NCBI RefSeq assembly: GCF_002943715.1
Contig: NZ_MQUA01000013.1
Coordinates: 2,101,001 to 2,165,000 of the forward strand
Source: Polaribacter filamentus
GTDB lineage: Bacteria > Bacteroidota > Bacteroidia > Flavobacteriales > Flavobacteriaceae
Direction: 5' to 3'
DNA: 64,000 nt
In this document: positions 1 to 64,000 of the stretch, piece after piece
How positions within the stretch are numbered: position 1 is the stretch's first letter
Layout of the letters: each line of letters starts with the position of its first letter
Notes under the pieces: model-generated
What the model saw: the letters and a program-made list of their open reading frames with translations, nothing else
Database searches by the model: none
What the model was told of the DNA's origin: nothing
Translations under genes and position numbers: made by a program

Positions 1-42
1 GACTTCTAAAATTTTATTGTAATTTGCTCTAAAGTTATTCAT
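1..42 (-). CDS. IS982 transposase, first 14 codons (partial)
   Basis: The ATG lies at 42 on the minus strand and the frame stays open to the window edge, giving MNNFRANYNKILEV. This is the same start as the complete transposase at 42151 apart from one Asn/Asp difference. Whether this copy is intact cannot be judged here. Confidence 0.85.
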   Translation of the reverse strand, partial: MNNFRANYNKILEV

Positions 43-132
43 CGTATTTAATCGATTGATTGTCAATTAAATATACGACTTTTAATAGTCAAATGAATAA
101 CTTTTTTTAACTATTTATAATGCACAACGGGT
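1..132 (-). mobile_element. IS982-family element, 5' end only (runs off the window)
   Basis: The reverse complement matches the left end of the complete IS982 copy at 42061 almost base for base. The terminal sequence ACCCGTTGTGCAT lies at 120-132. The element is oriented leftwards and continues beyond base 1. It ends about 100 bases before the start of the regulator at 236, so it may have disturbed or supplied that gene's promoter. Confidence 0.9.
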
Positions 133-172
133 AATCAAATTTGATTTAATCATGATTTTTAAAGCACCTTAT

Positions 173-201
173 TGCTTTAAGAATAAAATATAATTATATT
201 G
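173..201 (+). promoter_or_regulatory. possible Bacteroidota promoter for the SARP-type regulator
   Basis: TTG at 173-175 is followed after 19 bases by TATATTG at 195-201, an imperfect match to the TTG / TAnnTTTG promoter of this phylum. It lies just downstream of the IS982 end and 35 bases before the start codon. The match is weak. Confidence 0.25.
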
Positions 202-235
202 CAGCCAATTAATATGAAAAAATTAAGACACTAAC

Positions 236-2761
236 ATGAGAAGAATGAGAAAACCGCTATTATTGCTGATTTTTACATTAGCTCAAATTGCATTTGGTCA
301 AGATTCCTTAGATGAAGGACTGTTTTTTTATGCTTCTGAAGTAAATCAAGATCAAAGAACCTCTTTAAACCTTAATCCAACAGAATCTTTTCATTTTAGA
401 GAAAAGTTTAGCTTAGAATTTGAGGTGAATTTTCGTACTCCAGTTGTTAGGCCGTATGGAAATATCTTCAAAATTATTTGTAATGACCATGTAAATATAG
501 ATATGGTTGCCAATTTGAGCAGTGAAGAAGACAACTTCTGGCTATCCATAAAAGATAAGATTTTGTTTAAATATAAATGGTCTGACCTACATAAAGGTGA
601 CTATAATAAATGGATGAAATTCAATCTTGAAATTGATATAGAAAATTCTCAGTTAGCCATGACCATTAATGGTGATAAGATTATTAAAAGTTCTGAGAAT
701 ATAGAAGATTTAAAAGACTTTAAAATAATATTCGGGAAAAGCCTTTATAAAAACTTTTCAACCACTGATGTTTGCCCGATGAGTGTTAAGAACATTAAAA
801 TAATTAATAAAAATGGCAATCCTATTCGAGATTGGGCATTAGGAAGACATACAACTAATAATAAAGTATATGATAAACTCAATGATGATGAAGCGATTGC
901 AAAAAACCCAAAATGGCTCATAGACCAACATGTATTTTGGAAAAAAAACAAAACATTTACTTTTCAAAACCTTCTTGGTAGCACCAAAGATAAATACAAT
1001 AACCGTGTTTTCTTTATTGATGCTAAAGGCGTTCATGTTTACTCCTATGAAACCGATACCCTTGAAAGTTATAACTACCAAGGAAACCCTTTAAAATGTC
1101 AGTCAAATAGTTTCATGTATAACCACTATACCAATGAGCTTATAACTTATTCCATTGACGAATCAACTTATAACGTATTTAATTTCGATAAGTTTAAATG
1201 GTTAAATCCAGACAAAGCGTGTATTGAGACCGCATATACGGGGCACAACAAAATAATTTCACCAAAGGACAGCACATTAATAACTTATGGCGGCTATGGC
1301 TATTATAAATACAAATCTTCTCTTAAAAGATTTAAACCCGAATCTAAAGATGTTATTAACACTGAACTAAACAATGAAATCCCCTCAAGATACTTAAGTT
1401 CAATGGGAGTTTTAAATCCAGATACCTTTTTAATATTTGGTGGTTACGGAAGCTCTACAGGTAAACAAGGGTTAAACAGTCAATTTTATTATGACCTCTA
1501 CACTGTGGGATTTGAAGATTCAAAAGTCAAAAAACTTTGGGAAACAGATAATGTACCTACAAGACCGTTTGTTCCTGTTAAATCTATGGTTATAAACAAT
1601 AATTCTGATACATTCTACACACTTATATATAACAATACTATTTATAATACAAGCTTAAAACTTGCTCGTTTCGGAATTGCTAGTCCTGAAATAACTATAT
1701 TCAATGACTCAATCCCGTATGAATTTATTGATATCAAATCTGATGCCGATTTCTTTTTAAACTCAGGTAAAACAAAATTGTATACGCTAACATCCAAAGA
1801 CAATAAAGCTAATTTATACTCATTAGCCTACCCGCCTCTATCATCACTTGATTTATATCAAAATGAAATTGCACCACCAAGTAATTTATTGAAGTACTTC
1901 GTCTTCGGTTTTATCGCTTTCATTTTATCTGTTATTTTAGTGATAATCGTTAAAAAGATTAAAAAATCAAATAAACCAGTAACAAAAACGGTTCCTATAA
2001 ACGAAGAAGCTCTTGAGTTTACACATTCTAAAGTCGCGAAAATAAACCAATCGTCTGTTTATTTAATTGGTGGTTTCCAGGTATTTGACAATTTAGGAAA
2101 TGATATTACTGCCCAATTTACACCCACATTAAAAGAATTATTTATTGCAGTTCTTTTATCTGGTATTAAAAACAAAAAGGGCATTTCTTCAATTAAATTA
2201 ACTGAATTATTGTGGCCTAATAAATCTGAGAATAATGCTAGAAATAACAAAAACGTTAACATTAGTAAATTAAGAATACTATTAGAGAAAATTGGCGATA
2301 TAGACATTAACAATGAAAATGCCTATTGGAAAATAAATGTGGGCGACTCTGTTTTCTGCGATTATAGTTTTGTTAGACATTTATTAGACAATAGCATTAC
2401 TACTAAATTAGAAAATGAACAAGTTTATAAACTTTTAAGCATTGTCTCAAACGGAGAAGTATCACCTGATATTCAATCTGAATGGATTGATGATTATAGG
2501 ACAGATCTTTCAGATTTAATAATAGATAACCTTATCAGAATTTCTAAAACTCAAAAGGATTTGCAACTCCTTGTTTTAATAGGGAATACCATCTTAAAAT
2601 GCGGGTTTCTTAATGAAGATGCTATTGCAATAAAATGTAAGGCACTTTATGATTTAGGTAAAAAAGGAAGTGCTAAACGCGCTTACGATGAGTTCAGTAA
2701 AGAGTATTTTGATGTTTTGGACTCAAATTATGATAAGAGCTTTAACGAGTTAATCAATTAA
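236..2761 (+). CDS. membrane-spanning SARP/BTAD-type transcriptional regulator with kelch-like ectodomain
   Basis: 841 residues. A signal peptide (about 1-21) is followed by a LamG/concanavalin-like stretch (about 50-200) and a kelch-like beta-propeller region (about 240-530, with GGYGYYKY and FGGYGSSTG motifs). One transmembrane helix follows at about 551-574, with a basic KKIKK stop-transfer. The cytoplasmic part has an OmpR-like winged helix of the SARP type (about 602-705: GGFQVF near its start, then LTELLWPN) and a helical BTAD-like C-terminus. The layout implies a one-component sensor that binds something in the periplasm and DNA in the cytoplasm. SARP/BTAD proteins are best known as soluble activators, so membrane anchoring is the unusual point. 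Ligand and targets are unknown. It stands alone between an IS982 end and a long gap. Confidence 0.75.
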   Translation: MRRMRKPLLLLIFTLAQIAFGQDSLDEGLFFYASEVNQDQRTSLNLNPTESFHFREKFSLEFEVNFRTPVVRPYGNIFKIICNDHVNIDMVANLSSEEDNFWLSIKDKILFKYKWSDLHKGDYNKWMKFNLEIDIENSQLAMTINGDKIIKSSENIEDLKDFKIIFGKSLYKNFSTTDVCPMSVKNIKIINKNGNPIRDWALGRHTTNNKVYDKLNDDEAIAKNPKWLIDQHVFWKKNKTFTFQNLLGSTKDKYNNRVFFIDAKGVHVYSYETDTLESYNYQGNPLKCQSNSFMYNHYTNELITYSIDESTYNVFNFDKFKWLNPDKACIETAYTGHNKIISPKDSTLITYGGYGYYKYKSSLKRFKPESKDVINTELNNEIPSRYLSSMGVLNPDTFLIFGGYGSSTGKQGLNSQFYYDLYTVGFEDSKVKKLWETDNVPTRPFVPVKSMVINNNSDTFYTLIYNNTIYNTSLKLARFGIASPEITIFNDSIPYEFIDIKSDADFFLNSGKTKLYTLTSKDNKANLYSLAYPPLSSLDLYQNEIAPPSNLLKYFVFGFIAFILSVILVIIVKKIKKSNKPVTKTVPINEEALEFTHSKVAKINQSSVYLIGGFQVFDNLGNDITAQFTPTLKELFIAVLLSGIKNKKGISSIKLTELLWPNKSENNARNNKNVNISKLRILLEKIGDIDINNENAYWKINVGDSVFCDYSFVRHLLDNSITTKLENEQVYKLLSIVSNGEVSPDIQSEWIDDYRTDLSDLIIDNLIRISKTQKDLQLLVLIGNTILKCGFLNEDAIAIKCKALYDLGKKGSAKRAYDEFSKEYFDVLDSNYDKSFNELIN

Positions 2762-3384
2762 CTTTGTTTTGAACCCATTTACAATATAGTTTTTTTCATT
2801 TTTATTTCTGCATTAGCCTTGTTTATATTAAAACTTCTTAATAAAACTAAACACTCTCTATATAAGGTTTAGCAACCTCATAAAGTTAGTGATATATAAA
2901 AACAAACCTCTAACCTAACCTAGGTTAAATGACTTATGGAACTGCGCAAATGCTAATGGCTCTGTTTTCTTTTTGACGAGCTACTACTTTCTTGAATAAT
3001 TTAATGAATTAACTGTGCAACATTTGAATTTAAAATTTTAGCAGGTTTTAACATTGTAATCTACAACTAACAAAGGAATAGATCTTTTTTTTAAAACATT
3101 TAATTACATAAAACAGGAAGAGTTTCAAAAGAAAAAGAATTATATAAACACATAAAAAACGCATCTCTTTGTGTCTTGTACTAAATATCAAAATAAGCTA
3201 TATAATTCGTTTCAATCTCAACTATAACTTATAATGTTTTACTAATTACCAATCATTGTTAAAATAAGCTATCAGTAATTTGAATTATATACCGATAAGA
3301 TGAATAGAAAACCAAAGTACAACCTAATTATCGTTCTATTTATATTGAAACCTAACGACTGCGGCTGGTTGGTATAACGTTTTA
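2762..3384. other. 623-base gap, no convincing gene
   Basis: AT-rich sequence with stops in all frames. On the minus strand, around 2935-3005, a short frame reads like a protein tail (it includes ARQKENRAISICAVP before a stop) and may be a gene remnant, but it has no start and I cannot name it. No RNA gene or strong terminator was seen. Confidence 0.5.
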
Positions 3385-3552
3385 TTATTTGGAATCCTTG
3401 TTTACACTAAAGAAGAAGAAGATAAATGCTGCAATAACGTTAAATACAGCTAAAATTAAAAGAAAAATTTTCATGCTATTGTTATAGATAAACCGAATAA
3501 TTGTTAAAAGCAATACACCTATAGCAATAAGATGAATGCAAATTTTTAAAAT
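3385..3552 (-). CDS. possible small two-helix membrane protein, start unclear
   Basis: A frame of 55 codons plus stop, too short for most gene callers. It encodes two hydrophobic segments separated by a short polar RFIYNNS stretch and ends VNKDSK. The only ATG in frame is at 3474, which would leave just the second helix (29 residues). Just before the longer frame lies a GGGAGGG stretch, but the first codon is ATT, so the start is either non-standard or mutated. It could be a decayed small membrane protein. No function is suggested. Confidence 0.35.
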   Translation of the reverse strand: MLKICIHLIAIGVLLLTIIRFIYNNSMKIFLLILAVFNVIAAFIFFFFSVNKDSK

Positions 3553-3634
3553 TTAACCCTCCCAAATAAACCCGGCAGCCAAGTTCTTTCTTATGAACAG
3601 TAAAACCATATTTTTGTTTATTGTTTTACCAAAT

Positions 3635-3658
3635 AAAAAAAGAGAGCCTAAGCTCTCT
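3635..3658 (-). terminator. rho-independent terminator of the T9SS gene
   Basis: On the minus strand AGAGAGC-TTAG-GCTCTCT forms a perfect 7-bp stem with a 4-base loop, followed by a run of T. It sits about 30 bases after the stop codon of the gene at 3690-4739. Confidence 0.85.
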
Positions 3659-3689
3659 TTAATTTATAATTTGATATGCTATTAATCAA

Positions 3690-4739
3690 TTATTTCTTTA
3701 ATATTTTTCTAACACCAACACTACCGTTAACATCAGCAATTTTAAGGATATAAAGGCCTGCACTTAAACTAGAAACATCAATTCTAGATAATCCAGCACT
3801 TTCTAAAACACTTTGACCTAGTAGATTTACTATTTTAACAGTAGATATAGCTGTTTTAGACTCGATATTAATAACATCTGAAGCTGGGTTTGGATATAAT
3901 TTAAAGTCTAATACTTCCTTGTCATCTAAACTTAATATTGGTGAAGTACGGTTTGAGTTAGTTACAATTACAGTAACCACACCTACTATATCAACACCAG
4001 TATCCGGATCTTGACCTGTTACACCTTCAATTTCTGTATAAACTATAGTGCCAAAACTGCCAGCAACAATTTGTCCAAGTCCTTCATGTGTTTCAAGAAT
4101 AGCTTTTCTATCAGCATATATGGTTAAAGTACCTTCATCAGCAATGTTGATTACACCCACGCCACTATTCATTGAGTTGCCAGCAGCATGAAATTGATCC
4201 AATTCAACAACACCACCATCAAGAATATTTAATTCACCTGTACCAGCGGCATTAGCATTTTCAAAATTAAATCCAAACATACCACCCATTACTTTTAGTG
4301 TTCCAGCAACTGTTAACGTACTTTGGGAGCCAGGATTAAAACTCAACCACATGTGGTTATTCCAATTTACTACACCTCCAGCTTGGATTTCCATCTCTGC
4401 TGGCGTAGACCATCCAGCTGCACTCCATCCTTGATTTCCAATAATAGTAAAATTTCCTCCATTAGCTACAATTAATTTACCAGTAGCTACGCCGCCACCG
4501 TCACCCAGAACAAGCTTAGCGCAAGTTGCACTGCCGTTTATGGTAATGTTATCGGCATTAGTAGCGCCTCTAATTTTAACTTTATTACCTGCTACGGGTG
4601 CAACCGCTGTGCTCCAGTTAAAGGGCTCGGCCCATGTTCCGTCTCCTAGACCGCCATCATTTGTCCATGTAATATCTTGCGCAAATAACGCTGATGAAAA
4701 TAAGGTCATTGTTAATAAAAATAGTACTTGTTTTTTCAT
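3690..4739 (-). CDS. secreted beta-helix-like protein with T9SS type-A sorting domain
   Basis: 349 residues. A signal peptide (about 1-20, ending LFAQ) is followed by about 230 residues of Gly/Asn-rich repeating strands (GGGVATGKLIVANGGNFTI, then GGVVNWNN and GGVVELDQ) that resemble a right-handed beta-helix. The C-terminus (about 282-349, with YPNPASDVINI and LSAGLYILKI) is a T9SS sorting domain, so the protein should be exported through the type IX system and attached to the surface or released. Its role is probably adhesion or carbohydrate binding; no catalytic motif is visible. It is a single gene with its own promoter and terminator. Confidence 0.8.
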   Translation of the reverse strand: MKKQVLFLLTMTLFSSALFAQDITWTNDGGLGDGTWAEPFNWSTAVAPVAGNKVKIRGATNADNITINGSATCAKLVLGDGGGVATGKLIVANGGNFTIIGNQGWSAAGWSTPAEMEIQAGGVVNWNNHMWLSFNPGSQSTLTVAGTLKVMGGMFGFNFENANAAGTGELNILDGGVVELDQFHAAGNSMNSGVGVINIADEGTLTIYADRKAILETHEGLGQIVAGSFGTIVYTEIEGVTGQDPDTGVDIVGVVTVIVTNSNRTSPILSLDDKEVLDFKLYPNPASDVINIESKTAISTVKIVNLLGQSVLESAGLSRIDVSSLSAGLYILKIADVNGSVGVRKILKK

Positions 4740-4775
4740 AATAATGTAAATTTAGTTATTAAATAATTTATGGTA

Positions 4776-4803
4776 CAAATATATTCGGAGATATTAAAAA
4801 CAA
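4776..4803 (-). promoter_or_regulatory. Bacteroidota -33/-7 promoter for the T9SS gene
   Basis: On the minus strand TTG (4801-4803) is followed after 17 bases by TATATTTG (4776-4783), a perfect TAnnTTTG element. It lies about 37 bases before the ATG at 4739. This is the clearest promoter in the window. Confidence 0.7.
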
Positions 4804-4994
4804 AATAATTAACACGTAATTATTAATTAATAAATAATTAATTTGAATAAATTTTATTTTTTTCATAAAACTAGAATTTGAATTCTATAGATTTGATTAT
4901 ATAATTTGTGTGGTTTAAAATTCAAAAGCAACCGAACCAATAAGAAGAAAAATATTTTAATTGTATATACGCAAACACTAATAATTTTTAAATT

Positions 4995-5497
4995 TTGACT
5001 ATCTTTGAGGAAAACCAAGTTCTGAATATTTTTAGTTTTACGGTAGAATTTGGCAGTAAAGAAGCCTGTCGCGCACATTTTAAAGAGTAACGCGATAAGC
5101 TAGGTGTAGTCTGTAAACGCTGTTCACATACACAGCATTATTGGATAAAAAGCCAATGGAGTTATGAGTGCAAAAAATATAGAAGTCGCACATCCCTGCG
5201 TAGCGGAACTATCATGCAGAGCTCTAACCTGTCATTTTTGACTTGGTACAAAACCATGTTTCTATTAACAGCATCCAAGAAAGGGTTGTAATCCAAAGAG
5301 ATACAGCGCCAATTGGGATTGAAACGTTATGAACCTGTTTGGGCCATTTTCATAAACTAAGAAAAGCCATGAGAGAAAGAGATGACAGATATACTCTTGA
5401 AGGCATGATAGAAATGAACGAAGGCTATTTCACTATAGCAGCCTCTGAAAATGCGCATAAAACACAAAAATCAGGACGAGGATGGATTATTGTTTAA
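4995..5497 (+). pseudogene. IS1595-family transposase relic
   Basis: Read with internal stops (near 5087 and 5288) and frame changes, the plus strand gives the zinc-ribbon and following region of an IS1595/ISXO2-type transposase: GVVCKRCSHTQHYWIKSQWS, then YECK, then SGTIMQSSNLSFLTWYK, then the start of the catalytic domain (MIEMNEGYF). It stops abruptly at about 5497, where another relic on the opposite strand begins. It is not close to the IS1595 copy at 9005. Confidence 0.75.
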
Positions 5498-5628
5498 GAG
5501 TAAAATGTCCTTTAAAAACTTTATTATCTTGTAGAGTTGCAGAAAACCAATAATCATCAGATGGTAATTTTTGCCCATTTATAGAACCATCCCATCCTTT
5601 ACCTACGGGATTAAGTTCTGTCAATAGT
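5498..5628 (-). pseudogene. relic of a T9SS type-B (CHU_C-like) sorting domain
   Basis: The minus-strand frame reads LNPVGKGWDGSINGQKLPSD, then DYWFSATL and ending KGHFT. This matches the GWDG...LPS.DYW...KGHF pattern of the gliding-motility-associated (type B) T9SS C-terminal domain. Only the end of the domain survives. It abuts the IS1595 relic on one side and the esterase relic on the other, so an unknown large secreted protein has been lost here. Confidence 0.65.
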
Positions 5629-5951
5629 TTTTTCTAAAAGGTGAAGCTGGCAGCCCTTCTTTATTACATAAATTTACTTTTATTGGATTATCTTTCCAAG
5701 CATATTTCACGAATTTTGGTGTTTCAATTTTGTCGCTCCAGACCACTACTTTATCTTCAACAATTTTAGCTTTTGCATTAACGAATATTTTGTCATGAGA
5801 TGCTATTTCAAATTCGTCAAGAAAACCTTGCTCGTTATTTTTTCTCATTAGACCAGGCCATTTGTTATTAAATGAAATAATAATTTTATTATTTTCTATT
5901 AAGTGTGACTTATAAATTGGTCCTGAAAAAACTGGACTTGCAATAAAAAGT
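5621..5951 (-). pseudogene. C-terminal fragment of a sialate O-acetylesterase-like SGNH hydrolase
   Basis: The minus-strand frame is open from the IS3 boundary to the stop at 5621. It contains NKWPGLM, a beta-strand stretch (FEIASHDKIFVNAKAKIV) and the family-typical ending VKYAWKDNP then NKEGLPASPF. These are the last hundred or so residues of the sialate/acetylxylan esterase family. The upstream catalytic part is absent: the IS3 element starts exactly at the break, and what lies beyond the IS is unrelated. Confidence 0.7.
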
Positions 5952-5971
5952 TGGACAATTAAATGCGAGAT

Positions 5972-6805
5972 TTAAGCGGCTACATTTTGGTTACACATTT
6001 CTGTTTCAAATTCGTTAATGGTTTTATATCCCAAAGTAGAGTGTATTCTTCTTTTATTGTACCAAGTTTCAATCCAAGAAAAGATGGATAGTTCTGCCTG
6101 AGACCTGTAATTATATTTATGTCTATAAACCCATTCTGTTTTTAAGCTCTTAAAAAACGATTCAGCGACGGCATTGTCCCAGCAATTTCCTTTTCGGCTC
6201 ATACTCTGTTTTACCAAACCATCATAATTTTTAATATTATCAGTAAACAAATAGCTAGCATACTGAGAACCTCTATCCGAATGGAAGATAAGTTCTTCCG
6301 TAATAATATTAGATTTCACAGCCATATTCCATGCATCCATTATAGTGTCCTGCGTTGTTAAATTGTCGCTCATAGACCAGCCTATTGCTTTTCTGTTAAA
6401 TAAATCAATAATCACCGTTAAATACATCCAGCCCTGCTTGGTCTCTATATAAGTGATGTCGGATACCCAAACTTGATTTGCTCTAGATACCTTAAAATTT
6501 TGATTTAAGATATTGGAGGCAATGGGATATTTGTGGTTACTATCTGTTGTATTTCTAAAATTACGTTTCCTTCTGGCATATAAACCATAGGCGTTCATGA
6601 GTCTTGCCACTCGTGGTCTGGAAACACAATGTCCTAGTTTTTCCAATGCTTTTTTTATTCTTGGAGCTCCATAACTTTCATAACTATCTTTAAAAATAGC
6701 TGTAATCAGCTCAGATAATTTCTGATTATATAGCCAAAGCTTAGAAGCCTTAGCCTTTAACCAATTGTAGTAGCCACTGGTACTAACCTTTAAAACTCTG
6801 CACAT
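5972..6805 (-). CDS. IS3-family transposase OrfB (DDE integrase core)
   Basis: 277 residues from the first ATG, but the homologous frame is open further upstream (FIKHHKFKFSVEKM), so OrfB is normally made by -1 frameshifting from OrfA. An HTH_21-like start (YESYGAPRIKKAL) is followed by the rve integrase core with DDE residues in WVSDITYI, FHSDRGSQY and NAVAESFFKSLKTE. All catalytic residues are present, so the element could be active. Confidence 0.88.
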   Translation of the reverse strand: MCRVLKVSTSGYYNWLKAKASKLWLYNQKLSELITAIFKDSYESYGAPRIKKALEKLGHCVSRPRVARLMNAYGLYARRKRNFRNTTDSNHKYPIASNILNQNFKVSRANQVWVSDITYIETKQGWMYLTVIIDLFNRKAIGWSMSDNLTTQDTIMDAWNMAVKSNIITEELIFHSDRGSQYASYLFTDNIKNYDGLVKQSMSRKGNCWDNAVAESFFKSLKTEWVYRHKYNYRSQAELSIFSWIETWYNKRRIHSTLGYKTINEFETEMCNQNVAA

Positions 6806-6837
6806 TTTCTCGACTGAAAACTTAAATTTATGATGTT

Positions 6838-7152
6838 TTATGAACCTAAATTTTTCCTGTCGCTCTTAGAGAAAATGCTCACCCCCTTTTTTAAGATCTC
6901 GTGTTCCTCCGATATGTCCTTTAATTGCTTTTTTAATAAAGCTATTTCCTTTTGTTCATCTGTCAATTTAGGAACCCCTCTAACTGGAAAACTGTTCTTT
7001 CCATAGTCCTGGGATTCTCGTCTCCAGCGATGTAATAAGGAGTAAGGAATATCCAGTTCCTCACAAACTTGTTTGACATGACCTCGGGCATAGCTTAATT
7101 CTAATGCTTTTTGTTTAAATGATGTACTGTAATTTCTGTTTCTTTTTTTCAT
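6838..7152 (-). CDS. IS3-family transposase OrfA (HTH)
   Basis: 104 residues with a helix-turn-helix (SYARGHVKQVCEELDIPYSL), a conserved LHRWRRE motif and a C-terminal leucine-rich coiled coil (IALLKKQLKDISEEHEILKK). It ends in an A-rich stretch (GGAAAAATTT) where a -1 slip would enter the OrfB frame. Start at ATG 7152, just inside the right inverted repeat. Confidence 0.85.
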   Translation of the reverse strand: MKKRNRNYSTSFKQKALELSYARGHVKQVCEELDIPYSLLHRWRRESQDYGKNSFPVRGVPKLTDEQKEIALLKKQLKDISEEHEILKKGVSIFSKSDRKNLGS

Positions 7153-7220
7153 GATTCAAAGTTAATTTATGCAATTCTAAATCTCGCAACTTTATGTCCA
7201 GTCTAATGTAGTAATTCCAT

Positions 7221-7301
7221 TTTGATACAATTTCTATTTTTTGGATTGGAACTTCAGCTCTTTCAGTTTTATTGGCATTATTAGTTTGAAAAAAAACATA
7301 A
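7221..7301 (+). pseudogene. C-terminal tail of an OPA-family (GlpT/UhpC-like) transporter, third copy
   Basis: It encodes FDTISIFWIG followed by ALSVLLALLV, a premature TGA, and KKT. This matches the last 26 residues of the transporters at 31145-32448 and 57344-58648, where the TGA is TGG. The rest was lost at the IS3 boundary. With the HAD relic that follows, it shows that another cassette of the same type once lay to the left. Confidence 0.8.
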
Positions 7302-7321
7302 ATTTTAAAAAATAAAAGCTA

Positions 7322-7690
7322 AAAAATTATAATTTTTGATTTAGGTGGCGTGATTATGAATTTGGATGTAACAAAAACAATTAAAGCATTACATAAAATA
7401 GGTATTAAAAAAATTGTCAATAACACAGGCCATAATTACCATCATTCTTTTTTATGATTTCGAAGTAGTGGCAATTAGTGAGGAACAATTCATCGAATCT
7501 TTACAAAAATTATCAAAAAAAACTAAGCTTTTTAGAAATTAAAGAAGCTTAGAATGCAATGATATTAGATATTCCTGTTAATAGAATTTTTTTCTTAAAA
7601 ATTTAAAGAAGGAGTAGAACTTATTCTTATTGAGTAATACCAACATTAGTATTCAGCAATTAAAATATTTAAGTGAATTTAAATGGAAGA
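7322..7690 (+). pseudogene. HAD-family phosphatase relic (third copy)
   Basis: It begins KIIIFDLGGVIMNLDV and continues with NNTGHNYHHSFFYDFE, matching the intact HAD gene at 32468 (IIFDLGGVIMNLDV, NNTGHHYTDPIFYDFE). After a stop near 7540 the homology continues in other frames (NAMILDIP, then IEQYQH-like pieces), so several frameshifts and deletions have accumulated. The part from 7433 onwards is duplicated at 41039. Confidence 0.8.
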
Positions 7691-7838
7691 TAAAAGAATT
7701 AGACTCAAAACCCTGTAATTTATAAAATTTAAAGTTTTTCTTTATTTTATAATATCAAAAGAAATACATCACAAAAACACTTCATATTTGCTTTAGATTT
7801 GATAAGTACATTTATACTTTTAAATTTAATATGTTGTT

Positions 7839-8288
7839 TTGAGAACTATACTACTTTTACTCCTCCTTATTCTAAAAAGCATTGCTGCCTTTAGCCAAGA
7901 AAACACCAATCTTGACTATTTTAGGAAGCAAGCCATAGAAAACGCACCCACTTTAAACGAAAATAAGAACTTACTAAAGCGTGGTGAAATTGAGAATAGC
8001 ATTATTGATGCACAGAATAATGCGTTTTTAGTAAATGCAACTTCCGAAGTGTTGGTTGCACCCTATTTTAATACCAATAGCCAGCTGATAGCGATTACCA
8101 CTACCCCATCCTCCAAAGCTTTTGGCTATGATGTTGGCATTACCAATGGATGTTTATATGCGGCGCAGGTACTTGTGACAAAGAATTTGTTTAACAAAGT
8201 AATTACTGAAAATTTACTCTTTCAAAATAAAATCATAAATACAACTATTGCCTTTTTATCCGAAGAACTTACACAACCCTATTCTTAA
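7839..8288 (+). pseudogene. truncated TolC-family outer-membrane efflux protein, copy A
   Basis: 149 residues from a TTG start: a signal peptide (LLLLLLILKSIAAFSQ) then the N-terminal helix region typical of TolC-type efflux proteins (NLDYFRKQAIENAPTLNENK). The family is usually over 400 residues, so two thirds are missing: the frame stops just before the response-regulator gene. The same truncation occurs in copies B and C, so it predates the duplications. Confidence 0.65.
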
Positions 8289-8316
8289 ACATTATTATAG
8301 TCTTAAATTTACAAAC

Positions 8317-8835
8317 ATGAAATATCTCATAGCCGAAGACGAAATCGATTTGCAACAAGCAATTGTCACCTATTTACAACGTGATGGTAATATTTGTGAA
8401 GTTGCATCAAATTTTAGAGAAGCTTCCGAAAAAGCTGCCATCTATGAGTATGATATTATTATTTTAGATATCAATTTGGTTTCTGGTAGTGGTTTAGACA
8501 TCCTAAAAACACTAAAAAAAGAAAAGAAAAAAGCAGGTGTTATTATTATTTCTGCTAATAATTCTTTAACGGATAAATTGGAAAGATTGGATTTAGGAGC
8601 CGATGATTATATTACAAAACCTTTTCATTTAGCACGTCATACATTTGCTACAACAGTCACATTAACAAACGGAGTACCTATAGAATCAGTTAGTAAAATG
8701 TTAGGTCATAAATCACTAAAAACGACCCAACACTATGCGAAGGTTTTAGATAGAAAAGTTAGTGAGGATATGCAAGCGTTAAAAAATAAATTCTTAGAAC
8801 AAAAAATTAATAATTTTAATTCTGAAAATATTTAA
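8317..8835 (+). CDS. chimera: response-regulator receiver domain fused to tyrosine-recombinase C-terminus
   Basis: 172 residues. Residues 1 to about 104 are the receiver domain of the OmpR-type regulator at 59082 (EDE acidic pocket, phospho-acceptor D51, K101 in ITKPFHLA). Then the sequence switches to the C-terminal catalytic part of a tyrosine recombinase: HLARHTF (HxxRH), LGHKS and a Tyr in TQHYAKV. The first catalytic Arg is missing, so recombination activity is unlikely. The joint lies in CTTTTCATTT, a stretch shared by both parents. ATG 8317 is chosen by comparison with the intact regulator. Whether it is expressed or is just scar DNA is unknown. Confidence 0.75.
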   Translation: MKYLIAEDEIDLQQAIVTYLQRDGNICEVASNFREASEKAAIYEYDIIILDINLVSGSGLDILKTLKKEKKKAGVIIISANNSLTDKLERLDLGADDYITKPFHLARHTFATTVTLTNGVPIESVSKMLGHKSLKTTQHYAKVLDRKVSEDMQALKNKFLEQKINNFNSENI

Positions 8836-9004
8836 GTAATTAATTTCCCACTACAAATAGTAAAATAGTTTTTAAAATAAATTAATTCTTTTATTTAGTT
8901 TAATTTACGTATTGTTGATGTTTAAATAATGAACTAATCCGTTTAATTTCATTTAATTTGTGAACTAAATAAACCAATTGATTACTCAAAAACAAATAAT
9001 TAGT

Positions 9005-9962
9005 TTGAGTTATACGCTTAGCATCTGTTTTATTTGATTTTGATATATTGGTTTACTTTCTACCATTCTATTAATCGTTTTATGAAATATGCTGGTTTTA
9101 AATTGAGATCGATTAATTCTAAAACAAAACTCATCAAAGTATGCTTGAATATGCCATTTACTTACATGGGTTGGTATTGCTCTGAACCATGACTTAACTT
9201 GCATAATCACAATGTGTAATTGTTTGAAATTAGCACCATTATTACTATATATTTGGTCAATGTCATACATCTCTTTTAAAGGTTGGTAACCTCTCCATTT
9301 ATCAGTTACTATTTTAGCAGATGTGCTTATATGCTCTTCAAATATCGGGGTTAATGATTTTGCAGAATAGTCTTTGATGGATCTGATATAAACTCTTTTA
9401 ACTTTATTGCCATCTGTTAATTCTACTGCGATAACAGCCTTTTTCTTTTTCGTATCATAACTTCTTCCTTGTTTGCCTTCTTCTTTCCCTCCAACAGTAA
9501 ATTCATCAACATGGATTAATTTCTCTAAAGGATATTTTTGACTGCTTTTCATTGCTTTACGCACTTTTTGCATGAAATACCACGCTGTTCCTTGGCGAAT
9601 GCTAAAACGTTTTCCCATTTGAATACTTGAAATACTTTTACTACTTGTACTCATTTCAAAAACCACACAAAAGGCTTTTTGCAATCCAAATTTAACTTTA
9701 TGAAATAAGGTGTTTGCAGTGGCGCTTTCTACGTGTTGACAGTTATAACAATGGTATCTATAATCTACTTTTTCACAGCCTTTGGTATGACCACATTTCA
9801 TACAAGTAAATCCATCTTGCCATTTTATTTTGGCTAAATACGCTTTACAAGCAGCATCATTTGGTAATTCTTTTATAAAGTTTAGTATATCTTGACCTTC
9901 AAATTGTTCCCTATCTCTTGTTTTAAAGGTTATAATATATGGAAATTAAATGACTAACTCAA
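9005..9962 (-). mobile_element. IS1595-family insertion sequence
   Basis: 958 bp with ends TTGAGTTA...TAACTCAA, flanked by a perfect 8-bp target duplication TAATTAGT (8997-9004 and 9963-9970); 8 bp is typical of IS1595. The empty target site occurs once in copy B (inside TATATAATTAGTAAAGAC). It landed at about codon 8 of the ECF sigma gene that follows. Confidence 0.92.
9010..9945 (-). CDS. IS1595-family transposase
   Basis: The frame is open from 9945 to the stop at 9010 (311 codons, the usual family length). An ATG appears only at 9801, which would cut off the first Cys of the zinc ribbon (FTCMKCGH...YHCYNCQH), so the true start is upstream at a non-ATG codon or has been lost. The ISXO2-like catalytic core is present (HVDEFTVGGKEEGKQGR, IVTDKWRGY, then the C-terminal region). 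It is the only gene of the element. Confidence 0.8.
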   Translation of the reverse strand, partial: FPYIITFKTRDREQFEGQDILNFIKELPNDAACKAYLAKIKWQDGFTCMKCGHTKGCEKVDYRYHCYNCQHVESATANTLFHKVKFGLQKAFCVVFEMSTSSKSISSIQMGKRFSIRQGTAWYFMQKVRKAMKSSQKYPLEKLIHVDEFTVGGKEEGKQGRSYDTKKKKAVIAVELTDGNKVKRVYIRSIKDYSAKSLTPIFEEHISTSAKIVTDKWRGYQPLKEMYDIDQIYSNNGANFKQLHIVIMQVKSWFRAIPTHVSKWHIQAYFDEFCFRINRSQFKTSIFHKTINRMVESKPIYQNQIKQMLSV

Positions 9963-10483
9963 TAATTAGTAAAGACAGTTTAAAAGAAATCTTTGACTCA
10001 TATTACAAAATGCTTGTGCTTTTTGCAAATCGCTTTTTGTCTTCTATAGGGGAATCAGAAGATCTGGTACAAGATGTATTTATTGATCTTTGGGAAAAGA
10101 ATAATGAATTTCCAAATGAAATTTCTTTAAAAATTTTCTTGTATAAAGTAGTTCGCAACAAATGTTACAATATTCTTAAACATAATAAAGTAAAAAATAA
10201 ATATGCAGAAAATGCCATCCAATCAATAGAAGATGACAATTTTTTTATTAAGCAAATCCTGGAAGATGAAACGGTTAAACAACTTTATGATGCTATTGAA
10301 ATACTTCCAAACCATAAAAAAGAAATCATCAAACTTAGTTTAAAAGGGATGAAGAATAGTGAAATTGCTGAAGAATTAGATATAAAGCTACAAACGGTTA
10401 AAACGCTTAAATCGCAGTCCTATAAAATTTTAAGAGAAAAACTGAAAGGTATTGACACTATTATTTATTTTTTGTTGAACTAA
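9950..10483 (+). CDS. ECF (FecI-like) RNA polymerase sigma factor, copy A, start codon supplied by IS1595
   Basis: 177 residues. The sigma-2 region (ANRFLSSIGESEDLVQDVFI) and the sigma-4 helix-turn-helix (MKNSEIAEELDIKLQTVKT) are intact. Only a few residues differ from its twin at 44584. The first codons ATG-ACT-AAC-TCA come from the inverted repeat of the IS1595 copy and read in frame into ATAATTAGT, replacing the original N-terminus. No FecR follows: an IS5 element starts 77 bases after the stop. It is therefore an orphan duplicate of the cassette 2 sigma. Confidence 0.85.
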   Translation: MTNSIISKDSLKEIFDSYYKMLVLFANRFLSSIGESEDLVQDVFIDLWEKNNEFPNEISLKIFLYKVVRNKCYNILKHNKVKNKYAENAIQSIEDDNFFIKQILEDETVKQLYDAIEILPNHKKEIIKLSLKGMKNSEIAEELDIKLQTVKTLKSQSYKILREKLKGIDTIIYFLLN

Positions 10484-10560
10484 AATTTAATCCAAAAAGA
10501 CACTATTTATAATAGTTAAATCAACAAGTTAGGAGTTAAATGTCTGAAAATTAATAATTT

Positions 10561-11835
10561 AAGGCCGTTGCAAAAAGCGAACTTAATTAATTTTACTTTT
10601 TAGAGTTCCCTTTTTTTTAGCTACAACATCGATTATGCTATTTTTTTTCTATTTTAAGTGAGTAAATGCCTTTTTTAGGCTTCATTTTTCCTTAATTTTT
10701 ACAATTAGACGCAAATATCCCTGGACTTCGATATAAATTGTAGCACATTGCCTCCATCAAATTTTGTGTATGCATTTTTTTCATCCCTCTATATCTTGCA
10801 ATTCCACCTTTAAACCATAATTTTATTCCTCCAAAAGTACGTTCTACTTTAAACCTTGTTTTTCCTATTAATTTATTGAATCTAGTTTCCCATTTTGTTA
10901 ACGGTTTATTTTTTACCGCCTTTTTAAGGATATGATTCTTTAAATTACGCTTCTTTAAAATCGCAACATTTTTCTTTGATTGGTACCCTTTATCTGCCTT
11001 TAGAGGGATGCCTTTTGGTAATGCTACATTTACAGTTTCTAGAACTTCCTCCAAATTTGCAATCTCATTTTTGCTGGCAGTTGTGGTTAGTACTCCTAGA
11101 ACAAGTCCTTCGTTATCCGTTACATGATGCTTTTTAAACCCAAAATGGTACTTTCCTCTTTTCTTTAACCAAGTACCCTCTTTATCGACACTATCTGGAT
11201 ATTCTTTGTGTACTTCTACTTGGTCTGCACAGCGGTCTTCGGTTACCTTAAAATTTGTTTTTCCTTTTGGTCTAAGTGGCGTATCTATTACACTAGCGTC
11301 TATTATTAAACCTGTTTTTACAATGATATTATGTGCTTCTAGCTGTTTGTTTATGGAGGTAAATAATTTTTCGAAGGTTTGTGTTTTGGTTAATGCGGTT
11401 CTAAACCTACTTAAAGTACTATGATCTGGAGCAACCTGTTCAATGGTCATCCCACAAAAATAACTAAAGGAAAGACTGTCATTTATTCGGTCTTCAACTT
11501 CATAATCGCTTAAACCATACCAACTTTGTAAAAGACACATTTTAAAAAGTAATGTCCCATCATAAGAAGGCTTGCCAGTGGCACTTTTTCCTTTTAAATA
11601 ATCATTATTTATTAGGATAGAGATCGTATCCCAATCGATAAGGGTGTTTATTTGGGTGAAAAATGTCTTTTTAATTTTTCTTGCTCGTAAATCGCAAATG
11701 CTATCGGCTAAAGTTGGTTGTTTTTGTATTTTCATACACTAAATTTACAGATTAATATACTTACAATCATATATTTAACATAAATAATAACGTGTTATTT
11801 TTGTTTTTTTTTAGGCACTTCCTTGCAACGGTCTT
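10561..11835 (-). mobile_element. IS5-family insertion sequence
   Basis: 1275 bp with inverted repeats AAGGCCGTTGCAAAAAG / AAGACCGTTGCAAGGAAG. Its left end sits exactly where homology between repeat copies A and B stops. No clear target duplication was found, so flanking DNA may have been deleted between the sigma gene and whatever used to follow it. Confidence 0.85.
10692..11735 (-). CDS. IS5-family transposase (DDE)
   Basis: 347 residues. The N-terminal DUF772-like region (SYDGTLLFKMCLLQSWYGLS) is followed by DDE core motifs LIIDASVIDTPL, LKADKGYQSK and ERTFGGIKLWFKGG with YRG. It appears complete. Start ATG 11735 lies 100 bases inside the inverted repeat. Confidence 0.9.
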   Translation of the reverse strand: MKIQKQPTLADSICDLRARKIKKTFFTQINTLIDWDTISILINNDYLKGKSATGKPSYDGTLLFKMCLLQSWYGLSDYEVEDRINDSLSFSYFCGMTIEQVAPDHSTLSRFRTALTKTQTFEKLFTSINKQLEAHNIIVKTGLIIDASVIDTPLRPKGKTNFKVTEDRCADQVEVHKEYPDSVDKEGTWLKKRGKYHFGFKKHHVTDNEGLVLGVLTTTASKNEIANLEEVLETVNVALPKGIPLKADKGYQSKKNVAILKKRNLKNHILKKAVKNKPLTKWETRFNKLIGKTRFKVERTFGGIKLWFKGGIARYRGMKKMHTQNLMEAMCYNLYRSPGIFASNCKN

Positions 11836-11867
11836 ATATAAACAATATTAAAATTAGTATAATTTAA

Positions 11868-11881
11868 AATGCACAACGGGT
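11868..11881. repeat. solitary IS982 terminal sequence
   Basis: AATGCACAACGGGT is identical to the terminal bases of the IS982 copies at 42061 and 43060, but no transposase is attached. It is a scar left by deletion of an IS982 copy, next to an unidentified protein fragment. Confidence 0.6.
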
Positions 11882-11896
11882 TTATTACTTCTGTAG

Positions 11897-12118
11897 TTAA
11901 GCTTTAATGTAATTAGAAAATTAAATTTTAGAGTCCCTTTAAGATCAAAAGTACGAGTCCACACATTTTTCAAACTAAAACCTGGCGAATTTATAAGTTT
12001 TACTGACGGCAATAACCAAAAGGTACAATTCAAATTACAGCACATCACAAAGAAACGCCCAAAAGCAAAAAAACATTCAAAGAAAGATCTTAAAAGGAAT
12101 TTTAAAAGAATTCATTGA
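11897..12118 (+). pseudogene. C-terminal fragment of an unidentified protein
   Basis: A 73-codon frame with no start codon, preceded by TAG. It encodes a basic tail: VHTFFKLKPGEFISFTDGNN, KVQFKLQHI, then KKRPKAKKHSKKDLKRNFKR. It begins just after the solitary IS982 end, so it looks like the stump of a gene cut by that element. I do not recognise the family. The rest of 11836-12195 holds nothing else. Confidence 0.35.
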
Positions 12119-12195
12119 AAGGTGCAGTCGTTTTTGAATAAATAATTATCAAAAAAAACTTAAAAAGACTTACTGTGATAGCCCTTATCATAAAT

Positions 12196-12804
12196 TCAAA
12201 CTCTTTTTATTCCAAATAGTAAAAATAAAACCTCTTTCAATTGCGCTCCAACACGAGCTCTCAATAAATGAAAAGCTTTTGCGATATGACCTTCAACGGT
12301 TTTAACCGAGATATTTAAATACTCAGCTATTTCAATATTAGTGAGCCCTTCTTTTTTGCTCAACAAAAAAGTTTCTTTGCATTTTTTAGGTAATTTAGAA
12401 ATACCTTTAATAATAATAGCAATCTTGCGCTTTAATATTTCACTATTACGATCATCAATAGCATCGTCAAGAGCTTCCATATAACTGCGTTCAAGAGCAG
12501 TAACAGCGTTGTTTTTACGATACGCATTGACAAATTGATTGTAAGCCATTTTAAAAAGATAATTCTTTAAAGAATATATAGTATCAAGCTTTTTTCGGTG
12601 CTTCCAAATATATAAAAACAACTCTTGTACAATGTCCTGAGCCATCGCCCAATCCCTTGTTAGACTATATGCATAATTAGAAAGCATACTGTGGTACGTT
12701 TTTACTAAATAAAGATAAGCATGTTCATCCCCGTCCTTTAGATGGGAGATTAAAACAGACTCTTTATCAAATTTAGAAAGCATAACATTATTTATTAAAA
12801 ACAT
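12196..12804 (-). CDS. ECF sigma factor, divergent from FecR of cassette 1
   Basis: 202 residues (195 if the second ATG at 12783 is used). The sigma-2 region (SLTRDWAMAQDIVQELFLYI) and sigma-4 helix-turn-helix (LTNIEIAEYLNISVKTVEGH) are clear. It belongs to the Bacteroidota ECF type that works with FecR anti-sigmas, but is not closely related to the sigma factors at 9950 and 44584. It is transcribed away from FecR with 97 bases between them, so the two may share a control region. It is probably the partner of the FecR at 12902 (inference from position). Confidence 0.82.
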   Translation of the reverse strand: MFLINNVMLSKFDKESVLISHLKDGDEHAYLYLVKTYHSMLSNYAYSLTRDWAMAQDIVQELFLYIWKHRKKLDTIYSLKNYLFKMAYNQFVNAYRKNNAVTALERSYMEALDDAIDDRNSEILKRKIAIIIKGISKLPKKCKETFLLSKKEGLTNIEIAEYLNISVKTVEGHIAKAFHLLRARVGAQLKEVLFLLFGIKRV

Positions 12805-12901
12805 ACAAATGTCATATAAAAATTATGAAATAAGCAAAAAAAATAAAAAAAATATCAAAAAGCAAGGGTTTTTAAAATCTGCTTTGCTATTACTAAAATG
12901 A

Positions 12902-14089
12902 ATGCTCTTAAAAATGACAGGTAAAATAGAAAAATTGATTGTGAAATATTTAACAAATTCGGCAACAACAACCGATTTAGATACACTATCCAACTGGATT
13001 AGCAATCCAGCAAATGAGAGACTTTTTAAAGAGTACGTAAAAACGTATTATGCAATCATCTGCAGCATGAACAATACAGATTATCAAAAAACAGTAGAAG
13101 AGCTGCTTCGCGCAATTCGCAATGAGAAGTCTTTTGTTCGCCGCCTTAAAACAAATGCGATATACAAATACGCTGCTGCTGCAGTAATAGTTTTTGGATT
13201 AGGATATTTTTTCAATAACAGTTTATTTAATGCATCTTCAGAAACAACCTCAATAATAGTAAATACAATTAAACCTGGTACAGATAAAGCCACACTTACT
13301 CTAGAAGATGGCTCACAAATAGTACTAGAAAAAGGAGCCTCTTTCCAAACACAAAATGCAAACAGTAATGGAGAAGAAATTGTATATAACAACGCTGCCA
13401 CCAAAAACCAAAAGCCAAAAACTACAAACCAAATAGCCTACAATTATTTAACAATACCAAGAGGAGGTGAGTTCTTTATAAAATTGTCAGACGGTACACA
13501 GGTTTGGCTAAACTCAGAATCTCAACTAAAATACCCAGTAAGTTTTGTTGAAGGCAAAACTAGAGTAGTAGAGCTGGTATATGGTGAAGCTTATTTTGAT
13601 GTATCTCCAAGTACAGAGCACAAGGGGTCAAAATTTAAGGTATTTAACAAATTTCAAGAAATAGAAGTATTAGGCACCCAATTTAATATTCAAGCCTATA
13701 GAGATGAAACTAATATTTACACAACCTTAGTAGAAGGAAGGGTGCTAGTAAGTTTAGAAGGAATCAAACAAGGTTTAAGACCCAATCAACAATCTAAATT
13801 AAATACTATAGATAACACCATAAAAGTAGAAAATGTTGATGTATACAATGAGATATCTTGGAAAGACGGCGTTTTTAGTTTCGATAGAAAACCATTAAAG
13901 GAAATTATGAAAATTTTTGCCAGATGGTATGATTTGGAACTGATACTTAATACTAAATCTATAGAAAACAAAAGGTTTTATGGCGCTTTAGATAAAGATC
14001 AGCCTATTGAAGACATATTAGAGATTCTAAAAAAACATAACATAATTTCAAGCTATAAAATAAACGGTAAAAAAATAGTTATAAAATAA
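12902..14089 (+). CDS. FecR-family anti-sigma factor (cassette 1)
   Basis: 395 residues; the start may be ATG 12914 (MTGKIEKLIV). A cytoplasmic sigma-binding part (about 1-85) is followed by one membrane helix (about 86-104), the periplasmic FecR domain (LTIPRGGEFFIKLSDGTQVW and following) and a C-terminal DUF4974 domain (FDRKPLKEIMKIFARWYD). The periplasmic half is very similar to the FecR at 45351, but the cytoplasmic part is almost unrelated. It should relay the state of the STN-containing SusC to a sigma factor. The last 120 bases of the gene recur at 19881. Confidence 0.9.
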   Translation: MLLKMTGKIEKLIVKYLTNSATTTDLDTLSNWISNPANERLFKEYVKTYYAIICSMNNTDYQKTVEELLRAIRNEKSFVRRLKTNAIYKYAAAAVIVFGLGYFFNNSLFNASSETTSIIVNTIKPGTDKATLTLEDGSQIVLEKGASFQTQNANSNGEEIVYNNAATKNQKPKTTNQIAYNYLTIPRGGEFFIKLSDGTQVWLNSESQLKYPVSFVEGKTRVVELVYGEAYFDVSPSTEHKGSKFKVFNKFQEIEVLGTQFNIQAYRDETNIYTTLVEGRVLVSLEGIKQGLRPNQQSKLNTIDNTIKVENVDVYNEISWKDGVFSFDRKPLKEIMKIFARWYDLELILNTKSIENKRFYGALDKDQPIEDILEILKKHNIISSYKINGKKIVIK

Positions 14090-14120
14090 ATTAACCATAA
14101 CAACTAAATACTTAAAAAAA
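13967..14120 (+). repeat. direct repeat 1 (end of fecR), brackets a 5.8-kb insert
   Basis: The last part of fecR and its 3' flank are repeated at 19881-20034 with a few changes. The DNA between the two copies (14120-19880) is absent from cassette 2, where fecR is followed directly by susC. Confidence 0.8.
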
Positions 14121-16504
14121 TGAAACAATTAATTAAAATTTCAATGACGGTAATCATGATCTTTATGTTTACACAGAGTACAATAGGTCAAACAAACTCT
14201 AATACGGCAACAGGCTCTAATTCACTATATAGTAATACTACAGGATCTGATAATACGGCAACAGGCTATAATTCACTATATAGTAATACTACAGGATCTG
14301 ATAATACGGCAACAGGCTATAATTCACTACGTAATAATACCTCAGGATTTTGGAATGTGGCAACAGGCTCTAATTCACTATATAGTAATACTACAGGAAT
14401 TTCTAATACGGCAATAGGCTTTTATTCACTATATAGTAATACCTCAGGAGAATGGAATGTGGCAACAGGCTATCAATCACTATATTATAATACTACAGGA
14501 GTTAATAATACAGCAACAGGCTCTAGTTCACTAACTAGTAATACTACAGGATCTTTTAATACTTCAGTAGGCTCTGGTTCACTATATAGTAATACTACAG
14601 GATCTGAGAATACTTCAGTAGGCTCTGGTTCACTAAATAGTAATACTACAGGAGTTAATAATACAGCAACAGGCTCTAGTTCACTAGAATATAATACTAC
14701 AGGATCTAATAATACGGCAACAGGCTTTGAGTCACTAGCTAGTAATACAACAGGAAACGAAAATATTGCAGTAGGCAATTTATCACTATATAGTAATACT
14801 ACAGGATATGCTAATACGGCAACAGGCTCTAGTTCACTACAAAATAATACTACAGGATTTGAAAATACGGCAACAGGTGCTAATTCACTAACTAATAATA
14901 CTACAGGAAGTTCTAATACGGCAACAGGCTTTGCTTCACTAAAAAATAATACTACAGGAACAAATAATACGACATCAGGCTTTAATTCACTATTAAATAA
15001 TATTACAGGATCTGATAATACTTCAGCAGGCTCTAATTCACTATATAGTAATACTACAGGATCTGATAATACGGCAACAGGCTCTAATTCACTATATAGT
15101 AATACTACAGGAACAAATAATACGACATCAGGCTCTAATTCACTATATAGTAATACTACAGGATCTGATAATACGGCAACAGGCTCTCAATCACTATATA
15201 GTAATACTACAGGACTTAATAATACGGCATCAGGCTTTAAATCACTATATAGTAATACTACAGGATATGATAATACGGCATCAGGCTTTAAATCACTATT
15301 ATCTAATACTACAGGATCTGATAATACGGCAACAGGCTATGAGTCACTATTTAGTAATACTACAGGATATGCTAATACGGCAACAGGCTATCATTCACTA
15401 TATAATAATACAACAGGAAACGAAAATATTGCAGTAGGCAATTTATCACTATATAGTAATACTACAGGATATGCTAATACGGCAACAGGCTCTAGTTCAC
15501 TACAAAATAATACTACAGGATATGCTAATACGGCATCAGGCTTTGGTACACTATTATCTAATACTACAGGATATGATAATACGGCAACAGGCTTTGAGTC
15601 ACTAACTAGTAATACAACAGGAAACGAAAATATTGCAGTAGGCAATTTATCACTAAATAGTAATACTACAGGATCTAATAATACGGCAACAGGCTTTGAG
15701 TCACTAACTAGTAATACAACAGGAAACGAAAATATTGCAGTAGGCAATTTATCACTAAATAGTAATACTACAGGATCTAATAATACGGCAATTGGATATC
15801 AAGCTGGATATACTTCTAAAGGTAGTAATAATGTCTTTATAGGAAACTATGCTGGTTTTTCTGAGACAGGTAATAGTAAGCTCTACATAGACAATTCTGA
15901 TACGCCTAGCCCTCTAATTTTTGGAGACTTTGATAGTAATGAATTAACGGTAAATGGCAATTTGATAATTAGTAATACTGATTTTACTAATGTTTCAAAT
16001 AATGTGATAATTGAAACTGGAGTAGACTTTTGGTTTAAAGGTGATGGTGCTGTAGAAGCTACCATTGATGCCAAAATAGATGGTACCGTAGTATTTGGTG
16101 GAGAAGATGGTTCTACATTAACAAGCGCAGATATTGCCGCAAACTACTATTCCGATTTTTCAGTTTGGGTAGAAGGTGGTATTGTAACAGAAGATATTGC
16201 CATTGCTGCTAGTGTAGATTGGGCAACTCCAGACTATGTGTTTGAGGCAAGTTATAAATTACCTACACTTATAGATGTAGAAAACTATATTAAGGAAAAT
16301 GGGCATCTAGAAGATGTACCATCAAAAGCAGAAGTTATTAAGAGAGGTTGGTCTTTACCTAAAATGGACCAAACATTGCTTAAAAAAGTTGAAGAATTAA
16401 CCTTATATACTATTGAACAAGAGAAGAATATTAATGCACAAAACAAAAAAATTGATACCCTTACAAAGCAAGTTGAAATGCTGTTAAAAATAGTTAATAA
16501 ATAA
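14120..16504 (+). CDS. secreted tail-fibre/YadA-head-like repeat protein with C-terminal coiled coil
   Basis: 794 residues. A signal peptide (1-24) is followed by 31 tandem 17-residue units with the pattern NTATGxxSLxxNTTGxx (about 28-560), likely a left-handed beta-roll or beta-solenoid. A non-repeat region follows (about 565-700), then an ENGHLEDVPSKAEV motif and a terminal coiled coil (about 755-794). This end is common in Bacteroidota trimeric fibre-like proteins that otherwise carry a peptidase S74 domain; that protease is absent here. No T9SS domain is seen. Its likely role is a surface fibre or adhesin. It lies inside the insert bracketed by fecR tails. Confidence 0.75.
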   Translation: MKQLIKISMTVIMIFMFTQSTIGQTNSNTATGSNSLYSNTTGSDNTATGYNSLYSNTTGSDNTATGYNSLRNNTSGFWNVATGSNSLYSNTTGISNTAIGFYSLYSNTSGEWNVATGYQSLYYNTTGVNNTATGSSSLTSNTTGSFNTSVGSGSLYSNTTGSENTSVGSGSLNSNTTGVNNTATGSSSLEYNTTGSNNTATGFESLASNTTGNENIAVGNLSLYSNTTGYANTATGSSSLQNNTTGFENTATGANSLTNNTTGSSNTATGFASLKNNTTGTNNTTSGFNSLLNNITGSDNTSAGSNSLYSNTTGSDNTATGSNSLYSNTTGTNNTTSGSNSLYSNTTGSDNTATGSQSLYSNTTGLNNTASGFKSLYSNTTGYDNTASGFKSLLSNTTGSDNTATGYESLFSNTTGYANTATGYHSLYNNTTGNENIAVGNLSLYSNTTGYANTATGSSSLQNNTTGYANTASGFGTLLSNTTGYDNTATGFESLTSNTTGNENIAVGNLSLNSNTTGSNNTATGFESLTSNTTGNENIAVGNLSLNSNTTGSNNTAIGYQAGYTSKGSNNVFIGNYAGFSETGNSKLYIDNSDTPSPLIFGDFDSNELTVNGNLIISNTDFTNVSNNVIIETGVDFWFKGDGAVEATIDAKIDGTVVFGGEDGSTLTSADIAANYYSDFSVWVEGGIVTEDIAIAASVDWATPDYVFEASYKLPTLIDVENYIKENGHLEDVPSKAEVIKRGWSLPKMDQTLLKKVEELTLYTIEQEKNINAQNKKIDTLTKQVEMLLKIVNK
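14213..15790 (+). repeat. 31 tandem 51-bp coding repeats
   Basis: Each unit encodes 17 residues. Several adjacent units are nearly identical at the DNA level (for example around 15590-15780, where a two-unit block is repeated), so the array probably expands and contracts by slippage or unequal crossing over. Confidence 0.85.
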
Positions 16505-16668
16505 CCCATCATTTATAATAGTAATATTTACTATAAATAGTGAAGTATCAGATAATTCAATTGCTGCCTATAAAATATGTTTTTTTGAATTAGACATTAT
16601 TTTTTAAGACAAATTGAAAAATATAATTTTAAACAAATTCTAAAAATGAAAAATTAATAATAAAAACG

Positions 16669-18447
16669 GTGTTGTTTGTGTCTTGCTCTCTTTTTGGGGT
16701 GGGCGTATTCGCTCAGACATCCACGCCAACTGTAACTTGGGATTCCGACGATGGTTCAGTTACGGTTGTTGGAGAAAAGACGTTTATTTATACATCAGAA
16801 AATTCAAATTCACCAACAAATATAGTGTTACATGTTGGTCAAGTTTGTCCAATGCCGAAATCAGGTATTCCTCGTGGTATTATGGTAAGTGGTATTGCTA
16901 ATCCTGTGGTTCATACTTCACCCGAAATAAAAGATTTTTCTATTAGTGGAGATGGTGTTCAGTTATTTGTCAATTATTATGACCTTTATAAAAATGAGAA
17001 ACTAAAACCTATTTACGGGACATTTGCTACTGAAGATGCATCTAATTATCAAGAAGGATACTGGTTATCAAATTCTAGTTATTTAAACAAAGAATTAGAT
17101 TCAAAGAGTATTCGTGATCTAATGTTTGTAAATAGACCTGTTGGCATATTCTATAATTATAATACACCAACAAAACTTAAAAAATTTTCTCCTAAAAGTA
17201 TTCGCCCTGTTTACATAGAGGTAAAAGTAAAAAACGCCACCCTCCATTCATTAAACATCCCAGGAATAGGCGAAAAAACCGCTGCGCAACTCTTTAATGA
17301 TCCTAATATTTTTACTGCACATCTCACTCAAATTAAGACTGTCTTTGAAAACCCTCAAAGTTATAATTATTCTATTGTTGCAGCACATAGAGGGTATTGG
17401 GCAGAACCAGGTGTACCTGAGAATACTATTGAAGCTTTTCATCGTGCTTATGAGATAGGTGCCGATTTAATTGAAATTGATGTAAGGCAAACTAGTGATG
17501 GTACACCTGTTGCTTGCCATGATGAATATTTGTATAGGCTTTACGATATAACAGATTTAGCACATGAAAAAAACATTAATATAGATTCCTTAAAAATTGG
17601 ACAGATTACTGTTACAGAATTTAAAGCTTTAAATACAAAAGATAGGTTTGGATCAGATCTAAACATACATCCCAATACTATTGAAGAAATTCTTGATGAG
17701 TTTAAGCATCATCTTATTTCCTTAGATATTAAAGATGAGAATAAAGGGTCTAAATTATTATGGTCTGAAAGTTTTAAAAAATGTTTGCTATTGGCTCAAT
17801 CTAAAGGTGTTTTAGGTAATATGGTAATTAAGGGGAGTATGTCGGCAACAGGTGTCACTGCTTTATTTACTGAGGTAAATAATGATATTACAATAAATAA
17901 TGACCCTCAAAAAATAATTGACTTTACTAAATTTTATTTCACCCCTGTAATGTATGGTAGATTTAATAGTGATGGTTCTCGAATAGATCCTGCCGTTAGT
18001 CAGGCTGAATGGGAATCATACATTACATCAAGTCAAATAAAAGCTGTAGAATGCCATTTTAAAGTGGCAACAGACCCTTTGTTGATGGTGGTAGGGACAC
18101 AACAGAGCTATGTTGATTGGTTACATGGCAATCATATAAGGGTAGGAATCTATAATTTTTATGCCGATGTGCCTACTGGAGTATTAACAATGGAGACAAA
18201 TGGATCATTAGGTGTCAGAGAATATACGCCAGATATAAATTATGACACAACTTATGTCGTCCCAGTTGGTTATGATGACCCAGCTAACCCGCAAATTAAA
18301 CTTAGAATTAAACTTACAGATAACCGTGGTAATTTAGATTGGTGTATAGGTATTGGAAAACCAAATTACTTTATTTACGACCGTCCAGTTATGCTTATGG
18401 ATATGCTGGAAGCTTTTGGTATGAGAAATTTAATTGTAAAGCAGTAA
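16669..18447 (+). CDS. secreted glycerophosphodiester phosphodiesterase with novel N-terminal domain
   Basis: 592 residues from GTG 16669. The real start is probably ATG 16646: adding one A to the run at 16649-16653 gives MKKLIIKTVLFVSCSLFGVG, a proper signal peptide. Residues up to about 230 form an unassigned domain (VTWDSDDGSVTVVGEKTFIY and following). The GDPD domain follows (AAHRGYW, PENTIEAF, LIEIDVRQTSDGTPVACHDE) with the catalytic His/Arg, Glu, Asp and second His. It should hydrolyse glycerophosphodiesters or related phosphodiesters outside the cytoplasm. It lies between the repeat protein and a T9SS protein. Confidence 0.82.
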   Translation: MLFVSCSLFGVGVFAQTSTPTVTWDSDDGSVTVVGEKTFIYTSENSNSPTNIVLHVGQVCPMPKSGIPRGIMVSGIANPVVHTSPEIKDFSISGDGVQLFVNYYDLYKNEKLKPIYGTFATEDASNYQEGYWLSNSSYLNKELDSKSIRDLMFVNRPVGIFYNYNTPTKLKKFSPKSIRPVYIEVKVKNATLHSLNIPGIGEKTAAQLFNDPNIFTAHLTQIKTVFENPQSYNYSIVAAHRGYWAEPGVPENTIEAFHRAYEIGADLIEIDVRQTSDGTPVACHDEYLYRLYDITDLAHEKNINIDSLKIGQITVTEFKALNTKDRFGSDLNIHPNTIEEILDEFKHHLISLDIKDENKGSKLLWSESFKKCLLLAQSKGVLGNMVIKGSMSATGVTALFTEVNNDITINNDPQKIIDFTKFYFTPVMYGRFNSDGSRIDPAVSQAEWESYITSSQIKAVECHFKVATDPLLMVVGTQQSYVDWLHGNHIRVGIYNFYADVPTGVLTMETNGSLGVREYTPDINYDTTYVVPVGYDDPANPQIKLRIKLTDNRGNLDWCIGIGKPNYFIYDRPVMLMDMLEAFGMRNLIVKQ

Positions 18448-18489
18448 TCTGCAATAAGCCAAATACATTCATTAAAATAATAACAAATT

Positions 18490-19746
18490 ATGAAACAAAA
18501 TAATAGTAATATAAAATTATTAATTAAACAGCCAAAATATTCAATTTTAATTATTTGTTTATTATTGAGTTCAATTAGTGGACTTTCACAAACAACAACA
18601 GAATTACTTTTAAACTATGAATTTAACCCATCTAGTTTAGGCGAAGAGTCGGAAACACGTAATTTTGTTAATGGTGTATCAAAATATAATGTAGTTCCTG
18701 CAAAAATTAAGGGTTTTTTAACTTATCAAGGTCAAAATTTGATAAATTTTCGTGATAGTGGTTTAGGCGGTCTAAAGGGGCTAAATGGAATGGCAACTAA
18801 TAATAATGATACGGAAATATCTAATTTGTTTAATCCTGAGAGTAGTAGTTTTACTATAATTACAAGGATCTTAATTGATAATACTTTTAATGATGATTAT
18901 AGCAAAAATATTTTTTGGTTTGAAGGTGCTAATGGGAATCCTATTTTTGGATTAGAACGCTATAAACAACAATTAGTATTTGATAGATATGTTCGTTCTC
19001 CACCTCTTGTTGCAACTGATCTTCCATCTCTTGAACCTATTAAGAGTACATGGAAGTTTAATTTATGGGAGCCTAAACAATTTGATAGTAATGACAGCAC
19101 TGAAGATTTCAGATTCTACTATATTGCCATTTCTGTTTCAAAAAATCTTTTTCGTGTTAAGGTATTTCAACCAGGATATGATCCCAGCGCATATGCTAAA
19201 ACTGCCAATAACCCTAACGGTAACAATTGTGGAAGGTGCGAGCTGGTCTATCTGGGAGGCCAAACGTTGAAAGCTAACGAAGTGAGTCAATTTGGTTTTG
19301 GTGGTTTTGGTGATACTAGTACTTTTGCCAATGCATCTATTTATGCTATGGATTTTTTTAGGGTTTATGGAGGAGAAATGACCTTTGATGACATTGATGC
19401 GCAATACAATACGGATCTTGCAAATAATTTTGCAAAATCAGGAAATGGTAAAACCAAAGAAACGCTGGGTTTAACCCCAGAAGAATCGGTATTTGCAATG
19501 CATATTTATCCTAATCCTACTTCTGGTAAGTTTACTTTAAATTTTACTTTATTAAATCAAGATAAAATAGATTATAATTTGTACAGCCTTGATGGGAAAG
19601 AAGTATTGACTAATACAGGGCAGGTTTTTGGTTCGGGCATACATAATCTAGAAATAGATGCTAGCCATTTAGCTTCGGGAATCTATTTTTTAAATGTAAA
19701 GAGCGGAGAACATTTAACTAAAATATATAAAATTATAATTGAATAG
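18490..19746 (+). CDS. LamG-like secreted protein with T9SS type-A sorting domain
   Basis: 418 residues. An N-terminal signal segment (about 15-35) is followed by a LamG/concanavalin-like beta-sandwich (about 40-310, with SSSFTIITRILIDN and YYIAISVSKNLFRVKVF). The C-terminal T9SS domain (about 338-418) has IYPNPTSGKFTLNF and LASGIYFLNV. It is probably a surface or secreted carbohydrate- or lipid-binding partner of the GDPD protein 42 bases upstream. No catalytic motif was seen. Confidence 0.72.
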   Translation: MKQNNSNIKLLIKQPKYSILIICLLLSSISGLSQTTTELLLNYEFNPSSLGEESETRNFVNGVSKYNVVPAKIKGFLTYQGQNLINFRDSGLGGLKGLNGMATNNNDTEISNLFNPESSSFTIITRILIDNTFNDDYSKNIFWFEGANGNPIFGLERYKQQLVFDRYVRSPPLVATDLPSLEPIKSTWKFNLWEPKQFDSNDSTEDFRFYYIAISVSKNLFRVKVFQPGYDPSAYAKTANNPNGNNCGRCELVYLGGQTLKANEVSQFGFGGFGDTSTFANASIYAMDFFRVYGGEMTFDDIDAQYNTDLANNFAKSGNGKTKETLGLTPEESVFAMHIYPNPTSGKFTLNFTLLNQDKIDYNLYSLDGKEVLTNTGQVFGSGIHNLEIDASHLASGIYFLNVKSGEHLTKIYKIIIE

Positions 19747-19880
19747 CTTTCTTTTCATAAGTCTGAAAAATTTTAAACCGAATAAGTCACCTATTACTAA
19801 TGGTTTATATAGAGAATGAATTATCAATAACATTTTGAAAGTTTTTATTTTAAGAAAAGGATAAAAAAAAGACTATTATT

Positions 19881-20034
19881 AACAAAAGGTTTTATGGCGC
19901 TTTAGATGAAGATCAGCCTATTGAGGACATATTAGAGATTATGAAAAAACATAACATAATTTCAAGCTATAAAGTAAACGGTAAAAAATAGTTATAAAAT
20001 AAATTAATAATAACAACTAAATATTTAAAAAGAT
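19881..20034 (+). repeat. direct repeat 2: fecR tail fragment upstream of susC
   Basis: It encodes KRFYGALDEDQPIEDILEIM, then KKHNIISSYKVNGKK, the end of a second fecR, broken by one missing A and lacking its beginning. It shows where the ancestral fecR ended before susC and marks the right edge of the 5.8-kb insert. Confidence 0.8.
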
Positions 20035-20066
20035 GAAAAAATAAAACAATTTTATTAAAAATAAAA

Positions 20067-20114
20067 GAGGGTACGAAGTACAAACATTTCGAGGTGTAAT
20101 AAACTTCGTCCCTC
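20067..20114 (+). promoter_or_regulatory. conserved hairpin in the susC leader (cassette 1)
   Basis: GAGGG plus ACGAAGT (20067-20079, one bulged T) pairs with ACTTCGT plus CCCTC (20103-20114) across a 23-base loop. It lies about 43 bases before the susC start. An equivalent hairpin at 46514-46558 keeps the pairing with a compensating T-A to C-G change, which supports an RNA structure. Function is unknown; attenuation or mRNA stability are possible. Confidence 0.6.
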
Positions 20115-20156
20115 AAGTGCGTATTAATTAATATTAAACTAACACAAAGCAAATTT

Positions 20157-23100
20157 ATGGAAATTAATTTTATTAATGTCCGTTCTCTAATTCGAAAACG
20201 GCTGCTAATTTTTATCATGAGAACATTTATCTTCTTACTATGTACTTCAGTTTTTGGTTTTTCTTCAGTGAATAGTTTTTCTCAAGAAAAAGTTATAATT
20301 GATTCGGATCAGGAGGTTTCTGTACATCAGGTTTTTAGGATTATCAAAAAACAAACAAAATACCAATTCGTATATTCTGAAGATTTGTTTAAGGATGCAC
20401 CAAAAGTTAGATTAAAGAAGGGAGTTATAACCTTAGAAAAACTGTTAAATCTTATCCTTTCAGACAGTAATCTTGATTTTAAATTATCCGAAAACAATAT
20501 TATTGAGTTTGAGGATAATAATTTAATATCAACTAAAGAAAATAAAACTCAAGGAGTTCAAATATCTGGGGTAGTAACAGATAAAAGTGGAGAACCTTTG
20601 CCAGGTGCAACTATTATAGAAAAAGGAACATTAAGTGGTGCTCAATCAGATTTTTATGGCAAATTTACTTTATCAATTTCAGACAAAAATGCCATACTTG
20701 TAATTTCCTATTTAGGCTTTGCAAGACAAGAAATACCAGTTAATGGACAATCAAATATTACCATTGTTTTAATAGAGGATACAGCAAGCTTAGGTGAAGT
20801 TGTTGTAATCGGCTATGGTGCACAGAACCAAACAAAAATTTCGGGTTCTATTGCAAAAGCAGATATTGAAGAACTTCAAGATTTTCCAACCTCTAATTTT
20901 GATCAAGCTCTTGCAGGAAAAATGGCAGGTGTACAAGTTTTACAAACAACAGGCGAACCAGGTAGAGAATTATCTATAAAGATAAGGGGGACAAGTACGC
21001 TTACTGCTGGCGCAGAACCATTATATGTGGTTGATGGTGTTCCTATAGAAGATTCAGGTAAAGCCACTGAAATTGTAAATATGGAAGATATAGCGTCTAT
21101 TCAGGTACTAAAAGATGCCGCTTCTGCTGCTATTTATGGATCTCGAGGAGGTAATGGTGTTGTTATTATCACTACTAAAAAAGGAAAAAAAGGTAAAATG
21201 CGTGTTAATTTTAACCACTCTTCAGGGTTTCAAAAATTATCAAAAAAAATAGATATGATGGATGCATATCAATATGCAGAATTATCCAAAGAAGGTCATG
21301 ATGCAGCTTACTTGCAAGAAGTTCCAACAGGAGATAGTAATGATCCTAACAGTGTAAGACCTGCAGGGTATCATAAAATACCCGAGGAATTGTTCCCTTA
21401 TCTCAATGGCGAGGACGGCTTAACAAATACAGACTGGCAAGATCAAATTTATAGATCATCCCAAATTCAAAGGTATAACTTGTCTATAAGTGGGGTAATG
21501 AAAAAATGACTTATTTTATTTCAGCAAACCATTCTAAACAAGAAGGTATAATTATAAATTCTGACTATCAAAAAACTGGATTAAGAGCTAATATTGGAAT
21601 TACTTCAGGGAAATTCAAAATTGGATTAAATTTAGTGCCTTCCTTTACAGTTGAAAACAGAGTGAATGCTAACGATGCTTGGCACAGAGATGGTGTGGTT
21701 CAAGCGGCATTGGCCTATTCTCCAACATGGCCAGTTTATAATTTAGATGGTAGTTTTAATTACCAAGGAAATGGTTTTTGGAGAACACCTGTAGATTACC
21801 AACACAACGAAATAGTAAACCCGGTTGCGTTGGCTACCCTAACAAAGAACGAAATACTACACAATAATATACTAGGTAACTTATTTGTTGAATATGAATT
21901 ACTTGATGACTTAAAGTTAAAATCATCATTCTCTGCGAACTATAACAATTATAAGAATGAGTTTTATCTGCCTAAAGAATTAGAGACTAGAGGAAGAAAT
22001 AATTTTGGTAGGCTTTCAAATCCAAGTGCACGGTTCACCGATGTGAACATATATAACTGGACTGTAGAAAACACTATAAATTATAAAAGAAGTATTGAAG
22101 ATCATAATTTTGATTTTTTAGGAGGTATTACAGCACAAAAGAGAAGTAGTAATACACATCGTACTGAAGCCTCTGTTACTTTTGATACACCTGTTAATAA
22201 TGCCAATCAAGTTCTTAATGCAGACCAAGAAACGAGAAACTCTGATATAGATTTACAAGAATGGTCTTTATACTCTTTGTTGGCTAGGATGCAATATGAC
22301 TTTGCAGGTAAATACTTATTGTCTGCCTCATTTAGAGCGGATGCTTCATCTCGATTTGGAACAGATTCTAAATGGGGTCGTTTCCCTTCTGTTTCCGTTG
22401 GATGGAGAATATCTCAAGAAGAGTTTTTAAAAGAGTTAAATTGGATTGATGAGTTAAAAATTAGAGCTAGTTATGGATTAACTGGGAATTTTAATATAGG
22501 CAACTATGAGCAAATACCTGCAATTAATAGTGATCCTTATGTAATAGGAGTACCTGGGCAAATTCAAACAGGGTTTAGACCAACGCAAATAGCAAATCCT
22601 GATTTGTCTTGGGAAACTACTAAAATGTCCAATATAGGAATAGATGTAGAATTATTTAATAGACAATTAGAATTTTCTATTGAGTACTACAATGCCAATA
22701 CTTCAGATTTATTATTAGAAGTACCTGTTCCTGAGATTACTGGGTTTACATCAGCCCTACAAAATATTGGCGAGGTTAATAACAAAGGCTTTGAGTTTTC
22801 TTTAAACTTATCACCTAGACTAGGAGAGAAGTTTAAATGGACTTCTAATATAAATTTATCTATAAACCGAAATGAAGTTGTTGCATTAGGTCCTAATAAT
22901 ACTGATATTATTACAACGGATGCTGGTAATACATTTTTTCTTACTCGAGTGGGAGAATCTATAGGTTCTTATTATTTACTAGTACAAGATGGTATTTTCT
23001 CTACTCAAGAAGAATTAGACCAATATCCCCATTTTGAAAATACCCAAGTTGGAGATTTTAGATTTGTTGATGTTGATGGTGATGGTATTTTAGATCCAAG

Positions 23101-23638
23101 TGCAGATAGGGCAATTGTTGGTAATTTTGCGCCAGATTTCACATATGGCTTTTCTAATGGATTTAAATATAAAGGTATTGATTTAAATATTGCCTTTCAA
23201 GGGAGTTATGGTGGCGAAATTCTAAACTTATCAAGACGTTATCTGGCCGCAGGGGAAGGTAATTTTAACAATACCACAGAATTATTAAACAGATGGCAGT
23301 CAGAAGCTGAACCAGGAGATGGTAATACCAATAGAGCTAACAGAAAAGCTAGTGGAAACAATGCTAGAGGTTCTTCATTCCATGTAGAAGATGGTAGTTA
23401 TTTAAGACTTCAAAATATATCTTTTGGCTATTCTTTGCCGCAACCTGTGCTAGAAAAATTAAATATCTCTAAGCTCAGAATATTTTTAACAGGAAACAAT
23501 ATACATACTTGGACAGACTATACGGGCTACAATCCCGAAGTTAATTTAAGAAGTGGAAGTCAATTGTCTCCGGGAGTAGATTATGGGGTCTACCCTTTAG
23601 CAACAACTTATTCGTTAGGTGTAAATGTATCATTTTAA
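20157..23638 (+). pseudogene. SusC-like TonB-dependent receptor with STN domain (cassette 1), one frameshift
   Basis: The first part reads to a stop at 21509 and the rest continues in another frame to 23638. One extra G in the run at 21492-21495 restores SGGNEK...YFIS, matching the intact homologue at 46603. In order: signal (MRTFIFLLC...), STN domain (about residues 50-110, VHQVFRIIKKQTKYQFVYSE), carboxypeptidase-like domain (ISGVVTDKSGEPLPGATI), TonB plug (VVIGYGAQ, then PLYVVDGVPI) and a 22-strand barrel. The STN domain fits sigma/FecR trans-envelope signalling. It forms an outer-membrane importer with the SusD 12 bases downstream. It is functional only if the frameshift is a sequencing error. 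Confidence 0.88.
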
Positions 23639-23650
23639 AAAATTTAACTT

Positions 23651-25005
23651 ATGAAAAACAGTATATATAAATACCTCGTAATTATAACAATTTTTACGAG
23701 TTGCAGTAAAGAATTCACTGAATTATCTCCTGAGAATTTTTTAAATGCCCAAGAATTTTATAAAACAAAAGATGATTTTAACTCAGCAGTGATTGCTGCC
23801 TATGCAAAATTACAAACCCATGTAAGTCTATATTTTGAACTAGAGTATCGTTCTGATAATCTTAATATTCTAGCACCAACGGCAGGAACACAGGATAGAT
23901 TTGATTTAAATGAATTTAAGATGACTACTGCAAATGGCATAGTTCAAGATGCATGGAGGATTTATTATAATCAAATATTTCGTTGTAATGTTATAACAGA
24001 TAATATTACTGATACAAACTTCGATTTAAAAAATCAATATGAAGCAGAAGCCAAATATTTAAGGGCTTTAACCTATTTTAACATTGTTAGACTATGGGGA
24101 GATGCACCTTTAGTGCTATCTCAAGTAAGTCCAGAAGACGCCTTGAGTGTACCAAAAAGTACAACTACTGAAATTTATGAGGCTATTGAAGCAGATCTTG
24201 TATTTGCGGTCACAAATTTGCCTACATCTGCTAGTGGTTTTGGTAGAGCCACTTCTGGAGCTGCTAAAGCATTGTTAGGTAAAGTATATTTAACTGAAAG
24301 AAAATACACAGAGGCCATTTCTATATTAAATGAAATTGTCAGTAAGTATACTTTACTGCCAGAGGTTACTGATGTTTTTGATACTGATAATAAATTAAAT
24401 AACGAAATTATTTTTTCCATCCGTTTTGACAAAGAAATACCTGATGAAAATCATAGTTTATGGTTGGGTGTTTCAGATGTTTCCACAGCAGATTTAAGTA
24501 CAAAGTTAATTGATGCTTATAATGTGTTAGATGCTAGAAAATTTTTAGCAGATTATCAATCTAATGGAAGTTTATTTGCCCCGGTAAATTTCTAGATACA
24601 GAATCTACTGCAACAAGGCGTTTTGGTAACGACTATATTTTATTGCGTTATGCAGATGTATTATTGATGATAGCAGAAGCGCAAAATGAAATAGGGTATC
24701 AAAGTGCAGGAGTGGCATTTAATTACTTAAATGATATAAGAGAACGAGCTGGTTTAACAGCACTAACAGCCACAGAGGTTCCAAATCAATCAACCTTTAG
24801 AGATGTCATTTTAAATGAACGTTTCTTAGAATTTCCTTATGAAGGACACCGCTGGTTTGATTTGACAAGAACCCAAACTGCAAAGGCAGAAATGGAACTA
24901 TTAGGAAAAACAGTACAGAGTCATCAATTATTGTGGCCTATTCCTCAAGCAGAAATTGAAAAAGTTAATAACCCTAATATTTTAGGGCAAAACCCAGGCT
25001 ATTAA
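23651..25005 (+). pseudogene. SusD-like surface lipoprotein (cassette 1), one frameshift
   Basis: Lipoprotein signal ending FTSCSKEF, then SusD-type TPR repeats (EAEAKYLRALTYFNIVRLWG) and C-terminal SusD region (GNDYILLRYADVLLMIAEAQ, EFPYEGHRWFDL). The frame breaks after LFAP: one extra C in the run at 24579-24582 gives APGKFLDTES, as in the intact copy (APSKFFDTES). It should cap the SusC barrel and select the substrate. Overall similarity to the SusD at 50098 is high. Confidence 0.88.
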
Positions 25006-25017
25006 TAATATAAATAG

Positions 25018-26349
25018 ATGATGAAAAATATAAACTTTGTTTTTGTATTAATTACGATGCTTTTTATTAGTAATTGCACTTCAGATAAACCTTTAGTAGA
25101 TCCAAATAATGAAAATAGTGGAAGCGAATCAATTAATACCACGATTTCTTTAGAGTTTAATGCCAATTACGATTTAATTTGGAGTGACTCAAAAGTAAAA
25201 GACAGGAATTTTCATCTTCTTACAATAATTGAGCAAATACAAACCATATCTAAAGTTATCGAATCAGATGTTGTTTTCTCTAACTATTTAAAAACAAGTC
25301 AAGCAAGATTAAGAGCTGTATCAGAAGCTTCTAACCCAACTGCTCAAAGTTATGCGAATGCTTTAAAATTTTCTGAAAATGAAATTACTGCACTTTCTGA
25401 AAATTTTAAAGAACTGGTTAAAAAATCAAGGGTGTTACATAATATGGTTAAAGAGCATATGGGACCGTCTGGTGCTTTTCAGCAGTTTTCTGAAGTTACA
25501 AATAGTTACAGGGTAATACAATTAGCTTTTGTAGAGGCAGCTCATGGGATTAATAACATTATAGATGTATATGCGGCGGGTCAAGATCCCAAATATCCAG
25601 AAATAGATAAAGTGAGTTTTGATGTAAATAGTGCAGCATACCTATCTAAATTAAAGACTGAGGTGGATGCTTTAAATCAAGCAAACCATAAATTATTTTT
25701 TCAACCATTTTTGAAATTTGCTTTAAGAGTATTAGCTTTAAATAATCGAGATGAAGCAGGTCGTTACTACCCTTTAGAAGATGGTGAAAATAAAGCAACT
25801 ATAGAATACATAAAGACAATTAATTGGAATGAATATGAGTATGCTTTAGCTCTCGCTTTGGGTGATGGGCCTAATGAGCCAAATGATTTACCAAACATAA
25901 GTATTGGAGGTATGAGAAATGCAGATCAAGCTGTTGAGCTTTATCAACAAGGTAGGGTACCGTTAATTATGCTTTCGGGTGGGCATGTTAAGCCATTTCA
26001 GGTTGAATACAGTGAAGGCATTGAAATGAAAAAATATATCATAGATAAGTACAGTATTCTTGAGAATAGAATATTAGTCGAAACACAAGCAAGACATACC
26101 ACAACCAATATGAGAAATACTGGAAGATTAATTTTTCGTTATGGGATTCCTTCAAATAAAAAATCAGTTGTAACAAGTTCAGAATCACACATTAACACTA
26201 TCGAATCTAGTAATTTTAATGTACGATCTATAAATGAGATGAACCACATTCCTGCAGAAATTTACAATAGAATTTCCAATATTTATTTGGAGTTTACTTC
26301 TAAAATAGAAGTTTTACATTTAGATAGTTCTGATCCTTTAGATCCCTAG
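25018..26349 (+). CDS. DUF218 (YdcF/SanA-like) lipoprotein of the SusCD locus
   Basis: 443 residues; the start could be either of two adjacent ATGs. Lipoprotein signal ends LFISNCTS. A helical region (about 35-260) of unknown family precedes a DUF218 domain (about 270-420: YEYALALALGDG, then LIMLSGGHV, a conserved ETQARHTTTNMRNTGRLIF and SSESH). DUF218 proteins such as SanA and ElyC act in the cell envelope, but their reaction is unclear. It starts 12 bases after susD and so probably belongs to the same transcript. A role in handling the phosphodiester substrate is only a guess. Confidence 0.78.
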   Translation: MMKNINFVFVLITMLFISNCTSDKPLVDPNNENSGSESINTTISLEFNANYDLIWSDSKVKDRNFHLLTIIEQIQTISKVIESDVVFSNYLKTSQARLRAVSEASNPTAQSYANALKFSENEITALSENFKELVKKSRVLHNMVKEHMGPSGAFQQFSEVTNSYRVIQLAFVEAAHGINNIIDVYAAGQDPKYPEIDKVSFDVNSAAYLSKLKTEVDALNQANHKLFFQPFLKFALRVLALNNRDEAGRYYPLEDGENKATIEYIKTINWNEYEYALALALGDGPNEPNDLPNISIGGMRNADQAVELYQQGRVPLIMLSGGHVKPFQVEYSEGIEMKKYIIDKYSILENRILVETQARHTTTNMRNTGRLIFRYGIPSNKKSVVTSSESHINTIESSNFNVRSINEMNHIPAEIYNRISNIYLEFTSKIEVLHLDSSDPLDP

Positions 26350-26395
26350 AAGAGTGATGTTAAAATAATAAAATATAAACTTAAAAAAGATACAC

Positions 26396-28312
26396 ATGAA
26401 AAAATTTTTAGTTAAACCAATTTTTACACTTATCATACTGGCCATTTCCTTGGTAAGCTGTCAAGAAGAAGATTTACCAAAAGCAAATTTTAATACGAGT
26501 TTAGTTACAAGTATAGATGCTGCTCCAAGCCATGAAAAAGTAGTCTTATCTTGGATTAAACCAGCTCAGGATCTTCCAGTTGCATATAGAGTCTCATGGA
26601 CGCCTAGAGGTGAAACTGCTGATCTTGCCACAACCGAGACTTCTTATGAAATTTCAGGCCTAGAAATAAATAAAGATTACATTTTCGCTGTACAGGCAAT
26701 TTATAAAGAAAGTGTTTCAGGGAAAAGAAATATCGAAGTTACCATACCAGATGAAATTAATTTTAAAGCTTTTGCTGGATCAAAATTTGTGCAGCTGCAA
26801 TGGAATTCACCAAATCGGGATGATCTTGTTGGTTATGAACTGATAACAAGTGCTGATTCTCAAACTTTTCAATTAGATAAAAATACCACGTCTTATGTTG
26901 TTGCCAATTTAGAAAATGGTACAGAATATAGCTTCACATTAACACCTAAATATCAAAATGGTCTTGGTAACTTAATTGAACAAGCAGCTACACCAGGATT
27001 TGTAGAAATGATATTTGCTTCTAAAGATTTGGTAAACTCTGGAGAATCTATTGACTTCTCTTATAACCCTGCTTTTTTATTAAATCAAGAAATAGCTACT
27101 TATAGTTGGGATTTTAATGATGGGACAACAGATGCTACACAAGACCCTACACATTCTTTTAGTAAACCAGGAAAATATGAAATTTCATTAGAGATAGTAG
27201 ATACTAATGGTACAAGCTATTCATCAACTAAAATAATTGATATTGTTGGAATTAATTGGGAGTTTGCTGTATCAACACATATAAAAACAGGTACGTCTCT
27301 AAGAGGATCTGATGGTACACTTTACATTGGCAACTCGGCTGGAGACTTCTATGCGCTAAACCCTGATGGTACCGAAAAATGGACGCTATCACTTGGTGGT
27401 GATATTTATGGTGGCTGTCCTGTACAAGGGTCAGATGGAACCATTTATATAACTAATAGAAATGGTAATTTATATGCCATTTCTCAAACAGGGACTATCA
27501 ATTGGACTTTTGCTACTGATAATGCAAATGGTATTTGGGGAAGTGCTGCAATTGCCACTGATGGTACTATTTACATTAATGATGAAAAAGCCAATTTTTA
27601 CGCCGTAAATTCTAGTGGAAATAAAATTTGGAGTTATGCTCACGGTGGTGGGACTTCAAGTCCAGCTATAGCAACAGATGGAACTATTTATTTTGGATCA
27701 AAAGATAAGAACTTATACGCTTTGAATTCTGACGGATCTCTTAAATGGAATTATACAACAGGAGGAAGTGTAGAATGTTCTCCAGCAATTGGGGCAAATG
27801 GAACAATATATTTTGGAGCTTCTGATAAGATATTTTATGCCGTAACTTCTGAAGGAACGTTGCAGTGGTCATATAATTTTGAGGTAGAAAAGACGGCAGG
27901 TACCGCTGTAATAGGTGAAGATGGAACAATATTTATAGGAGCAAGAGACGAAAAGTTTTATGCATTCAACGCAGGTGGAGGTTTGAAATGGACGAAAGAT
28001 GGTTTTGGGCGTTTTATATTTGTAACTGCTACCCTAGATGCAAATGGTTATTTATACGTTGGAGATGAAAGAGGGGATTTATATGCACTTAATCAAGAGA
28101 ATGGAGATACTCTATGGAAAATAGATACAGGTAAAATATTTTCATCACCTACAATAGGTGAAAATGGTAATTTATTTATAGGTACGCTAATTGATTCAAA
28201 TTCCGCTCCAACAGCACGTTTCTTATCAATATATGGTGCAACCGATGCCTTGGCAGATAGCTCATGGCCAACAGCACGAGGAAATAAAAATCAAACAGGG
28301 AGAAACCCTTAA
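26396..28312 (+). CDS. surface lipoprotein with two FN3 domains, a PKD domain and a PQQ-like beta-propeller
   Basis: 638 residues. Lipoprotein signal ends SLVSCQEE. Two fibronectin-III domains (about 35-118 and 120-203), a PKD domain (about 205-285, YSWDFNDGTTD and HSFSKPGKY) and a beta-propeller of about seven blades (about 290-625), each with a DGTIYIG-like strand. It sits where other SusCD loci encode SusE/F-type surface glycan-binding proteins, so it is probably the binding lipoprotein, with the propeller as ligand-binding head. The Trp docking blades resemble quinoprotein repeats, but enzyme activity is unlikely. Confidence 0.8.
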   Translation: MKKFLVKPIFTLIILAISLVSCQEEDLPKANFNTSLVTSIDAAPSHEKVVLSWIKPAQDLPVAYRVSWTPRGETADLATTETSYEISGLEINKDYIFAVQAIYKESVSGKRNIEVTIPDEINFKAFAGSKFVQLQWNSPNRDDLVGYELITSADSQTFQLDKNTTSYVVANLENGTEYSFTLTPKYQNGLGNLIEQAATPGFVEMIFASKDLVNSGESIDFSYNPAFLLNQEIATYSWDFNDGTTDATQDPTHSFSKPGKYEISLEIVDTNGTSYSSTKIIDIVGINWEFAVSTHIKTGTSLRGSDGTLYIGNSAGDFYALNPDGTEKWTLSLGGDIYGGCPVQGSDGTIYITNRNGNLYAISQTGTINWTFATDNANGIWGSAAIATDGTIYINDEKANFYAVNSSGNKIWSYAHGGGTSSPAIATDGTIYFGSKDKNLYALNSDGSLKWNYTTGGSVECSPAIGANGTIYFGASDKIFYAVTSEGTLQWSYNFEVEKTAGTAVIGEDGTIFIGARDEKFYAFNAGGGLKWTKDGFGRFIFVTATLDANGYLYVGDERGDLYALNQENGDTLWKIDTGKIFSSPTIGENGNLFIGTLIDSNSAPTARFLSIYGATDALADSSWPTARGNKNQTGRNP

Positions 28313-28588
28313 ACACCTTTTATTTAATTAGAATTAACAACATTTTAAATGGGTGGAATTACAATATCTGCCCATTTAATCTCTAAATAGCTGATGTCAA
28401 ATATTACTATTTGATACTAGTTTAGAGAAACCCTTATATCAAAAAAAGGAGAAAAAACATACATATTTATGTGCTAGTTCTTTCTTAAAAAAAATAAGAC
28501 AAATAGTTTTTTACTAGCTATTATTTAAATAACGATTAACCTTAAAACAACAAATTATGAAAAAATTACACAAAGTAGAATTAAAGGA

Positions 28589-30004
28589 ATGTATGCATTT
28601 CTTTTTTTAATGATGGTGCACTCATTTAGCTCTTTTGCTCAAACTTTTACAGAAGTGGAAAGTATTCCGTTTACTGGCACGAATGATGGAACAAATATTT
28701 TTGCGGATATCGATGGTGACGACGATTTAGATTTACTTATTCTTGGAGATAGTAGTGGGAATAGCGATGGCTCTGGTTTTATTGCTGAATTGTATAGCAA
28801 CAATGGTTCTGGTGTATACAGTTTAATAGCTGGAACTACTTTTACAGGAGTAGAAAGGGGAAGTGCTGTTTTTGGAGATGTAGATGGCGATGGCGATTTA
28901 GATGTTATCATTTCTGGCGATGATGGGCCAAGTCAAATTACAAAGATGTATCTAAATGATGGTACTGGTATATTTACTGAATCTAATACGCACTCGTTTA
29001 CGGGCGTTAGAGGTGATAGTAGTCTGGCATTGGCAGATGTGGATGGAGACACCGATTTAGACCTATTACTTACAGGATGGAGTGGTGTACGTACTGCTGA
29101 ATTGCATTTAAACGACGGTTCAGGTACCTTTACTTTAGATGCTACGGCTCCATTTAAACTTTATGATGGCGGTAGTATTGATTTTGCAGATGTTGATGGA
29201 GATGGTGATAATGATGTATTATTAACTGGTAAAGAATCAGTTTCTAACGCAGCCTTGTCAGAATTGTATTTAAATAATGGATCTGGAACTTTTACTTTGG
29301 ATGCGACAGCTACAGCAACTATAGAAAATGTACGATCTAGTGACGCCCAATTTGCAGATATTGATGGCGATGGCGATTTAGATGTCATAGTATCTGGATG
29401 GAATGAATCTAATGGTGCAACAAAACTATATACAAATGCTTCAGGTGTATTTAGCCTGCATGCTGCTTTAGAAGGTTTTACAACCCCAAGAATTGATTTT
29501 ACAGATTTAGATAATGACGGTGATATGGATCTTGTCTTATCAGGAAAACAAGTCACATCTGGGGTAGCAGAAACCGAAATATATTTAAATGATAGTTCAG
29601 GTAATTTTACAATCACAACCGATACAGTTCTAGGTACTAGAAGTGGGGATATAGCATCTGCTGATATTGATGGAGATGGTGATAATGATTTGGTTATTAG
29701 TGGATGGGATGAAACATCAAGAAACATAAAATTATATACAAATGACTTGGTTATATTAGGTGTTGACAAGTCTTTGTTAAGTGAAGTCGTATTTTACCCA
29801 AATCCTACAAGAGGTATACTTAACATTAATTTTAAAAATAATCTATCAATCAATAGTATTAAAGTTTTTAACATTTTAGGCAGAGAAATTGAAGTTAAAA
29901 TAATCAATAATACAGTCGATTTGTCTAACCTCTCTTCAGGTATTTATTTATTAAAAATTGATTCAGAATTTGGATCAATTTTTAAAAGAATTATAAAAGA
30001 GTAA
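28589..30004 (+). CDS. seven-bladed FG-GAP/VCBS calcium-binding protein with T9SS sorting domain
   Basis: 471 residues. Seven DxDGDxDxD calcium-binding motifs (DIDGDDDLDLLILG, DVDGDGDLDVIISG and so on) spaced about 50 residues apart predict a seven-bladed propeller, followed by a T9SS domain (about 400-471, YPNPTRGILNINF, LSSGIYLLKI). The start is doubtful: ATG 28557 gives MKKLHKVELK and joins the secretion signal if one A is added at 28583-28586. In cassette 2 this position holds a PQQ-type propeller instead. Confidence 0.8.
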   Translation: MYAFLFLMMVHSFSSFAQTFTEVESIPFTGTNDGTNIFADIDGDDDLDLLILGDSSGNSDGSGFIAELYSNNGSGVYSLIAGTTFTGVERGSAVFGDVDGDGDLDVIISGDDGPSQITKMYLNDGTGIFTESNTHSFTGVRGDSSLALADVDGDTDLDLLLTGWSGVRTAELHLNDGSGTFTLDATAPFKLYDGGSIDFADVDGDGDNDVLLTGKESVSNAALSELYLNNGSGTFTLDATATATIENVRSSDAQFADIDGDGDLDVIVSGWNESNGATKLYTNASGVFSLHAALEGFTTPRIDFTDLDNDGDMDLVLSGKQVTSGVAETEIYLNDSSGNFTITTDTVLGTRSGDIASADIDGDGDNDLVISGWDETSRNIKLYTNDLVILGVDKSLLSEVVFYPNPTRGILNINFKNNLSINSIKVFNILGREIEVKIINNTVDLSNLSSGIYLLKIDSEFGSIFKRIIKE

Positions 30005-30017
30005 TATAAATAGAGTA

Positions 30018-30068
30018 TCGAAATAGGTTATCTAGATTAAAGAACCATTCTATATTAGCCTATTTCGA
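30018..30068. promoter_or_regulatory. 10-bp inverted repeat between the FG-GAP and GDPD genes
   Basis: TCGAAATAGG and CCTATTTCGA form a perfect 10-bp stem around a 31-base loop. There is no T-run, so it is not a clear terminator; it could be a processing or stability element in the transcript. Confidence 0.4.
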
Positions 30069-30110
30069 ACTTAATTATAAATGTGTAAAATTTATTAAAA
30101 CCAACAGTGT

Positions 30111-31052
30111 ATGTCTTTTAAGCATAAGCAAATTTTAATACTTAGTTTAATTATAATAGTATTGTTTCAATGTAAACAGATAAAAAGGGAAAAGACCATT
30201 AATAATGAAATGAGGATAACTAAACTATTAGAAAACTTTAAAAATAGTGTAGGTAAAGATGTTATCGTTGTAGCACATAGAGGTGATTGGAGAAATGCTC
30301 CTGAGAACTCTTTGCAAGCCATTGAAAATTGCATTAAAATGGGTGTTGATATGGTAGAATTAGATGTTCAAAAAACAAAGGATAATCATTTAATTATTAT
30401 ACATGATAAGCGTTTAGATAGAACAACTACAGGTAAAGGTTTAGTCTCAGATTGGACATTAGATTCTTTAAAAACGTTATCACTTAAAAATGGATTAGGA
30501 AACCCAGAAAAGTTACATAAGATTCCAACTTTAGAAGAAGCTCTTTTAACAACAAAAGGGAAAATACTGGTTAACTTAGATAAATGTTATGAGTATTTTG
30601 ATGATGCATTAAAGATTATAAAAAAAACAGGGACTTCAAACCAAGTCCTTATCAAAGGGTTTTATAAAACTGTTGACGAAGTTCAAAAAGATTTAGGAAC
30701 GAGTATAGATTCAATTTTATTTATGCCAGTACTTAATTTAGATCGTCAAATTAATCCAGATAAAATAATTAAAAATTTTCAGAGTCATATTAAGCCGGCT
30801 GCGGTGGAACTGATTTTTTCAAAAGACACATCTAATGTCATTAATCAACTTTCCCAAATAAAAAAGAATGGTAGCAGAGTGTGGGTAAATTCATTATGGG
30901 CATCGTTAAATGCGGGTTATGAAGATGAATTAGCTGTGAGTCAAACAGATAGTATTTATGGTTGGTATATTAAAAAAGGAGTAAATATTATTCAAACGGA
31001 TAGACCACAATTATTACTAAACTACTTAAGAAGTAAAGGTTTACACGAGTAA
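30111..31052 (+). CDS. lipoprotein glycerophosphodiester phosphodiesterase (cassette 1)
   Basis: 313 residues. Lipoprotein signal (IIIVLFQCKQ) then one GDPD domain filling the rest: VAHRGDWRNAPENSLQAI, MVELDVQKTKDNHLIIIHDK (catalytic Glu, Asp, His), LVNLDKCYEYFDD and a C-terminal IIQTDRPQLLLNYL. It should split glycerophosphodiesters into glycerol-3-phosphate and an alcohol, probably on the periplasmic side. Start ATG 30111. The next gene, an organophosphate antiporter, would import the product. Confidence 0.87.
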   Translation: MSFKHKQILILSLIIIVLFQCKQIKREKTINNEMRITKLLENFKNSVGKDVIVVAHRGDWRNAPENSLQAIENCIKMGVDMVELDVQKTKDNHLIIIHDKRLDRTTTGKGLVSDWTLDSLKTLSLKNGLGNPEKLHKIPTLEEALLTTKGKILVNLDKCYEYFDDALKIIKKTGTSNQVLIKGFYKTVDEVQKDLGTSIDSILFMPVLNLDRQINPDKIIKNFQSHIKPAAVELIFSKDTSNVINQLSQIKKNGSRVWVNSLWASLNAGYEDELAVSQTDSIYGWYIKKGVNIIQTDRPQLLLNYLRSKGLHE

Positions 31053-31144
31053 TATCAAGTTTTATTATTTTGCTTAGTTGAAGACAATTGCTGCAATTTA
31101 ATAGCAGCACTTCTTTAGCTTAAAATGTTATATAACAAATTTCT

Positions 31145-32448
31145 ATGATAAATTATTTTAAAAAATCACCTAAAAGACCTATTAGGATAACAGAAGAAGA
31201 GCAAAAATCATATTATAGAAAACTAAAGTGGCAAGTATTTATATCTGCAACTTTAGGTTATGGGTTCTATTACGTGTGCAGATTAAGTTTAAATGTTGTT
31301 AAAAAACCCATTGTAGATGCTGGTATTTTAACAGAATCAGAATTGGGACTTATCGGTTCTACCCTATTCTTTGCCTATGCGATTGGAAAATTAATCAATG
31401 GGTTCTTGGCTGATCATACTAATATTAAGCGTTTTATGACAACTGGTCTTTTAATATCGGCATTAGCAAACTTAATTATGGGTTTTACAAGTACTTTTCT
31501 ATTCTTTGCTATTTGTTGGGGGTAAATGGTTGGGTACAATCAATGGGAGCTCCTTCAAGTGTCGTATCATTATCTAGATGGTATAAAGATTCTGAGCGTG
31601 GAAGTTTTTATGGGTTTTGGAGTACTAGTCACAATATTGGTGAAGCAATTACTTATATTTTAACAGCAGTTATTGTCTCTTATTTTGGTTGGCAATGGGG
31701 TTTTAGAGCTGCTGCAATAGTAGGTTTATTAGGTGCATTAATGGTATCGATCTTCTTTCATGACACACCAGAAAGTAAAGGTTTACCTCCTGTAAATAAG
31801 GATTTCACGACAAAGAAAACCTCAACTTGGTCAGAACAAAAAGATGTTTTAAAAAATCCTTATGTCTGGTTATTAGCCTTATCTAGTGCATTCATGTACA
31901 TTTCTAGATATGCTGTTAATAGTTGGGGACCTTACTATTTTGAAGCTGCTAAAGGGTACACATTAACGCAGGCAAATAGCTTAGTTGCCATAAGTGCAGT
32001 TTGTGGAATTTTAGGAACAGCGTCATCAGGTTTTGTTTCAGATAAATTCTTTAAAGGAAGAAGAAATGCTCCTGCATTAATTTTTGGGTTAATGAATGTT
32101 TTTGCACTTTCACTTTTTTTATTAGGCCCTAAAAATATGTGGTGGTTAGATGCAACAAGTATGGTCATTTTTGGTTTAGGGATTGGTGCATTAATCTGTT
32201 ATTTAGGTGGTTTAATGGCCGTTGATATTGTATCCAAAAAAGCATCAGGTGCAGCATTAGGTATCGTGGGTATAATGAGCTATACTGCTGCTGGAATTCA
32301 GGATATAGCAAGTGGCTACTTAATTGAAAACAATAAAAAAGTTTTGAATGGTGAGATAATTTATAACTTTGATACGATCTCTATTTTTTGGATAGGAGCT
32401 GCTGCCCTTTCTGTTTTATTAGCATTATTTGTATGGAAAAAAACGTAA
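31145..32448 (+). pseudogene. OPA-family MFS transporter (GlpT/UhpC-like), cassette 1, one frameshift
   Basis: Twelve-helix antiporter of the organophosphate:phosphate type. It has the VCRLSLNVVKKPIVD helix 1 motif and the family signature SLSRWYKDSERGSFYGFWST followed by SHNIGEA. The frame breaks at a run of five G (31518-31522): one more G gives CWGVNGWVQSMG, as in the intact copy at 57344 (CWGINGWVQSMG). Glycerol-3-phosphate is the natural guess for substrate because GDPD is adjacent, but hexose phosphates cannot be excluded. Confidence 0.87.
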
Positions 32449-32467
32449 ATAAATTAAAAAAGATTAA

Positions 32468-33085
32468 ATGAATAAAATAAAAAACATAATTTTTGATCTA
32501 GGAGGCGTTATTATGAACCTTGACGTGCCTAAAACCATTATAGAATTTGAAAAAATAGGAATAACAAATATTGTAAATAATACAGGTCACCATTATACAG
32601 ATCCTATTTTTTATGATTTTGAAATAGGTAAAGTATCCGAATTTGAATTTATAGAGAAGCTTAAAAGTATATCAATTTTAGATCCATCTACTAATGAAGT
32701 TATAGAAGCGTGGAATGCAATGATACTAGATATGCCAAGTGAAAGAATAGATATCCTTTTAAATTTAAAAGAGAATTACAAGATTTTTCTTTTAAGCAAC
32801 ACAAATAGTATTCATCAGAAAAAATTTATCAGCGAGGTAAATGAAGAAAACAATATCTCTTTCAATGATTTATTCCAAAAGGCATATTATTCATTTGAAG
32901 TAGGCATTAGAAAGCCTGATAAAGAGGTTTTTGAATTCACTTTGAACGACAGCAATCTAAATCCAAAAGAAACCTTATTCGTGGATGATTCTATTGATAA
33001 TATTAAAGCGGCACAAGATATAGGTATTCAAACATACCATATTGATGGTAAGAACTCCATTGAAAAATTATTTTCAAATAATTAG
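32468..33085 (+). CDS. HAD-superfamily phosphatase (YihX-like)
   Basis: 205 residues. HAD motifs: nucleophile in IIFDLGGVIMNLD (the DxGGV form seen in YihX-like enzymes), a Ser/Thr motif near LLSNTNS, Lys in RKPDKEVF, and the metal-binding LFVDDSIDNIKAA. It probably dephosphorylates a small sugar or glycerol phosphate in the cytoplasm. It follows the transporter by 19 bases and precedes xylB by one base, so it links the phosphodiester and xylose modules. Decayed copies lie at 7322 and 41039, and a stub at 58659. Confidence 0.85.
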   Translation: MNKIKNIIFDLGGVIMNLDVPKTIIEFEKIGITNIVNNTGHHYTDPIFYDFEIGKVSEFEFIEKLKSISILDPSTNEVIEAWNAMILDMPSERIDILLNLKENYKIFLLSNTNSIHQKKFISEVNEENNISFNDLFQKAYYSFEVGIRKPDKEVFEFTLNDSNLNPKETLFVDDSIDNIKAAQDIGIQTYHIDGKNSIEKLFSNN

Positions 33086-33086
33086 T

Positions 33087-34568
33087 ATGTATTATTTAGG
33101 ATTAGATATTGGTAGCTCTTCTATAAAAGCTGCATTAGTAGAAGTATCAACCGGAAAAAGTATTGGAGTCGTTCAAGAGCCCAAAGAAGAAATGAGCATG
33201 TTTGCTCAAAAAAATGGTTGGGCAGAACAAAAACCAGATGATTGGTGGCTGCATAGTTGCAACGCAATTAAAAACTTAAAAAAGCAATATAACATCAGTA
33301 AAACACAAATAAAAGGTATTGGTATTTCGTATCAAATGCATGGTTTGGTTTTGGTTGATAAAAAAGGAGATCCGTTAAGAAATTCTATTATTTGGTGCGA
33401 TTCTAGAGCCGTAGAAATTGGCAACAACGCTTTTGAAGAAATTGGCGAAGAAAAATGTGCTTCACATTTATTGAATTCACCTGCAAATTTTACAGCATCA
33501 AAATTAAAATGGATAAAAGAAAATGAGCCTGCTATTTATAAGCAGATTTACAAGTTTATGTTGCCAGGAGATTATGTGGCGTATAAATTTTCAAACAAAA
33601 TAAATACCACTATTTCAGGATTATCCGAAGGGATTTTTTGGGATTTTAAAAACGATTCCATTGCAGATTTTTTATTAGAATATTACGGAATTGACAAAAA
33701 TTTAGTACCAGATATTGTTGACACTTTTGGAATTCAATCTTTAGTAGATGAAAAAGGAGAAGAAGAAAGCGGCATTGCTGCAGGAACTCCAATTTATTAC
33801 AGAGCAGGTGATCAACCAAATAACGCACTTTCTTTAAACGTTTTTAATCCAGGAGAAGTTGCTGCAACTGGTGGAACATCAGGAGTTGTATATGCAGTTA
33901 CAGATAATTTATCCGGAAAAGAAAGTACAAGAGTCAATAATTTTGCACACGTAAATTATTCAAAAAATAGCAAAAGAATAGGGAAGTTATTAAATATCAA
34001 TGGCGCAGGAATTCAATATAGATGGTTGCTAAATAATTTGGCAGTAAGTTCTTACGAAGAAATGAATACGTTGGCTTCAGAAATTCCAATCGGTTCAGAT
34101 GGAGTCTGCGTAATTCCGTTTGGTAATGGCGCAGAACGCATGTTAAACAACAAAGAAATTGGTACTCGAATCGTAAACATGAACCTGAATAATCATCACA
34201 AAGGGCATGTTTGTAGAGCCGCTTTAGAAGGTATTGCGTTCTCTTTTTATTACGGAATGGAAATCTTAAAATCAGACGGAATTCAACCAAATGTTATAAG
34301 AGCAGGAAATGATAATTTATTTCGTTCAGAAATTTTTGCAAATACGGTGGCAACTTTAATTCAGCAAGAAATTGAAATTTATAACACAACCGGCGCAATT
34401 GGCGCAGCAAGAGCAGCTAACCTTCATACAGGCGATTTTGAAGGATTTAGCAAATCGATTATGGACAACGACCATGTAATGACTTTTATGCCATTTAAAG
34501 ACAAAAAACCATATTTAGAAGCTTATAGCAATTGGAAAAAAGAACTAGAACTCGTAGTAAATAAATAA
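33087..34568 (+). CDS. xylB: xylulokinase
   Basis: 493 residues from ATG 33087 (MYYLGLDIGSSSIKAAL); an in-frame upstream ATG would overlap the HAD gene and is not preferred. FGGY kinase with ISYQMHGLVLVD, IIWCDSRA, LPGDYVAYK, SGLSEGIFWD and ATGGTSGVVYA. It phosphorylates D-xylulose to xylulose-5-phosphate. First gene of the xylose run, apparently translated together with the HAD gene. Confidence 0.93.
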   Translation: MYYLGLDIGSSSIKAALVEVSTGKSIGVVQEPKEEMSMFAQKNGWAEQKPDDWWLHSCNAIKNLKKQYNISKTQIKGIGISYQMHGLVLVDKKGDPLRNSIIWCDSRAVEIGNNAFEEIGEEKCASHLLNSPANFTASKLKWIKENEPAIYKQIYKFMLPGDYVAYKFSNKINTTISGLSEGIFWDFKNDSIADFLLEYYGIDKNLVPDIVDTFGIQSLVDEKGEEESGIAAGTPIYYRAGDQPNNALSLNVFNPGEVAATGGTSGVVYAVTDNLSGKESTRVNNFAHVNYSKNSKRIGKLLNINGAGIQYRWLLNNLAVSSYEEMNTLASEIPIGSDGVCVIPFGNGAERMLNNKEIGTRIVNMNLNNHHKGHVCRAALEGIAFSFYYGMEILKSDGIQPNVIRAGNDNLFRSEIFANTVATLIQQEIEIYNTTGAIGAARAANLHTGDFEGFSKSIMDNDHVMTFMPFKDKKPYLEAYSNWKKELELVVNK

Positions 34569-34576
34569 GAAGAAAA

Positions 34577-34623
34577 AGCTTTTGGCAATTGGCCTTTAGC
34601 AAAAAAAAGAATCGCCAAAAGCT
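34577..34623. promoter_or_regulatory. inverted repeat in the xylB-xylA spacer
   Basis: AGCTTTTGGC (34577-34586) and GCCAAAAGCT (34614-34623) are perfect 10-bp arms. The spacer also repeats pieces of the same words (GGCCTTTAGC, AAAGGCTAAA). It may fold in the mRNA ahead of xylA or be a small intergenic repeat. No T-run follows. Confidence 0.4.
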
Positions 34624-34650
34624 AAAAGCGAAAGGCTAAAATTAAAAATC

Positions 34651-35967
34651 ATGGCAAATAAAGAATATTTTAAAGGAATCAACAAAATTCAATTTGAAGG
34701 AAAAGAGTCAGACAATCCATTAGCATTTAAATACTACAATCCAGACCAAGTAGTTGCAGGAAAAACAATGAAAGAATGGTTTAAATTTTCTATTGCTTAC
34801 TGGCATACTTTCTGCGGACAAGGTGCAGACCCTTTTGGACCAGGAACACAAAATTTTCCTTGGGATCAAGCTACAGATGCTATTCAAGCTGCTAAAGACA
34901 AAGCAGACGCAGCGTTTGAATTCATCAACAAAATGGGTTTTGATTATTTCTGTTTCCACGATTACGATTTAATTAAAGAAGGCGCAACTTTTGCGGAATC
35001 TGAAAAAAGATTGGACGTAATTACAGATTATATCAAAACAAAACAAGCAGAAAGTGGTGTGAAATTATTATGGGGAACAGCGAACTGTTTTTCAAATCCA
35101 CGTTATATGAATGGTGCTGCTACCAATCCAGATTTTAATGTGTTGGCAAGAGCTGGCGGACAAGTAAAATTAGCGTTGGACGCTACCATTAAATTAGGTG
35201 GAGAAAACTATGTTTTTTGGGGAGGAAGAGAAGGTTATATGTCTTTGTTAAACACAGATATGGGACGTGAACTTGATCACATGGCACAATTTCTAACCAT
35301 GGCAAGAGATTATGCAAGAGCACAAGGTTTTAAAGGAACTTTCTTTATAGAGCCAAAACCAATGGAACCCATGAAACATCAATATGATTTTGATTCTGCT
35401 ACTGCAATCGGCTTTTTAAAAGAATATGGTTTAGACAAAGATTTCAAAATGAACATTGAGGTAAATCACGCAACTTTGGCACAACATACTATGCAACACG
35501 AAATGGCAGTTGCTGCCAAAGCAGGAATGTTAGGAAGTATCGATGCCAACAGAGGAGATTACCAAAATGGTTGGGATACAGATCAATTTCCAAACAACAT
35601 TCAAGAAACCACAGAAGCCATGTTAGTATTCTTAGAAGCTGGGGGGTTACAAGGTGGTGGTGTTAATTTTGATGCAAAAATCAGAAGAAATTCTACAGAT
35701 ATGGACGATGTTTTTCACGCGCACATTGGTGGAGCAGATACCTTTGCAAGAGCTTTAATTACTGCTGATAAAATTATGACTTCTTCTGCTTACAACTCAT
35801 TAAGAGAAAAAAGATATAGTTCCTTTGATGCTGGAAAAGGAAAAGATTTTGAAGCAGGAAAATTAGAACTTTCAGATTTGTATAAAATTGCCCAAGAAAA
35901 TGGCGAATTAACTCTACAGAGTGGCAAACAAGAGCTATTTGAAAATATTATTAATCAATATATATAG
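34651..35967 (+). CDS. xylA: xylose isomerase (class II)
   Basis: 438 residues, full length. Diagnostic motifs: [13 protein letters not shown] (catalytic His), [37 protein letters not shown] (metal ligands), [10 protein letters not shown] and [14 protein letters not shown]. It converts D-xylose to D-xylulose with divalent metal. It has its own terminator directly after it, so the following symporter probably has a separate promoter. Confidence 0.96.
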
Positions 35968-35968
35968 T

Positions 35969-36011
35969 AATATTCCCAAATCTTAGAAATTAAGTTTTGG
36001 GAATATTTTTA
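35969..36011 (+). terminator. rho-independent terminator after xylA
   Basis: AATATTCCCAAA (35969-35980) pairs perfectly with TTTGGGAATATT (35996-36007), followed by a T-run. It lies immediately after the xylA stop codon. Confidence 0.85.
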
Positions 36012-36032
36012 AATAACACTTAAAAACAAATT

Positions 36033-37619
36033 ATGTTGAGCATCATTTCATTTATAGGTTTTACGCTATTAGTAGCGATAATAGCTTATTTAGCGACAAG
36101 AAAAACAAATGAGAATACTTCTGAAGGGTATTTTTTAGGTGGTCGTAGTTTAACTGCATCTGTAATTGCAGGATCTTTGTTATTAACGAATCTTTCTACA
36201 GAGCAAATTGTTGGGCTTAATGGTAATGCTTATGCAGATGGTATATTGGTAATGGCATGGGAAACTTTGGCTGCAATTGCTATGGTAATTACTGCAGTAT
36301 ATTTATTACCAAGATATTTAAAAGGTGGAATTTCAACCATTCCAACATATTTAGAGCGTCGTTTTGATGTGACTACAAAAGCGATGACATCTGGTTTGTT
36401 TTTATCTGGATATGCTATTGTTTTATTACCTATCGTTTTATACTCAGGATCTCTAGGTATTAGTGGTATGTTTAATCTCCCTGATTTATTAGGAGTTACA
36501 GAATGGCAATCTATATGGATTTGTGTGATAAGTATTGGTGTTATTGGTTCTATGTATGCCATTTTTGGAGGATTAAAAGCAGTTGCAGTTTCTGATACTA
36601 TAAATGCTGTTGGTTTATTAGTAGGAGGCCTTTTAATTCCTTATTTCGGATTAATATCAATTAGTGATGATCATAGCTTCTTTGGTGGATTATCTAAATT
36701 AACCAGTGAATATCCTGAAAAATTAAATGCTATTGGAAGTGCAGATTCTTCCATTCCATTTGCAACAATTTTTACAGGAATGATGTTGGTTCAATTATTT
36801 TATTGGGGAACCAACCAACAAATTATTCAACGTGCTTTAGGAGCTAAGAATTTAGCAGAAGGACAAAAGGGATTAACCATAGCAGCTTTTATTAAAATAC
36901 TAGGACCTATAATTGTAGTGCTTCCAGGTATCATTGCCTATCACAAATGGGGAGGTGAAGTCTTAGCAAATAATGACATTGCTTATCCTAGATTGGTTGC
37001 AGAAGTATTGCCAACATATTTAATAGGCTTCTTTGCAGCAGTAATGTTCGGAGCTATTTTAAGCTCATTTAATTCCGCATTAAACAGTTGTGTAACTTTA
37101 TTTGGTGTTGATATTTACAAACAATATATAAATAAGGAAGCAGAAGATAAGAGAGTCGTTACAGTAGGTAAACGCTTTGGGATTGTTTTAGCTGTATTTT
37201 CTATGTTTGTAGCTCCATTTTTATATTATGCTTCAGATGGACTTTTTGGGTATTTGCAAACAGTAAATGGAGCCTATAGTGTGCCAATTTTAACTGTTAT
37301 TATAGTTGGTGTCTTATCAAAAAGAGTACCTGCTATTGCAGCAAAAGCTGGTATAATATTCTCTTTTACATTTTATGTAACTTATATTATTCTATCGAAA
37401 GGTTTCGAAATAGATTTACCACATTTTCTACATGTTCAATTCGTTGCGTTTGCTTTAACTATAATACTAATGTTAGTTATAGGAAAGATAAAACCGAGAG
37501 AAACAGATTATATTCAAGAATATACAAAACAAGTAGATGTAACTCCATGGAAACATGTAAAGGTCGTAGGTATTTTAATATGTGCAATTGTACTATCTAC
37601 CTATTTTATTTTCAGCTAA
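36033..37619 (+). CDS. sodium/xylose symporter (SSS family, vSGLT-like)
   Basis: 528 residues, about 14 helices. SSS motifs: GYFLGGRSLTASVIAGSLLL, the following TNLSTEQIVGLNGNAYADG, and QLFYWGTNQQIIQRALG, which matches the sugar-binding helix of the Vibrio SGLT. By context (xylB, xylA, tkt, tal) the substrate is most likely D-xylose, although glucose or galactose transport is possible for this subfamily. Confidence 0.9.
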   Translation: MLSIISFIGFTLLVAIIAYLATRKTNENTSEGYFLGGRSLTASVIAGSLLLTNLSTEQIVGLNGNAYADGILVMAWETLAAIAMVITAVYLLPRYLKGGISTIPTYLERRFDVTTKAMTSGLFLSGYAIVLLPIVLYSGSLGISGMFNLPDLLGVTEWQSIWICVISIGVIGSMYAIFGGLKAVAVSDTINAVGLLVGGLLIPYFGLISISDDHSFFGGLSKLTSEYPEKLNAIGSADSSIPFATIFTGMMLVQLFYWGTNQQIIQRALGAKNLAEGQKGLTIAAFIKILGPIIVVLPGIIAYHKWGGEVLANNDIAYPRLVAEVLPTYLIGFFAAVMFGAILSSFNSALNSCVTLFGVDIYKQYINKEAEDKRVVTVGKRFGIVLAVFSMFVAPFLYYASDGLFGYLQTVNGAYSVPILTVIIVGVLSKRVPAIAAKAGIIFSFTFYVTYIILSKGFEIDLPHFLHVQFVAFALTIILMLVIGKIKPRETDYIQEYTKQVDVTPWKHVKVVGILICAIVLSTYFIFS

Positions 37620-37756
37620 TTTTACAATTAGTTGAAGCCAGTTACTTGGAATTTATTAGCGTAAATATTTCGAAATAAACCTGAAGTTAAAATTTTAGAA
37701 TAAATGAAAACCCTTTGGAATAAAAAGTAAACAAAAAGTGATTTTAAGGTGTTTTA

Positions 37757-37790
37757 AACCCAATCGATTACAAAGATTTTCAATTGGGTT
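37757..37790. promoter_or_regulatory. inverted repeat upstream of transketolase
   Basis: AACCCAAT (37757-37764) and ATTGGGTT (37783-37790) form an 8-bp perfect stem 17 bases before the tkt start. It is too far from the upstream stop, and lacks the T-run, for a standard terminator; it could be an operator or an mRNA leader hairpin. Confidence 0.4.
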
Positions 37791-37807
37791 AAATTATAAA
37801 TAAAAAA

Positions 37808-39853
37808 ATGAACAAGAAAATAGATCAAGCATCAGCAGATAATATTAGAGCTTTGGCGGTTGCCATGGTAGAAAAAGCAAACTCTGGGCATCCTGGAGGA
37901 CCAATGGGAGGAGCAGATTTTATGCACATCTTATATTCAGAATTCTTTAATTTCGATCCATCAGATATGACTTGGGCATTCAGAGATCGTTTTTTTATGG
38001 ATGCGGGGCATTTATCAACTCTAATGTATGCGCAATATTATTTGTTAGGAAATTACGAAAAAGACGATGTTGCCAATTTCAGACAATGGGGTTCAATCAC
38101 TCCTGGTCATCCAGAAGTGGATGTAAAAAGAGGAATTGAAAACACATCAGGGCCTTTAGGACAAGGTCATACAATGGGAGTTGGAGCTTCAATTGCAGCG
38201 AAATTCTTAAAAGCGAGATTTGGAAACTGGATGGATCATAAAGTGTATGGTTTTATTTCTGATGGAGGAGTACAAGAAGAAATTTCTCAAGGAGCAGGAA
38301 GAATTGCAGGTCATTTAGGATTGAACAATTTTATAATGTTCTACGATTCTAATGATATTCAATTATCTACGCCAACTGATGAAGTTACTTCTGAAGATAC
38401 AGAAATGAAGTACAAAGCTTGGGGTTGGAAAGTTGTCACTGTTGATGGTCATAATCACGAAGAAATAAGAAAAGCATTAAAAGACGCAAATAACGAAACT
38501 GAAAAACCAACCCTAATTATAGGTAAAACCATTATGGGGAAAGGGTGTGTTACTGCAGATGATAAAGTCTTTGAAGGCGAATGTGAATTGCATGGACAAC
38601 CCATTGGAGCATCAGGAGCTGATTATACAAAAACCTTGATAAATTTAGGCGCAAATCCTGAAAAACCGTTTGATATTTATGAAGATGTTAGCGAATTTTA
38701 TCAGAATTTATTAAAAGAAAAAACAGCAAAAGCAGCTGAAAAGAAATCAGAAATTATTGCTTGGAAAAAATCTAATCAAGCACTTTCGGATAAATTAGAT
38801 TTTTTCTTATCAGGAGAATTACCAGCACTAGATTTTGAGTCAATTGTCCATAAAGCTGGCTTAGCAACAAGAGCAGCTTCTTCTAGTGTTTTAGGCTATT
38901 TAGCAGAAAATGTAGAAAATATGATCGTTTCCTCGGCAGATTTATCGAATTCTGATAAAACAGACGGGTTTTTAAAGAAGACACACGCACTTAAAAAAGG
39001 CGATTTTAGTGGTTCTTTTTTACAAGCTGGCGTTGCAGAATTAACGATGGCTTGTATTGCAAACGGAATTGCGTTACATGGTGGAATTATTCCTGTTGTG
39101 GCAACTTTCTTTGTGTTTTCAGATTATATGAAACCTGCCATTCGTTTAAGTGGAATTCAAGAATTAGGCGTAAAATATGTATGGACGCACGATGCTTTTA
39201 GAGTTGGAGAAGATGGGCCAACGCATCAACCAGTGGAGCAAGAAGCACAAATTAGATTGTTAGAAAAATTAAAAAACCATAGTGGAAATCCGAGTTTTTT
39301 AGCGTTACGTCCTGCAGATTCAGCAGAAACAAGTGTTGCTTGGAAAATGGCTTTAGAGAATAAAAATTCGCCAACAGGTTTAATTTTATCAAGACAAGGA
39401 ATTAAAGATTTACCAACAAAAGGAGCATCATCAAGATATCAAGAAGCATTAGCTGCTAAAAAAGGTGGGTATTTGGTAAAAGAAGTAGCAAATCCTGATG
39501 TGGTTTTAATAGCAAATGGTTCTGAAGTTGCAACATTAGTTGAAGCTGCTGCAATTTTAGAATCAGAAAATGGCTTAAAAGTAACTATTGCTTCTGTAAT
39601 TTCTGAAGGGTTATTTAGATTACAATCCAAAGAATATCAGCATAGTGTCATTCCTAAAAACAAACCTTTATTTGGTTTAACAGCAGGTTTACCAGTAAAC
39701 TTAGAAGGTTTAGTTGGCGATACTGGAAAAGTGTTTGGATTGGATCATTTTGGATATTCAGCACCTGCAAAAATACTAGATGATAAGTTTGGTTTTACAG
39801 GAGAAAAAGTAAGTATAGAAGTATTAGCATATTTAGAAACACAACAAAATTAA
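37808..39853 (+). CDS. tkt: transketolase
   Basis: 681 residues, complete single-chain form. Thiamine-diphosphate motifs: GHPGGPMGGADF, FISDGGVQEEISQGAGRIAG (Mg/ThDP loop) with FYDSNDIQ, and the pyrimidine-domain VGEDGPTHQPVEQ. It exchanges two-carbon units between xylulose-5-phosphate and ribose- or erythrose-phosphate. Probably co-transcribed with the transaldolase 12 bases downstream, passing xylose carbon to glycolysis. Confidence 0.95.
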   Translation: MNKKIDQASADNIRALAVAMVEKANSGHPGGPMGGADFMHILYSEFFNFDPSDMTWAFRDRFFMDAGHLSTLMYAQYYLLGNYEKDDVANFRQWGSITPGHPEVDVKRGIENTSGPLGQGHTMGVGASIAAKFLKARFGNWMDHKVYGFISDGGVQEEISQGAGRIAGHLGLNNFIMFYDSNDIQLSTPTDEVTSEDTEMKYKAWGWKVVTVDGHNHEEIRKALKDANNETEKPTLIIGKTIMGKGCVTADDKVFEGECELHGQPIGASGADYTKTLINLGANPEKPFDIYEDVSEFYQNLLKEKTAKAAEKKSEIIAWKKSNQALSDKLDFFLSGELPALDFESIVHKAGLATRAASSSVLGYLAENVENMIVSSADLSNSDKTDGFLKKTHALKKGDFSGSFLQAGVAELTMACIANGIALHGGIIPVVATFFVFSDYMKPAIRLSGIQELGVKYVWTHDAFRVGEDGPTHQPVEQEAQIRLLEKLKNHSGNPSFLALRPADSAETSVAWKMALENKNSPTGLILSRQGIKDLPTKGASSRYQEALAAKKGGYLVKEVANPDVVLIANGSEVATLVEAAAILESENGLKVTIASVISEGLFRLQSKEYQHSVIPKNKPLFGLTAGLPVNLEGLVGDTGKVFGLDHFGYSAPAKILDDKFGFTGEKVSIEVLAYLETQQN

Positions 39854-39865
39854 AAAAATAAACAA

Positions 39866-40519
39866 ATGAAATTTTTTATAGATACAGCAAACCTCAATGA
39901 TATTGCAGAAGCAGAAGCTTTAGGCGTTTTAGATGGCGTAACTACAAATCCGTCTTTGATGGCAAAAGAAGGCATTACTGGAGCGCAAAATATCTTAAAT
40001 CATTATAAAAAAATATGTGAATTAGTAACTGGAGACGTTTCTGCAGAAGTAATTGCAACAGATTATAATGGAATGATTCAGCAAGGAGAAGAATTGGCAG
40101 CTTTACATTCACAAATTGTAGTTAAATTACCTATGATTGCAGATGGCATAAAAGCCTGTAAATATTTTTCAGATAAAGGAATTAAAACAAATGTAACGTT
40201 AGTTTTTTCTGCTGGTCAAGCATTGTTAGCCACAAAAGCAGGTGCTACTTATGTATCTCCTTTTTTAGGAAGATTGGATGACATTTCTACGGATGGGTTA
40301 CACTTGATTAAAGAAATTAGACAAATTTATGATAATTACGGATTTGAAACTCAAATTTTATCAGCATCTGTAAGAAATACAATGCATGTGATTAATTGTG
40401 CTAAATTAGGCTCTGATGTTATGACTGGACCTTTATCTTCAATAACAGGGTTATTAAAGCACCCTCTTACTGATATTGGATTGGTACAATTTTTAGCTGA
40501 TTATAAGAAAGGAAATTAA
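39866..40519 (+). CDS. tal: transaldolase (small TalC/MipB type)
   Basis: 217 residues. Motifs DGVTTNPSLMAKEG, VVKLPMIADGIKA (Schiff-base Lys) and YVSPFLGRLDDIS. This short form can be transaldolase or fructose-6-phosphate aldolase; the adjacent transketolase favours transaldolase. Last gene of the xylose module, followed by a good terminator. Confidence 0.93.
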   Translation: MKFFIDTANLNDIAEAEALGVLDGVTTNPSLMAKEGITGAQNILNHYKKICELVTGDVSAEVIATDYNGMIQQGEELAALHSQIVVKLPMIADGIKACKYFSDKGIKTNVTLVFSAGQALLATKAGATYVSPFLGRLDDISTDGLHLIKEIRQIYDNYGFETQILSASVRNTMHVINCAKLGSDVMTGPLSSITGLLKHPLTDIGLVQFLADYKKGN

Positions 40520-40661
40520 ACCTATTTTTTTGTTTAGTATTTAAAAGTATAAATATTTTAAGGTAACTCTACTAGATATTACTCCGAAAATTGCATACGT
40601 CATTAATAAAAAGTATTGCAATAACCAAAAATAACCTGTTCAAAATATTAATTTTTATATC

Positions 40662-40693
40662 AAAAGATGTAGCAAAAGCTATGTCTTTTTTTT
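40662..40693 (+). terminator. rho-independent terminator after the xylose module
   Basis: AAAAGATGTAGC-AAAA-GCTATGTCTTTT pairs along 12 bp (two G-U pairs) and is followed by more T. It ends the tkt-tal transcript. The rest of 40520-40866 is AT-rich; its last part appears to be degraded upstream sequence of the recombinase relic. Confidence 0.75.
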
Positions 40694-40866
40694 GCTTAAC
40701 AAATAATGAAAATGTAAAAACTCAAATATAATTGCAAAAAAAATTAGAAATTACATCCCTCTAGTTGAACAATATAATATTCAACAAAAAGAACAAGCAT
40801 TAAAAAAATAACCAAAACTGAAAAATTAAAAATTCATATAAAATAATCAAAAGAAGTTGCAGATGT

Positions 40867-41040
40867 TTGCTCTATAAAAAAAATCTTACTTTTCATTTAG
40901 CACGTCATACATTTTCAATAATTGTTACTTTAACCAATGGTGTTAGCACTGAAACAGTTTCTCAACTTTTAGGTCATTCACGCATTTCAACAACTCAAAT
41001 TTATGCTAAAGTTATTGAAAGAAAATTAACTGAGGATTTA
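40867..41040 (+). pseudogene. C-terminal fragment of a tyrosine recombinase
   Basis: It encodes NLTFHLARHTFSIIVTLTNG, VSQLLGHSRISTTQIYAKVI and ERKLTEDL: the HxxRH, GH and catalytic Tyr boxes of a Bacteroidota phage/transposon-type integrase. The N-terminal parts are missing or decayed upstream. At its end the frame runs straight into the HAD relic at the shared word TAATTACC. It differs from the recombinase piece in the chimera at 8317, so two recombinases contributed. Confidence 0.75.
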
Positions 41041-41290
41041 ATTACCATCATTCTTTTTTATGGTTTCGAAGTAGTGGCAATTAGTGAGGAACAATTCATC
41101 GAATCTTTACAAAAATTATCAAAAAAAACTAAGCTTTTTAGAAATTAAAGAAGCTTAGAATGCAATGATATTAGATATTCCTGTTAATAGAATTTTTTCT
41201 TAAAAATTTAAAGAAGGAGTAGAACTTATTCTTATTGAGTAATACCAACATTAGTATTCAGCAATTAAAATATTTAAGTGAATTTAAATG
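41039..41290 (+). pseudogene. HAD phosphatase relic, copy B
   Basis: Almost identical to 7433-7690 (FEVVAISEEQFIESLQKLSK and so on), starting abruptly at TAATTACCATCATTC. It is fused in frame to the recombinase fragment, giving a 93-residue open frame ending at 41148. The first 40 codons of the HAD gene are missing. Confidence 0.8.
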
Positions 41291-41443
41291 GAAGATAAAA
41301 GAATTAGACTCAAAACCCTGTAATTTATAAAATTTAAAGTTTTTCTTTATTTTATAATATCAAAAGAAATACATCACAAAAACACTTCATATTTGCTTTA
41401 GATTTGATAAGTACATTTATACTTTTAAATTTAATATGTTGTT

Positions 41444-41893
41444 TTGAGAACTATACTACTTTTACTCCTCCTTATTCTAAAAAGCATTGCTGCCTTTAGC
41501 CAAGAAAACACCAATCTTGACTATTTTAGGAAGCAAGCCATAGAAAACGCACCCACTTTAAACGAAAATAAGAACTTACTAAAGCGTGGTGAAATTGAGA
41601 ATAGCATTATTGATGCACAGAATAATGCGTTTTTAGTAAATGCAACTTCCGAAGTGTTGGTTGCACCCTATTTTAATACCAATAGCCAGCTGATAGCGAT
41701 TACCACTACCCCATCCTCCAAAGCTTTTGGCTATGATGTTGGCATTACCAATGGATGTTTATATGCGGCGCAGGTACTTGTGACAAAGAATTTGTTTAAC
41801 AAAGTAATTACTGAAAATTTACTCTTTCAAAATAAAATCATAAATACAACTATTGCCTTTTTATCCGAAGAACTTACACAACCCTATTCTTAA
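41444..41893 (+). pseudogene. truncated TolC-family protein, copy B
   Basis: 149 residues, the same protein as 7839-8288, with TTG start, signal peptide and identical early end. Not expected to form an efflux channel. Confidence 0.65.
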
Positions 41894-42060
41894 ACATTAT
41901 TATAGTCTTAAATTTACAAACATCAAATATCTCATAGCCGAAGACGAAATCGATTTGCAACAAGCAGTTGTTACCTATTTGCAACGTGATGGTAATATTT
42001 GTGAAGTCGCATCAAATTTTAGAGAAGCTTCCGAAAAAGCTGCCATCTATGAGTATGATA

Positions 42061-43042
42061 ACCCGTTGTGCATTATAAATAGTTAAAAAAAGTTATTCAT
42101 TTGACTATTAAAAGTCGTATATTTAATTGACAATCAATCGATTAAATACAATGAATAACTTTAGAGCAAATTACGATAAAATTTTAGAAGTCTTAGCCAC
42201 AATTACAGAAAAGGAACAATTTTTACGTCAAAACAGGAAACCAAAACTAAAAGACATTGAATTAATCGCTATGAATTTAACAGCAGAATATATGGGTATA
42301 GACAGTGAATGTCAGTTGTTTCGGGATATTCCAGAATATTTGTTTGCTAAAATAGAGCGATCAGTTTACAATAAACGGAAGCGAAAATTATTTTTTGCCA
42401 TTGAATTTATAAGAACTCAACTCTCCAATAAGTTCACGGAGTTTGAAAACTATTATGTAGTAGATAGTATGCCTTTGGAGATTGTAAAACTCTCAAGAAG
42501 CGGGAGAAGTAAAGTTTGTAAAGAGTACTTTTATTCAGCCCCAAATAGAGGTTATTGTGCTAGTCAAAACATGCATTATTATGGCTATAAAATACATGCT
42601 GTTTGTTCTATTGATGGCGTGTTTAAAAGTTTTGATATTAGCAAAGCTTCTGTACATGATATTCATTATTTAAAAGACATTAAAAATCAGTTTAATAACT
42701 GTGTGGTTTTAGGGGACAAAGGATACCTAAGTGCGGACTATCAGTTAGATTTATTTGAGAGTAAACAAATTAAATTAGAAGTTCCAATGCGTAAAAATCA
42801 ACAGAATTACAAAAAACAAACGTATATTTTTAGGAAGAAAAGAAAACGAATTGAGACCTTGTTTTCTCAACTTTGTGACCAGTTTAAAATACGGAATAAT
42901 TATGCGAAAACTTTTGAAGGTTTTAAGACAAGAATTCTCTCAAAATTAACAGCACTAACTATCATTCAATACATTAACAAATTTGTTTTTAATAGGAATA
43001 TAAACAATTTAAAAGTCAATATTGTTTAAATGCACAACGGGT
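42061..43042 (+). mobile_element. IS982-family element, complete copy
   Basis: 982 bp, inverted repeats ACCCGTTGTGCATT at both ends. The left flank TATGATA is repeated at the right side of the second copy (44056-44062), a 7-bp target duplication that spans the pair. The uninterrupted site (GAGTATGATATTATT) is present in copy A. Confidence 0.93.
42151..43029 (+). CDS. IS982-family transposase
   Basis: 292 residues from ATG 42151 (MNNFRANYDKILEV); an in-frame TTG 24 bases upstream is unlikely. DDE residues lie in YYVVDSMPLEIVKL, VVLGDKGYLSADY and KRIETLFSQLCDQF. It appears intact and may be the active source of the copies in this window. Confidence 0.92.
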   Translation: MNNFRANYDKILEVLATITEKEQFLRQNRKPKLKDIELIAMNLTAEYMGIDSECQLFRDIPEYLFAKIERSVYNKRKRKLFFAIEFIRTQLSNKFTEFENYYVVDSMPLEIVKLSRSGRSKVCKEYFYSAPNRGYCASQNMHYYGYKIHAVCSIDGVFKSFDISKASVHDIHYLKDIKNQFNNCVVLGDKGYLSADYQLDLFESKQIKLEVPMRKNQQNYKKQTYIFRKKRKRIETLFSQLCDQFKIRNNYAKTFEGFKTRILSKLTALTIIQYINKFVFNRNINNLKVNIV

Positions 43043-43059
43043 TATATATCTATATTTAT

Positions 43060-44055
43060 ACCCGTTGTGCATTATAAATAGTTAAAAAAAGTTATTCATT
43101 TGACTATTAAAAGGCGTATATTTAATTAACAATCAATCGATTAAATACAATGAATAACTTCAAGGCAAATTACAATAAAATTTTAGAAGTCTTAGCCACA
43201 ATTACAGAAAAGGAACAATTTTTACGTCAAAACAGGAAACCAAAACTAAAAGACATTGAATTAATCGCTATGAATTAATCGCTATGAATTTAACAGCAGA
43301 TTATATGGGTATAGACACTGAGTGTCAGTTGTTTCGGGATACTCCAGAATATTTGTTTGCTAAAATAGAGCGATCAGTTTACAATAAACGGAAGCGAAAA
43401 TTATTTTTTGCCATTGAATTTATAAGAACTCAACTCTCCAATAAGTTCACGGAGTTTGAAAACTATTATGTAGTAGATAGTATGCCTTTGGAGATTGTAA
43501 AACTCTCAAGAAGCGGGAGAAGTAAAGTTTGTAAGGAGTACTTTTATTCAGCTCCAAATAGAGGTTATTGTGCTAGTCAAAACATGCATTATTATGGCTA
43601 TAAAATACATGCTGTTTGTTCTATTGATGGCGTGTTTAAAAGTTTTGATATTAGCAAAGCTTCTGTACATGATATTCATTATTTAAAAGACATTAAAAGT
43701 CAGTTTAATAACTGTGTGGTTTTAGGGGACAAAGGATACCTAAGTGCTGACTATCAGTTAGATTTATTTGAGAGTAAACAAATTAAATTAGAAGTTCCAA
43801 TGCGTAAAAATCAACAGAATTACAAAAAACAAACGTATATTTTTGGGAAGAAAAGAAAACGAATTGAGACCTTGTTTTCTCAACTTTGTGACCAGTTTAA
43901 AATACGGAATAATTATGCAAAAACTTTTGAAGGTTTTAAGACAAGAATTCTCTCAAAATTAACAGCACTAACTATCATTCAATACATTAACAAATTTGTT
44001 TTTAATAGGAATATAAACAATTTAAAAGTCAATATTGTTTAAATGCACAACGGGT
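43060..44055 (+). mobile_element. IS982-family element, second tandem copy
   Basis: 996 bp, i.e. 14 bp longer than the first copy because of a 14-bp tandem duplication in the transposase gene. It is separated from the first copy by 17 bases of AT-rich DNA (43043-43059). Confidence 0.92.
43150..44042 (+). pseudogene. IS982 transposase, frameshifted by a 14-bp tandem duplication
   Basis: It starts like the intact copy but the word GAATTAATCGCTAT is duplicated at about 43258-43285, giving a stop at 43278. An open frame resumes from ATG 43284 (252 residues) with all three DDE motifs, but lacks about 43 N-terminal residues. Probably inactive, though it could be moved by the intact neighbour. Confidence 0.88.
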
Positions 44056-44583
44056 TATGATATTATTATTTTAGATATCAATTTGGTTTCTGGTAGTGGT
44101 TTAGACATCCTAAAAACACTAAAAAAAGAAAAGAAAAAAGCGGGAGTTATTATTATTTCTGCTAATAATTCTTTAACGGATAAATTGGAAGGATTGGATT
44201 TAGGAGCCGATGATTATATTACAAAACCTTTTCATTTGGCACGTCATACATTTGCTACAACAGTCACATTAACAAACGGAGTACCTATAGAATCAGTTAG
44301 TAAAATGTTAGGTCATAAATCACTAAAAACGACCCAACACTATGCGAAGATTTTAGATAGAAAAGTTAGTGAGGATATGCAAGCGTTAAAAAATAAATTC
44401 TTAGAACAAAAATTAATAATTTTAATTCTGAAAATATTTAAGTAATTAATTTCCCACTACAAATAGAAAAATAGTTTTTAAAATAAATTAATTCTACTAT
44501 TTAGTTTAATTTACGTAACGTTGATGTTTAAATAATGAACTAATTCATATAATTTCATTTAATTTGTGAACTAAATAAACCAA

Positions 44584-45123
44584 TTGATTACTCAAAAATA
44601 TATAATTAGTAAAGACAGTTTAAAAGAAATCTTTGACTCATATTACAAAATGCTTGTGCTTTTTGCAAATCGCTTTTTGTCTTCTATAGGAGAATCAGAA
44701 GATTTGGTACAAGATGTATTTATTGATCTTTGGGAGAAGAATAATGAATTTCCAAATGAAATTTCTTTAAAAATTTTCATGTATAAAGTAGTTCGCAACA
44801 AATGTTACAATATTCTTAAGCACAATAAAGTAAAAAATAAATATGCAGAAAATGCCATTCAATCAATAGAAGATGACAATTTGTTTCTTAAGCAAATTCT
44901 GGAAGATGAAACGGTTAAACAACTTTATGATGCTATTGAAATACTTCCAAACCGTAAAAAAGAAATCATCAAACTTAGTTTAAAAGGGATGAAGAATAAT
45001 GAAATTGCTGAAGAATTAGATATAAAGCTACAAACGGTTAAAACGCTTAAATCGCAATCCTATAAAATTTTAAGAGAAAAACTGAGAGGTATTGACACTA
45101 TTATTTATTTTTTGTTGAACTAA
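44584..45123 (+). CDS. ECF (FecI-like) sigma factor of cassette 2
   Basis: 179 residues from TTG 44584 (MITQKYIISKDSLKEIF); no ATG is in frame nearby, and the site matches the ancestral form of the copy broken at 9005. Sigma-2 (ANRFLSSIGESEDLVQDVFI) and sigma-4 (NNEIAEELDIKLQTVKTLK) are intact. FecR follows after 227 bases on the same strand, so it is the natural partner. It should direct transcription of the susC-to-transporter run when released. Confidence 0.88.
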   Translation: MITQKYIISKDSLKEIFDSYYKMLVLFANRFLSSIGESEDLVQDVFIDLWEKNNEFPNEISLKIFMYKVVRNKCYNILKHNKVKNKYAENAIQSIEDDNLFLKQILEDETVKQLYDAIEILPNRKKEIIKLSLKGMKNNEIAEELDIKLQTVKTLKSQSYKILREKLRGIDTIIYFLLN

Positions 45124-45350
45124 AATTTAATCCAAAAAGACACTATTTATAATAGTTAAATCAACAAGTTAGGAGTTAAATGTCTGACAATTAACAATTT
45201 TAATGTCAACTTCAAAATGAATCCTAAAAAAAATAAATAACATATTTAGTTATTTTATGCTGAATATTTATTTATTTCATAAAAAAAGTCAACTTTTAAT
45301 ACTACCTTTTTAAAATTTAGTTGTTCTATATATAAATACATAAAGTTAGA

Positions 45351-46510
45351 ATGATTGAGTTTTCACACATTTCAAAATTATTAATTAAGAAAAAATTAAA
45401 GATCTTAACAAATACTGAAAAAGTACAGTTAAAGAAATTTAATAAAAAACACCCATTTTCAAAAGATATTAAGATTGCTGAATTAATCGACAGCGTGAAT
45501 TCATATTCTAAAATAAATAAGGAAAATGCTTGGAAATTAATTGAGGCTAGAACTAAAACAGAAAGGCCGGTTATTAAATTATTCAAAAAGCGCTGGTATG
45601 GGTATGCAGCTTCTCTAGTTTTAATTTTAACATCAGCTTACTTTTTAAAAGATATATTATTTCAAACAGCTATTCCAAATAACCCCAATCAAACAGAAAC
45701 AAGTAATATCGTAAAAGGTACAGACAAAGCTATATTAACGCTAGCGGATGGTTCTGAGGTTTTTCTAGAAAAAGGGACGGCTGTTAAAACTCAAAACGCT
45801 AATAGCAATGGAAAAGAAATAGTCTATACAGCTAACACAAAAAGAACAGCAACCGTTATATATAATCGCTTAACAATTCCTAGAGGTGGTCAATTCTTTA
45901 TTAAACTTGCAGATGGCACGCAAGTATGGCTAAATTCTGAATCACAATTAAAATATCCAGTTGCGTTTATCGAAGGCAAAACAAGAGAGGTAGAATTAAT
46001 TTATGGTGAAGCCTATTTTGAGGTTACATCAAGCTCACAAAACAACGGTGCTAAATTTAAAGTAATAAATAAATCTCAAGAAGTAGAGGTTCTGGGTACA
46101 GCATTTAATATAAAAGCATATAAAGATGAAAATACTATTTATACTACCTTGGCAGAAGGCAGTGTAGCCATTACTTTCGATAATAAATCTGAAATACTAG
46201 TACCTAACCAACAATCAATTTTTAATACAACAAATAGTAATTTCAAACTTAAAACAGTAGACGTATACAATGAAATATCTTGGAAAGATGGCGTTTTTAG
46301 TTTTGAAAGAAAACCGTTAAAAGATATTATGAAAGTATTCGCTAGGTGGTACGATATGGAAGTTGTTTTTGAAAATAAATCATTGGAAGACGAAAAGTTT
46401 TTTGGGGTACTTGATAAAGAGCAAAGTATAAAAGAAATTCTTGAAACAATTAAAATTTTAAAATAATAGAAAATTATGAAATAAAAGATAAAACAATAAT
46501 TCTAAAATAA
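45351..46510 (+). CDS. FecR-family anti-sigma factor (cassette 2), probable frameshift near the end
   Basis: 371 residues to a stop at 46466. Adding one A to the run at 46452-46455 extends it to 46510 with FKIIENYEIKDKTIILK, matching the tail of the other FecR (NIISSYKINGKKIVIK). Layout: cytoplasmic segment (1 to about 80), membrane helix (about 84-102), FecR domain (LTIPRGGQFFIKLADGTQVW), DUF4974 domain (FERKPLKDIMKVFARWYD). The sigma-binding N-terminus is unlike that of the cassette 1 FecR. Confidence 0.88.
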
Positions 46511-46513
46511 AAA

Positions 46514-46558
46514 AGGGAGCGAAGCAAAACATTTCGACGTGTAAAGTGCTTCGTCCCT
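46514..46558 (+). promoter_or_regulatory. conserved hairpin in the susC leader (cassette 2)
   Basis: AGGGA plus CGAAGC (46514-46525, one bulged G) pairs with GCTTCG plus TCCCT (46548-46558). Same position and shape as 20067-20114, with a compensating base-pair change at the loop-closing pair. It lies 44 bases before the susC ATG. Confidence 0.6.
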
Positions 46559-46602
46559 AAAATCAAGTATTAATTAAACAATAACTAACACAATTCAAAT
46601 TT

Positions 46603-49600
46603 ATGAAAATTAATTTTATTAATGTCCGTTACGTCATACCCAAACGGCTACAATTTTTTATCATGAGAACATTTATTTTTTTATTGTGTTCATCCATTTT
46701 TGGTTTTTCTCCAGGAAAAAGTTTTTCTCAGGCAAAAATAACAATTGAAAAGGACAAGGTCGTCTCTGTTAATGAAGTTTTTAGAATCATTAAAGATCAG
46801 ACAAACTATCGATTCATATATCCTGAAGCCTTATTTGAACGCACTCCAAAAGTACAACTCAAAAAAGGAGTTATATTATTATCAAAACTATTAGAAAAAA
46901 GTTTTCAAGGAAGTAATATAAAATTTCAATTGTCTAAAAATAATACAATAGTAATTGAAGAAGAGATAAAACCTGTTCCAGACATTGTTAAGCAGCAAAA
47001 AATTTCAATAACTGGTATTATTTCAGATAAAGATGGTAATCCTTTACCAGGTGCAAGCATCATAGAAAAAGGTACAACAAATGGTACTGAAACAGATTTT
47101 GAAGGTAATTTTATAATTTCTGTAAAAAATGATGATGCAATTTTAGTAATACAATATTTAGGATTTGTAAAAAAGGAAGTTTCTGTAAAAGACAAAACTA
47201 TTCTTAAAATAGTTTTAATTGAAGATGCAGCAGCACTTGATGAAATAGTTATCGTCGGTTATGGTTCTCAAAAATTAACAAACGTTTCTGGTTCTATTGC
47301 AAAAGCAAATATTGGTGAACTACAAGACACACCCGTATCTAATTTCGATCAAGCTTTAGTTGGTAAACTTGCTGGAGTCCAAGTTATCCAAACAACAGGA
47401 GAACCAGGAAGAGAATTAACTATTAAAGTTAGAGGTACCGGAACAATTACTGCAGGTAGCGAACCTTTATATGTTGTAGATGGTGTGCCCATTGATAGTT
47501 CGGGTCAGGCAACAGAGATAGTTAATATGGAAGACGTAGAGTCTATTCAAATTCTAAAAGATGCTGCATCTGCTTCGATTTACGGTTCTCGTGGTGGAAA
47601 CGGAGTTGTCTTAATTACCACAAAAAAAGGCAGACAAGGTAAAATGAAAGTGAGTATTAACCAATCTATAGGTTTTCAAGTTTTATCTAAAAAAATTGAT
47701 TTGATGGATGCTTATGAATATGCTAGACTTTCTAAAGATGGCCATGATGCTGCCTATTTACAAGAAGTTCCTACAGGTAACGCAAACGACCCTAATAGTA
47801 TTAGACCTATTGGATATCACAAAATTCCAGAAGAATTATTTCCTTATTTAGAAGGTGTAGAAGGTTTGACAAATACCGATTGGCAAGACGAAATATACAG
47901 ACCTGCTGCAATAGAAAGATATAATATTTCTATTCGTGGAGGTAACGAGAATGTAAATTATTTTGTGTCTGCAAATCACTCTAATCAAGAAGGAATTATT
48001 TTAAATTCTGATTATTCAAAGACTGGTATTCGAGCAAACATTGGCATCAATGCAGGTAAGTTTAAAATAGGATTAAATATGAGTCCTTCTTATACAATTG
48101 AAAATAGAGTAAGTGCTAATAATCCTTATTTTAGTGACGGTATTGTGCAATCTGCACTCTCCTACTCTCCTACTTGGCCAGTTTACAATCCAGACGGAGG
48201 CTTTAATTATGATGGAAATGGTTTCTGGAGAGTTGGAACGGATTATCAACATAATGAAATTGTAAACCCAGTTGCTTTAGCCATGCTACCTAAAAATGAA
48301 ATTGAGCATTATAATTTATTAACAAACTTATTTTTAGAATATGAAGTAATTGAAGATTTAAAAGTAAAATCCTCTTTTGCTGTGAATTACAATCAATATC
48401 AAAACGAATATTATCGTCCTGCTATTTTAGAGGAAAGAGGTCGTAACAACACAGGCAGACCTTCCAATCCGACTGGAAGATTAAGCACTACAAATATTTA
48501 TAACTGGATATTTGAAAACACCATCAACTATAAAAAGAGTTTCGGCAAACATAATTTTGATATTTTAGGAGGAATTACAGCTCAAAAAGATAGAAGTAAA
48601 TTACAACGAATAAACGCTTCTGTGACTTCAGATACTCCTGTTATTAATGCCATTCAAATTATAAATGCAGAACAACTTGCTATTGGAAGTGGAAGCGTTC
48701 AAGAATGGTCTTTATATTCACTTCTTTCCAGAATTCAATACGATTTTGATAATAAATATTTGCTTTCTGCTTCTTTAAGAGGAGATGCTTCTTCTCGTTT
48801 TGGGGCTAATAATAAATGGGGATATTTCCCTTCCGTTTCTGCAGGTTGGCGAATAGCACAAGAGGATTTCCTTAAAGATAGCGAATGGATCAGTGAACTA
48901 AAATTAAGAACAAGTTTTGGTTTAACAGGGAACTTTCAAATAGGTAATTATGAGCAAATATCTTTAATTACAGATGATACTTACATAACTGGTAATCCTG
49001 GAAGCAGACAAACTGGTTTAAGACCATCGCAAGTTGCAAACCCTGATGTTTCTTGGGAAAAAACAGCCATGTTTAATGCTGGTATAGATGTTTCTTTATT
49101 TCAAAATCAACTTGGTTTTACCTTTGAATACTACAACGGAAATACTACAGACTTATTATTGCAAGTACCTGTTCCTCAAACCACTGGATTTGGAACTGCT
49201 TTACAGAATATTGGTGAAGTAAACAATACTGGTATAGAAGCTTTGATAACCTTTTCGCCATATTTAGGGGCATTTCAATGGAATAGCAGTCTAAATTTTT
49301 CTATGAATAGAAACAAAGTAGTAGCCTTAGGTCCAGAAAACACAGATATTATCACGACCGCTGGTACTGGTCATGCGTTTTTTAAAACAGAGGTTGGCCA
49401 ACCTATAGGGAACTATTTTTTACTGGTACAAGATGGAATTTTTTCTACGCAAGAAGAACTTGACAAATACCCTCATTTCGAAAGCACTGCTGTGGGTGAT
49501 TTTAGATTTGTGGATGTGGATGGCGATGGTGAACTAGATGTTAATAAAGATAGAACAATTGTAGGGAACTATGCTCCAGATTTTATATTTGGATTCTCAA

Positions 49601-50085
49601 ACTCTTTCAAGTACAAAGGTTTTGATCTAAATGTAGCTTTGCAAGGAAGTTATGGTGGAGAGATTTTAAATCTTTCTAGAAGATACAACGCAAATGGCGA
49701 GGGTAATTTTAACAATACTAGAGATTTATTAAACAGATGGCAATCTGAGGAAAACCCGGGAGACGGAAACACCAATCGAGCAAATAGAAAAGCTAGAGGT
49801 AACAATGGGAGAACATCTACTTGGCACGTAGAAGATGGCTCTTATTTACGTTTACAAAATGTTTCTTTAGGTTATGCTTTATCAAGTTCTACAATAGAAA
49901 AATTTAAACTTTCAAAAGCTAGATTATTTGTTACTGGTAATAATTTATTTACATGGACAAATTATACAGGCTATAATCCTGAGGTAAATTTAGCTGGAGG
50001 TGGAGATCAGTTAACACCAGGTTTAGATTATGGTGTTTATCCTTTAGCAACAACCTATTCAATAGGTATTAATCTTTCTTTTTAA
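46603..50085 (+). CDS. SusC-like TonB-dependent receptor with STN domain (cassette 2)
   Basis: 1160 residues, intact. Start ATG 46603 (MKINFINVRYVIPKRL), although MRTFIFLLC 60 bases on is a possible alternative. Signal, STN domain (about 50-110, VNEVFRIIKDQTNYRFIYPE), carboxypeptidase-like domain (ITGIISDKDGNPLPGASI), plug (IVIVGYGSQ, PLYVVDGVPIDSSG) and a barrel ending TTYSIGINLSF. Outer-membrane importer that also signals to FecR through the STN domain. Closely similar to the broken copy at 20157. Confidence 0.93.
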   Translation: MKINFINVRYVIPKRLQFFIMRTFIFLLCSSIFGFSPGKSFSQAKITIEKDKVVSVNEVFRIIKDQTNYRFIYPEALFERTPKVQLKKGVILLSKLLEKSFQGSNIKFQLSKNNTIVIEEEIKPVPDIVKQQKISITGIISDKDGNPLPGASIIEKGTTNGTETDFEGNFIISVKNDDAILVIQYLGFVKKEVSVKDKTILKIVLIEDAAALDEIVIVGYGSQKLTNVSGSIAKANIGELQDTPVSNFDQALVGKLAGVQVIQTTGEPGRELTIKVRGTGTITAGSEPLYVVDGVPIDSSGQATEIVNMEDVESIQILKDAASASIYGSRGGNGVVLITTKKGRQGKMKVSINQSIGFQVLSKKIDLMDAYEYARLSKDGHDAAYLQEVPTGNANDPNSIRPIGYHKIPEELFPYLEGVEGLTNTDWQDEIYRPAAIERYNISIRGGNENVNYFVSANHSNQEGIILNSDYSKTGIRANIGINAGKFKIGLNMSPSYTIENRVSANNPYFSDGIVQSALSYSPTWPVYNPDGGFNYDGNGFWRVGTDYQHNEIVNPVALAMLPKNEIEHYNLLTNLFLEYEVIEDLKVKSSFAVNYNQYQNEYYRPAILEERGRNNTGRPSNPTGRLSTTNIYNWIFENTINYKKSFGKHNFDILGGITAQKDRSKLQRINASVTSDTPVINAIQIINAEQLAIGSGSVQEWSLYSLLSRIQYDFDNKYLLSASLRGDASSRFGANNKWGYFPSVSAGWRIAQEDFLKDSEWISELKLRTSFGLTGNFQIGNYEQISLITDDTYITGNPGSRQTGLRPSQVANPDVSWEKTAMFNAGIDVSLFQNQLGFTFEYYNGNTTDLLLQVPVPQTTGFGTALQNIGEVNNTGIEALITFSPYLGAFQWNSSLNFSMNRNKVVALGPENTDIITTAGTGHAFFKTEVGQPIGNYFLLVQDGIFSTQEELDKYPHFESTAVGDFRFVDVDGDGELDVNKDRTIVGNYAPDFIFGFSNSFKYKGFDLNVALQGSYGGEILNLSRRYNANGEGNFNNTRDLLNRWQSEENPGDGNTNRANRKARGNNGRTSTWHVEDGSYLRLQNVSLGYALSSSTIEKFKLSKARLFVTGNNLFTWTNYTGYNPEVNLAGGGDQLTPGLDYGVYPLATTYSIGINLSF

Positions 50086-50097
50086 AACGAAATTCAG

Positions 50098-51471
50098 ATG
50101 AAAAAAATTATATACATATTATTAACTATGCTACTAACTTTTTCTAGTTGTAGTAAAGAGTTTGTAGAGTTAGCTCCCGAAAATGTTTTGAATACAGAAG
50201 ATTTTTTTAAGACAAAAGATGATTTTAATGCAGCTGTTTTAGCAGCCTACGCAAAATTACAAGGTCAAGTAGAAATTTATTTTGAATTGGTAGAATGGCG
50301 ATCTGATAATTTAGATTTATTAGCACCAACAGCGGGTACGCAGGACAGATTTAACATCAATAAATTTCAAGAAACCTCAGCAAACGGAATCTTACAAAAT
50401 GCTTGGGCAAATTTTTATAATGGTATTTTTAGAACCAATGTAATTACAGATAAAATTAACGAAGCTAATTTTGATGAAGAAATAAAAAACCAATTCGAAG
50501 GCGAAGCAAGATTTATAAGAGCTTTAACCTATTTTAATATTGTAAGGTTGTGGGGCGATGCGCCAATAGTTCTTACTGAAATAAGTGCAGAAGAATCGCT
50601 TACTCTTGGCAGAAGTCCAGTAGCTCAAGTTTATGAGGCTATTGAAGCAGATTTACTTTTTGCAGTAGAACATTTGCCAATATCGCATAGTTCTCAAGAC
50701 TTTGGTAGAGCTACAAAAGGAGCTGCAAGAACATTGTTAGGAAAAGTATATTTAACCCAAAATAAATATGCAGAAGCCGTAACCGTTTTAAATGATGTAG
50801 TCGGTCAGTATAGTTTGTTACCTACTATTTCTGACGTTTTTGACACCAGCAATAAAACAAACAACGAAATTATTTTTTCGATACGATTTAATAAAGAAAT
50901 AGAAGGCGAAGGACACGGTTTGTGGTTTGCAGTTTCCGATTTATCAATATCTCCTTTTACGCCAAAGTTAACAACTGCCTATTCTGCATCAGATAATAGA
51001 AAAGACGCCATAGCTTTTAGAGCTACAGGTAATCTTTTTGCACCTTCTAAGTTTTTTGATACGGAATCTACCGCAACAAGAAATTTTGGTAATGATTATA
51101 TTTTATTAAGATATGCAGATGTTTTATTAATGCTGTCTGAGGCATTAAATGAACAAAGTTATCAAGCAAATGGTATTGCGTTTACTTATTTGAATGAAGT
51201 GCGAGAAAGAGCAAATTTACCTGCATTAACATCAACAGAACTTTCAAATCAAAATAGTTTTAGAGAAACGATTTTGAATGAACGGTTTTTAGAATTTCCT
51301 TTTGAAGGACATCGTTGGTTTGACTTAATAAGAACTAAAACTGCAGAAAGTGAAATTAATGCTGGAATTGGGATTAGTATTCAAGATTATCAACTGCTTT
51401 ATCCAATGCCACAAGCAGAAATAGAAAAGATTAATAACACTACAATATTTTATCAAAACGATGGATACTAA
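50098..51471 (+). CDS. SusD-like surface lipoprotein (cassette 2)
   Basis: 457 residues, intact. Lipoprotein signal (LTFSSCSKEF), TPR-type SusD core (GEARFIRALTYFNIVRLWG), C-terminal part with NDYILLRYADVLLMLSEALN and FPFEGHRWFDLIRTK. It starts 12 bases after susC; its stop overlaps the ATG of the next gene (ATGGATACTAA). Confidence 0.93.
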   Translation: MKKIIYILLTMLLTFSSCSKEFVELAPENVLNTEDFFKTKDDFNAAVLAAYAKLQGQVEIYFELVEWRSDNLDLLAPTAGTQDRFNINKFQETSANGILQNAWANFYNGIFRTNVITDKINEANFDEEIKNQFEGEARFIRALTYFNIVRLWGDAPIVLTEISAEESLTLGRSPVAQVYEAIEADLLFAVEHLPISHSSQDFGRATKGAARTLLGKVYLTQNKYAEAVTVLNDVVGQYSLLPTISDVFDTSNKTNNEIIFSIRFNKEIEGEGHGLWFAVSDLSISPFTPKLTTAYSASDNRKDAIAFRATGNLFAPSKFFDTESTATRNFGNDYILLRYADVLLMLSEALNEQSYQANGIAFTYLNEVRERANLPALTSTELSNQNSFRETILNERFLEFPFEGHRWFDLIRTKTAESEINAGIGISIQDYQLLYPMPQAEIEKINNTTIFYQNDGY

Positions 51472-52797
51472 ATTTTTATACATATTATTTTTATTTCACT
51501 ATCATACTGTACACCGGACGAAGGTGGTGGTAATATTGGTGGCGGGATAGATCCTGACCCACAAATAACCGACACAACTTATGAATTAGCTACTTTTAAT
51601 AGTAATTACACCTATACACAAAGTACTTCTAGTGTGCAAGATCGTAACTTTTATTGGGCAACTTTAGTGGAGAAGAATACTACTATTAGCAATCTAGTGG
51701 GGAAAGATTTTGAGTTATCAAATTTTTTATCGCTTTATAAAGATCGATTAAATACCATTTCTAATCAAAATGATGCAACAGCAGCACAGTATGCAGAGGC
51801 ACTTAAATTTAAAGTTGATGAAATAACCAACATTAACGTTGCCCTTAAAAAACTTATTGAAGAGAATGTTACTAGTTTTAAAAGTTTTAGCGACAATCAT
51901 ATTGGAGTTTCAGGAGCTTTTAATCAATTTAAAGAAGTAAAAAATATTGACCGAATACATCAATTAATTGTTCAAGAAATGCTGTTGGGAATCAATCAAA
52001 TAATTGATACGTATTGTGCAGGAATAGCTCCTTTATATCCAATTATAGATTCTGTAAGTTTTGATGTAAATAGCGCACAATTTAAACTTTTGGTAAAAAA
52101 CTTAGTCACTAGTTTAAACACCAATAAAGCCGATTATAAATTGTTTTATCAACCCTTTTTAAAATTCGCTTTAGGTGTTTTAGAAATTAATGATCGAGAT
52201 GAAGCTGGTAGATACTTCCCAATGCGAGAAGGAGTAAACAAAGCCGCTTACAACTATATAAAAACTATTAATTGGGCCGATTATGACTATTCTATAATTG
52301 TGGTACTTGGAGATTCTCCAAATTCATCAAACGACTTACCAAATATTAGTCTTGGCGGTATGGCAAGAGCCGATCATGCAGTAGAATTATACAAACAAAA
52401 TAAAGCACCACTTTTAGTTTTTACTGGTGGCCATTTATATCCTGTACACACGCCATACAGCGAAGCGATTGAAGTAAGAAAATATGTAATGGATACTTAT
52501 AATATTCCAGAAAGTAGACTTCTGGTAGATCCTCATTCCAGACATACCACAACAAATATGAGAAATGTTGGACGCCTTATTTTTAAATACAACATTCCTA
52601 TTGACAAAAAGGGAATTATTTCTACATCAAATACGCATAGCGAATATGTTTCTTCAAACAGATATCCTACACGTTCACAGGCAGAAATGAATCACATTCC
52701 TGTAGAGTTATACAATCGTTTGTCTGACTTTGATATAGAATTCACATCACTTATAGAAGTGCTTCATTTAGACTCATCTGATCCATTGGATCCATAA
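51461..52797 (+). CDS. DUF218 lipoprotein (cassette 2), start probably frameshifted
   Basis: The frame is open from 51472, but the first usable start inside it is GTG 51634, which removes the export signal. Adding one T to the run at 51473-51477 joins it to ATG 51461, giving MDTKFFIHIIFISLSYCTPD, a lipoprotein signal as in the homologue at 25018. Helical region then DUF218 domain (DYSIIVVLGDSPN, LLVFTGGHLYP, PHSRHTTTNMRNVGRLIF). Same position and likely same role as the cassette 1 copy. Confidence 0.78.
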
Positions 52798-52808
52798 AAT
52801 AGTACACC

Positions 52809-54725
52809 ATGAAAAAAATACACAAATTATATTATTTATTATTTCTATGTTCGGTAGTATTAACTTCTTGTCAAGAGGAGAATATACCAACTGGCAATTT
52901 TAATTTAGATGCCATTAAAGTCTTTAAGGGAGATATTTCTCACGAAAAGGTAGCTTTAAGTTGGGAAAGTCCCGCAGACAATACACCGCAAAATTATATT
53001 CTAAATTACTCGCCAAATGGCTCAGAAATTACAGTAGATGCAACTGTATTAAATTATGAAATAATAGGCTTAGAAAATGATGTTAATTATGAATTTTCCA
53101 TTCAAGCAAATTATGATGGTATAGGATTCTCTGGAAAAAATAAAATTAAATTAAAACCAGCAGATGAATTAAATTTTTCAGTACTTCCTGGAAATAAATT
53201 TGCAATAGCAGTATGGGATACTCCTAATCGAAGTGATATTGATAGTTATACTATTTTCTGGACACCAAATAATCAAAATATAGAATTACAGAATAATATG
53301 AATTCATATCAAATTTCAGGATTAGAAAATGATGTCGAATACGATTTTTCTTTTGTTATTAATTATACAGATGAAACAAAATCAAATCCAGTAAAATCAA
53401 TTGTAACACCAGGTGAGATTTCAGCTTTTTTACTGAATGTACAATCACCACAAGCGTTAGAGTTAGTCCAGTTTACTTACAATCCGGCTTATCTTCCTAA
53501 CTCAACTGCTTCAACTTGGAGCTGGAATTTTGGAGATGGTACTATTAGTACTGATCAAAACCCACAACATACATTTAATAAACCGGGTATTTATGATGTT
53601 TCAATTGAAATAACTGATAGTCAGGGGTTAAAGTTCAATGATACGAAACAAGTTTTTGTTTGGGGGCAAAAATGGGCTTATGATATAGGTAAACAAATTA
53701 AACCGCAATCACCAGCAATCGCAGACGATGGCACCATATATATAGGGTCAGAAGATAACGATAATTTTCATGCAATAAACCCTGATGGTACTCTAAAATG
53801 GACTTATACTGGCCTAGGAGATAACGTCTATTCTTCTGCTGGAATAGCCAGCGATGGTACTATCTATGTAGGATCTAAAGATGATCATTTACATGCAATA
53901 AACCCTGATGGTACACAAAAATGGAAATTTGATATGGGTAGGGATGCAATATATGCTACACCATCTATTGCATCAGATGGTACAATATACATTGGTTCAG
54001 ATAGCGAGAACTTATTTGCTATAAATCCTGATGGCACTCAAAAATGGGTCTTTAATACATATGGTTTTAATATTCGTTCTACTCCCGCAATCGCATCTGA
54101 TGGAACAATTTATGTAACCTCGGATGATGACAATTTATATGCATTAAATCCAGAAAATGGTTCTTCTATTTGGTCTTTAAATATTGGAGGAAATGCACAA
54201 AGTGGTATTGCAATTGATACTGACGGGACTATTGTTGTAGGTGTTGATTTAGGTGGTAGTTCTGGTGCAATCTTTGCTGTGAACTCAGATGGCACAGAAA
54301 AATGGAGCACATCTATCAATGGCAGAATTTCTGTTTGCGCACCAGCTATTGCTAATGGGAATATATATATCGGCACTAAAGAAGGGAATAATCTATTAGC
54401 AATAGATGTATCCAACGGTTCGCAAGTTTGGTCTTTTGATACACCAGGAGCTATTTTAAATTCTTCACCTGCTGTAGATATAAACGGTGTCATATATTTT
54501 GGCTCTTGGGACAATCATGTTTACGCAGTTAATCCAGATGGTACCTTAAAATTTAAATTTCTAACAGGTGGTGATGTATGGTCATCTCCCGCAATTGGTT
54601 CGGACGGTACTATTTATGTTGGTGGATATGATAATAAACTTTATGCTTTAGAAATGTTTTCTGGCGGTTTAGCTAATAGTGTTTGGCCGATGTTTGGTAA
54701 GAATCCAAAACACACAAGTAGATAA
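52809..54725 (+). CDS. surface lipoprotein: FN3-FN3-PKD plus PQQ-like beta-propeller (cassette 2)
   Basis: 638 residues, the same length and layout as the protein at 26396. Signal ending VLTSCQEE, two FN3 domains (about 35-118, 120-203), PKD (about 205-285, WSWNFGDGTISTDQNPQHTF), then a propeller with DGTIYIGSEDN-type blades. The propeller is closer to that of the next gene than to its cassette 1 counterpart. Probable ligand-binding partner of SusCD. Confidence 0.8.
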   Translation: MKKIHKLYYLLFLCSVVLTSCQEENIPTGNFNLDAIKVFKGDISHEKVALSWESPADNTPQNYILNYSPNGSEITVDATVLNYEIIGLENDVNYEFSIQANYDGIGFSGKNKIKLKPADELNFSVLPGNKFAIAVWDTPNRSDIDSYTIFWTPNNQNIELQNNMNSYQISGLENDVEYDFSFVINYTDETKSNPVKSIVTPGEISAFLLNVQSPQALELVQFTYNPAYLPNSTASTWSWNFGDGTISTDQNPQHTFNKPGIYDVSIEITDSQGLKFNDTKQVFVWGQKWAYDIGKQIKPQSPAIADDGTIYIGSEDNDNFHAINPDGTLKWTYTGLGDNVYSSAGIASDGTIYVGSKDDHLHAINPDGTQKWKFDMGRDAIYATPSIASDGTIYIGSDSENLFAINPDGTQKWVFNTYGFNIRSTPAIASDGTIYVTSDDDNLYALNPENGSSIWSLNIGGNAQSGIAIDTDGTIVVGVDLGGSSGAIFAVNSDGTEKWSTSINGRISVCAPAIANGNIYIGTKEGNNLLAIDVSNGSQVWSFDTPGAILNSSPAVDINGVIYFGSWDNHVYAVNPDGTLKFKFLTGGDVWSSPAIGSDGTIYVGGYDNKLYALEMFSGGLANSVWPMFGKNPKHTSR

Positions 54726-54896
54726 AAATACAATAACTAAATCTCGTTAAATTTTATATTTTATACTGGTGTGGATTTATTTTCACGCCAAGTAAAAATG
54801 CTTTAAGCATAAAATAATTTTATTTTTTTTTGATTCTAATCAAAAGCGTATAAATGTAAAATAACGAGCACATATTAATCATTAAAACTTTAAATT

Positions 54897-56282
54897 ATGA
54901 AAAAAATTACACTCTTATTTTGTTTAGCAATCTTTCAATTTTCTTTCGGACAAACAATCAATTGGTCTTATGATATAGGATTTCAAATTAAACCACAATC
55001 ACCAGCAATAGCTTCAGATGGTACAATTTATATTGGATCTGAAGATAATACCAACTTTCATGCAATTAATGCAGATGGTACTCTAAAGTGGATATATTCA
55101 GAGCTTGGGGATAATGTATACTCATCAGCTTCAATTGGAAGTGATGGGACAATTTACGTGGGATCTAAAGATGATTTTTTACACGCTATTAACCCAGGTG
55201 GAACTCAAAAGTGGAAAGCCGCTGTGGGCAGTAATGTAATTTATTCTACACCCGCAATTGCAGATGATGGAACAATATATATTGGTTCTGATGACGATAA
55301 TTTGTATGCAATTAATTCTGATGGTTCTCAAAAGTGGACATTTGCTGGTGGTGATAACTTTAGAGGATCTCCTTCAATTGCTCAAGATGGTACCATATAT
55401 GTAGGTAATGATGACGATAACTTATACGCTATAAATACAGATGGTTCACAAAAATGGTCATTTAATGTTGGTGGAAATATACAGGGTGGTGTAGCTATTC
55501 AAGCCGATGGAACTATAATAGTTGGTGTAGATCAAGGAAGTGGAACTGGAGCTGTTTTTGCAATTAATCCAGATGGAACACAAAAGTGGACTCAAACAAT
55601 AGTTGGTAGAATATCTGTATGTTCTCCTGCTTTAGCTTCAGATGGCACTATATATGTTGGAACAAAAGAGGGTTTTAATATGCTAGCTTTAAGTGCCACA
55701 GATGGTAGTCAAGTTTGGGAATATGTAATGGAAGATGGCGCTAGTATTATTAATTCTTCTCCAGCAGTAGGCAATGATGGAAAAATATATTTTGGTTCTT
55801 GGGATGACCATTTATATTGTTTAAATCCTGATGGTTCTTTTAACTTCAAAGTTAACTTAAATGCAGATGTATGGTCTTCTCCAGCTATTGTTAATGGAAC
55901 ATTATATATTGGGTCTTATGATAACAAATTGTATTCTATAGATATTCCATCAACTGGATTGGCAGATTCAGATTGGCCAATGTTCGGAAGAAATCAATAC
56001 CATACAAGTAATGTAAATACAGTTGTATTATCTACAACTCAAGAAAGTTTTATACCAGGTTTTAAAGTATATCCAAATCCTACTAAAAATAGTTTCTCTA
56101 TAGAAACTAGTTTTAATGGTGAAAAATCAGTTCAAATTTTTGATATTCTTGGCAAAAATGTTTTCTCGAAAACTATTTCTGGAAATAAGAAAATTGAGCA
56201 ATTAAATTTAAAATCAGGTATTTATCTTTTAAAAATATCTGAAAATGGGAAATCAACTTCATCAAAATTAATTATTGAATAA
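54897..56282 (+). CDS. secreted PQQ-like beta-propeller with T9SS sorting domain
   Basis: 461 residues. Signal peptide (1-18, FQFSFGQ), propeller (about 20-375; IGFQIKPQSPAIASDGTIYI, DGTIYVGSKDDFLHAINPGG) and T9SS domain (about 385-461, VYPNPTKNSFSI, LKSGIYLLKI). The propeller is nearly the same as that of the lipoprotein just upstream, so one domain was copied into two anchoring contexts. Its stop overlaps the next ATG by one base. Confidence 0.82.
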   Translation: MKKITLLFCLAIFQFSFGQTINWSYDIGFQIKPQSPAIASDGTIYIGSEDNTNFHAINADGTLKWIYSELGDNVYSSASIGSDGTIYVGSKDDFLHAINPGGTQKWKAAVGSNVIYSTPAIADDGTIYIGSDDDNLYAINSDGSQKWTFAGGDNFRGSPSIAQDGTIYVGNDDDNLYAINTDGSQKWSFNVGGNIQGGVAIQADGTIIVGVDQGSGTGAVFAINPDGTQKWTQTIVGRISVCSPALASDGTIYVGTKEGFNMLALSATDGSQVWEYVMEDGASIINSSPAVGNDGKIYFGSWDDHLYCLNPDGSFNFKVNLNADVWSSPAIVNGTLYIGSYDNKLYSIDIPSTGLADSDWPMFGRNQYHTSNVNTVVLSTTQESFIPGFKVYPNPTKNSFSIETSFNGEKSVQIFDILGKNVFSKTISGNKKIEQLNLKSGIYLLKISENGKSTSSKLIIE

Positions 56283-57261
56283 TGAGTTTTAAAAGAAATT
56301 ATGTATTTCAATTTCTTAAAATCTACACTAAAAAAACGGGTAGTAGTATTTTAATACTATCCGTTATTTTCCTTTTTAGTTGTCAAAAAGAAAAACAAAA
56401 AGAACTGAATGTTAATGTTTCTAAAAAAACTTCTATTCAAGAAAAAATAGCAAATCTAAAAGATTCTAAAAACAATCAAGTTATCGTAGTTTCTCATAGA
56501 GGAGATTGGCGAAACGCACCTGAAAATTCATTACAAGCAATTAAAAACTGCATAAAAATGGGTGTTGATATGGTAGAAATTGATATTCGAGAAACTAAAG
56601 ATGGGCATCTTGTTGTAATGCACGACAAAACATTAGATAGAACCACAAACGGAAAAGGTAAAGTTAAAGAATGGACTTTAGACTCATTAAGAACTTTAAA
56701 TTTAAAAGATGGGTTAGGTGTTCTTACAAAACATACAATACCAACACTTAAAGAAGCATTACAGATATCAAAAGATAAAATCTTGGTGAACCTCGATAAG
56801 AGTTACACCATTTTTGATAAATGTTATCAAATTATTTTAGAAACGGGTACAGAAAATCAAGTAATTATTAAAGGTGGAAAAGAGCACGCTACAGTAAAAA
56901 AAGAATTTGGTAAGTATTTAAACAAAGTACATTTTATGCCAATTTTAGGCTTACCTAACGCGGCTGCTAACAACTTTGTAGATGATTATATGAATTCTGA
57001 AAATGCGCCTATTGCTTTTGAATTTACAGTAAAATCAGACACCATAAAATTTCTGAAAGAGTTCAAAAAAATTAGAAATAAAGGTGCTAGTATTTGGGTA
57101 AACTCTTTGTGGGGCATCACAATGCAAATCACGATGATGAAGAAGCTGTAAATAATATTAAAATCTATGATTGGTATATTAATAATAACATTGATATCAT
57201 TCAAACAGATCGACCACAATTATTACTTACCTATTTAAGACAGAGAGGTTTACATCAATAA
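56282..57261 (+). pseudogene. lipoprotein glycerophosphodiester phosphodiesterase (cassette 2), one frameshift near the end
   Basis: Lipoprotein signal (VIFLFSCQKE) and GDPD domain (VSHRGDWRNAPENSLQAI, MVEIDIRETKDGHLVVMHDK). The frame stops at 57151. One more G in the run at 57111-57114 gives WGHHNANHDDEEAVNN and the family ending IIQTDRPQLLLTYLRQRGLH with stop at 57261. All catalytic residues lie before the break. Paralogue of 30111. Confidence 0.87.
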
Positions 57262-57294
57262 ATTCTTAAACTATTTAATTTGAATTAGTTAATT

Positions 57295-57327
57295 AAAGGG
57301 CGTAGCATAATAGGTTATGCCCTTTTT
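57295..57327 (+). terminator. terminator-like hairpin between GDPD and the OPA transporter
   Basis: AAAGGGCGTA (57295-57304) pairs with TATGCCCTTT (57316-57325), then more T. It overlaps a possible upstream start of the transporter (ATG 57317), which is therefore unlikely to be used. Confidence 0.7.
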
Positions 57328-57343
57328 AAATTCTTATCAAAAA

Positions 57344-58648
57344 ATGATAAAATACTTTAAAAAATCAGCTCCAGTTTCAATCACAAAATCAGAAGAAGAT
57401 CAGAAATTATATTACAAGAAACTAAAATGGCAAGTATTTATATCGGCTACTTTAGGGTATGGTTTGTACTATGTATGTAGATTGAGTCTAAATGTTGTAA
57501 AAAAACCAATTGTAGATGCGGGTATACTTACAGAGTCAGAATTAGGGATTATTGGTTCTACCCTATTCTTTGCATATGCTATCGGTAAATTAACAAATGG
57601 CTTTTTGGCAGATCATAGCAACATTAAAAGGTTTATGGCGATAGGTTTATTAATTTCCGCACTAGCAAACCTAATTATGGGATTTACCAGTACTTTTTTA
57701 TTCTTTGCTATTTGCTGGGGTATAAATGGTTGGGTACAATCTATGGGAGCTCCTGCCAGCGTGGTATCATTATCTAGATGGTACAAAGATTCTGAACGTG
57801 GTAGTTTTTATGGTTTTTGGAGTACTAGTCATAATATTGGTGAGGCACTTACCTATATTTTAACAGCAGTGGTTGTTTCTTACTTTGGTTGGCAATGGGG
57901 TTTTAAAGCAGCTGCCATAGTCGGCTTATTAGGAGCTTTAATGGTGTCTATTTTCTTCCACGATACTCCAGAGAGCAAAGGGTTACCTCCTGTAAACAAA
58001 GATTTTGATAAAAAGAAAACATCAACTTGGGAAGAACAAAGAGGAGTTTTAAAAAATCCTTATGTATGGTTATTAGCATTATCAAGTGCCTTTATGTACA
58101 TCTCTAGATACGCTGTAAACAGCTGGGGACCCTACTATTTTGAAGCAGCCAAAGGATATACGCTAACACAAGCAAATAGTTTAGTCGCCATTAGTGCAGT
58201 ATGTGGAATTTTAGGAACAGCTTCATCAGGTTTTGTATCAGATAAATTTTTTAAAGGAAGAAGAAATATACCTGCATTACTTTTTGGGTTAATGAATGTT
58301 TTTGCCCTAGCACTCTTTTTATTAGGACCTAAAAACATGTGGTGGTTAGATGCCACAAGCATGGTTATTTTCGGACTAGGTATTGGGGCTTTAATATGTT
58401 ATTTAGGTGGCCTAATGGCAGTTGATATCGTATCCAAAAAAGCATCTGGTGCAGCATTAGGTATTGTTGGTATTATGAGTTACGCTGCTGCAGGCATTCA
58501 AGATATTGCAAGTGGATATCTTATCGAGAATAATAAGACAATCGTAAATGGTGTAACAATTTACAATTTTGATACAATTTCTATTTTTTGGATTGGAGCT
58601 GCAACTCTTTCAGTTTTATTGGCGTTATTAGTTTGGAAAAAAACATAA
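57344..58648 (+). CDS. OPA-family MFS transporter (GlpT/UhpC-like), cassette 2, intact
   Basis: 434 residues from ATG 57344 (MIKYFKKSAPVSITKSEED), chosen by homology with MINYFKKSPKR at 31145. Twelve helices; VCRLSLNVVKKPIVD, SLSRWYKDSERGSFYGFWST then SHNIGEA. Expected to exchange phosphate for an organophosphate such as glycerol-3-phosphate made by the upstream GDPD. A terminator-like hairpin precedes it, so it may be transcribed separately or by read-through. Confidence 0.88.
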   Translation: MIKYFKKSAPVSITKSEEDQKLYYKKLKWQVFISATLGYGLYYVCRLSLNVVKKPIVDAGILTESELGIIGSTLFFAYAIGKLTNGFLADHSNIKRFMAIGLLISALANLIMGFTSTFLFFAICWGINGWVQSMGAPASVVSLSRWYKDSERGSFYGFWSTSHNIGEALTYILTAVVVSYFGWQWGFKAAAIVGLLGALMVSIFFHDTPESKGLPPVNKDFDKKKTSTWEEQRGVLKNPYVWLLALSSAFMYISRYAVNSWGPYYFEAAKGYTLTQANSLVAISAVCGILGTASSGFVSDKFFKGRRNIPALLFGLMNVFALALFLLGPKNMWWLDATSMVIFGLGIGALICYLGGLMAVDIVSKKASGAALGIVGIMSYAAAGIQDIASGYLIENNKTIVNGVTIYNFDTISIFWIGAATLSVLLALLVWKKT

Positions 58649-58658
58649 ATTTCTAAAT

Positions 58659-58710
58659 ATGAAAACTATAAAAAATATAATTTTTGATTTAGGTGGTGTT
58701 CTTATTTTAA
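58659..58710 (+). pseudogene. HAD phosphatase stub (first ~16 codons)
   Basis: MKTIKNIIFDLGGVLIL is the start of the same HAD family as 32468. After this it switches abruptly, at CCCAC, into the middle of the truncated TolC gene. The deletion removed the rest of the HAD gene and the TolC start. Confidence 0.85.
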
Positions 58711-59053
58711 CCCCACTTTAAACGAAAATAAGAACTTACTAAAGCGTGGTGAAATTGAGAATAGCATTATTGATGCACAGAATAATGCGTTTTTAGTAAA
58801 TGCAACTTCCGAAGTGTTGGTTGCACCCTATTTTAATAACAATAGCCAGCTGATAGCGATTACCACTACCCCATCCTCCAAAGCTTTTGGCTATGATGTT
58901 GGCATTACCAATGGATGTTTATATGCGGCGCAGGTACTTGTGACAAAGAATTTGTTTAACAAAGTAATTACTGAAAATTTACTCTTTCAAAATAAAATCA
59001 TAAATACAACTATTGCCTTTTTATCCGAAGAACTTACACAACCCTATTCTTAA
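58711..59053 (+). pseudogene. TolC-family remnant, copy C
   Basis: Identical to the later part of 7839-8288 apart from single changes, but without the signal peptide because of the junction with the HAD stub. It ends at the same stop as the other copies. Confidence 0.65.
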
Positions 59054-59398
59054 ACATTATTATAGTCTTAAATTTACAAACATGAAATATCTCATAGCCG
59101 AAGACGAAATCGATTTGCAACAAGCAATTGTTACCTATTTGCAACGTGATGGTAATATTTGTGAAGTTGCATCAAATTTTAGAGAAGCTTCAGAAAAAGC
59201 TGCCATCTATGAGTATGATATTATTATTTTAGATCTCAATTTAATTTCTGGTAGCGGTTTAGACATCCTAAAAACACTAAAAAAAGAAAAGAAAAAAGCA
59301 GGTGTTATTATTATTTCTGCTAATAACTCTTTAACGGATAAGTTGGAAGGATTGGATTTAGGAGCCGATGATTATATTACAAAACCTTTTCATTTGGC
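58712..59398 (+). repeat. direct repeat copy C (TolC remnant plus start of response regulator)
   Basis: 687 bp matching 7947-8632 and the corresponding parts of copy B (41552-42060 and 44056 onwards). The match stops at CATTTGGC, exactly where the other copies switch to recombinase sequence. Confidence 0.88.
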
Positions 59399-59756
59399 GG
59401 AATTGAATTCGAGAATAAACGCGGTGCTTCGCCGTGGTACTTATGGCGGTGAGGAGGTAATGGAGTTTAACGAAATTAAAATTGACACCAAATCGAGAGC
59501 AGCGTATATAGACGGAAATTCGATTGGACTTACGCGCAAAGAATACGATTTATTAGTTTTTTTTATATCTAACAAAGGGCGCATTTTATCTAAAGAAATT
59601 ATTGCCGAACATCTTTGGGGAAATGATAGCGATTTACTCGATAATTTTGATTTTATTTATGTGCACATCAACAATTTGCGTAAAAAGTTAACTGCCGAAG
59701 GTGCAAAATATATTAAAACTGCATACGGTAGTGGTTATAAATTTATAGAAGATTAG
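59082..59756 (+). CDS. OmpR/PhoB-type response regulator
   Basis: 224 residues from ATG 59082 (MKYLIAEDEIDLQQAI); an upstream in-frame start at 59013 would add an unrelated leader from TolC DNA. Receiver domain with ED pocket, D51 and K101, and a winged-helix output domain (SRAAYIDGNSIGLTRKEYDL, YIKTAYGSGYKFIED). The intact parent of the two chimeras. It forms an operon with the kinase three bases downstream and probably controls the TonB receptor that follows. Confidence 0.92.
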   Translation: MKYLIAEDEIDLQQAIVTYLQRDGNICEVASNFREASEKAAIYEYDIIILDLNLISGSGLDILKTLKKEKKKAGVIIISANNSLTDKLEGLDLGADDYITKPFHLAELNSRINAVLRRGTYGGEEVMEFNEIKIDTKSRAAYIDGNSIGLTRKEYDLLVFFISNKGRILSKEIIAEHLWGNDSDLLDNFDFIYVHINNLRKKLTAEGAKYIKTAYGSGYKFIED

Positions 59757-59759
59757 CAA

Positions 59760-61010
59760 ATGTCAAAAAAAATAACGCTTATAAAAAAAACATCTAAAAC
59801 CTTTCTTTTAACCGGATTCGTTTTGGCTTTTTTAAGTTCTGTGGCATTATATTTTTACACAAAATACTTGTTAAAAAATGAAGTTGAGGAAGTATTGTAT
59901 TCTACAGAAGCAAGGGTTTCAGATGCTTTAAAACATCAAAATATCATATACTCTTTACCACCGGTAACAGAGGTAGAAATTGTAAAAACACTAAAGAACA
60001 AGTTGTTAAAAGACACAATTATCTACGATCCTTCGCAGGATGAAATGGAGCTATTTAGAGAATTATCTACTTTTAAAAAAATTAATGGAGCGAACTATAA
60101 AATAACTGTACGTAATTTAGTGGTTGAGTCAGAAAATTTTTTATTCGCAATTGTACTCTCTAATATAATTATATTTCTATTGGCTTTTCTTTTTCTATTT
60201 TACTTTAACACCAAAAGAAATCTAAAATTATGGAAGCCGTTTTTTATGAATTTAGAACAAATGAAACGATTTTCTTTAACTTCAAAAAAAATGCTAACAC
60301 TTGTAGAAAGCGATGTTTTAGAGTTTTCGGAATTGAAAAATGAAATTACCTTACTTACCAATAAAGTAAAAACAGATTATGAAAATTTAAAGCAGTTTAC
60401 AGAAAACATATCGCATGAAATACAAACTCCTTTAGCAATTATTCAGGCAAAAATTGACAACCTCATCAATGAATACGATATAAATGACAAACAATTTAGC
60501 CAAGTAACTTCTATTCAAAAAGACATTCAGCGTTTAAAACAACTCAATAAAAAAATAACAATTCTTACTAAAATAGATAACAACCAGTTTATTAACATAG
60601 AAAACGTTCAACTTACCGTTTTGATCAACGAAAAGATTAAAAACTTTAAAGAAATGCAATTTACAAATATTTTGCATAGTTCTAAACAGGAATTAATGGT
60701 TACTATGGATTCTTACCTTGCTGATATTTTGATTAATAATTTAATATCAAACGCCATTAAACATGGTAAAAAAAGAGAAGAAGAAATTCTAATTTATACA
60801 ACTGAATCAACCTTGACTATTTCAAATTTTGGAGATACAGCGCTTGTAAATCCTGAAAGTTTGTTTTTACGTTTTTATAGAGAATCTAAGGCCGCACAAT
60901 CTACAGGGTTAGGTTTGGCAATCGTTAAAAAGATTTGCGATTTTTATGGATTTACGTTGTCTTATGATTACAAGGAACAAAAACATGTTTTTTCTATACA
61001 CTTTAAGTAG
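59760..61010 (+). CDS. sensor histidine kinase
   Basis: 416 residues. Two membrane helices (about 17-36 and 128-150) around a small periplasmic region, HisKA with phospho-acceptor His in FTENISHEIQTPLA (about residue 218), and HATPase domain with NLISNAIKHG and STGLGLAIVKKI. It should phosphorylate the regulator encoded immediately upstream. The signal is unknown; similar loci often sense metals or envelope state. Confidence 0.92.
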   Translation: MSKKITLIKKTSKTFLLTGFVLAFLSSVALYFYTKYLLKNEVEEVLYSTEARVSDALKHQNIIYSLPPVTEVEIVKTLKNKLLKDTIIYDPSQDEMELFRELSTFKKINGANYKITVRNLVVESENFLFAIVLSNIIIFLLAFLFLFYFNTKRNLKLWKPFFMNLEQMKRFSLTSKKMLTLVESDVLEFSELKNEITLLTNKVKTDYENLKQFTENISHEIQTPLAIIQAKIDNLINEYDINDKQFSQVTSIQKDIQRLKQLNKKITILTKIDNNQFINIENVQLTVLINEKIKNFKEMQFTNILHSSKQELMVTMDSYLADILINNLISNAIKHGKKREEEILIYTTESTLTISNFGDTALVNPESLFLRFYRESKAAQSTGLGLAIVKKICDFYGFTLSYDYKEQKHVFSIHFK

Positions 61011-61075
61011 TTCGTTGACGAAAACTTAAAAATTGCTTAAGATTTCATTGGTATTATTGCATTAAAATTAAATTA

Positions 61076-63484
61076 ATGCTAAAAAAAATAATACTATTTG
61101 CTGTTGTAATTTCATTCTATACAACAGCCGTTGCCCAAAATAATATTACTGTTTCTGGAACTGTAAAAGATAAAAACACTCAAAATACGATTTCGTATGC
61201 AAGTGTAGTTCTAAAATATAAATTAGATAATGCCTTTGTTATCGGAACAGCAACCAACGAAGAAGGGCTGTTTACAATTGCAACTCTAAAATCTGGAAAT
61301 TATTTTCTTGAAATTTCTACCATTGGATACATTACCTATAAAGAATCTATTTATATAGGAACGCTCTCTAAATTTATTGATTTAAAAAACATTGAACTTA
61401 GTGAAGATATTGCAAGTTTAAATGAGATAGTTATTGACACTAAAAAAGATGAAATTAGTGCCAAGATGGATAAAAAAACCTACTCTTTAAAGGATAATAT
61501 CAATCAAAGTGGCGGTTCTGTTTTACAAGCGATGCAAAATTTACCAAGTGTAAGCATTTTGGATGGGAAAGTAAAGTTACGTGGAAATGATAAAGTAATT
61601 GTGTTGATTGATGGCAAACAAACTGCACTTACCGGTTTTGGAAATCAAGCTGGATTGGATAATATTCCGTCTTCCGCCATTGACCGAATTGAGGTAATTA
61701 ATAATCCATCTTCCAAATATGATGCGAATGGAAATGGCGGAATTATCAATATCATTTATAAGAAAAATAAAGCGGAAGGCTTTAACGGAAAAGTTGGTTT
61801 TACTGGCGGATTAGGTGCTCTATGGATTCGTAAAGAAAACCTACCAACCATTAGACCGCAGTATACTGCTACGCCAAAAATGAACCCATCAGTTTCTTTA
61901 AATTATAGAAAAGACAATGTAAATATCTTTTTTCAAGGTGATTATTTATACACCGAAACTTTAAATAAAAATGAGTTTGTAACTAGAACTTATGATGACG
62001 GAACGATCATAAACCAGCAATCGAAACGAAATAGAGACACCCATTTTTCTACTTTTAAATCGGGTGTAGATTGGAATTTAAACGACAAAAACACGATTAC
62101 TTTTTCGGGTTTATACGGCACAGAAGTAATTATTGACAATGGAGATCAACCTTTTTTTAATGAAGACCTAAGCACTCGTTTACGACTTTGGCAATTTCTA
62201 GAAGATGAAGTGAAAATAACTGCGATGGCAACGGCAAGTTATCTTCATAAGTTTAAAGAAGCCGGCCATAACTTAACATTGGGATTCAATTATACGTTTC
62301 ATAGAGAGGATGAAAAATACTTTTTCGATAATATTTTACCCAACGAACCAATTAGTGAAAATTCTTTTAAGCTCCTTTCGGATGAGCAGGTGTATGATTT
62401 TAATATCGATTACGTAAAGCCCTTAAAATATGGTAAAATGGAAACAGGTATAAAAGTAAGACAAAGAAATATACCAATTAATATGCAGTTTTTTCCTGGA
62501 GCAAATACTCCGTTGGATATAGAAGCAGGTGGCGAAGCAGAATACAAAGAATTTATTCCTGCTGTTTATGGAAATTATATATATGAAAATGAAAAATACG
62601 AAGCAGAAATTGGTTTGCGAGTAGAATATGTTGATTTAAATTATTTTGTAAACCCAAATCATAACACCTACAAAACAGGAGGTTATACCTATTTTGAACC
62701 TTTTCCCAACCTACGATTTGCTCAAAAGATTGATGAAAACAATAAAATTTCACTTTTTTATAACAGACGTGTAGATAGACCAAATGAAGTTGATATTCGA
62801 ATCTTTCCAAAATACGATGATGCCGAAATCATTAAAGTTGGGAATCCTAATTTACGTCCGCAGTTTACAAATTTATTAGAGTTCGGCTATAAGACCAGTT
62901 GGAAATCAGGTAGTTTATATAGTGCTTTATACCATCGTTTTGCAGATGGAACTATTACTAGAATTTCTAGTACGGTTGGCAACGATCCTCTAATTTATGC
63001 GATTTTTCAGAATGCTGGTAAAAGTTTCAACAGCGGACTTGAAGTGATTTATGAAGAAGAAGTTTCCGATAGCTATTCTTTTAATTTAAATGGAAATGTG
63101 TATCAAAATCAGATTGATGCTTTTTCGGTCGTTAATTTATATCCAACGAAAAATATTTTCTCGGCAAACCAACAAAAAATAACTTCTGGAACTTTAAAAT
63201 TAAACAACAGCTTTCATTTTTCTAAAACCTTAGATGCGCAATTAACCGCGAGTTATTTAGCTCCGGATATTATTCCGCAAGGCAAAAGAGCCGCTATGTT
63301 CTCGTTGGATTTAGGTCTTAAAAAATCAATTCAGAAAGGAAAAGGAGAGCTCTTTTTAAATGCTACAGACGTATTAAATACAATGGTCATTAAACAGACT
63401 ATTAAAGGAGATAGATTTAGTTATACCAGCAACAATTATAACGAAACACAAGTTATCCGTTTGGGATATACGTATAAATTTTAA
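61076..63484 (+). CDS. TonB-dependent receptor-like outer-membrane beta-barrel protein
   Basis: 802 residues. Signal peptide (1-20, TTAVAQ), carboxypeptidase-like domain (about 24-105, VSGTVKDKNTQNTISYASVV), plug (about 120-230, VLQAMQNLPSVSILDGKVKL, IERI-type VINNPSSKYDANGNGGI) and an OMP_b-brl_3-type barrel ending VIRLGYTYKF. It lies 65 bases after the kinase and is not a SusC (no partner SusD). The substrate is unknown. Confidence 0.87.
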   Translation: MLKKIILFAVVISFYTTAVAQNNITVSGTVKDKNTQNTISYASVVLKYKLDNAFVIGTATNEEGLFTIATLKSGNYFLEISTIGYITYKESIYIGTLSKFIDLKNIELSEDIASLNEIVIDTKKDEISAKMDKKTYSLKDNINQSGGSVLQAMQNLPSVSILDGKVKLRGNDKVIVLIDGKQTALTGFGNQAGLDNIPSSAIDRIEVINNPSSKYDANGNGGIINIIYKKNKAEGFNGKVGFTGGLGALWIRKENLPTIRPQYTATPKMNPSVSLNYRKDNVNIFFQGDYLYTETLNKNEFVTRTYDDGTIINQQSKRNRDTHFSTFKSGVDWNLNDKNTITFSGLYGTEVIIDNGDQPFFNEDLSTRLRLWQFLEDEVKITAMATASYLHKFKEAGHNLTLGFNYTFHREDEKYFFDNILPNEPISENSFKLLSDEQVYDFNIDYVKPLKYGKMETGIKVRQRNIPINMQFFPGANTPLDIEAGGEAEYKEFIPAVYGNYIYENEKYEAEIGLRVEYVDLNYFVNPNHNTYKTGGYTYFEPFPNLRFAQKIDENNKISLFYNRRVDRPNEVDIRIFPKYDDAEIIKVGNPNLRPQFTNLLEFGYKTSWKSGSLYSALYHRFADGTITRISSTVGNDPLIYAIFQNAGKSFNSGLEVIYEEEVSDSYSFNLNGNVYQNQIDAFSVVNLYPTKNIFSANQQKITSGTLKLNNSFHFSKTLDAQLTASYLAPDIIPQGKRAAMFSLDLGLKKSIQKGKGELFLNATDVLNTMVIKQTIKGDRFSYTSNNYNETQVIRLGYTYKF

Positions 63485-63515
63485 TAATTTTAGTGTGCTA
63501 TTAAACGCTTACATG

Positions 63516-63547
63516 AAGGCGAATCAGTAAAAAGATTCGCCTTTTTT
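63516..63547 (+). terminator. rho-independent terminator after the TonB receptor
   Basis: AAGGCGAATC (63516-63525), an 8-base loop, GATTCGCCTT (63534-63543), then a T-run: a perfect 10-bp stem ending the two-component/receptor transcript. Confidence 0.9.
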
Positions 63548-63647
63548 GTTACATTATATTCATTCAAAATTTCTTTAGATTCTCTTAAACTCATCTTTAG
63601 AATTGGTTATTAGATTTACATCATTATTAATCTTAAAAACAATAAAA

Positions 63648-64000
63648 ATGAAAACATTAAAGATAGTTTTAAGTACCCTGTTAGCATGTGCATTATTTGC
63701 TTTTACATCAGCAGACAAGGCACCATTAAAAGTAACACAAGCTTTTTCTAAAAAATTTCCTACCGTAAAAAAAGTAAAATGGGATAAAGAATCTGCTACC
63801 GAATGGGAAGCAGAATTTAAAATAAATAAAGTAGCCTATTCCGCTAACTTTTTACAAGACGGTACTTGGCAAGAAACAGAACATGAAATCAGTAAAAAAG
63901 ACATTCCTGCAACTATTAAAAGTGCATTAATGGTCGCTTTTCCAGGCTATGAAATTGAAGAAGCAGAAATTTCTGAAACTCCGAATGAAATGCTCTATGA
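63648..64000 (+). CDS. PepSY-like (DUF2874-type) periplasmic protein, partial at window end
   Basis: 117 codons before the window ends. Signal peptide (MKTLKIVLSTLLACALFAFT), then the repeated pattern typical of PepSY-like putative beta-lactamase-inhibitor-fold proteins (AFSKKFPTVKKVKWDKE, EWEAEFKINKVAYSANFLQD, GTWQETEHEIS). Such proteins are often found beside RR/HK/TonB receptor genes, as here. Function is unknown. Confidence 0.8.
   Translation, partial: MKTLKIVLSTLLACALFAFTSADKAPLKVTQAFSKKFPTVKKVKWDKESATEWEAEFKINKVAYSANFLQDGTWQETEHEISKKDIPATIKSALMVAFPGYEIEEAEISETPNEMLY

Follow-up and report, generated by a model that had tools for sequence, protein, structure and literature searches.

Tandem duplications create a novel joint at which the end of one unit meets the start of the next, and the genes lying at the two ends can be fused there. 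In the portion of PMC9997567 considered here, duplications in Acinetobacter have units of 12-290 kb and 0-5 bp at the joint. PMC11111574, in the portion likewise considered, cites Anderson and Roth 1978 (his fusions) for tandem duplications that fused genes to new promoters, and itself builds duplications on 9-bp borders. The locus analysed here lies in a 64,000-nucleotide stretch of the Polaribacter filamentus genome (the window, meaning that whole stretch; G000:C13:2101001-2165000, on a contig of 3.19 Mb) and resembles the join points in those portions of the two papers in having a novel joint that runs from unit end to unit start with short or no homology. Its unit measures about 15 kb, compared with the 12-290 kb of Acinetobacter, and the word at its joint is longer, 11-14 bp compared with 0-5 bp. 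We consider, with a probability of roughly 70%, that the open reading frame at this joint marks where the units of an old tandem duplication met, an accidental scar whose copies have since decayed. The finding most likely belongs to the known join-point fusions as an ordinary rearrangement scar and represents no new kind of protein.

The chimeric open reading frame (copy A; 8317..8835, + strand) consists of receiver codons 1-106 and a recombinase C-terminus that begins at codon 103; it encodes 172 aa when counted from the ATG at 8317, and a longer frame with a TTG start spans 8248-8835. The receiver-recombinase fusion is real. As the first-pass annotation had proposed, Pfam places two domains in the one 172-aa frame, Response_reg at residues 4-106 (E 1.5e-22) and Phage_integrase at residues 81-145 (E 2.3e-9), and PF00072 scores 80.3 bits against a cut-off of 30.2, with model positions 2-104 of 111 aligned. 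The retained receiver residues, read from the sequence, are the acidic pair E7/D8, D51 (8467-8469), S79 and K101 (8617-8619), and thus include both residues (D51 and K101) on which the annotation had based its view that the receiver active site is kept. Receiver helix 5 is probably replaced beyond its first residues. The recombinase boxes were also described correctly: HLARH, GH and HYAK are present, and the first catalytic Arg is absent. The roles of these receiver and recombinase motifs are presumed ones, and the full catalytic set of a tyrosine recombinase is taken by us to be R, K, HxxR, H and Y. The PF00589 set is incomplete in copy A, in which the recombinase portion starts at FHLARH and the first Arg and the Lys part are missing. 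Since copy A has no N-terminal, core-binding or first-Arg part, its product would be incapable of working as a recombinase.

The two halves meet at a shared word (8622..8634, + strand; CTTTTCATTTAGC, beginning at 8621 or 8622), the general form of which is CTTTTCATTT(A/G)GC. Copy A carries CTTTTCATTTAGC and two further copies of the region, B and C, carry CTTTTCATTTGGC; the same word occurs in the recombinase genes of relatives, for example as ACCTTTCATTTAGCACG (in genome G062) or ACTTTTCATTTGGCACG, and in the orthologous regulator of genome G020 as CCTTTTCATTTAGCAGAA. The parents are identical over about 11-14 bp at the joint, the length depending on which relatives stand for the parents. Over the 687 bp from 7947 to 8633, which run from a truncated TolC-like gene into the receiver, copy A is 98% identical to the intact regulator region (8633 corresponds to 59398); past the shared word it departs from the regulator and equals a recombinase. 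The identity therefore ends right at the word, which bears out the claim that the chimera switches at a shared FHLA word followed by AGC or GGC, and since both genes read FHLA from this word, the switch keeps the frame. When the regulator was codon-shuffled and compared with the recombinase, the longest common word averaged 10.4-11.0 bases, and with each of the three recombinase sequences used, 20-25 of 300 shuffles gave a common word of at least 13 bases (the longest-word rows for copy C use a stretch starting three bases early). Thus, the fusion as a sequence exceeds chance, but the shared word by itself does not. Because shuffled genes also share a longest word of about 11 bases, the word indicates neither kinship nor a designed site; it would be of a sort at which illegitimate recombination can join DNA.

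Both parents exist intact in relatives, the regulator in G020 and a 419-aa recombinase in G062. Within the window, the parent of the receiver half is represented by an intact OmpR-type response regulator (copy C; 59082..59756, + strand) with receiver and Trans_reg_C domains by Pfam, followed by a sensor histidine kinase (59760..61010, + strand), the pair lying about 50 kb downstream of copy A. The regulator orthologue of G020 has DNA 92% identical to the receiver half, the match stopping at the joint, and stands in the order TolC-like gene, 307-aa gene, RND transporter (ACR_tran), 380-aa gene, regulator, kinase. Of the TolC-like gene in this order, only the start persists before the regulator in the window genome (58712..59081, + strand), and the G020 RND protein finds no match there above 29% identity, the best-scoring one having 28%. 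The regulator-kinase pair (59037-61010) is hence without the RND efflux genes that precede it in G020, and a GlpT-like gene stands before it instead; with those genes gone, it has probably been deprived of its old target and promoter. In the receiver part, copy C differs from G020 by 22 silent and 3 replacement codons, a pattern suggesting that the intact regulator is probably held by selection.

The second parent is best represented by the recombinase of G062, which carries Arm-DNA-bind_5, SAM_5 and Phage_integrase domains and to which the recombinase tail is, at the protein level, 93% identical over 70 residues in copy A and 100% over 61 in copy B. In the window genome (G000), the G062 protein has two full-length matches, 36-38% identical; a close N-terminal part was not found, the N-terminal and middle matches being only 27-40% identical, and none lies within 60 kb upstream or 40 kb downstream. 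The genome does contain three other recombinase 3' pieces, again without a close N-terminus: one in the window (rec''; 40849..41037, + strand; protein 65% identical), which abuts a remnant of a HAD hydrolase gene in copy B, and two at G000:C4:238205-238459 and G000:C4:308165-308326. The first two of these pieces lie near SusC-type loci and have 84% identical DNA. Two recombinase genes, at 40850-40894 of the window and at locus L043 (genome G001), are frameshifted near the same A-rich run just before FHLARH.

These pieces bear on the possibility that the fusion is a scar of site-specific integration, in which the recombinase gene of an element carried a core site near FHLA and the regulator served as a secondary site. 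The word at which the joint lies is conserved in these recombinase genes, the frames that follow the G062 recombinase look mobile-element-like by eye, and all the recombinase 3' pieces start within about 45 residues of each other, a clustering that a recombination hot spot could also give. However, the starting residues are not the same (about 320-339 in two related pieces, 346 in the fused tail and 363), and a decayed gene would show a conserved C-terminus anyway. Among 13 recombinase relatives (loci L037-L049), moreover, 11 begin at residue 1, one of them frameshifted; the remaining two begin at residue 17, where a contig ends, and at residue 296. The tail also leads into a sigma-FecR-SusC locus that is conserved in genome G074, where these genes stand in a row corresponding to the window from 44500 on, and no match to the recombinase tail was found by blastn in the approximately 600 bp before the sigma2 locus of that genome. 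The sigma2-FecR-SusC order is, judged by this comparison, native. A scar of site-specific integration is very unlikely in our view. Of the suggestion that the fusion is a scar of integration by short homology, what stands is recombination at a short word; integration of an element is less likely, as the tail leads into the locus conserved in G074 and ending in the intact regulator, an arrangement typical of a tandem-duplication joint.

The same fusion occurs a second time in the window. Copy B comprises a left part (41039..42060, + strand), with the HAD remnant, a TolC-like remnant and the receiver start, and a right part (44056..44445, + strand), with the rest of the receiver, the joint at 44230 and the recombinase tail; its fused gene spans 41922-42060 and 44056-44445. 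Copy B is broken and is not an intact gene: its start codon is lost (codon 1 is ATC), it is split at codon 47 by two tandem IS982-family elements (42061..44055, + strand), for which a 7-bp target duplication can be read by eye, and the loss of 1 bp near the end shifts its last codons. The two elements form a direct tandem without a spacer and have 97% identical DNA; the family assignment was tested on the first, and the second was assigned by DNA identity. Copies A and B are 97-99% identical over about 2.2 kb, including the joint and the sigma gene, and at codons 54 and 58 they have in common derived synonymous bases that are absent from copy C and G020. Because of these two shared derived bases, the fusion was probably formed once, in line with the annotated history of one formation followed by copying, although one silent site, codon 105 within the shared word, goes against this grouping of A with B (TTG in B and C, TTA in A and G020). 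That a single misassembled joint had been counted twice was also considered; since the two copies carry base differences and different IS insertions, they would not be one such joint.

The surroundings of the copies argue for a duplication. The names SusC, SusD, GlpQ and TolC used for the window are presumptive or assigned by position; for the sigma, FecR, MFS/GlpT-like, HAD, RND and transposase identities, a single copy was tested in each case, and the GlpT models score below their cut-offs. From copy B, the order reads RR'::rec'-sigma2-FecR2-SusC2...GlpT2-TolC'-RR-HK, the sigma2-FecR2-SusC2-SusD2-...-GlpT2 locus (44584..58648, + strand) forming the body of what would be a 15.2-kb duplicated unit, and the distance from the FHLA word in B to that in C is 15,158 bp. 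Left of the joint in A, the order is the same as left of C, namely GlpT 3' end, TolC', RR: a remnant with the 3' end of a GlpT-like MFS transporter gene and part of a HAD hydrolase gene (7219..7671, + strand) is followed by a TolC-like start of the outer-membrane-efflux kind (7839..8288, + strand), an internally deleted 149-aa frame named by its position before the G020 RND gene, in which Pfam found nothing. We propose that illegitimate recombination at the shared 11-14 bp word duplicated a stretch running from the 3' part of the recombinase gene into the receiver part of the regulator gene (about 15 kb as the region is now arranged), and that the receiver half would thereby have been placed before the recombinase tail, in frame. 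The joint region would then have been copied once more, perhaps via the IS elements now bounding copy A, and both copies would have decayed, leaving B broken and A open but probably functionless.

As expected for a duplication joint, the right end of the unit is joined to its left end (in B, RR'::rec' followed by sigma2...TolC'-RR), and there is short homology at the joint, the 11-14 bp word. As to the parental ends outside the joint, the regulator end is present (copy C) and the N-terminal part of the recombinase was not found. With the right-hand parent present and the left-hand one lost, we infer that this is a duplication joint; the assignment is not a proof. Instead of two complete copies of the unit, one is complete and the left one is represented by fragments to the left of the A and B joints, as would be expected if this were an old, decayed array. 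Because the other half of the recombinase is gone, the same joint could have been reached by another route, in which duplication first placed the regulator region upstream of a recombinase gene, whole or already truncated, and a deletion between the two words then fused them. This route yields the same joint, recombinase 3' pieces without an N-terminus do occur elsewhere in the genome, and further joints made by deletion or exchange lie in the region (TolC'/RR, GlpT2/TolC' in C, and rec''/HAD). Nevertheless, it requires one more event than a tandem duplication, together with a prior copy of the regulator, and the genes downstream of B are already arranged as in a duplication unit. We therefore regard it as unlikely, and favour a duplication rather than a deletion between copies as the founding event.

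The tandem duplication would have been followed by further changes. The GlpT 3' ends of A and C are only 89% identical (15 of 140 columns differ), compared with 98% across the 687 bp from TolC' to the receiver, so that not every piece can stem from a single simultaneous duplication; copy C is also without a 589-base stretch (the HAD piece and the TolC start) that is present on the left of A. Between A and B lies a different SusC/SusD-GlpT locus (locus 1), 66-80% similar, and at least one more event is therefore needed. The two similar sigma-FecR-SusC-SusD-GlpT loci occupy 12196-32448 and 44584-58648. At locus L157 of genome G008, a GlpT-like gene stands directly before such a locus, and relatives may carry tandem copies. 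Within a 794-aa gene at 14096-15877, there are about 30 copies of a 51-base repeat.

Copy A is separated from its ECF sigma gene (9950..10483, + strand; 97% identical to the one at 44584) by an IS1595-family insertion (9005..9961, - strand) with a target duplication of about 9 bp by eye. The homology between A and B stops at 10560, and an IS5-family element follows (10561..11836, - strand) for which no target duplication was found. Beside this element, at 11836-11882, 47 bp are 83% identical to the end of the IS982 elements. Four copies of IS5 were inspected by eye: a 5-bp duplication is present in two of the four (on C4 and downstream of the window) and absent in two (at A and upstream). Copy A perhaps arose by a further rearrangement, such as exchange through one of its bordering IS elements, a reading with which the missing duplication at the IS5 of A agrees; given the IS982-like end and the fourth IS5 copy that also lacks a duplication, the mover of A may have been IS5 or another of these elements. 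In short, the first event is fairly well supported, and the later history is tentative.

A search of other genomes, as proposed with the first-pass annotation, returned no second instance of the fusion. It was absent from the matches listed for 165 other genomes of the genus (166 including G000, with three candidates scored per genome) and for 298 other genomes of the family (299 including G000, drawn from a larger group, with at most 11 candidates scored per genome). A full fusion in a relative would be expected to rank at the top of the match tables. Among the genus matches listed, those to the receiver stop at query 317-318 in the six best relatives, those to the recombinase begin at about query 298-325, many at 302-310, and short chance matches lie elsewhere. 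Among the family matches listed, those starting at residues 56-98 lie mostly in frames of about 400 aa, like whole recombinases; two that cover residues 1-147 (G239 and G196) are ordinary regulators by eye. A fusion common to other species was set aside on the strength of the genus and family matches listed, those of the genus being one half or the other or short chance stretches. In a wider contig scan, the longest matches among the best 80 of 575 confirmed loci cover residues 4-134 (35%) and 2-139 (32%), and the best named match comes from Nonlabens antarcticus. At least 5000 plasmid records match, of which at least 2951 cover 80% or more of the query, and the best-ranked one is an ordinary regulator. 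No report of a receiver-tyrosine recombinase fusion was found in the literature searched.

Copy A could in principle be a working single-domain receiver that either draws phosphate off the kinase at 59760, as a phosphate sink, or blocks this kinase, with the recombinase tail as a mere cap; this reading is a statement on function and is compatible with either origin. Single-domain receivers and phosphate sinks exist, the frame is open with the acidic pair, D51, S79 and K101 retained, and the receiver derives from the regulator cognate to this kinase, the intact copy of which is probably under selection. The probable replacement of helix 5 after its first residues speaks against such a role, as do the broken state of copy B and the absence of the fused protein among the genus and family matches listed. 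In addition, one of the changes particular to copy A is Gly90Arg, at a position that is Gly in B, C, G020 and five more orthologues (all six orthologues examined). The receiver of A has two silent changes and one replacement of its own, codon 105 being unclear, and the tail has one replacement, I143V, against B and G062; with so few changes, selection can hardly be tested. When the structures were predicted from single sequences with no alignment, the result was a pLDDT of 62 for the chimera and 46 for the intact control, both of low confidence. The Bacteroidota promoter pattern gave 10 matches against 6.2 expected by chance, none of them just upstream of copy A. We consider it very unlikely that copy A works in this manner, and the broken copy B, the Gly90Arg change and the lack of relatives among the matches listed weigh against the suggestion of a new single-domain receiver with a DNA-related tail. 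Copy A is probably an open but functionless gene. There is only a slim chance that it would be expressed as a decoy receiver that tunes its parent two-component system, a new signalling protein soon after birth; if this were true, it would give a rare look at a regulator that an accidental joint had produced.

As a probable decayed join point, the locus lets one read how chimeric genes are assembled and destroyed by illegitimate recombination and IS elements within duplicated uptake loci of the SusC/SusD type. It also cautions that a chimeric frame, even when open and matched by two Pfam domains, is not necessarily a gene. Compared with the OmpR/PhoB-family regulator beside the RND efflux locus of G020, it has a receiver half with 92% DNA identity and, at C, the same neighbouring kinase, whereas A and B are without the DNA-binding domain and no close RND gene is found here. 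Compared with the Bacteroidota tyrosine recombinase of G062 (419 aa), the last 70 residues are 93% identical in A and 61 residues are 100% identical in B, but the fusion lacks the N-terminal, core-binding and first-Arg part. Like single-domain response regulators and phosphate sinks, it has a receiver without an output DNA-binding domain; unlike them, this receiver is cut in helix 5, has a foreign tail and shows no conservation that we could see. In contrast to the join-point fusions in the portions of PMC9997567 and PMC11111574 considered, the joint described here is old and re-copied, carries IS insertions and decay and is, as far as is known, unselected, and it unites two coding frames in phase, with the left-hand parent lost.
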